A program made the translations under genes and the position numbers. The notes under the pieces were generated by a model, which was not told where the DNA came from, ran no database searches, and saw only the letters and a list, made by a program, of their open reading frames with translations. From the NCBI GenBank assembly GCA_034620365.1, contig JAQGEQ010000116.1, positions 342,661 to 406,660 of the forward strand: 64,000 nucleotides of DNA, read 5' to 3'. Of the stretch, positions 1-64,000 are shown in pieces (the stretch's first letter is position 1; each line of letters begins with the position of its first letter). The DNA is from Pegea sp. RAD2-039. Lineage: Eukaryota > Chordata > Thaliacea > Salpida > Salpidae.

Positions 1-1197
1 GAGAGGAAAAATAAGTTTATAGCTCCTAAATTATGCAAGCTCCTACAAGTAACATTAGTAAGCAAAATGTTATATTCAGTTGTAATAAGTGACTTGCCTA
101 CAACCACGTTGAGATGAAATTATAAGTCATCATGATGTTTATAGAGCTTGAAGTTAAAAATTTTAAACAACAATCGAGGCAACAGTTTGAGTTTTAAAGA
201 TTTGAGAAATCTCAGATACTGTAAATTGATTGTTAGTTTTGAAATTAGGATTTTTACAAATTGATTTTGATGTGATTGTAGCTGATTGAATATTATTTTG
301 AATACTTTGAACAGAAGACGTTTGAGACATCTTTGAACGGTTTGGTAGACTAGACGCGATTTCAAATTACGAAAATTTAATTTATTTAAAATCATTATTA
401 AGACTTTTTCCAACATATTTCCAGATTACTTTCTTTTAATTATATATTTTATGAATACCGCTAGCTTCAAACAGTATTTAATTTAATATGATTGGAACCA
501 TTCCTTATTTACAACTTATACAAGAAAGTTTCCATCACTTATTTCGTTTTCTTCTAACCCAAGAAGAAAACTTTGTAATAAAAGCGATTTCTAGCTTTAC
601 CACCTTTTTATAAAACCATCTGCAAATCACAGAGCTTTTAGTAAGATGAAGAAATCCGCGTTAATAGAGTCGTCTAAGAAGTTATAGAAAGATTACAAAT
701 GATAATCATCTTATAACTAGATCTGTTTTCAGCAAGTTGTTGTTTGATTGAACAACTAACCACAAGAACTGTTTTATTTCATCTCTTCCTAATCTTCATC
801 ACTAAGTGGTCATCATTTTGGGAGTTTTTTTTGTTTGAAACGAATCTTGACATAAAACATCTATTTAACACAATTCTTTCATCTTCTTCAAATTAGTTTA
901 AAATTTATTTTACTATTTGCTTTCAAAACTACTTCAAGACCTCTAACACCAATCTGCTAAAAAAACATCAATCTTATGGATGTAGAAGTCTTTACAAGAT
1001 CTTCATAGCATTCCACTAACTTTTAGGAAGACTTTTTAGACTTGGAAGAGACATTTTGGAAGCTGTGAAGTACTTAACTTCAGATTTTTACTAATTATTT
1101 AAAATAACTGAAAATGTTTTTGAAAAATTAATCAAATTTTTGTTGTAAGTTTTCAAAGAAGTTTTAATTGAAAATATTTTTAATGAAACATCAAAAT
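1..1197. other. AT-rich region, no gene recognised
   Basis: I see no supportable gene. A 98-codon open frame on the minus strand (120-416) is Leu/Lys/Phe-rich in the way random AT-rich DNA is, and matches no family I know. The right part is presumably the 3' flank and 3' UTR of the minus-strand gene that ends at 1198. Confidence 0.5.
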
Positions 1198-2329
1198 TTA
1201 TTTCTTGTTCGCTGTTTTCAGTTTAGAAACGTCGCGCTTTTCAATTTGTCGTAATTGCTTCTTCTTCATCCTCTTCAATTTCGCTGTGTTTCGAATCTGA
1301 AGAAAAAGTTTGAAGATTAGATCAAAAATCTTCTAAAAAAGTTGGGAAGATACTAAAATGAAAAGATGAAACTCTAGGACATCAATAAATGAGCAGAGAT
1401 TGTACTAACCACTTGAACCACTTCAGACTTTCTCTGGTTTTCTTCCTTCGCTTTTCGATGAGCTTCTACTCGTCGTCTGTATTCCAGTTTTTCTTGTCTA
1501 TCAAATTGAAAGATGTAAAAAAATTATATAAAAATATTTGTAACAAAAATTAGTTTTAAAACTATTTAAGTTTAGAAAATTAATTGTTAATTTATAATAT
1601 AAATGTAATAAAAACTATAAATATATATCTATAAATCACAGTAAATAAATAAACGTAAATTTTTATTTTAAAAGTATTTCGAGTAAAATAAAAAGTTGAA
1701 GATATTATTCTAGAAAATTGATATTTTGAATTTAGGAAAGAAAATTTTGAAACCTTTTATTTTCAGACAATTTATTCTGGAATTCTTTGATGTTTGCTTT
1801 CTGAGATTTTTGGTTCATTTTTTTTGTCCAAGAAGACCTCAGAGGTTTATCTTTTTGTAAAGAACTAAATCTGATGATCAAAAATTAAAGTTTTAAATAT
1901 TCAAATGATTCATAAAAACTATTTTATATATTTTTATTTTCATCAGATTTATAATTTGGTAAAATTTGAATAAAATTATATTTTCAACTTTTATAAATAT
2001 AAAAAGAAATTTATTTAATTTAAATTTTTTACAAAGACTTAACAATAAATAAAATAAAAAAATAATAATAAAGAACACTAATAGATTATATAATATTATA
2101 TTAATAAATAATAATAATAAAGAGTTTTAATAAAAGTAATTTAAATAGAAAAACAATTTTCAAAATAACTCAAAAACTAGATTAGCTACTTTGGCAACAA
2201 ATTAAATTTTTACCTTCCTTTGCAAGATTTCCATCTTCTACCAGATTTTGGAAGACCTCTTAGTTGATTATTATCATCCAATAAAAGTTTATTCAGATTT
2301 GGAGCATTAGTCAACAATTCACTATCCAT
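1198..2329 (-). CDS. CCDC86: CCDC86/Cgr1-like ribosome biogenesis protein
   Basis: Four exons on the minus strand: 2329-2214, 1870-1754, 1497-1410 and 1296-1198. All have GT-AG borders and the phases agree, giving 420 nt and 139 aa. The N-terminal part carries LPKSGRRWK and then KDKPLRSSWTKKM, the conserved core of CCDC86 and yeast Cgr1 (GKPxSGRxWK...PxRxSWxxKM). A very basic, helical segment follows (about residues 70-105), and the end reads VVQVIRNTAKLKRMKKKQLRQIEKRD, given here in two halves: VVQVIRNTAKLKR then MKKKQLRQIEKRD. This is the diagnostic C-terminal block of animal CCDC86. The family is nucleolar and in yeast is needed for 60S pre-rRNA processing. The protein is far shorter than the human one because the long acidic N-terminus is absent. 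No CRE-type palindrome lies in it. The identity is firm; the exact start is inferred from the first ATG. Confidence 0.9.
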
Positions 2330-4144
2330 TTTAAATAAATACTAAAAAATAATTGTAAAAAAATAATTAAGAAAATATTCTTTAAATAAAAGAAAACAAT
2401 TTACATAAAAATAAATCTAAAAACTTAAATATAATAAAATTTAAAATAATAAATTTAAAATAAATCTAAAAAACTGGAATATGATTGAAAATAAATTTGA
2501 AATTAATCTAAGGAATAAATTTCTATAATCAAAAAACTTTAACCGACATTAATTCATATTTAAAAATCTATAAAATAAAAAGAAGAAATAAATTTAGTTG
2601 CTGAAATGATTTAAACAAATTTTCACGACTTGAGCTGGATGAGTATTCTCGTGTTTGTACTAAATTGGCTCATTACTAAAATGGCCAAATTGTCCAATCA
2701 AGATTTTATTTTTTTAAACTTAAAATCATTGTATGATTGTAACAAATAGAAATAAATCCTTATTATCAGCTTATTAAAATAAATTTCATTAAAATCTATG
2801 ATTAATTTTGAGTATAAATTGACATCTGATGTAAACTGGTCATTCATTTTTACACAAATGAAAACACAAAAGTTTATAGCTAGGCAACATTAACTTTAAT
2901 AAAACATTTTTATTATTAAATACAATTTTATTAATTATATCAATTGAGAAAATAAATGCTGCAAATTCTCTTAATTGTTAATTCAAATTAAATTTTATTT
3001 TTATGATAAACTCCGTAAACTTGATTACTTTTCTGACTTCTCGACTATTTCCGTCAACGATGTCTTCGGAAGATGCATCAAATGGTGGAATTTCATCTTT
3101 AATATCAGCTAGAACTAAATTGTAAACCACACGAAATACGGACTTAATTGGGCTTTTATGTCTCCAGAATGGAATTAACCTGAAATTATATTAAATGGTG
3201 AACTCTTATCTTGATTAAGAAACCAAAAGTACTAAAAATAGTTATGTAGTTACCTCATTTTATATATTTATCAATTTACTGATTTAATTGTTTTATTTCT
3301 TATCTATTACCTTCTTCTGGCATTTTAAGCGATATAAATTGATTGTTTTTCTTTCATAAGTAGATAAAATCAGTTTATTCATCGCAATAATTGTTGAGGT
3401 TTTAATTAAAAGAACTGTGAATCTTGTATGCTAGTAAATTTTGATCTAAGATGTCGAACCAATTTCAGAATCAAAATATCACAGAATTGTAATTATACAC
3501 AATGGTAGCTGTGTTTGTGATTCTTAGAAACTTTAATACTGAAATATAAAATTTGTTTTCTACATTAATGGTTAATTTACAGGACTCAGTAAACCCTTGT
3601 CGATACAGCTAGGTACTTTCAGTTGTTTCAACTCGCAGTGGATCAAAGCATGGAGAAAAACCATCAATGCGTCAACATCTTTCCTAAAATAAGTTGGCGT
3701 CGATGCTGTAGATCAAAGAAGATAAAAGCTTTGCGGCAATCTCAGTTAAATTCCTGTAAACTCCTACAGGCGTGTCTTTCCCGATTTCATCTTCATAAAC
3801 TTCTGTCTCTTTCTCTCGGCGTTTTTATTTACTTCTACCAACATATCTTGATCTCTACCTTCAAACCTTGAGCATTGATAACAAACTATCGCTTGATTCA
3901 TTTTAATTTTTTAAAAGTTATTTATTATTTGTTTGATTTATCGCGATGGAAGATTTTTGAAAGAGTTTAGATAAAAAACCTTTAAATTCTACTTACAAAT
4001 CAGTTTTTGTCAAAATTAAAACTCAATTGATGTTCTAAACATATTTTGAAGCAAAAATAATTTTATTTTCAGTAAAATATTCCATGATTTACTTCATAAC
4101 AAAATGAAAACGAAATTATTTTCGAAAAAATAAAACTTTTCAGA
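2330..4144. other. Intergenic DNA with one possible orphan exon
   Basis: Mostly AT-rich. On the minus strand, 3180 to about 3033 is open and less AT-biased than its surroundings. It is preceded by an acceptor-like TTTCAG and reads LIPFWRHKSPIKSVFRVV and onward, ending either at a possible GT donor near 3032 or by read-through to a stop near 2985. I do not recognise the peptide, found no partner exon, and treat it as a candidate exon only. An open frame on the plus strand at 3623-3871 begins with TTG rather than ATG and is not convincing. Confidence 0.3.
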
Positions 4145-5434
4145 TTAATAAATATTTTTATCGAAATAATTGAGAATAAATTGATGCAGACAATCAAGTT
4201 GAATAAGATGAGATGATGAAGATAAACCTTGTTCGATTACTTCAACTTTATCATCAACTAAATGCTTGCCAAGTACAACTACTAATGGAAAACCTAACAA
4301 ATTAGAATGCCTTAACCTCCAACCAATTGTCTTTTTGTGTCTGTCATCCAAGACTAGATCCCCTTTTAAAATTGGGTCTTTATTCAAAGAATCATAAATT
4401 TGATGAGATTTTTTAAGAGCGTTTTCAAATTCTGATGAACCTTCTCTAGGAGTGATGAAACAAACCTTATAAGGAGCGATAACGCGCGGCCATCTCATAC
4501 CATCATGAACAGAAAGCTTTTCGACGCAAGCAGCAATGATTCTAGTGACCCCCAACCCATAGCATCCCATTTCACAGGGACTCTGAACTCCTAAATCGTC
4601 TTTAAAAGTCACATTCATCACTTTCGAATATTTAGTTCCTAAAAAGAAAGTATGGCCGAGTTCAATCGCGTTTCTGACGTCATCGACTTCTTCGTTTCCG
4701 TTGCCACTAACAACCACTCCATTCTTATCAAAAGCAACTTTATCTTCACCTACATCTGAGATCAAATGATATTCATGAGATAAATCTCCGCCAATCAAAC
4801 CACTTTCAGCTTGAACTTTTACAATTTCAATTTCTAAATCATCAAATAAACTTTTATAAACTTTTCCAACCTCCTCATAAGTCTTCAAAGCATCTTTAAT
4901 CGAAGCATCGAAGGTGTAGAGATCCTTCATTAGGAACTCTCTACATCTCAAGAGACCGTGCTTCGGATCGGCTTCGCTTCTATATTTGTTGGTGATCTGA
5001 TACCATTTAATAGGGAGGTGCTGAGACGACAAATTCCTTGAATAACTCCCAACAACATCACATAATGACTCCTCGTGTGTAGGACACAAACAAAAATCTC
5101 TGTTTTTGATTCTAGTTTTAATCAATTCATCACCAAATTGATTCCAACGTCCAGTTTTATCCAACAAAATCTTAGGAGCAAGTATTGATAATTGAACTTT
5201 CTCACATTCGATTTCTTGCAATTTTGAATCAATTAAATGAGTCAACTTCTCAACGACTTTTTGGAGCATAGGCATCAGATGATAGATGCCAGGAGATAGT
5301 GGACGGATCAGATCACTCTGTAGAAGAAGATTGTGTCCGTGACTTGTAGTTGCTCGATCTACTCCAATTATTTGCTTCTGCATGTGAGAACTTTTGAAAG
5401 AAATTGGAAACATTTTGGATAATTTTTTTCTCAT
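4145..5434 (-). CDS. PARS2: Prolyl-tRNA synthetase, mitochondrial type
   Basis: A single uninterrupted ORF of 429 codons starting at ATG 5434; a second ATG lies 7 codons in. It is a class II aminoacyl-tRNA synthetase that charges tRNA-Pro with proline, and the bacterial-like short form is the mitochondrial enzyme in animals. Visible motifs are the motif 1 region with the LIRPLSPGIYHLMP-type dimer strand (about residues 40-60), CPTHEE (about 115-120), the motif 2 region with ITNKYRSEADPKHGLLRCRE (about 145-165), and motif 3 with GCYGLGVTRI (about 290-300). An anticodon-binding domain ends the protein. It is slightly shorter than the human protein (475 aa), with a short, basic N-terminus that could be the targeting peptide. 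It is intronless while nearly all its neighbours are intron-rich. It has one TGACGTCA, near 4676, read as D-V inside the insertion before motif 3. Confidence 0.95.
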   Translation of the reverse strand: MRKKLSKMFPISFKSSHMQKQIIGVDRATTSHGHNLLLQSDLIRPLSPGIYHLMPMLQKVVEKLTHLIDSKLQEIECEKVQLSILAPKILLDKTGRWNQFGDELIKTRIKNRDFCLCPTHEESLCDVVGSYSRNLSSQHLPIKWYQITNKYRSEADPKHGLLRCREFLMKDLYTFDASIKDALKTYEEVGKVYKSLFDDLEIEIVKVQAESGLIGGDLSHEYHLISDVGEDKVAFDKNGVVVSGNGNEEVDDVRNAIELGHTFFLGTKYSKVMNVTFKDDLGVQSPCEMGCYGLGVTRIIAACVEKLSVHDGMRWPRVIAPYKVCFITPREGSSEFENALKKSHQIYDSLNKDPILKGDLVLDDRHKKTIGWRLRHSNLLGFPLVVVLGKHLVDDKVEVIEQGLSSSSHLIQLDCLHQFILNYFDKNIY

Positions 5435-6307
5435 TTTAATTTTGTGGAAATTTCTGAATAAAAAAGTTTAAAATTTTCAATTTATATAATTTTTGAATAT
5501 TTATCATTTTTTATTTAACTTAGAATTCATTTATTATTCATCTTTATAATTAAAAATGATAAATAAATGATAATAATTAATTGAATATTAATAATGACTA
5601 ACATATAGCATTTAATAGCCTGTAATCATATTTTCATTGCCATAAACTACTTTTATAAAACATTTTTAATAAATTTATAGAAAAGTTTAATTTATAAATA
5701 ATTTAATTTCAAAAAAAATAAGAAGTTTTATATAAAAATTGAAAATGAAAATTGAAAATTTAGTTAAAAATTATCAGACTTTTAAAAAGTTGTGAAGTAA
5801 TTAAAATATAAAAAGAAATAACAACTTTTTAATTAGCTTTATTTTGAAGTAAAACTAACTTTTATAAGTATAAAAAATAACAGAAAAATTATTAAATATA
5901 AAAGTTTAAAGTTTGTAAAAATGTAATTATTTAATTAAAAGTTTAAAATAATTTTAACTAAAATTCACTTTTGTCATTGCAGGCAAAAACAGAATATATT
6001 TAGGGGAATTCCCCTACACAAAAACTTTTAATATTTATTTACTCGAATATTTACTAATGAATATAATCAACAAAATTGATTAGAATTAAAAATTTGAAGC
6101 TATAAACTGAAATTTAAATATAATTACTTCCAGTGAAAGATTTTATTACTAATATCAAATAATTATTGAAAGTAAAAAAGTAGATATAAAATTAAAAAGT
6201 TGAATAAATGTCAGGTGAAAGACTGATGTTTCAAAAAGGTTAATTCAAATTAGATTTTATTAATTTGCAAATTTAAGTTTTTAGTTTCTAGAATAAAGCA
6301 GAAACCG
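5435..6307. other. AT-rich intergenic spacer
   Basis: I see nothing coding. Upstream flank of PARS2 on the minus strand; poly-A/T-rich and without clear motifs. Confidence 0.5.
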
Positions 6308-6719
6308 TTAAAAGTATAAAAGTATAAAAGTATAAAAGTATAAAAGTATAAAAGTATAAAAGTATAAAAGTATAAAAGTATAAAAGTATAAAAGTATAAA
6401 AGTACAAAAGTATAAAAGTATAAAAGTATAAAAGTATAAAAGTATAAAAGTATAAAAGTATAAAAGTATAAAAGTATAAAAGTATAAAAGTATAAAAGTA
6501 TAAAAGTATAAAAGTACAAAAGTATAAAAGTATAAAGGTATAAATGTATAAAAGTATAAAAGTATAAAAGTATAAAAGTATAAAAGTATAAAAGTATAAA
6601 AGTATAAAAGTATAAAAGTATAAAAGTATAAAAGTATAAAAGTATAAAAGTATAAAAGTATAAAAGTATAAAAGTATAAAAGTATAAAAGTATAAAAGTA
6701 TAAAACTATAAAAGTATAA
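6308..6719. repeat. 8-bp satellite, unit AAAAGTAT, about 51 copies
   Basis: A near-perfect tandem array of the 8-mer GTATAAAA, with a few variants (GTACAAAA twice, AAGGTATAAATG near 6535, and AAACTATAAA near the right end). Because 8 is not a multiple of 3, all three minus-strand frames read the same 8-residue periodic peptide YFYTFILL, which produces overlapping long ORFs that are not genes. The unit contains TATAAAA, so the array resembles a row of TATA boxes. Confidence 0.97.
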
Positions 6720-7067
6720 ATCGTTAAAAATCTTGAAACTTGAACATAGGAAAAGTTTGTCAGCCAAATCATCAGATATTAAAGTTTAATGTTTCTAAAA
6801 ATACTTTGAAAAAACTTCAAATTTATTTAAATTTTGTTTATAAACCTGAATCAAGCGTGAATTTCTATTAAATCTTTTTCGAGCGTTTTCAGAAATATTT
6901 GATTTTTAAAATACTCAAAAAATAAATTAAAAAAATTAGTTGCTTTTTCTGAGGTATTCTGTAGCCTGTTTAAAATCAGCTGACAACAAAAAATTTAGTT
7001 ACAAGAGAACTTGTTCTTCACCTTGTGTAGTTACGAATCTTGTCCTATAAAAGTGCCTTCTATCAGT
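6720..7067. other. AT-rich spacer
   Basis: No gene or motif recognised between the 8-bp satellite and the SINE. Confidence 0.4.
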
Positions 7068-7290
7068 CCGTCTGTCTGCTGTGGTACTTGTCACATTCGC
7101 CTACCAGGGCTGCGAGTTCAGGCCCAGGCGGGCACAAAATCGTGAGAAGAAAAAGTCTACAAGAACCTGGGTAGAAGGACCTTGTTGGAACCTCGTAGGC
7201 AGTTTTCTCGGAGTTGTTCTGGAAGCTGCTACGACGCCAACCAATCAGAACATCTGTTGAGCTGCATAAGCTCGTTGGCATGGAGAATGC
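7068..7290 (+). mobile_element. tRNA-derived SINE, copy 1
   Basis: This GC-richer island shares long blocks with an inverted copy at 34325-34625. Shared blocks include CTACCAGGGC...GTTCAGGCCC, GGGTAGAAGGACCTTGTT, CCTCGTAGGCAGTTT and CTGGAAGCTGCTACGACGCC. In this orientation the head contains GAGTTCAGGCCC (7114-7125), which fits a Pol III B box (GTTCxAxxCC), preceded by a tRNA-like D-arm region. That structure suits a tRNA-derived SINE. The 72-codon minus-strand frame across it is an accident of the repeat. Confidence 0.7.
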
Positions 7291-10200
7291 TGCGTGATCA
7301 ACAACTGGGTCTTCATAATTTCACCCATGATGATCAAGCCGAGGAAAGTAACTCCTGAAAGTAGCAAAGGTGAATATCTATTCCACTATAAAGTTGTTGT
7401 GAAATTTCTTCTAAGTTTTTCAAACAAACCTCAAAAAGTCAAGTTTAAAACAGATTTTTAATCTTAGATTTCAAATGACTTTAAATAAGATGTCAAATAA
7501 GGTCAATATCACAACAGGCTGATGGTCTTACATCAAATCTTAGCTTGTTAGTCCAACGCTTACCATTAAAAAAAATAATTTGTTAATTGTGAAAAGATCT
7601 TAAAATGAAAAACTAAACAAAAATGCAACAAGAAATTTTAAAATAATGATCAGATATTTTAATATCAGATATTTTTGAAGAAGTTTGTAGATAAAGGCAG
7701 TTTTGTAAACAGCTGTAGTAGCGACAAATGGTTTTCAGCAAACATTTTCTGCTTTCTGTAAAGATAAGTAACTCTTAAAAAGAACTTTATTTGGTTTTAA
7801 AAGGCAACTTAACGATCAGAACTCAGATTGAATTGGTAGTTTGTGTATTTGTAACATATTTTATAAAGTTCTCTTCTAGTAAACCAACTTAAATAGATAA
7901 TTTGTGATAATAATTTATTATATTACCGAATTATTATGACAAAGTTGTAATAATTCTCTCTCACTAAATTATTTTCTAAAATTAATTCAAATCTAATATT
8001 CCGAAATAAGTTTTTTCTCATCTCAAATCTTATTAACCATTAAAAAAGTCATCATCAGTATCTTCATCAGAAGTGAAGCTAACTTTGAATTCTTTGTTGG
8101 AGGTAAACCAATAAGGGCATTAATACTTCTCTCAGTTGTAAAAGAAGTTCACAAACTCTACCAGCATTATTGCTTTATCGTTTACCATCAACTAAAAATG
8201 ATTTAAAGTAACATTTACACTAGCAACTAGGAAATGTTGAAAAAGTGAATTCTGATTTGATAATTTGGTTAAAACAACTTTTATAATTTCATTTTTATAT
8301 TAACAGAAAATTAATTGTTAAATTCATCGAACAGAACTTTAGTTTTCATAAATTTTCCATTTTGTATTTAAATTGAACCACTAGAAACACAAAAAACTTT
8401 TTTTACTGTCTAATAAACAAATTAAAAGTTGGACAAATATGAATTATTTCAATTATTAGAACTTAAAAAGGAATAATCTATAAAATAATTTCATTTTTTA
8501 GTTTTTTTTTATATTTAGATATAAATTGAAGGTTTCTTAGATTAATTATTAAAATATTTTTACTTAAATTTGAAATATAAAATTGTAAAGTTAGAAAAAA
8601 GCAAGTTTCAAATCGAAGATAAATTTGTAAACTTCATAGTTAGTTTTATCTAATTTCTGTTTCAGGAAGAAGACAGTATTTGTAATTAAAAGGAAGCTTG
8701 TTTAATAAGGAAGTTGAAGTGACTTCTGATATGATTAGTAGAAAAAAAAAAAACGAACAAAATCTTGTTTTCAAAAATATCTGAAATTTTATTTTTAAAT
8801 CAAATTTTCAAAATTTAGTTTCTTTTCAATAATTTATCAATTTTATTTTCAATAAAATGTCTTTGAAGTTGATTTTTCAAAATAAGATTTTGTTGATTAA
8901 TTTACACATTTCTTTTATTTAGAATTCAAATTACAGAAAAAAATAATTTGTGATCGATTAAAATCATTTAAATTAATTTAACCAACTTTTGGTTATTTTC
9001 AACCAACTAAAAAACCTCAAAAACATCAAATTAAGTGATGACTAATTTAAACAGATTGTAAAGATTTGTTAGCAATCAAAAGTTCGAACAAAACCCTTAA
9101 ACAAATCACATTTTTAGTTTAATAACTTCCTTGAAAAGGTCTTCAGACCTTCTTTCTTCAAAACTTTTGACCTTTAAGCATTCAAAGAATAAAAATTAAA
9201 TTTATTTTGTAGTTAAAAAAATCTGTTAACTTTTCAGCCAGTTTGAAATTAATTAAATATTTTATTTCTTTGTTTTTTTTGTTTTTTTTTTGTAAAAAGA
9301 TTTCTTAAGTCTTTTAAAGACTATCTAAAGATGAGATTATATTATTGGCTCTGAAATAAAACTTAACTAGCCGCTAGAGGAGCTATTTTAATTTCACGCT
9401 ATTAGATAGAACACTTTGATAATCAGTAAAGGCTTTATAAAATGTTGCTTAAATTTTATCTTAATTTTTTATGTTTTGTTTAAAATAATAAAAGATGAAT
9501 TATTAGTTTCTACTACTTCCAAAATTGGCTTGTTCCTAAAAGTTGTTAAACAGTTTTTTTTTGCGTTTTCAGTTTTCAATCAGTTTGTTTGGTTCTTTAA
9601 ACTAGAAAATATAAAATAATGAAAATAGCTAAATAATTGCTGTATATATCTGTTGTTTAAATTATCAAATAGTTAGTTGAAGATTTTAAGCAAAGTTGTA
9701 AGTTTAAAGACAATTTGTTTAGAGTAAACCTTAATAAGGTTCATTGATAGAACAGCTAATTTTAAAAGGTTAGTACGCGTAGTGTTAAAGGAAGTTGTTT
9801 AAAGCGCTTATATAAGTCTTTCATCTTAACAATCAATATGATTTCCGCTGGCCAATGTAAAAATTAATATTTATTTACTTTTCTGTTTACTATCATCTGC
9901 TTGAAGTTTAGAGTTTAAAATATTTTTTAAATATTTTAGAAATAGTTGATTTTTAATTAAATTCAAAATGTAACTTCTATTTAACTCTTATCTAATTTCT
10001 ATCATGCTTAATGTTTGCGGTGATTGCAGGAAATGACGTCCGAAGTACAACCGCCATTTTGTTTCTTTCTTTTTTTTAATTTTTACAGAACTTGTATTTT
10101 TACAACTTTTTTAACTTTTGTAACTTTTTAATAATAGATTTTTACAACAAAACAATTAAAATTTTATGAAAATTAAAAAGAAATTGAGTAAAAAACTTCA

Positions 10201-12482
10201 ATTTTTGGTGAGATATTTTTTTAAATTAATAAAAAAAATTGATTTTCCACAAAATTGTATCTCAAAAAAGTTTTTTAAATTTTCATAAAAAAAACTCAGA
10301 AATTTTCAAATCTTTAAAACTTTATTCTTTTAGCTTTTATCTCTCATTTTGAGCTTTCATTGTTTTACTGTTTCAATCTTCTTGTTTTTACACTTTATTC
10401 TTTAATTTTACAAATTTTTGATATCACAATTTTGAAATGATTTCAAATTTCTATCTTTTAAAAGTTGGAACTTTGAGTCAATTGGTTTTTAGCAATTTCC
10501 ACAAATAAATTTTAGTGGTCAGGGTAGTTGGCCCTTGTAGTTGGTCACCCCAAGTTTATTCTAAGTTTTTAAAACTTTTAATAAGGGTTCTATTAATCTT
10601 TTTCATTTCACTTTTGTTCACTTGTTAAATGTTCAATAAATGTTTCCGTTCTTTAAATATCTACAAATATTCAAAAATCGGTATTTCCGTTTTTTAGAAA
10701 AATAACTTTTTCTGCAATTTATTTAAATTGCCAAAAATATAACATTTGAATCTGAAAAATTAGTTTCGAAAAAGTTCCAATATTTCATTAAAACATGATC
10801 ATCACTTACTCTGCTGTTTTTTTGGATCATGACATTTTGATTTATGTGTGGCATTATTGACGTAATAGATGACGTCATCCAATGATGTATTAAAGCTTTT
10901 AATTGATTACTATCATTAAGATTATATTTTTAAAATAGAAATATTTTTATGATTTCATTATTTAGTAGATTGAAAACTGAAAAATCATTTTTATTTATTT
11001 GAAACTTTCGAAATATCAAAAGAAAATTGAATATTATTTAAATGTTCATCAGAAAAAATACTGAATTGAAAAACTTCAAAACAATTTTGTGGTGTTGCAA
11101 ACTGTCTTTGCTACTTTATTGTGAGCGCTACTAAGTTGACTTCTGTGCACAGCACCGGAAGTGACGTCATTTCCTCGATAAGCGTTTATACCTCTTGCAG
11201 TTGCTACTCAAGTTCTGTTCTTTGCAAATACTTCTTATTTTATTCACAATTTTAATTTTCTGTAAATTTGTGATTTTATATCAAATGATCCTTTTGTTTG
11301 TGCTTCTCTGTCAACAATACAATTTTATTTTTAACTTAAGAAGGTTCCTGAAGACAAAAATTGAACAACTTCAGAATATTTTTAAACTTAAAAATTTGTA
11401 ATTTTTGTCATATTCAATAATCAAACTTAAAGAAAATCGTATTTCGAAATGGCGGCAATATTTTCCCGCCTTTTTTTCATCAAGTGTGAATGATGTCATC
11501 CTGCTGATATTCTTTCAAATAACAAGTTAATCTTTTCTAAAAAACAAATTTTATTTTTAGCTTTTCAGATCAAATAATATTTTAGAGAATTTCTCAGCTA
11601 GAAATAAAAATTTGATAGAAATAAACAAAAAAGACAGACATGACTTTATTTTCCAGTTATTCTGATTTCAAAACCCCTAACCACCTGAGTACAAGTATTT
11701 CGTAACTCTCATATCTTCCCATTTCTTTTATTAAACTTCTTTAAACTAAACTTCAATCACCTATTCCAAGGCTGTATTTGTTCATTCTCTTATCTTTAAA
11801 TCTTTATTCTTTTAACAATTCTTAACTAGAGCTTTCTATATGTTGGGTTTTTATTGATTAAGTTTTCATCAACATCAACTTTGTTCTTTTTAGTATCGTC
11901 CTTTTAACTGTCACAATTTATTTGTAGGAATTCATCTTGGTGTTGATAGCTAAGAGGTCTTTATAAACTCTTCAATCATTTAACTTAAAAATGTTTTTTT
12001 AGCTTTTAATCTAGGCTTGTTTCATATCGAATAACAGTTTTTAATCGGTTTTGGTTGTTTAGAATTTAATCATTAATTTTACAACTTGATTTAAAAGTTG
12101 AATTTTTTTAAACAAATTTCTAAAACAGTTTTTCAATATAATTTTTAAGGAACTTTTTTCTGATTATTTTCTCATCAACCTGTTTACTTCACCTGAACCT
12201 ATCTTTAAAGGTGTTGTTTGTAGTTTATCTTGTTTTCGTTTTCTCACTTTTAAGTTGTTTATTGATATCATCAACATATAAATGATTTGAGTAAAGATTT
12301 TTGGTAAATTTTTAACAACTCCAAAAACTGCCTTCTTGATAATTATTTGTTCTGGAGTTGAAGAATCAGTAAAATCTCCTCTAGCTCCAAACCTAAAAGC
12401 TCAAAATTTAAATTCTTTTCTCTCAAAACTTTTGAAATTTACATTTAATTCAATTCTAAACTGCCTTCTGTCTGATTACGTC
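7291..12482. other. Long AT-rich intergenic region
   Basis: No gene that I can support. The open frames here (9416-9619 and 11195-11401) are low-complexity Phe/Leu/Ile/Lys strings. A minus-strand segment near 8040-8100 reads SDEDTDDDFFNG then stop, and could be the last exon of an unrecognised gene, but no upstream exon was found. From about 10.0 kb GC-richer islands with TGACGTCA or TGACGTCC appear (10033, 10870, 11163), which may be the 5' regulatory side of the ETS gene. Confidence 0.4.
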
Positions 12483-15400
12483 ATGAAAATATGCAAATTT
12501 CTTCCGCAGAACCACGTGGCCACTTTGTTCGAGATGAACGTCGACACTTCGAAACCAAAATCGAATCTTCTGGAATCATCAGAACCCTTCCTTCTCGACT
12601 CTTCATCCGATCTTCAATCTTTTAATCCAATCTTCAATAAAGACTCCCCATTCAGGGACTTCCCCAGAACTGAAGATAGAAACTCACCAACAAATCGAAG
12701 CCAGCAACCGCGAAATCGCGATTTCGAAGCGAGCCCTCCCGCTATTTACCCCTCATATATCGAAACTAGTAACCCTTCACCCCATCACTCCCTAACGCCC
12801 CCTATCATCAACTGCAACGCGACTATTGTGACGTCACACAACGGTTTCACTTCGACCTCCAACAATCAGTTTTATCAGCAACGGGGAATTTCGAAATCAA
12901 GTACTTCAATTGAAGGCAGTAAAATCGCGTCAAATCGCGCCCCGCATAGAAACAACAACAATCGAAATGACTCCCTTGACAACCTAATTGCATCCACACC
13001 AAATGAGACTTCATTTGATAGTTATCCGTCAGCTTTCAAACCTCCAGATCCAACTTTACCGATTTATCAGCCTCAAAACTACCAGTCTTCGTATACTCAT
13101 CGACCAGCGCTGAATGGCGTTTATGGGGGGGATTCCCCTTCGGTGGTCAACGACTATGACAATTTTCGACGACCCTGTGACCCTGAAGGGCTTTATCCAG
13201 TGTCCACAGCTCATAGTGGGGTGTCTGTAGCTGCAAGGGCACGATCTAGTAGTTCTGGGATGGTTCAAGAGACAAGGAACAACTCAGAAGATGACCAACA
13301 CAATAAACGCGTCATTGTTCCCGCAGGTGATCGATTAGTAGAAGATGAGCAATTTGAACTTTTAAGAAGTTCAATTTCAAAATGAGTATTTTTAAAAGTT
13401 GAAATTTGATTTATTAAAAATCAGTTTTAGCGATTTGTGCCTCTTATCTAGCTCCCAAGATTTTACAAGATAAAATTTCCAAGTATTTGAGTTTCTGCAT
13501 CTTTTTAAAAGTCAAGTTTTTGGGACCCTTTAAACGAAAATAAAAGATCTTAAACTTTCAAATTAACTTCAGTCTGTTTCTTCTATAAAATCATCAAATA
13601 ATTTCCTCTAATATCAGATCTTTTTATCAACAAATTAGAAGTATTTAAGTACAAATACTCGAATACAACTAGGAAATTAACACAAACTGATTTTCTAGAC
13701 CCCCAAGTTTGGACTTTAAGAAATGTTTTAGAATGGGTCGAATGGACAATTACAGAGTATAGTTTAACTGGAGTAAATGTCAATGCTTTTGCTGATATTG
13801 ATGGAAAAGCTTTATGTGAAATGACGAAGAACGACTTTTACGCGATTACGACATCGAAAAACGCCGAAGTATTCATGAGTCATCTAAATTATCTACGATG
13901 TGAGTTTTCTTTTTATTTTAGATATTTTATTTTGAAATAGAAACAGTTGTCTTTTGGTTATCAGACACAAAAGTTATTTTAAAACGTTTTAAAATTTCGT
14001 GTCTGTCTCATATTGGAAAGTTACTAGTTTTATAAATCAAAGTTTTTTGATTATTTTCTAATTCAAACAACTTTTTTGTACTTTTTCCAAACTACCTAAA
14101 AGCTTTATTTAAAGTTATTAAAATAATTTATTCCAAGATTACTTCGAAAATAAGTATTTATGAAAAATTTTTTTATTGTATTAATTTTTAACCATTCAAA
14201 AACTTTTTAATTATATAATTTCTACAAATTATACAAAAGTTTTTGTTTTCTATCTTGAAATAACTTGAGTTGTGGCGTAACCAGTCTTTTTAGTTAGTCA
14301 TTAAAACGTCAGCAGAACTTTCAGTTCAAAGTTTAATAAAACTTTTTAAATTAAATATTTATCAGACAAATTGATAAAATTCATAATTTTATTTTTCTAT
14401 TTTCATTTATTTTCTGCTTCATCTTACAAATAAATCTTGTATTTACTGATTGAAGGTGTTGATGACTCGCTCACAAATCTTTTTTATTCTTCTTTAAAAA
14501 ACTTTAAAAATTTTTGTCACAAAATTTCAGTGAAAAAAATTAAAAGTAAAATTGTTCTGGAAATATTCTAAAAAAATTTTTGGAAACAGAAATATTGTAA
14601 AATTTTTTCGGAAAACATAGAAATATTCTAAAAAAAAATTTTGGAAACAGAAATATTGTAAAAAAATTTTCAGAAAACATAGAAATATTCTAAAAAAAAT
14701 TTTTGGAAACAGAAATATTGTAAAAAAATTTTCAGAAAACATAGAAATATTCTAAAAAAAATTTTTGGAAACATAAAAATATTGTAAAAAAAATTTTTTG
14801 GTAACATAGAAATATTCTAAAAAATTGTCAGAAAACATAGAAATACTCTAAAAAAATTTTTGGAAGCATAGAAATAATGTAAAAAATTTTTTGGAAACAT
14901 AAAAATATTGTAAAAAATTTTTTGGAAACATAAAAATATTGTAAAAAAATTTTTTTGGTAACATAGAAATAATGTAAAAAATCTTTTTTTTATTTAGAAA
15001 ATCTTTTATTTATTTTCAAAATTTCCTTTTAAACATCAATTTTCTTTCAAACTCAAATCTTCAATATTTTTTTCAACAAATTATCAGCAGTTGGTGGCCA
15101 AACTCGTCAACTCCCCAATCTTAGTTCAGATGACGTCGAAAACAACATCCCAGATGGTGGAGGCGCGTATCGCTATTCAGTGACGTCATCAGCGTCACAT
15201 TCCAGAGCTACGCACATGTATCCTGACGTCACGGGGCAAATTCGTTCGCGATCTATAGAACGTCCTTTTAATTCACCTGGAGGAACTTTTACACACTCCG
15301 TCGACGCGAAAGGTTAGTGTGACGTCATCACATCACGAACAGTTTCTTTGTGATGTCATTTGTTGATTGCACAAAAGCTCGAAATTTTTTTCTGTTGGAA

Positions 15401-17060
15401 GCCACTTTTGTGGCAACTAATCGATCTTTATTAGAAGAAGCGATTCTTTGAAAGACGCGAAGTGGTTGCCATGGCAATTTCTCCATCTTAATCCAGAAAT
15501 TATTTTTGTACTTTTTTGGAGTTTTTCCAATTTTGTGATAAACTTAGATTTTTTAAAGTTTTAAACAAAAAAAAAAGAATTTGTTGAAAGTTTTAAATTT
15601 TTTTTTAAATATTTTTTGTCAATGTTTTTTTACTTAAAATTTTTTAAGTTAAAATTCCAATTTGACAAAACCACAAAATATTTAGTTTTAATTTTCATTG
15701 AATTGATTCTTAAAAAGTACTTCATGTCAATTTGAGATTTCTAAATTTTTTATCTTTAAACGATTTTATTTGTTAATAACTTCAATAAGAAAAAAAATAT
15801 TTTATCTAAAAAACAATTTTACACAAACTATCTGGCAGTAAAAAAAAAGATTTAAAATTTACTTAAAAGAAACCTTGAAATATGAGCCACAAAACCACAA
15901 GCAAGGGACAATTTAGAAGCAAGTTAAAGGCAGTATTGAAAGTGTTGAGAAAATAATTAGATTAACTTAAGCCGTTGAGTTCAAACTTTGATTGTAAAAA
16001 CTTCACCATCAGCAACACCAAGCCAGTGACTGAAACCTAATAAATTCACTTTCGGTTCTAGGAAATCAACGCGTTGTATCCACTGTGTCCTCGCCTTCCG
16101 GACCAGTTGACCCATACGCGTTATTTGGACCGACCAGTGCTCGTCTAAGCAACCCTGGTAGTGGACAGATACAGCTGTGGCAGTTTTTATTGGAGCTTTT
16201 AAGTGATCCTTCAAACGCTTGTTGTATCACGTGGGAAGGAACAAATGGAGAATTCAAGATGGTTGACCCTGACGACGTTGCTAGGCGATGGGGAGAGAGA
16301 AAGAGTAAACCAAACATGAATTACGACAAATTAAGTCGAGCGCTTCGGTAATTTGCAATTGTTAGTTTTATATAATTCTAAAAACTTTGAAAAAAAAAAT
16401 AATTTCTTTAGATTTTTTGTTAAAATTTGTTTCAAAAATTTTATTTTTTTTTGGAAATTAGAATTTCTTGAAAAAGCCATTTTTGTAAATTAGATTAGAA
16501 GACTATCATTTGAAAAATAAAAATTATTGAATTTACTGAAGTTAATAAACTAAAAAATATAAATATAGAATAAGTAATTAACGAAACAAAATTTAAATAA
16601 TTTTTTCAAAACATCTAATTTAAATTTAATCTAAAAATAAAACTTTTTTTTCATCAGATACTACTACGACAAGAACATCATGACGAAAGTTCATGGTAAG
16701 CGATATGCTTACAAATTCGACTTTCAAGGGCTTGCTGCATCGTTACAACCTCAACCAGAACAAACAGCTTATACATTTGGGGCTGATTATAAACATGGTA
16801 TTTATAGACCTGACTTACACTTCAGCCCCCATCCACCTTATGGGCCAATACGTCATACGTCTCCTGGATATCATATGGGTCATCAAAAGCACCCCAGTGC
16901 GTTTGTGACGTCATCAACACGGTCGCCTTCGTATTCAGTTCAACAAACAGCTGCTGCTGCAGCTCAATATGCTTGGAGACCCGATTTGGGGGCATATTCT
17001 GGGGTCCCAGCCCTTCCAGCTTCTAATCAAACCCTTCCGGCGACTTCATTTTATAATTAG
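12483..17060 (+). CDS. ERG: ERG/FLI-type ETS transcription factor
   Basis: Five coding exons: 12483-13326, 13699-13899, 15091-15312, 16062-16347 and 16658-17060. They total 1956 nt (651 aa) with agreeing phases. ETS factors bind GGAA/T core DNA. Exon 1 is a long, Ser/Asn/Pro-rich, probably disordered N-terminus ending NKRVIVPA, exactly the ERG lead-in to the Pointed domain. Exon 2 is the PNT/SAM domain ([18 protein letters not shown]). Exon 4 opens with [20 protein letters not shown] and the first ETS helices ([11 protein letters not shown]). The recognition helix spans the exon 4/5 junction ([15 protein letters not shown]), followed by [13 protein letters not shown]. The PNT, ETS and VIVPA signatures place it in the ERG/FLI1/FEV group; I cannot separate ERG from FLI1. 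The frame is open upstream of 12483 without an ATG; ATG 12534 is an alternative start. Any 5' UTR exon is unseen. Confidence 0.97.
14527..14990. repeat. 31-34 bp degenerate tandem repeat in ETS intron 2
   Basis: About 14 copies of a unit built from GAAATATTCTAAAAAAATTT then TTGGAAACATA, drifting into GAAATATTGT variants. It lies between the PNT exon and the exon starting at 15091. The core TTTTTGGAAACA recurs in each unit. No coding potential. Confidence 0.85.
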
Positions 17061-19478
17061 TAAAGTCTCACGTGGATTTCTTGTGTTTGAGGCGCACTTT
17101 TTTTGCACATTTTGAACTTCTAGGCACTGTTACCCTTTGGAAGACGTGTGCCTCATAATCTGCGGTTCATTTGTGACATCATCGACGCTATTGTGCGATG
17201 TTTGTGTGATTATTATTCAGAAATAGTTTTGTGTTTGTTTATAAATGTATTTCAGCGCTGTTTAGGTGCTGGAAAATCTGTCCTTTTTCAACTTTGGATT
17301 TGTAGCTTGGAAACTTCACTAAATTTGAAACTATTTTTTAAGGTGCTTCCATCTTTTCGATAAAATCGAATTCCAACAAAACTAAAACTTTTAATCCAAA
17401 GCTTTTTTAAACTCTCTTGTTTCTTATTTTAAACAAAAAAGTGTTTTTTGAACGTTTCAATGCCAAACATTTAGATTGTTATTTGAAGACTTTGATAAAT
17501 TTATTTATGGATTTATTTTCAAACTTGTAAACTTCAGAAAACTTCTCTGTTCTTCTTCATGAGGTACTTTTAAGTAAACAGAGTTGTAAGCGCGTGTCTT
17601 TCTGACGTTGGCAGAACATTTGTTGAATAAAAATAATTTTAATTTTAACATCGACGATTATTCAGAATTTAGCAAGATGAAAAATATTTTAAGTTTGAGG
17701 TTTTTTCAAAGATTCATTTCTAAACCAAAATTAGTTTCTAATTTACAGATATTTCAATTTCTAGCTGAAGTTGATAAAGTAGATTTTTACTACTACCACT
17801 ACTAGGGTAGCTACTAGAGGCAGTAATCTTTTATAAGCATCTTCAACAAGCAAGTATTATATTTTTACAAATCAAGGTGCTACATACTTTTTTAATTTAA
17901 ACAAATTGATATTTAGAAACAATTTAAATGGACACCCGATTATTTGAAGTTTCTAGTTGTTCATGTAATCAGCTGTTTTACTTCTGGTTAAGAATTTATT
18001 AAAATAACCAAAGTGGCTTTCTGTTAAATTGGATTGAAATCAGGCTGTTTAAGCTACAAATACAAGTTTTTATTCAAAAGCAGTTGACAGATTTTATTAT
18101 TAAATCGTTAAGACTTGCTTGCCTTCACTAACTTGTATCTTAAGATGTATGTTTTTAATATTAATTTATTTACTCGCTTGGTAACTCACTACAATATTTA
18201 ATTTATAGTAGCCATGTTTGAAATCAATTTAGCATCTTGACTTACAAAAACTCCTCGGCGATAACATCAATCAAAAAAACTTGTGTTTGGTGGTCTAAGG
18301 TGTTTATAAGCGAGTTTCTAGTAACTGCTTTGATCGAATATTTTGTAGGAAACTGAGTAATAAGAAGCCAGATAATCTCTTTTCAATTTCAGAAGATGAC
18401 TTGAATCAAAGTCTACGCCGGAAATGAGTTTAAACACTCAAAAAAAATGAAATTTGTTAAAAGTATCTATAATTGAATTGAAAATATAATTCAGATATTT
18501 TATATGTTTCATGAATAAAAACACTTTCAATAGAATTGAAATTTTCTAATAATTTATTTCTAGTTTCAAGATAACTTTAAATTTCATTATTCAAAAGAAT
18601 ATTTGTTTTTTGTAGAGATTTTTACTAAATTTCAAAAAATAAAAATTAAATAACAAAATATTAATTAAATTCTATCAGCAAATCTACTAGAAAACCTAAA
18701 TCTAATAAAGTCCAAATTGGACTTTGACCTAGAAAGCTCCTCATCCAATAAAAACAAACTGCTGGCAGATCTTAAAATAAAATTCTGTAGTTTTTGAACC
18801 CAAGGAAGCTTTTTTAAACCGATTTCTGCCAAGAGTTCTGTTTACTCGTGATTTTACTTTATTTATTACTCTTGTTGTGATATTACTGAATTTGTTGCTA
18901 GTTGAAAATTGAAACTATCAAAACTGTTTCTACTTTATAAATGTTTCTATTATTTAAAACAAAAGGTTTTGATTTCTTTTTTTTGTATAAAGTATTTTAG
19001 AATATTATTCTAATAACATCTGAAACACAAAATTGAACAAATTCTGGAAAATATGAAAACTGCTGGTAACAGTAAAAAGAAAAACAATGTGGGAGTTATT
19101 AGAATTTTAGTTTAAATGTTTGATAGTTTAATCCAAAATGTAAAATATATAAAAAGATTAAACTATTAAGATAAATTAAACAAAGAATTTTCTTTTCAAA
19201 TAAACTTAAAAGTTTAATTAAAAAACAAAAAGAACAAAACCAACTTTAACAAATCTCATAACAACTTACAAGAAAAAACAACAAAGAAAAAGTTTCCTTA
19301 AAAACACTTCCGGTTCGATGACGTCATAGAAATGCCATTTACGTCAATTGTACTCTGTACATGTCAAACACGTGATGTGATGACGCGTCTACTGAAGGTA
19401 GGCATGTGAGGGAGTTAAAAATAAGAACAAGAAATTGAAAAAGTCTGTAGGATTCCTTTAAATCTCTCTACTCCAGTT
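17061..19478. other. ETS 3' flank and spacer
   Basis: Probably includes the ETS 3' UTR, since the first ~500 bp are less AT-rich. I recognise no gene. A few TGACGTCA-like words occur at the right end (19319, and TGATGACGCG at 19378). Confidence 0.4.
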
Positions 19479-19690
19479 GTCTGCGGAGTAGAGAGCGCCA
19501 TGGATATCTTCCCAGTTGCTAGTATTGATGTTGAGCGATTTCATATCGCGCTTGTATCTTTAAAACAGGAACAGCTGATGTTGCGTTTAGATAGCTCCTC
19601 GTATATCAGATGTTAACGTGTCTGATCCAGCAAAACCTGTACTTGATGCTAAGTTGTTGTAGTGAAGTCAGTGCTTTGTAGGTTTGCATG
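19479..19690 (-). mobile_element. LINE reverse-transcriptase fragment (short, decayed)
   Basis: About 200 bp matching the LINE remnant at 37868-38100 base for base over long stretches (TGTCTGCGGAGTAGAGAGCG, then TATTGATGTTGAGCGATTTC and CAGCTGATGTTGCGTTTA) with internal deletions. In the longer copy the minus strand encodes the end of a non-LTR retrotransposon ORF2. It sits directly upstream of the truncated WDR43 copy. Confidence 0.8.
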
Positions 19691-19934
19691 CATCTGATGA
19701 TTTTTAAAAGTTCTTGTTCACTTCAAAACAAAATATCTAATCTAGTAATTTGTTTCTCAATTTTTAAGTTTAGGAAATTCATTTTCAGTATTAGAATCGA
19801 ACATATAGTAACTCCATCCATGAAAGTTATTAAAGAACTATTTTTATAGACAAATGTGATCAGTTTAAATCCTGTAGTCTTTGAAAGAAGTTGATGTATG
19901 AAAGATTTTAATAAATCTGCAAAATCCTTTTAAG

Positions 19935-21002
19935 ACGAAACTCTACAAAAGTGATCTGCGTTGTTGATGAGGAAGCTGACGTCATCAAAATCGTCGCCGC
20001 GCGCTTCGATCAAGATAACAAGATACAGATTGTCTACGGAAGCGAGTTGAGATATGGTTTTGATCACGTGGTTAGTTGCGGAATATGCAAATTAGCCGCA
20101 AGTGTTAATCTTGTTGTGATTAGGATCTGAGTCTTCATCCAGATCCGGAGGTTTGTGTGATCCGACAGAATCCTTTGAAGATGAAGATCGTTCAGGAAAC
20201 AGATAATGATAAAGTGAGGAGTCCACGCCAACAATTGAGGTGGTAATCGATGTTGTTGTAGATTCGACGACCAGTAACTACTGGCAACGTGAAGTCGGTT
20301 GTACCTGGCCAAACAAATCATTCAGTTTCGATGACCAAGAAAAGAAGAGTCGAGAATAATCCTGAAATTGTGAGTTGTGTCTTCATCTTTAAAAAGATCT
20401 TTAACTAATCCTTTGATGCAGATGTCGATGGAAGAGAAGTTGGCTTCGATTAGTGTCGAGAAGAAAGAAGATCCTCAGATAAAAGCTGACTCTTTAGCAA
20501 TCCTTCTCTCACAGGGATTACAGAGCAAAGATTCTGGGATCTTGAACGTCAGTTTTGAGACTCGATATTCAAACTTTCAAATCGATTTCGTTTACAGCAA
20601 GTCCTTCAACACGGGAACCTTGATCTGATTGAAAAGACTGTCGCCCAGTTGAAGATACCTTCCATAATACCTCTAATTGAAGTCCTGTCTGAAAGGATTC
20701 AAGTTGGTCCTGACAAGTAAGTCTTCATCTTGTGATGTCATCACAACTTCTCGACACTTAATCTTTGACAGAGCGCTGATATTTGTGAAATGGTTACGAA
20801 GTCACCTGACGTATCACGCTGCTTTCTTGATGGCTGTAAGTTCACAAATAAATCTTCAATCAAATTCTGATTCCTATTTCATCTGTAGCATCCTGATATC
20901 GGCTCCATTTTATCTGATCTCTTTCAATTTATGACTGTCAGAACAAGTTCTCACTACCAACTATCTCGTCTCGAAGATACCTTCCATAATACCTCTAATT
21001 GA
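19935..21002 (+). CDS. WDR43: WDR43/Utp5-like C-terminal half, 5'-truncated gene copy
   Basis: Seven exons with GT-AG borders and one continuous frame: 19935-20070, 20124-20213, 20262-20369, 20422-20547, 20598-20716, 20772-20835 and 20889-21002 (about 251 codons). WDR43 (yeast Utp5) is part of the t-UTP/SSU processome that acts on 18S pre-rRNA. The order of segments matches the family after its WD40 propeller: a KIVAARFDQDNKIQIVYGS block, a VVPGQTNH block, a MEEKLASI...DSLAILLSQGLQ block, and the Utp12 domain with IPSIIPLIEVLSERIQ and FVKWLRSHLTYHAAFL. The WD40 half is missing, a LINE scrap lies just upstream, and no start ATG is evident. The C-terminus ends early, inside a repeated segment. 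It is either the 3' half of a gene whose 5' part lies far upstream, or a partial duplicate. Retained introns rule out an mRNA-derived copy. Confidence 0.75.
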
Positions 21003-21031
21003 AGAGGATTCAAGTCGGTCGCGACAAGATA
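20976..21031 (+). repeat. Partial tandem duplication of WDR43 exon 5
   Basis: The words GAAGATACCTTCCATAATAC and CTCTAATTGAAG...AGGATTCAAGT, which belong to exon 5 (20652-20705), recur here with an 11-bp internal deletion. The copy falls at the end of the last exon, where it supplies the premature stop (TGA at 21000). Confidence 0.85.
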
Positions 21032-24000
21032 AAAAAATTAGAAAGTATCTTTTTAATCTTTTTGAACTTTAATTTTCTTCAAAAATTTCGGTTATAGTAA
21101 AATTTTTGAAATATATTCATTTCTTTATTTTCATCTTTTTCAAAAATAAAACGTTTTTAAAGTTTGAATTATTACCAATCTATAATTAGATTATAGACAG
21201 TTTTCACTAACTAATTATTACTAATAGATAATGCCGTGTGCAGCTTTAAAGTTTTAGAAAGTTGATTAATAACTAAGTAATAAAATTTGTAATTAATTTT
21301 CTTATTTCTTTGTAAGTTACAAAATATTCAAAAAAATTTTTCAGAAGTTTTTCTCTAATAAAAATAATTATCAGATTTTGATAAAAAAAATTGTAATAAA
21401 TAAATATTTTATTATTATTTATGCTTGTTTATGTTTATTGTAAAATTAAAAAACTAAATTATAGGAAAATATGTTTGGAAAATAACTTTGAAGATAATTG
21501 TTAAAAACATGTTTTTAAAATTATTATCTTTTATGTTTTGAAATTGACAACAAATTTTGAAATAAATTGGAACAAAATTTTCAGTTTAATTTGACTATAG
21601 TTGAAAATTTTAAATAAAATTGTTTAGTTTGATAAATTTCAAGTTAAATATAAAAGTTAGATTATCAAAAATTAATAACAGATTTTATTGTAAAAATCTA
21701 TTATTTCTAATTATTCAAAAAGTGTTTTGTTATTAAAACAAATTACTGTTTTAAATCAAACTGTTTATTAAAAAATTGAGTTTGTTTAAATCAATAAAAA
21801 AGTTTAATTATAATCTAAAAAAGTTTAATGAATTTACTGAAACAGATTTTTAAAAAATGAGAAAAATTTAGAAGCATTTTAAAGTAACAAACCAGAATAA
21901 TCTGCTAAAAATATTTTTAAACATTTTATTTAAAGTTTTGAGATTAAGTAATTCTTGATTGAAAAGTTTGTCTTTTAAACAAATTGAACAAAAATAAAAC
22001 GAACATTCAAGAGTTCTATCAGCACCTTTTGATTACTTATCAAAAACATTAGATTGTTGTAATCTTTTATAAGATCAATTTGATAAAACTGTTTAATTGA
22101 ATTATTTATCTAATGATATTTTAGAAAGTTTTGATTTTTGGCAAAATATTCCCAATTAAAAAATGTTTTTCAACAAATTGTTTTTTTTCTGAAAAAATAT
22201 TTGGAAACATGACTATAAATATTTTTGTAAAAATTTACAAAACAAAAGTAATGTCTTTGAAAAAAAAACTTTCTTTTATAATTACTTTGAAGAAATATCA
22301 AAATATTTTATACTAAATATTAACTGTCATTTACTAAAAAAACATTTTTGAAAATTCATCAAATATAGAAAAGTTTGAAAATCGATTATATAGTTGATAA
22401 TTTGTTTATACTTCAAAATGTCGAAAAAAAATTAATAAAATTTAATTGAAAATCTTGATTTTTTGCTTTTCAATTCAAACTGATTATAAAATTTGTTCTG
22501 ATAAATTATATGATTAAAAATTCTTAGAAATAAATTTATTAATTTGAAAATATAAAATTTTGATATATGTTTTTGTTGTAAAGTTAGTTTTGACTAAAAA
22601 AAAGTTTTGCTTAAGATGAAAATTAGGATTTTTAGCTGTAAATTATTTGTAATATTATTTTATAAAAGTAATATAAAATTATACATTACATATATTGTAA
22701 CTTGTATTATAAATTACTTGTAATTTAGTTAAATAGCTAAAACGGAAATTTCAAACTTTAAAAATTAAATTTGTCAAATATGAAGTTCTATAAATTATTT
22801 ATTTAGTAAAATTATTTTAAGATTATTTTTTTAGAATTTAAATTAGTAAAGTATGAATATATATCGTTGTTTATCTAAAAACAACAATTTTAATAAAAGA
22901 AACAAGAATATTTGTAACCATAAGTAGTAAACAATATTTTGTAAGATTTGTAATATCAATTAGTAAATAACAATTATTACGAATATTATTTCAAATACTT
23001 TCAAATCAGAAATTTAATTAAACAACAATTAACATGAGTTTGGCCCACACAGAAAAACAACTTAAAAAATCGTACCAAAAAACCATATATCTTCATTTAA
23101 CTAAAAATATTTTAATTGATTATCAAATTATTTTGAAATTAAAACAAAACCAAAAAGTTCAAAGCAGTTATTTTTGTAGTTTAAAAACATTTTTTTTATT
23201 AAAAATATTTCGTTCTGTTTTGGTCCAATCACAGCAAATAAAAACTATTTTGAAAATGTTTCAAACTTTCATTTATTCCCAGAATACCACCTAACAGTTG
23301 AAAAATTATTTTCAATTCAAATATTTTAAATAAAAAAAAGATAAACTTTATGTTTAAATAATTTTAACATTGTAGCAGACAAATTATAAAAATTTTACTA
23401 TTTAGAAATTATTAAAAACATTTTTATTAAAAATTAATTTAAACTTTTAATAAAACTGTAAAGTTTTTAAGAAAACTTTGAATTTTATTAACAAATATAA
23501 GGTTAGTGTTTATTTAAAACTTTTAAATTGATTATCATAAATGAACGATTTATAAGTAGACATGATGGCGTCATATACAACTAGAGGATTGTTAGTAAAA
23601 CTGGTTTACGTGTAGCAATGTGATCATCAAACAATCATCATCAATTCATTTCATTTCTGATGACGTTTCGTTTGTGTGTTATTGAAAGCAAATGAAACAA
23701 TCAAGTTTTTTAGCAATACAAATCTATTTTTTGTAATTATTGAATAAGACAAGTTTTTATTGACTTGCATTGTTGGTTGAATTTTAAAAATATTTTGTAA
23801 ACCAAAGTTTTAGGTAAGTCACCAAACCCAATTAATTGGTAATTACAAAATATTTGGAAAATTTACATTTGGTTTTATAAATTATGAAATTTAATTAAAA
23901 GTCGAAGACAGAAAAGTTGTAGCTAATAGTTAAAACAACAGATTCTGTTACATCTTACTTAAAAGTTTTTTTAAAGTTCTTTTAATGTCAAATAAATGAC

Positions 24001-26412
24001 GTATCAGAAGATGATATGACAAATATAAGATTATTACTCATATTTCTACAGGTAAACATGTTGTTTAGAAAATACAAAAATAATTCTATCTTTCATAGAA
24101 AAAGGTTTTTATAAATTGAAGCCATCTAAAATCTCATTATTCTTTGTTTATCAGCAACATAGAAAGTAACATCACTAATTTGTTTCATTCAGAAAATGCA
24201 AATTAGTTGACATTATTTCACTATATTTAGTCAAACTAGTGAATGTAGTTTGATTACGATATAAGATAAACTTAAAGTTTCATCAATCATGTTGGTATTA
24301 GCTCAGATGTTTGAGATAATTTGTAAATTAAATACTAGTTAGTAATTGATGTTGAACCACAGAATTTTTAAACTTCGAATTTTATGTCTTTTAGACTTGG
24401 TTACAATATACACAAAAGTTGGCAGATATAAAAAAAGAATTTGATTTGTTTATTTATTAAATAGTTAATGAATATAAAATATTATTTCTTTTTATTGGAT
24501 TTAATCAATATTCTTCACTTAGTACTTATTTAATAAGTTTATAAAATCGACAAAAATGCTTGGTGTTGAAATTGATAAATAAATATTATTAAATAGTTTT
24601 TATAAACATAAAATGCATAATTAGTGATTTTTTATGTATATTATTTAAAAGTAAATATACAGTGGTAATAAACTTATCTAAAATATTATAAATAGTTTAT
24701 CTTATTTTCAGACTTTTTAGGAAGATAACTTTTCAACTTTCATCTTTTATAATGAAACTTTTGAACTTTATTAAAAAGAAGTAATTAGATTTTTTTAGAA
24801 TTTTTTAACTGAAATATAAATTTTTCAGAGCAAATCAAGCGTAAACTGGTCTCTAATATTTACTAGAAATTTACTATATAAAGAAACGTATTTAAGATAT
24901 TATCGTCATGATGACATTAAATAGTTTTTCACAGAAATTTTTTTATTCATAAGTGTAGTTATGATGCTTTTAATGTTGTTTCTTTGTCTTTAATACTGAC
25001 TAAATTTTTTGTGTGATTAATTAAAAGTTCATTTATTAATTTAATTGATTCAGTATTAAACTAAAATTATGTCAGTTAATATAATATTTAGTCTGAATAA
25101 ATACATCCATTCCTTTTCATTTATTGATTTGTAAATTTATTTTTAGTAACGTTTTTAACTAAAGTTACAGATACAGCTTCAAGTTTATATTTTTAAAAAT
25201 TCTAAACCTTTCGAAATTTTACTTTTCAAATGTTTTTAACTTTGCTTGAATCTTATCAAAACAAAATTTATGAATCATTTACTAGACTTGTTTATGTATA
25301 GGTGTAAGCTACTAGCTCAGTTTATTTTTGTATTTTAAATCGTTTAATTAACTTCATAATTTTTCTTTAGCTTCAGTATAAGACTTTTAAATATTTAATT
25401 TAAACTAAAATGATTTAAAGTTGAGTTTTTATAAAATTTAAATAACTGATTTTTTAAACCAAGTTTTTGTTATTTTTGAGATTTAGTATTTACAGGTCAG
25501 GCAAATATTTCAAACTTTTGTTTACAATCTTCAATTAATGTTGTTGTTTATAATAAAGAAAGTTTTTAGTTCCAAATAAGAATTATGTAGAAAATATTTG
25601 AACTATTTTTACTTTAATGATGAATTTTATCAGACTTTTCTATATTTATTATTTCTATTTAAATAGCTTAATATTTATCAATATTTTTGTTAAGTTCTAT
25701 TTTCAAACTTTATATATATCACTTTTAAAATTCATTAAATAACTTTTATGCAAGTTAAATCAAACATTACTTCAATTATTATGAAGAAATAGAATCTGAA
25801 TTTGATGTATTTATTTATTTATGAATATATTTTCATATATTTGAAAAAAACTTTATCTTTTATATTATTGTTTTTTTATATATTTTTTCTTTATAAAACT
25901 AAAAACAAATATAAATATAACTTTTATAAGCTATATAAGAAGTTCAATGTTATATCTAATCATATATTATCAACAATATCTTATAAGTTTTCAAAAATGC
26001 TTTACTGAAACCAATTGACAGTTCAGTTTATTTTTATACTTTTAAAAATAGTAGCATTTAAATATTCATTTAAATTTTCAAACTGTTTCAGAGACAGGAG
26101 ATGTATTTTTATGAGTCACTATATTTTGTTTTGTAGACAAGAACAATTTCAGTTTGTTTTTTTTTTAGTTTGTTGATTGTCGAGTAATCAGTTGTAGATT
26201 TTTGTTTTTTTGTTTGTTTGTTGGTTTAAAAGTTCTGAATATTTTTTTTCAAAACTTTTTATACTTAACCTTTTATAACTTTTAATTTTTAATAAATTAA
26301 AGTTTTTATAAACTAATATTTCAAATATTTTCACCACTTTAATCAACCAATTGTTATTTTTGACAAATTTTTAGACATTTTTAAGAACGTCATAAAATTG
26401 ATAAATTTAGAA
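21003..26412. other. AT-rich desert
   Basis: About 5.4 kb of strongly AT-biased DNA with no gene I can support. Short open frames (22131-22316, 23034-23294, 25802-26008) are Lys/Phe/Ile/Asn-rich noise. TGACGTCA is essentially missing; only near-matches occur (23570, 23660, 23998). The last few hundred bases should contain the AKT promoter and 5' UTR. Confidence 0.5.
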
Positions 26413-32136
<5,724 letters not shown>

Positions 32137-33831
32137 CGTCATCAAAAGATGTATCACTGACGTCATCAAAAGATGTATCATTGACGTCATCAGCACTAAT
32201 AGTGACAATTTACTTTTGTAAGTCGCGACGCAGACAGTCTTGATGATGTCATGACCGGCTGTGTAGTAACCAGGATTTTGGCAAGCAGAGGACGCCATTA
32301 AAGCGACGATGACGTCATCGGAGCTTTGCAACTTTTGTCTAATATTTCATCTTCTATTTTTCTTTTATTTTCCTCCTGACCTTTCGTTTTTGCACCGGAT
32401 TTTGATTTTCTTTAAACATGACGTCATCAACGCCATCATCGGTACACTTTTATCTCTGCACATCATCTAATCTTGATCTTGGGAATTCCCCCAAGCTGAA
32501 ATGTAACCGGTCGATTTTGGTATCGAGCAAAAAACAAGTTTTTTATGTTTTGTTTTTCTTTGTATGTGTAATAAAACGCTAAAATTGAAATTGTCAAGAA
32601 GATTTAATGGAAGATTTACACTTCATTGTGTCCTTGTGAATAGCGCCCTCTAGTGAGAATTTTCAGGACTTCACTTGATAAACTTCACTGTCCATTCTGT
32701 TATCTGTTGATCTTGTTTAGTCGGATGCACAAACGGATATTTTCTAATAATTTTCAGGTTGAAGATGTTTTTTGTGTTTTGAAATATCTTCACGAACTGT
32801 TGATGTTGATTGAGAGAGTCTTAGAAGTCACTCTTTCTGTAATCAGAAGGATTGATTAGTTGTCAGGAAGTTAAAGATCTCTCAGTTTAATGACTCCCTG
32901 ATCCATATTTGACATCATTAATCTTCTACTTTTAAATAATTAGATGCAACAAAACCGTATTTACTTTTCAAACTTTCTGTTTTTATTAAAAAATTGTCGT
33001 AAAAATCAGCTGATGTTAAAAATATGACACATCGACAGTAGACCATCGATTATTCGAGTCGTTTATATACAAAAAACAAATCAAGGGTCTGACTATCAAG
33101 TCGAAAGCCGGGAAGCTGAAAGTGATTCATTGTTGACGATTACTCGAGTTGTTTGTGATTTTCATGAGGGTAGCAACAAAAGGTTCCGTTCGAATTGAGA
33201 ACTGACATCACTGAGTCTTCTTCTTTATTCTTTTATCTGTAATGTCAGATTTGCTTGGCTCATCAAAGGTCTTGTAGATGATTCTTCATCTAACTGAGTA
33301 TACCAGCTGCTTCAACCAATATTCCGATATCTGTTACCTACATCACGTTTGTTGAACGTCTTTAGCGATATCAACTGCTATTAACCTTTTTTTAAAATCC
33401 TTTTTCTGTAAATCTATAAAGCAAGAAATATTATCAAGGGTTATCATTAGTTTAAATCTATAATTAGTATACTTTTTGTGTTCGTGAGATAGTAGTTACT
33501 AAAATACATAAAATTAATTGATAAATTCAAAATCTGTATTGAATATTTTAAGGCATGATATCTGGATATAATTTGATTATTTTGATTATTTATTATCAAA
33601 TTTTTGACTTGTATAGATAACAGTTGAAATGTTTTTACTCAGAAATTGTTTTTTATAAAAAGCTCTTTTATAGAAAAAATTACAAAATGACAAAGTTAAA
33701 AAATCTGGTGATAGATGCCTTTAGATATCTTAAAAGCGAAGCAAGCTCTCTATTGGCCGCCTTTCACTCACTTATCTCGAGATCTTTGCCCCAGGACCCA
33801 AGGAAAGGACTTTCAAGCCCCATATGTGACA
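32137..33831. other. AKT 3' UTR and flank
   Basis: The first ~300 bp carry several TGACGTCATCA words, three of them in a row with AAAAGATGTATCA spacers (32134-32190), likely AKT 3' UTR. I recognise no gene further right. The open frame at 33624-33836 is unidentified and ends against the inverted repeat at 33832. Confidence 0.4.
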
Positions 33832-33960
33832 ACTAAATATTTATTTATTTCAATAAACGCGAAGGAGGGTGCCTGAAGAGAGCACCTCCCGCTAACACAC
33901 ACTCTCACAAATATCATCTATTTAGTTAAAAAGATGTAACACATGATATTTCGGTAGTCC
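33832..33960 (-). repeat. Hairpin-bearing repeat, left copy
   Basis: This is the reverse complement of the repeat at 37160-37295 (and of shorter copies at 36985 and 37095). The core is an imperfect hairpin, GGAGGGTGC...GCACCTCC around CTGAAGAGA, flanked by TTTATTTCAATAAACGCGAA on one side and CGCTAACACACACTCTCAC on the other. The inverted arrangement makes it a candidate terminal repeat of a ~3.45-kb element, or one of several copies of a small foldback element. Confidence 0.8.
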
Positions 33961-34324
33961 TCAAAGCATATAACAGTGAATAATTACATAGAATGTTAAT
34001 AATAAAAGAAAGGAAGTATAACCAGTTAGTTGTAAGTCTTCTAATTTGTCCCTTTATAAAATTTCACTTTTCTTAATAACTACTTCAGTCGCTTCTTATC
34101 AAGTTTCCGTTATTTTGAACTAAATGTAATCATGGGAAATTTATATTACGGTGTTGCCAAATACTTTTATTTTTAAATTTAAAAAGATTATTTAACTTTT
34201 GCTTGAAAAACCGCAGCTTTAAATTGATAATTTTATAACTGAAATATTTTTAGTCAGCTTTCTGTGAGTGTATATGTACCAAGGTAGAAGTTATCCAGTT
34301 GTTGCCCATGTAGCAGAATTCCAC

Positions 34325-34625
34325 TCTCCACGCCAACGAGGTATACATCTGGAACAGAAGAACTGATGCAGCTACGCCCAGCTGGCGTCGCAGGAGCTGC
34401 CAGAGCGACATTGAGTACAGTTGACAAACTGCCTACGAGGCTCCAACTCCGGTTTTAAATTCAAAGTTTTGCGTCTACTAGAAGTGTTGTCAGTAATTAT
34501 GCTAACAAGGTCCTTCTACCCGGTTTTTTATGTGGACTTTTCATTGTCACTTATATGTCCACCTGGGACTGAACCTGGAACCCTCTACTTGGTAGGCAGT
34601 CATGTTTACTGCTTCGCCAAACTAT
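34325..34625 (-). mobile_element. tRNA-derived SINE, copy 2
   Basis: Inverted relative to the copy at 7068-7290. On the minus strand an A-box-like TGGCGAAGCAGT (about 34619-34608) precedes the B box GGTTCAGTCCC (34575-34565). It is about 75 bp longer than copy 1 because of an internal insertion between GAGGCTCCAAC and CAAGGTCCTTC. The tail shares GGCGTCGCAGGAGCTGCCAG-type sequence with copy 1. Confidence 0.7.
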
Positions 34626-34844
34626 ATTTATAAATATATAGATTTTATTATAAATTGAAACTGTTTACTCTAAATAGAAACACAGAAGTCTTGCACTTAG
34701 TGATTGAAAGATCAAAGCGTTTATCTTGAAGTACGCTCTTAAAAGAATATCGTCCGTCGCGTAGCAACCCGCCTAACGCGCGAATGATTTTGGACTTTAT
34801 ATCACAACTTGTATTTAATATCATTAATACTTCATTATTTTCTA

Positions 34845-35930
34845 GCAGAATTAAGCCTCTAAACTACCGACCAGTTTCTTTCACAAGCAGCTTCGTTACA
34901 AAAACATTTTAATTTTCAATTTTGATTCTTTCTTTAAAGATCATCATGTTACTGTTGTTCTGTATCCACCAGTGACTATGTTCCTCAGCAAATAATTATT
35001 AATATCATCTATTCAACATTCGCAAGACTTTTGATTCACATTTCATGTGAGAACACTCAGATAGTTTAACTCTTATCTCTTGGATTGAACATTTTCTTAA
35101 AGATAGTCAACAAAACTTCAAGTGTTCTTGAAGTGTTCAGAGGTGTTCACGAAGTTTTTGGTCGTCTTTTCTTTTAATATTTATATTAATGACATTACAG
35201 ACTGTTCTAATCATTAAATACTTCTGGAAAATTAATCGTTTGTTGCCGACGATGCCAAACTTTTTAGTATTAAATCAATTACACCTTTTAATAAAAAAAG
35301 TTTCATTATAAAAAAATACGAGTCATTATCATCACAACTTGTTGAAATTATTCCAATTTATTTCTTGGATGAATTGTTGCCAGTTGTTTTGGTGTTATTG
35401 GAGCTTATTGTAGTTAAAACTTATCAACTTATTCTATACTTATGTAGAAGCTGAAGCTGGAACAGTTTTATATAAAGAAATGAAATTTTTGCGTGTCTTC
35501 TACTATGAACTGAGAAACAGAAGTCGAGTCAATCTATAGAAAATTGTTGATGTAGTTTGGTACATCTAGCAAATAACTGTGATTTAAAACCCTCACGGCG
35601 GCAGAACTCAAGTATATGATCAGAGATCCATTTATAGATGGATTATTAAATTTGGAGGTAGGGAACTTGCGGGCTCGTGCATATGTCGCGTGGTTCTTTC
35701 ATTTACAAATCTTTAGTAGAACGGCTCCGTACCACCCACAGTTCTAAAGTCCGTCAGAGACACAAAAATGACCTTAAACAACTTCAGTGTATGGATTAGA
35801 AGAGCTTTTTTCTGAGGTTATCTGATCCGAAACGTTTGAAACTTCTGATAGATCTTCAGCCTCTTTAAAATCCAAGTCGTTGCAGAAGACGCACAATTCT
35901 CTATGAGAGGAGAGAGAGGCGGTGAGTTTT
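34845..35930 (+). pseudogene. Decayed non-LTR retrotransposon reverse transcriptase (lineage A)
   Basis: Broken RT motifs in order on the plus strand: LNYRPVSFTSSFVTKTF (about 34857-34907), a standard early RT block of CR1/Jockey-type LINEs; then a FNIYINDITD-like block near 35180; then VADDAKLF near 35245, the [FY]xDD catalytic box; then remnants of the RT tail. Stops and frameshifts occur throughout, so it is not functional. It lies between the inverted hairpin repeats. Confidence 0.75.
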
Positions 35931-36984
35931 ATATAAAATAAAAACCACGATGGAGATATGAAATAGGTTGCTACGATTTGAAGTGAATATTTAGAAGTAC
36001 CCTGCTATATTAGATGCTGCTACAAAATTACTGTATCGTTCAAGAAAATTGAAACAGACTTTTCAAGCTCCGCTACAGGTTTTTGTAAAGACTCCTTGTA
36101 TGGATGTTGACAGCAGCACAACTCCCTGCCACCCACAAGAGGACAAGAGCAGTTTGAAGACAGTGAGGAATGCCTTGAAGTCCAGAGATAACTAAACATT
36201 TGGAAAAAGTGCCACAAGTGTTAATTGCTGTCCGGTCTTTGTTGTAAAGAGAGTTGAACTACTGAAGACTCGATGTACGCGCGAGTCTGCTATCCCGATG
36301 ACAAGGAATTCAACGTTTATTTGACGGATCAAGCCAGATACCCAAATGCTGATGAATAGGACTTTGAAGCTCAAAGTACGGGGTAATAAAGAAAGTAGTT
36401 CCCGACGGGTTTTAGCAAGTGATGTGAAAGTGAATCTCGATGACAACATCATGACTAGAGAGGAAGAAGATGAAGTAAAAGACGGAGGATTAGTTTTGAT
36501 GGTTCCAGGAGTCACGTCAGTCTGAAAAGCCGGAGAAACGACGTGGTCCACCAGGTCATTTAAAAATGAATTTCAAAAGTGCTACGGTTGGGACTAATTG
36601 TCGTTGATGGCGAGAAAACGTTCGATCTGTACTCTTCGGCCCAATTATTTGGTTGGGGAGAATGTATATAACAGTTAAGTATTCTGCCGCTGACGTAAAT
36701 GAGACCGTTGTCATTCGGTAATAGACTGTTTCGTGGTTAGCGCGTATCGTTAGTAGACTTATCGTTGTTGCTGTCATCGTTGTCTTAATAATTTGAATAA
36801 AGCTCTATATTAAGAGTTATGATCATTACATTACATGAAGGTTTGACATATTTACTTTTTTAATATTTTTACTCCTCAAAATTTGTAAGGAAATTAACTG
36901 TAGAAAAAAATCAAAACATAAAATCCAAAAAAATTGTTTTAAATTAGTTATGCTTTCTGTTTCTTCAAATAAATTATATAAGTT
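35931..36984. other. Unassigned interior of the inverted-repeat block
   Basis: Moderately GC-richer, with open but unrecognised frames on both strands (minus 36192-36551 and 36556-36777). The plus strand near 36416-36520 reads DVKVNLDDNIMTREEEDEVK, an acidic stretch that stops after about 35 codons. Probably further mobile-element debris; I could not name it. Confidence 0.4.
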
Positions 36985-37295
36985 AGCGAGAGGTGCTTTT
37001 TTCAGGCACCCTCCTTCGCATTTATTGAAATAAATAAATAAGTGTACCTTGATTAATTATATTATATATTAATTATATATAATATCATTTGTGAGAATGT
37101 GTGTTAGCGGGAGGTGCTCTCTTCAGGCACCTTCCTTCGCATTTATTGTAATAAATAAACAAAAATGGTATCAAAATACCATGTGTTACATCTTTTTGAC
37201 TAAATAGATGTTATTTGTGAGAATGTGTGTTAGCGGGAGGTGCTCTCTTCAGGCACCCCCTTCGCGTTTATTGAAACAAATAAAATATTTAATCT
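36985..37295 (+). repeat. Hairpin-bearing repeats, three tandem right copies
   Basis: Three direct copies of the element seen inverted at 33832-33960, near 36985-37037, 37090-37162 and 37170-37290. Each has GCGGGAGGTGCTCTCTTCAG or a close variant, then GCACCCTCCTTCGC and a TTTATTGAAATAAATAAA tail. The last two also carry TGTGAGAATGTGTGTTAGC upstream. The third copy extends through AAAAAGATGTAACACATG-type sequence shared with the left copy. Confidence 0.85.
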
Positions 37296-37834
37296 AATTT
37301 TCAAGAAGTCATGAGCATTTAATTTAGTTATTTTATTCAATTCATCACTGCAGATGGTAAATCATATAATTCTTAGCAAACAACAAAATGTTTGAAGTTG
37401 AAAGCTGTCATCAGGTTTATATTTCTAGGCAATAAACTTTCTTTGTTTATAAACAAATAAATTTTATCGATTTTAAGTCGACGAATATTTTTGAATTTCT
37501 TGAAATGAAAAAGTTCAAATTTATTGAAATTTTAACAAAAAATTTATTTTTAAAATCATTTGTAGGAATTAAATTCGATAAAATTAAAAGTTATGAAAGT
37601 TACTTTATGAAATCCTTATTAGAAAATAAATAAATAAGAATAATGACCTTCAGCTGTTAGCTCCAGAAACAGCATCATAAACAAATAAAGTGAAATAAGA
37701 AGGAACTAGAAAAGTTTTTTTCTACTTAAGCATAATTATCAATATATAATTTATAATTTGATAATAATAATAGCTGAGTGCTTAGACTGAGTTGTTAGGC
37801 CATTCTTGGTGTAGTCCAGAAAAGTTTGTAAAAT

Positions 37835-38668
37835 TTATTCTTCAAAGTTAGTTTGTCTTCTCTTCTTTATTTGTCTGCGGAGTAGAGAGCGCCATTCGGA
37901 GCGATCCGCTGCAATATCTTCCCAGTTACTGATATTGATGTTGAGCGATTTCATATCGCGCTTGCAAGTATCTTTAAAGCGAAGACAAGAACAGCTGATG
38001 TTGCGTTTATCTTTTGATAGTTCCTCATACAACAGATTCCTTGGGATCCGTCCGTCATCCATTCGACAGATCTGCCCGAGCCAGCAAAATCTTTACTTAC
38101 TAAGCAAGCTGTATCTTGTTGTCAGGTCAATACGCTTCAAGACGCCAACACGCTTCCTTGTTTGAGTTTCGCTCGCGTACTACAGACGAAAGCTCTATAG
38201 ATGACAGCGTTAGTTGTGATGGATAGATTTAGATTATCCCAGAACCTGGAGGTGAACCCTGCAAACGTGACAGATACTTTACCGATGCGGTTGTTGATCT
38301 CGGCTTCGATTGATACTGATGATGTTATTTTTGAGCCGAAATTATCTACATCTACATCTTCACAGACATCGATGTTGATTGGTTGTGAAACTTTAACACT
38401 TTGGCTGTTTTTTAGGTAGATATTCATCTCAAAGTCTGCGAAGGCTCATGAAAATCGGTCAACAGCATTTGTAGGTCTTTTGCTGAGTATGCGTCATCGT
38501 TAAAAACAGGTCTCGTACCTTTTTATGATATAATTCGCTTTGATACGTCATTTTAGACTGCGGTGAAAAGACTTCCGTTAAATCTTGAGTGTAGGTAGAC
38601 GAATGAAACGTGCGCTTTAGTAATTTTGAAAAGAGAATCTCAAAGTAACACTCCCATATTTTACTCAA
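37835..38668 (-). pseudogene. Decayed non-LTR retrotransposon RT C-terminus (lineage B)
   Basis: On the minus strand, fragments in several frames reproduce the widespread LINE ORF2 tail. Upstream: a degraded NDDAYSAKDLQ block in place of the RT ADDAALxA box, then MNIYLKNSQSVKV. Next comes SIEAEINNRIGKVSVTFAG with FWDNLNLSITTNAVIYRAFV, which matches the usual DAEIxxRIGKA...VWxNxxLSxxTKxxVYRAxV block. Last is MDDGRIPRNLLYEELS...FKDTCKRDMKSLN and RSEWRSLLRR. Several frameshifts break the frame. The family is CR1/Jockey/RTE-like; I cannot be more precise. Confidence 0.85.
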
Positions 38669-40885
38669 ATTTTGATGTTAAGTGGTTCATGGCCTTTTAT
38701 CTTACTATATGATAATAAATCGCTAAATAATTAAATTGGCAAATTAGTTATCAGATAAAAATATGTTTAAATAAATAAATTAAATATTGGTTATTAGATA
38801 ATGATAAAAATATGGGTATTAAGTTGTTTAAAATGAACTAAATAAAACATTTAATAATATTTTCACTGTTATAATAAACATATAATCATTTTTTGTTTTG
38901 ATATTTGTTTTATGGTTTCATAATTGTTTTTTAAACTTTATTTTACAATTTATTATATCTTTAATATCTTATATAATTAATCAATTATTTTGGGGCTTTT
39001 TAGAAAAAGTGAAAATTTTTCACAATTTATTTTTTTCGTCAAGCCGCAAGGTGATAGAAGAGAGACTTTGATTTCTACAAATAAACATTTTTTTTGTAAT
39101 TTGTTTCTTCAACTTGAATTTTTCTTTTTATTTCTCATAAGATCCGTTATTAACAGACTAAAAAATTGATTAAAATAAATCGATAACTTCTGAATTTGTT
39201 TTTTCTTACTAAATGTTGACAACTTTTCTAAAAGTTTATTTATTTAGTTTAAATGTAATCTTTATAAAAAATAAATTGGTTATTTAACTATATTTTTAAA
39301 TTTAATTATAAAATTATCAGTTGTTAAAATCACAACATTTAATTCATATTTTAATTTTAAATAATTCACTTTTAAAAACTCTAAATGCAGTTACACTAAA
39401 AAGCTCTTTGGAAATCAATTATTGTTTTCACAGTTTGATTTTTTTTCAAATTAATGATTTTTGAAGCTTTATCAAACTTTAAACACAAATTATTTTCAAC
39501 TTTAAAAACTTTGTTTACAAAACTTCAAATCTTCTCCTTGTAATTTTTAAATAAATTTCTTATTAAAGCTAAAACCAATTTTCAGTTTTTAACATTGCTT
39601 TTAATCAATTAAATTTTCTGTATAAATTTAAAAGTTTCATAAATTTACAGATTTGTTAACAGATTTACAAACATTGATTTTTATTATTTTGTCAATTAAA
39701 TTTATTCCATTACAAACAATTTATTTAAAAATCAGATATTTGTAAAAAAGCCATTTTATCCGTGTGATTAGTTTCATTTCAAAAACTAGTTTTATTTGAG
39801 AATATTAAAGTGCAAATGATATTCCCAAAAACCATTTTTGTGGTTTGACTTTGATATTCAAATTGAAATAATCAAAAAATTTAATTCACAAGGAACAAGT
39901 TTAAACCAGTTCGAAAGGCCGAATTGTCGTTGAAGTAGGTTTTTAAAAAGCACTTTGTACACACTACTGAAATAGTTGCAGAAACAATGTTGCTACAACA
40001 AAATCAATTGCCTTTTAAGTAATTGTTGGCTGATTAAGATAAAGTGTTGAATTTATAAAATTTTTATATCGACCTTATAAATTAGTTGTAATCTATCATT
40101 TGAATATCATTAATAATAAATACAAAGTTTTATATAAGACTAAATAGAAATTTGAAACTATAGTTTCTTACAAATTTAGCCGAAATTTTTAGTTTTAAAA
40201 GATACAATTTATTAATTTATAAAAATCAATCTTATTTTTTAAAATCAATAAATCAATAAAAGTTCTTTTTTAGATTAAAAAAAAATTATTTATTAAAACC
40301 TTTTATCAAATTAATAGATAATTTACAAAAACATTCGAAAGGAAAAATTTAGTTACAAAAATGTCATTGACACAATCTAGTAAAGATTTAATGAATGGAA
40401 GGCAACGCGAATAAACGCGAAAACGCGGTTTTTCCACAAAATCTTTTTTGTTTCATTTTTATGACTTCTTTTCAAATTTTAGAACTTCCGTAAAGTCAAC
40501 ACCGGTTTGATTACACCATTTAAATGCCTCTCTACTTACCACTAGTTGGCGGTATTTCACCACAATTCTCATAATTCTTCATTCACTTCACAATAAACCC
40601 AACGTGAACTTGTGACGTCATTGTAGCGATGTGAGTGACCTGGTTTTCAATTCTCTAGAGAAAGGGTTTTCTCTGTAAGCTTTCTATTATTCATTTTTAA
40701 TAACTTTCGCCTGCATCAAAATTTCTTTTTTTTTATTACAAATCGCTAATGACGTCATCAGCGCCAAATTTAACAAACAATGAAAAATGAAAACTCTACA
40801 AAAACATAAAATACTTTTTTTTTTAGAAAACAGTGACGTCATCACTAGCAGCATTGACGTCATCACTAGGAGATTGATTCAGTAT
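38669..40885. other. AT-rich intergenic spacer
   Basis: No gene recognised. From about 40.6 kb rightward the TGACGTCATCA word becomes frequent (40614, 40749, 40833, 40856), likely the ABCG 3' flank. Confidence 0.45.
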
Positions 40886-43880
40886 TTACTTAACAACAGG
40901 CTTATGAAGATAACGAAGGAAAATATAACCAAAAACTCTGAAGACAATCATTAAACTAAATAACATCAAAACTGAAAATGTAGCTGTAAGATCAGGAGCG
41001 CCGTTCTTCGCAATTATTTCTTCAGCAGGAATAAATCGCGTTTCGTTTGTAATCCTGGTGACGTCACAAGCAGCATATGAACTTAAAGTGGCGTTACAAC
41101 TGCAAACAAAACTAATGTCATTATCATATTAGTATGTGACGTCATCACTTACATTACGCGATCGTCACGATTAAATTCGAGAAGAACCAATAAGGAATAA
41201 GTATGTAGAAGCGGTGATAGTACCCGCGACCAAACCAACCAATCAGGAATGGCTTTGACATAGAAACCACCGAGAAGCATAAAAAATATCATCATCATCA
41301 CTGCCAACGTCATTCCTTGTTCCCAGTCCATAGTAACCGTTGACACAAAGATACCTGAGTGACGTCATCGTTGTTACTATGTTACGTCATCAACATGTGA
41401 CGTCATCAGCATGTGAAGTCATCAACATGTGACTTTATCACCATGTGACGTCATCAGTATGTGACGTCATCAACATGTGAAGTCATCAACATGTGACTTT
41501 ATCACCATGTGACGTCATCAGTATGTGACGTCATCAACATGTGAAGTCATCAACATGTGACTTTATCACCATGTGACGTCATCAGTATGTGACGTCATCA
41601 ACATGTGACGTCATCAACATGTGACGTCATCAACATGTGACGTCATCAACATGTGACGTCATCAACATGTGACATCATCACCATGTGACATCATCAACAT
41701 GTGACTTTATCAGCATGCGACGTCATCAACATTTTACGTCATCAACATGTGACGTCATCAACGTGACTTTATCAGCATGTGACGTCATCAACATATGACG
41801 TCATCAATATGTGACATCATCAACATATGACGTCATCAATATGTGACATCATCAACATGTGACGTCATAAGCGCGTGACATCATCAACTTACCTAACGAC
41901 TGAGATGTGATGGTGATGAGAACAATAACAAGCCAAGAACCAAAGAATGACGTCACAACCGCCATTCCATTCAAACCAGCCATGACGTAGAAGAGAATAA
42001 AAGAGATTGAAGGAAGAATTAGAGCAAGTGGAAGTTCACTTAAACATTTAGCAATATAATAAGCTGAAAGACGATACATCCCTCCCATACGTTCCTTGTT
42101 CACTACTTCGCGTTCTGCGGGAACTACAACAACGTCATCTAGTGTTCAATGACGTCATCGACACTTACAGACGATCAGAACTTCGAAAAGTGAATTGAAA
42201 GCGTAGTGAACCGCGAGATAGAAAAGAGCTGCGCAGATATCCATGATTCTCGATTCGGGGACAAACCCTCTTCCAGTACTTAACCAAATCAATCCACAAA
42301 TAAAAGCTATTCCAAAAGTCTTTACAATATTTAATCGCGACAAATACCGCCCTCTACCGACAAATATATACTCATGATGACGTCATAATAAATTGTGAAT
42401 GATGACGTCACCTGCCCTGTATGAAGCTGCGTCGAGTTAAAACTGAAACTTGGGCCAGAAAAGATGTCGGCCATTTTTTCCGTTCAACTTTTACCACTTG
42501 AGATGACATAGATGATGACGTCATCACATTACCGCCATTTGCTTCTTTTCGAATCACTACTTGAGGCTCATCTGTGTAGTAAACGATGACGTCATCAACA
42601 TCAGTAGTGACGTCATCACCTTTTGATGCGATTGGACATTCTGGATGATTGATTCGTCGCGCGTTTGAATGAGTCTGAAGTTTCCCATCGACATCTGATG
42701 ACACGATTCCCACTGATGACGTCATAGTTAGCATCTCGCGTTTCTAGCGTCACAAGTTTACATATAAAGTCTGCTGGATTGTAGTGACGACTCTCATTCA
42801 CAAAACCGATCTCCGAGAAATTATCGATGACGTCATTGGGACTTCCATAATACGCGATGTGACCCTCTTGAAGAAGAATCAAAGTATCGAATTTGAAGAA
42901 CACCTATCAAAGTGATGACGTCATCAGTGACGTGATCACTGATTTGACATCTATGACGTCATCAGTGACGTACTTGTGCTGAAGGCTGATGAATGGTCAG
43001 AATGAGAGTTTTGTGAAATTGAGAAACATATTTCTTTAAAGAACAAATTAAATCAAATGCTGTGTTGCTATCCAAGCCTGATGTTGGTTCCTATGACAAC
43101 GAGAACCTTTAGAGAAGCGATGACGTCATCGGCGATCGATTTACATCAAGTAGAAGAACAGAAGGATCTGTTAAAAGTTCATTCGCGATTGAAACGCGTT
43201 TCTTCTCTCCGCCGGATATTCCCCGAGTTAAAGCTCCTCCAATAACTTCAATGAAAGCGGAAATAAACGCGATCATGACGTCATACATCCGTACTTACTT
43301 GTCGTCGCGCATTTCCGTATATCTAAAGCGTTGATGATGTCATCAACGATTTGCATTTTGACGTCAAATGATTCTTCAAGGCGAAGCTCCGCGGCAAACT
43401 AGAAATAAATGACGTCATCAAGTACTACTCGACGGTGACGTCATCACCTTCAACGTTTGCTCCACAGTGAGATTTGGGAAGAAAATATCTTCTTGAGTGA
43501 CGTAACTGATTCGTCGTCGCAGCGTTTTGTTGATGACGTCACCATTCAATGTGACGTAACCATCGCTACTAGCAGCGTTTGCTCTTCCCGCCAAAATATT
43601 CAACAAACTCGTCTTTCCCGAACCTACAAGCGTCGATGACGTCATACTATCGATTAAAACGTCATCACCAACCGCTGGGACCCATTATAGCGACCATTTG
43701 CCCAGGAAACGCGCTGCCGCTGACGTCATCTAAAATTATTCGATTCTTAATTTGCATATTGATGGAAGTGAATCGAAAATCAACTCCACGCTCCAATGAT
43801 CGTCGTCGCGTGCTTACGTCACGAGGTGTCGTCTCTGATGCTGACGTCATCAACAGCTGATTATCATTTTGGTCATCCAT
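40886..43880 (-). CDS. ABCG: ABCG-family half-transporter
   Basis: Eleven exons: 43880-43673, 43623-43448, 43398-43299, 43245-43145, 43090-42974, 42903-42762, 42712-42412, 42353-42169, 42123-41893, 41354-41153 and 41099-40886. The sum is 1977 nt (658 aa, the usual half-transporter size). The ATPase domain comes first, as in ABCG: Walker A GPSGSGKT spans exons 1/2, the Q-loop is in [15 protein letters not shown], the signature is [13 protein letters not shown], Walker B is VLLLD|EPTSGLD, and the H-loop is [15 protein letters not shown] follows. The membrane domain has about six hydrophobic segments, with [16 protein letters not shown] and [15 protein letters not shown], the pre-TM block typical of ABCG. 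The last extracellular loop has two Cys. It probably works as a dimer exporting lipid or other hydrophobic substrates; the substrate cannot be told. Introns are mostly 45-55 bp and palindrome-rich. Exon 7 carries a disordered DDV/MTSS-rich linker. Confidence 0.95.
41360..41885. repeat. 16-bp CRE minisatellite in ABCG intron 9
   Basis: About 30 copies of ATGTGACGTCATCAAC, with variants GTGAAGTCATC, GTGACTTTATC and GTGACATCATC. Early units are grouped in a 64-bp higher-order block (CGTCAGT, CGTCAAC, AAGTCAAC, CTTTATCACC) repeated about three times. It fills the 538-bp intron between exons 9 and 10. Confidence 0.95.
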
Positions 43881-45401
43881 TATTCAAAAAATTTGCCACA
43901 AAATTAAACTGAAACGATGACGTCACTGCTATTAGACACAGCAAGTCAACGGCGTTTGTTCCGCTCTGGTGATTTCGAAGTCGATACGCGCGAGCAGTTC
44001 AACTTCAACTTTTTGCTTATATAACTCGAAACTTGGAATCTAACTCAATTGGTATCGAAAAAATACTGACGTCATCATAAACGCTGAAAAAGGTTCGATG
44101 ACGTCATCTGATAGTTTTCTAAATTTCACTGAAATTTTTTTAATCATGAAAAAAAGACTAAAAAAAAAACCGCGAAAAACGCCAGAAATTCGACTAAAAC
44201 TGCAAACGAAGTCGCGCGCTTGTATCGCGAATAAACGAAGAGTTTATGGAGTTAGATGTTTAATGGTTTAACCTTTAAGAAAAAGACAAAAAAAAAAGAT
44301 TTTGTAAATTTCAAGTTTGTTCTTTGTCATCACCTAGTGATCAGTCATTAACACGTGTCGTGACGTCATACGTTTATTTGTTTCATTCAAGTTGTTTAGA
44401 TGTAAACAAAACAGGATTTTATTGATCAAACTAACTTGCCATCGTAATAGATGACGTCATCGTGGCTTAAAGCGCTTTTTCTGAAACTTCAAAGAAAGAT
44501 TTGAAATTTTCTTTTAAATTGCTTAGATTAGCAGCTTTTCAATCAAAAGATTGATTAAAATGCTAAGGAGTAATGACGTCATCACTGCAGTCTGTTTATA
44601 TTTAAGTTGGTTTTTTTTTTTTCATCAAAAAAACCCCAAAAATTTTCGAATTTTCTAAAAATCGATAATTTTACTGCAAAATAGAAATCTTACAAATTTA
44701 CAGAGAAAAAATCAACTAAAAAAAAATTAATTAAAATAAAAGAAATTTTGATAAAAACAAAAATAAAAAACTTTCAATCAACTTTTCAACTTTGCAAAAA
44801 ATGTAAAAAAAAAATTTTTAGTTTGCATTAGCAAGAAATTTTTTTTTTTGAAATTAGGTCAAAATTTCCAATATTTTTAACTTTTTATTTTCTCTCAAAC
44901 GCCACCTAGCGTTGAGCATCGCGACTTGCAACATTTTTCCATAAAATTTTTTCTATAGTTTTTCTAATTCTTTAAAAAAATTGTCTTTTTACTGTCACTT
45001 TTACAAAAGAATTTGAAAAATTAGTTTAATAATTTTTGATTAAAATATTTATCTTTTATAAAAATTGTAATAAAAAAATAATAAATATTTTTACAAATCA
45101 AATATATAAACAAAAACATGGAAGATAAAAAAATCAACATATATCAATACATAAATAAATATACATAAATCTATTTATACAAATATTTAAAAAAATATGC
45201 ATAAAAAATTAAAGATATACAAAATCAACAATTTATATTGCAAAATACAATTTAAAATAATTGTAAAAATTAATTATTTCAGAAATTGGCTGCTAGTTAA
45301 AAAAGTTTTTCAATTTTTTTAGGTTTAAAATTGTAATAAGTTTAATTTTTATTAAGAAACATTTTCTGAACTTAAATAAGTTATTTATAAGTCGATCATA
45401 G
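43881..45401. other. ABCG 5' flank and spacer
   Basis: No gene seen. Contains several TGACGTCATC words (43917, 44067, 44097, 44359, 44452, 44574) within the first 700 bp upstream of the ABCG start, then AT-rich DNA without them. The former may include the ABCG promoter. Confidence 0.5.
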
Positions 45402-45485
45402 CCTTCGATAGCTCAGTTGGTAGAGCGGTGGACTGTAGCGTTCGTTGAAATCCATAGGTCGCTGGTTCGAATCCGGCTCGAAGGA
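45402..45485 (+). tRNA. tRNA-Tyr: tRNA-Tyr (anticodon GUA) with intron
   Basis: The acceptor stem CCTTCGA pairs with TCGAAGG, followed by discriminator A (45485). The A box is TAGCTCAGTTGG and the B box GGTTCGAATCC. The anticodon loop is C-T-GTA-G-A with anticodon 45435-45437. An 11-nt intron, CGTTCGTTGAA (45439-45449), sits at the canonical position one base 3' of the anticodon. The mature length is 73 nt. Introns are near-universal in eukaryotic tRNA-Tyr genes. It lies between ABCG and FAK. Confidence 0.97.
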
Positions 45486-45487
45486 TA

Positions 45488-45493
45488 TTTTTT
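45488..45493 (+). terminator. Pol III T-run terminator
   Basis: Six consecutive T residues, two bases after the tRNA-Tyr 3' end; the usual RNA polymerase III stop signal. Confidence 0.85.
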
Positions 45494-46733
45494 ATTTGCT
45501 TAAATAAACATTTTTCTAAATATATTTTTATCTTAATATAAACTTTTGAAATATTTTAAAATTTAAACAATTTAAGAATAACTTTTCAGTACTTTTTAAA
45601 ATAAAATTTTCTCTAAATTCTTTTAATAATTGAAATAGAAACTAAATTCTTAAAAAATTTTCAGGACAGCAAAGAATTAAAGCAAGATGTTTAAAAAGCT
45701 TCAAATTACAGAAATGCAAAATCTGTTTAGTATTTATTAAACATCTAAATTTTATTTCAAACCTTTTAAGAAAACAAAAAATAGGAAAAAAATCAATCAA
45801 TTAATCAAAAAAAATGTTTAAATAAACAGAATTTAATAAAATTATTATTTTAAAGCAATCTTCTTTTTCAATAAAACTCTGTAATTTAAACAAATAAGTT
45901 ATTTTACATCTGTCTTGCTTAAGTTGAATGTATAAACAGAACAAGTTGTCTATATTTCATCTTTTTTGTATGAATCTAAATATTATCAAAATGTGTATAA
46001 AGTTGATAAACTATTTGATAAAAGGTCGATGGCTTTCAATAAAAAGAAAAAAAGAAAATACTAAAACCACTTAAGACAAAATACTTATTTTCAAACAAAT
46101 AAAAAAGATAAATAAAAATTCATTGAGTTTAAATCATCTTTAATGATGACAAAAATTTTGAAATATCTTTAAAAAATTTATCAAAATTTTATTTGAAACA
46201 CTTTTTGAACATTTTAGTAATTTCACTTTTTCAGTCTCTGTACCGCCAACTTGCGGAAAACATAATTTTTAAATTTAAAACTAATTTTGTTTTATGAAAT
46301 ACAAATTTTTAAATTTTTTAATTTCAATGAAATAATTATTTGAATTTAAAATAAAAAGATTATTTAGTAAATGTTTTTAAAACCACTTTCTAGGAGATAA
46401 TTTAATCTAATTTTTTTTTGTTTTAATTTTAAACCCTGAAATTAATCAATCGAAAAAAATGACATTAAAAAAAATCCACAAAAATTTCTCTTAAAGTTTT
46501 TATTTTTTTTTTCTCAAAAACCTCAACAGATAATATAATAGTGATGACGTCACAGCGTGATGACGTCACAGCATGATGACGTCACACAGCGTGATGACGT
46601 GAGCGGTGAATAGTGTAGTGGTGTTGATGAAGTCATCAAGATTAGCAGCAATTAATTTTCTGGGTAAAAAATCGAAAGTACACAAAAAAAAGTTTCTGAA
46701 AGAAAACAGAAGTGAAAAGAAGCGATGACGTCA
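45494..46733. other. AT-rich spacer and FAK 3' flank
   Basis: Nothing coding. Four TGACGTCA words in close tandem (46542-46600, spacer CAGCGTGA or CAGCATGA) lie just downstream of the FAK stop, probably in its 3' UTR. Confidence 0.45.
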
Positions 46734-61729
<14,996 letters not shown>

Positions 61730-61808
61730 TTCTATGACGTCACAAACGCACGTGTAAGTCAAAGTTTTATTTTTAGATGAATAGAACTAATTTGCATAAG
61801 CTTTTTCT
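61730..61808 (-). other. Immediate 5' flank of FAK
   Basis: Contains one TGACGTCA at 61734-61741 next to CACGTG (61748-61753), so a CRE and an E-box lie within 25 bp of the start codon. The frame stays open upstream without an ATG, so an extra 5' exon cannot be excluded. Confidence 0.5.
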
Positions 61809-61809
61809 A

Positions 61810-62635
61810 ACAACACCTTCAAAACAGCTTAGCAACTAGCCTAGCAAAAAAGATAATTGCAAATAGAAAAATGAAAAACAACAACAACCTAACAAACTTA
61901 AAAACAAACCTAGCAACAAGCTAACAACAACCTAGCAACAAGCTAACAACAACCTAGCAACAAGCTAACAACAACCTAGCAACAAGCTAACAACAACCTA
62001 GCAACAAGCTAACAACAACCTAGCAACAAGCTAATAACAACCTAGCAACAAGCTAACAAGCCAAAAATAAGCGAACAACAAGCTAACAACAAGCCAAAAA
62101 CAAGCTAATAACAACCTAGCAACAAGCTAACAACAAGTTAGCAACAAGCTAACAACAAGCTAACAACAAGCCAAAAATAAGCGAACAACAAGCTAACAAC
62201 AAGCTAACAACAACCTAGCAACAAGCTAGCAACAAGCTAATAACAACCTAGCAACAAGCTAACAACAACCTAGCAACAAGCTAACAACAACCTAGCAACA
62301 AGCTAACAACAAGCCAAAAATAAGCTAACAACAAGCGAACAACAAGCTAACAACAACCTAGCAACAAGCTAGCAACAAGCTAATAACAACCTAGCAACAA
62401 GCTAACAACAAGCTAGCAACAAGCTAATAACAACCTAGCAACAAGCTAACAACAAGTTAGCAACAAGCTAACAACAAGCTAACAACAAGCCAAAAATAAG
62501 CTAACAACAAGCTAACAATAAGCTAACAACAAGCTAACAACAAGCGAACAACAAGCGAACAACAACCTAGCAACAAGCTAACAACAAGCCAAAAATAAGC
62601 TAACAACAAGCTAACAACAAGCGAACAATAACTTT
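61810..62635. repeat. Tandem array of CTAGCAACAAGCTAACAACA-type units upstream of FAK
   Basis: About 800 bp of 10- and 20-bp units mixing CTAGCAACAAG, CTAACAACAAG, CCAAAAATAAG and CGAACAACAAG, with longer blocks of ~100-180 bp repeated. It shares the TAGCAAC core with the FAK intron 5 array. Confidence 0.95.
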
Positions 62636-63320
62636 TTGTAACAGTAACTTCAATTCAAGTTGAATATTATTAAACTAAATTGACTGAATCATCGAAATAA
62701 CAAAAAAAAAAATTGTTATGACGTCATTATCATCAACAGAGGTGGTGAAACTATTTCCGCTATTTTTAAAATAAACATTTAAAATGAAGAAGTAATTACG
62801 TCACAATTGAAAATAGATGACGTCATCAGTTGATAAATTAGCTTACCATCGCCAGTTTGAAGTTTTTTGTTATAAATTGGACAAAAAATTAAAGAAAAAA
62901 TTGAAATATTTGAAATTCTGGATTCGATATTCATCATTATCTTCTAAAATTTCATTTAGATGTTTTTTTTTCAATATTTTCTGACTTAAAACTGAAGATT
63001 TTCTTAATTTCCAAATTAAATATTTTTAAAAATTATTGAAATTTTTTATCTACAAATTTCTTCAACTTATTTTAAATAAAAAATGTTTAAAATAAATCTG
63101 TCATTGTAAAAAGTTCAAATGAAAAACCTCAAAAAATTAAATATAAAAAATTAAAAATGAAACACTAAAGTACAAAGTAGCAAATATAACAATGTTTCTT
63201 TCCTAATAATTAATCGCTTTCAATTTTTTGTTCCGCCTCAGTGAACATCGCTTATTTTTGTCACGTGGTTTCAGGGAGATAACTTCTCATTAATTTTTGG
63301 CAATATTTACAAATATTTGA
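62636..63320. other. AT-rich spacer
   Basis: No gene seen. TGACGTCA at 62719 and 62818. No features otherwise. Confidence 0.45.
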
Positions 63321-63321
63321 A

Positions 63322-64000
63322 AAATAACGTCGCCACGTGACTAGATCTTCAAGCAAATGACGTCACCACGTGACTACATCTTCAAGCAAATGACGTCACC
63401 ACGTGACTACATCTTCAAGCAAATGACGTCACCACGTGACTAGATCTTCAAGCAAATGACGTCACCACGTGATTACGATTTTATGCAAATAACGTCGCCA
63501 CGTGACTACATCTTCAAACAAATGACGTCACCACGTGACTAGATCTTCAAGCAAATGACGTCACCACGTGACTAAATCTTCAAGCAAGTGACGTCACCAC
63601 GTGACTACATCTTCAAGCAAATAACGTCACCACGTGACTACATCTTCAAGCAAATGACGTCACCACGTGACTAAATCTTCAAGCAAATAACGTCACCACG
63701 TGACTAAATCTTCAAGCAAATAACGTCACCACGTGATTACGATTTTATGCAAATAACGTCGCCACGTGACTACATCTTCAAGTAAATAACGTCACCACGT
63801 GACTAAATCTTCAAGCAAATAACGTCACCACGTGATTACGATTTTATGCAAATGACGTCACCACGTGACTAAATCTTCAAGCAAATAACGTCACCACGTG
63901 ATTACGATTTTATGCAAATAACGTCGCCACGTGACTACATCTTCAAGCAAATGATGACGTCACTACGTGATTACGATTTTATGCAAATGACGTCACCACG
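63322..64000. repeat. 33-bp array combining CRE, E-box and octamer motifs (runs off the window)
   Basis: About 20 copies of CAAATGACGTCACCACGTGA then CTACATCTTCAAG. Each unit carries TGACGTCA (or TAACGTCA/TAACGTCG) four bases from the palindrome CACGTG. A second unit type has ATTACGATTTTATGCAAAT in place of CTACATCTTCAAG and so contains the octamer ATGCAAAT. The array is cut by the window end. Confidence 0.97.

Follow-up and report, generated by a model that had tools for sequence, protein, structure and literature searches.

The palindromic octamer TGACGTCA occurs 27,792 times in the 105.7-Mb genome (387 contigs) of the salp Pegea sp. RAD2-039, against 969 occurrences of the reversed word, which was used as the control for genome-wide word counts. 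The original prediction had named this count as its test, and the outcome lies far from expectation. Exons, introns and intergenic DNA all carry the word, in agreement with the genome-level process acting on DNA that had been proposed. Judging from ungapped alignment blocks and from the flanks, the sites arose in place and not through insertion. Because they coincide with CpG-rich gene domains, a mark or chromatin role is the one that we favor on sequence grounds, and our leading, if tentative, explanation is that TGACGTCA is a putative dimer site of bZIP proteins (CREB/ATF/AP-1) that has been multiplied in particular genes, where it may mark open, unmethylated whole-gene domains. Among the matches listed in the open-licence PMC literature, we found none that describes a hyperabundant TGACGTCA in any animal.

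Abundance of TGACGTCA in the window and in the genome

The window, i.e., the whole 64-kb stretch of DNA that was analyzed, holds 180 copies by word count, 20 before position 40,600 and 160 after it. A single copy lies in the first 10 kb and none between 20 and 28 kb, so the near-absence reported for the beginning of the window and for an internal desert is borne out. No 8-mer is commoner in the window than TGACGTCA, which is four times as frequent as the next palindrome, AAAATTTT (n = 44). Outside tandem arrays, 106 of the 160 copies after 40.6 kb remain, in 16.6 kb, where 0.17 would be expected from base composition and about 1.5 from a second-order model with the sites themselves included (both expectations are both-strand figures halved), and the high density claimed for the right third is thus real. 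In the same array-free part, GACGTC and TGACGT occur 222 and 238 times on both strands, and 212 of these occurrences lie within the full octamer, which gives the core a sharp edge. The proposed spacing of about 100 bp or less describes the densest block (40,613 to 44,574; mean of 83 bp, arrays counted in) but not the island as a whole, where the mean is 146 bp. The features of the window are as follows.

40613..63995, no strand: island saturated with TGACGTCA, 160 copies, 106 of them outside tandem arrays
4675..32426, no strand: 20 scattered or locally clustered copies, with clusters at 29,022-29,534 and 32,134-32,426
49503..50204, minus strand: open frame of 233 amino acids without Pfam match, 9 sites, MTSS and DDVI peptides
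52704..53474, minus strand: open frame of 256 amino acids without Pfam match, 14 sites
61031..61786, minus strand: open frame of 251 amino acids without Pfam match, 14 sites
55741..56103, plus strand: open frame that encodes an Ig I-set domain (E 2.2e-8), 4 sites
57847..58185, minus strand: open frame containing the FERM exon of a homologue of focal adhesion kinase (4ny0 as best PDB match, E 2.3e-11), 1 site
41379..41888, plus strand: 16-bp tandem array on ATGTGACGTCATCAAC, core columns 0.918 against 0.903 for the rest (indel-aware alignment)
63322..64000, plus strand: 33-bp tandem array with TGACGTCA (11), TAACGTCA (6) or TAACGTCG (4) in the core slot
61322..61631, minus strand: 75-bp array of about four copies in a long open frame, DDVI and NDVI peptide repeats

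Between positions 33,001 and 39,000 the window is richer in GC and CpG (CpG observed/expected ratio [o/e] of 0.85 to 1.24) and has no TGACGTCA; two open frames there lack a Pfam match, and the segment is possibly a mobile element. In a 14-bp tandem array at 29617-32053, CATCTTCTGATCTT is repeated about 174 times with 94% similarity between copies, and the consensus does not contain TGACGTCA.

Genome-wide, the 16-mer GTGATGACGTCATCAC was found 154 times and its reversal not once, which together with the overall excess of TGACGTCA argues against the duplication history of one locus, in line with the original prediction. Close triplets of the octamer numbered 1,836 against 0, tandem arrays included, and these supply a large share of the matches listed; an array of about 63-bp units with two TGACGTCA each (C1:5276652-5278221) alone accounts for a large share of them. 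In ten islands, picked together with their borders because they bear sites, 281 dispersed copies stand against 0.69 expected. The comparison with other 8-mer palindromes gave the same picture as in the window, since 281 of the 333 CG-centered palindromes of the islands are TGACGTCA (5,947 per Mb, against at most 275 per Mb for any other). The E-box-type palindrome TCACGTGA is enriched in the same islands (275 per Mb) and, genome-wide, occurs 4,614 times against 237 for its reversal (19-fold).

The word is not spread over the genome at large. Sampling blind to sites covered contig C1, where 13 of 19 ten-kb stretches placed regardless of sites were empty, five held one to three copies and one held seven; a 20th stretch (L009, 13 sites) had been put on an already known cluster and stands outside this unbiased sample. 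In the 18 non-island stretches, seven exact copies were found against 0.7 expected. DNA that adjoins a saturated gene can have none. CGCGCG occurs 50 times in the ten islands and not at all in the 18 non-island C1 stretches (both strands, arrays and sites masked). Telomeric repeats are TTAGGG, and homologues of a Pointed-domain protein and of a BTB protein were detected, with a weak formin match below the Pfam cut-off; together with the focal adhesion kinase and Ig-domain homologues they point to an animal genome. The assembly gave no match to COX1.

Gene-limited blocks and the formation of sites in place

Sites are gathered gene by gene. At one locus (L027), 39 sites lie within 1848-4500, the last near 4481, and none in 1-1800 or 4508-8000; at another (L025), 30 lie within 4083-6650 and one elsewhere in 8 kb; at a third (L026), 28 lie in the first 4,750 bp, followed by 3 kb with none. 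When seven introns of 50 to 60 bp, placed by eye from their GT-AG ends, are removed from the L027 gene, the predicted coding sequence is a single frame of 572 codons; its matches are F-box/LRR proteins (FBXL2 as the best, E 5e-21), and we take it to be FBXL4. Its introns hold 12 sites in 370 bp (32.4 per kb, or one per 31 bp), at least one in each of the seven and some at the donor site, and its coding sequence holds 17 in 1,719 bp (9.9 per kb), eight read as MTS and nine as DV, with the remaining frame, in which the word would create a stop, free of sites. A higher density in introns than in coding sequence is shown for this gene only, as the ten islands overall have 8.3 sites per kb in long frames and 4.9 per kb in the remainder. 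Another site-bearing frame (L004; 354 codons, five sites) resembles histidine protein methyltransferase 1 (E 2.8e-37 to 4rfq). This METTL18-like frame (L004:737-1798) also holds a 20-residue stretch as an exact tandem repeat.

The alignment to FBXL2 covers 12 of the 17 coding sites in the F-box gene, and by eye 11 of these fall in ungapped blocks and one beside a gap. The 281 dispersed sites prefer TGA 5' and TCA 3' of the core, giving the extended consensus TGATGACGTCATCA. These symmetric preferences, which an earlier proposal had put forward for checking, are independent on the two sides at three positions (141 against 140.9 expected, 87 against 86.0 and 104 against 108.4), and the full triplet occurs on both sides in 40 sites against 39.9 expected, consistent with the prediction that the copies lack shared long flanks. 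Independent, symmetric flanks are what a symmetric dimer site gives, while copies of a longer element would need to have decayed everywhere but in the core. It is on the ungapped blocks and on this independence that the origin in place rests. The flank signal ends about 7 bp from the core and no partner motif was found at a fixed distance, so a minigene with such a partner was rejected. Gaps of 8 to 15 bp between dispersed sites are scarce (2 against 16.5 simulated; 4 of 365 raw gaps are shorter than 16 bp), and no spacing peak or nucleosome-like spacing between sites was found.

Words that differ from TGACGTCA by one letter are also in excess in the islands (78 against 16 expected in 47 kb with 281 sites). 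TGACGTAA leads them (25 against 1.3), followed by ratio by CGACGTCA (6 against 0.7) and by the CpG transition TGACATCA (17 against 2.7), so that the most enriched change is at position 7/2 and then at position 1/8 and the CpG transition; changes of the end letters make up 12 of the 78. In the 18 stretches outside islands, TGACGTAA is no commoner than expected (3 against 3.0) and TGACATCA is in excess (16 against 6.6), and genome-wide TGACATCA numbers 11,070 against 2,673 reversed and TGACGTAA 5,160 against 2,795. We infer from this contrast that CpG decay may prevail outside the islands and variation limited by recognition inside them. Tandem arrays contain 93 exact copies and 29 one-off words, of which TGACATCA and TAACGTCA are the most frequent at seven each; these copies are not independent of one another. 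Active regeneration of sites within arrays was not supported, the core of the 16-bp array being kept at 0.918 against 0.903 in the spacer; in two short arrays (three and four copies) the core is fully kept.

CpG content and a putative bZIP site

In 1-kb bins with sites masked, CpG o/e climbs from 0.67 to 1.22 with site density, and it does so in the four GC classes that contain both kinds of bin. Islands have a CpG o/e of 1.13 both inside and outside long frames, against 0.78 and 0.69 elsewhere, and coding density was therefore rejected as the cause of the high CpG. With sites masked, island GC remains below 50% (0.41 within long frames and 0.35 beyond them), and 9 of 10 CpG contexts are commoner in islands than in other DNA of equal GC, the exception being ACGG. 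The steps coincide with the blocks described above, with a CpG o/e of 1.49 between flanks of 0.50 and 0.55 in L027, 1.22 between 0.82 and 0.54 in L025, and 0.99 against 0.26 in the site-free part of L026. The TpG+CpA ratio is nearly equal in site-free (1.12) and site-rich (1.07 to 1.14) bins, and six sites lie in the 5' flank of the F-box gene even though this flank is CpG poor (o/e of 0.49).

The genome contains 11 matches to the cytosine methylase family, seven of which span nearly the whole model in frames of 832 to 873 codons:

C57:818701-827300 (L029) and C32:24001-27300 (L030), with more on C249, C32, C52, C262 and C49: multicopy cytosine methylase genes in single long frames

The three copies that were read, which we take to be DNMT1-like, hold no TGACGTCA. 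A bacterial-type specific methylase is disfavored, as the three copies read look DNMT1-like, and the search of the cytosine methylase family found no motif-specific methylase. Two methylase copies lie inverted, 3.9 kb apart with 94 to 96% identity, and resemble retrocopies or a mobile unit.

The original prediction had recognized the CREB/ATF word, and the core together with its flanks agrees with this, as the consensus TGATGACGTCATCA contains the FOS matrix GATGACGTCATCA (MA1951.1, which stands with FOSL1::JUN, ATGACGTCAT, in a table of PMC9164029). Twelve bZIP_1 matches were found in the genome, and the loci around three of them hold 0, 0 and 2 sites. According to excerpts of PMC1796609, CREB binding can be inhibited when the CpG of the CRE is methylated, and CpG islands contain 62% of the canonical human CREs. 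Under the bZIP explanation, bZIP dimers would occupy the sites in the germ line, and dense occupancy would keep the gene open throughout and free of CpG methylation, with CpG being lost elsewhere in the genome. Such a state would reinforce itself, because the site includes a CpG whose methylation blocks binding by CREB; open genes would keep and gain sites, and sites would decay outside them. Their number may have been raised via weak selection for total occupancy or by conversion favoring the site-bearing allele.

Several observations argue for this explanation, namely, the gene-limited blocks with matching CpG o/e steps (L025, L026 and L027), the genome-wide excess and the rise of CpG o/e with site density, the graded symmetric flanks with independent sides and a FOS-like consensus, the near-misses led by TGACGTAA, the scarcity of 8-to-15-bp gaps, and the presence of the 12 bZIP_1 matches and of DNMT1-like proteins. 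The excerpted statements of PMC1796609 on CRE CpG methylation and on CREs in CpG islands point the same way. Others weaken it: one site per 31 bp in the F-box introns exceeds any known regulator need, bins with and without sites hardly differ in the TpG+CpA excess that deamination should leave, the CpG-poor F-box flank has sites and the fairly CpG-rich segment at 33 to 39 kb of the window has none, the core of the 16-bp array is kept no better than the spacer, the loci around three bZIP matches hold few sites or none, and the islands and borders were chosen for holding sites.

Competing explanations and known systems

In our ranking, open gene domains maintained by bZIP proteins come before a HIP-like repair bias, which in turn precedes self-protecting conversion. 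The second of these, which we regard as unlikely, is a ratchet in which sequence-directed repair or modification, acting in open, transcribed germline chromatin, would turn near-matches into useless TGACGTCA copies, with the patchiness showing where the system is active, and a comparable model has been proposed for HIP1 (excerpts of PMC4390886). It accommodates the origin of sites in place and their presence within coding sequence, and the threefold higher density in the F-box introns fits a pressure opposed by protein constraint. However, near-misses in arrays are not cleaned up (29 beside 93 exact copies, with the core conserved no better than the spacer), changes at position 7/2 lead here whereas those of HIP1 favor the end letters, the 16 one-off words expected by chance in 47 kb are too few as seeds for 281 sites, and the cytosine methylase family yielded no motif-specific member. 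The biased mutation or repair suggested originally is disfavored in its uniform form, as saturated genes adjoin site-free DNA and TGACGTAA, not the CpG transition, is the leading near-miss within islands.

Ranked below it and doubtful is a conversion drive, in which a bound site would shield its own DNA from meiotic breaks, the homologue without a site being cut and then repaired using the site-bearing copy, so that sites would spread in recombining open genes. In fission yeast, breaks form on both sides of the ATF-bound M26 site and leave about 70 bp around the word without visible breaks (excerpts of PMC9775316), and the raised GC of the islands would fit, as would the abundance of tandem repeats in several of them (repeat fractions: window, 0.166; L026, 0.344; L003, 0.249), as recombining DNA can have. 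Against it, other islands are repeat poor (L028, 0.015; L001, 0.019), a word that induces breaks should normally be lost by conversion, and, in the same excerpts, a plain CRE in ade6 was neither bound nor a hotspot. We would place lower again the notion of a self-promoting word, a meiosis-bound bZIP site that would shield itself and be copied onto the homologue by conversion, in introns first and in coding sequence where tolerated, until entire genes consist of it, as a drive-like element of 8 to 14 bp stabilized by keeping its host gene unmethylated.

Passive retention, by which CpG words merely survive in genes that are unmethylated, is improbable. It would explain the higher CpG o/e of the islands in 9 of 10 contexts and the rise of TCACGTGA (4,614 against 237), but it is strained by a single octamer at 5,947 per Mb, which it cannot create with the other CG-centered palindromes at no more than 275 per Mb. 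We find it very improbable that the word acts in RNA or protein, as a splicing signal or as MTSS and DDVI peptides; all seven F-box introns have it, some at the donor site, and open frames are peppered with these peptides, but introns, exons and intergenic DNA all carry it, and the 17 coding sites are split 8 to 9 over two readable frames into two unrelated peptides. A very small self-inserting mobile element, the tiny palindrome of the original prediction, is hardly credible: a short, palindromic, dispersed sequence in thousands of copies would suit it, but an insertion should add DNA and bring shared flanks or extended sequence, and 11 of 12 alignable coding sites lie in ungapped blocks, with no shared flanks and independent sides.

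Among known systems, HIP1 (GCGATCGC) and the alternative cyanobacterial HIPs are the nearest in kind, being 8-bp palindromes far above expectation inside and between genes. The comparison, drawn originally, holds for abundance and fails for patchiness (13 of 19 C1 stretches empty) and for the near-miss pattern. TGACGTCA belongs to an animal and is patchy gene by gene, and its one-off words are led by TGACGTAA, whereas those of HIP1 are biased to changes of the end letters (excerpts of PMC4390886). Nearest in biology are the mammalian CREs in CpG islands, which share the word, its enrichment in CpG-rich DNA and a genome with cytosine methylases (excerpts of PMC1796609). Vertebrate CREs lie near transcription starts, in the 150 bp before the start, whereas TGACGTCA fills whole genes, introns and coding sequence, at a GC far below 50%. 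M26 and the CRE-like hotspots of fission yeast resemble it in their word, ATGACGT, which is bound by the ATF/CREB pair Atf1-Pcr1 and acts in gene bodies (excerpts of PMC9775316). M26 hotspots have few sites and no saturation, unlike the TGACGTCA islands. In the 21U-RNA motif domains and PATC clusters of Caenorhabditis elegans, a short signal likewise recurs in thousands of copies that are gathered in domains or in germline genes. TGACGTCA differs from these in having no partner at a fixed distance, in occurring also in exons and in being palindromic.

If the sites are bound, such genes would be one long array of regulator sites and a natural test, at single bases, of occupancy against CpG methylation and against protein constraint. 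If they were spread by biased conversion or repair, this would be, to our knowledge, the smallest self-promoting sequence in an animal, and it would offer a way to study the origin of highly iterated palindromes, which for HIP1 itself rests on a model. A DNA word here visibly shapes protein, as TGACGTCA has written 17 places of one 572-codon gene.
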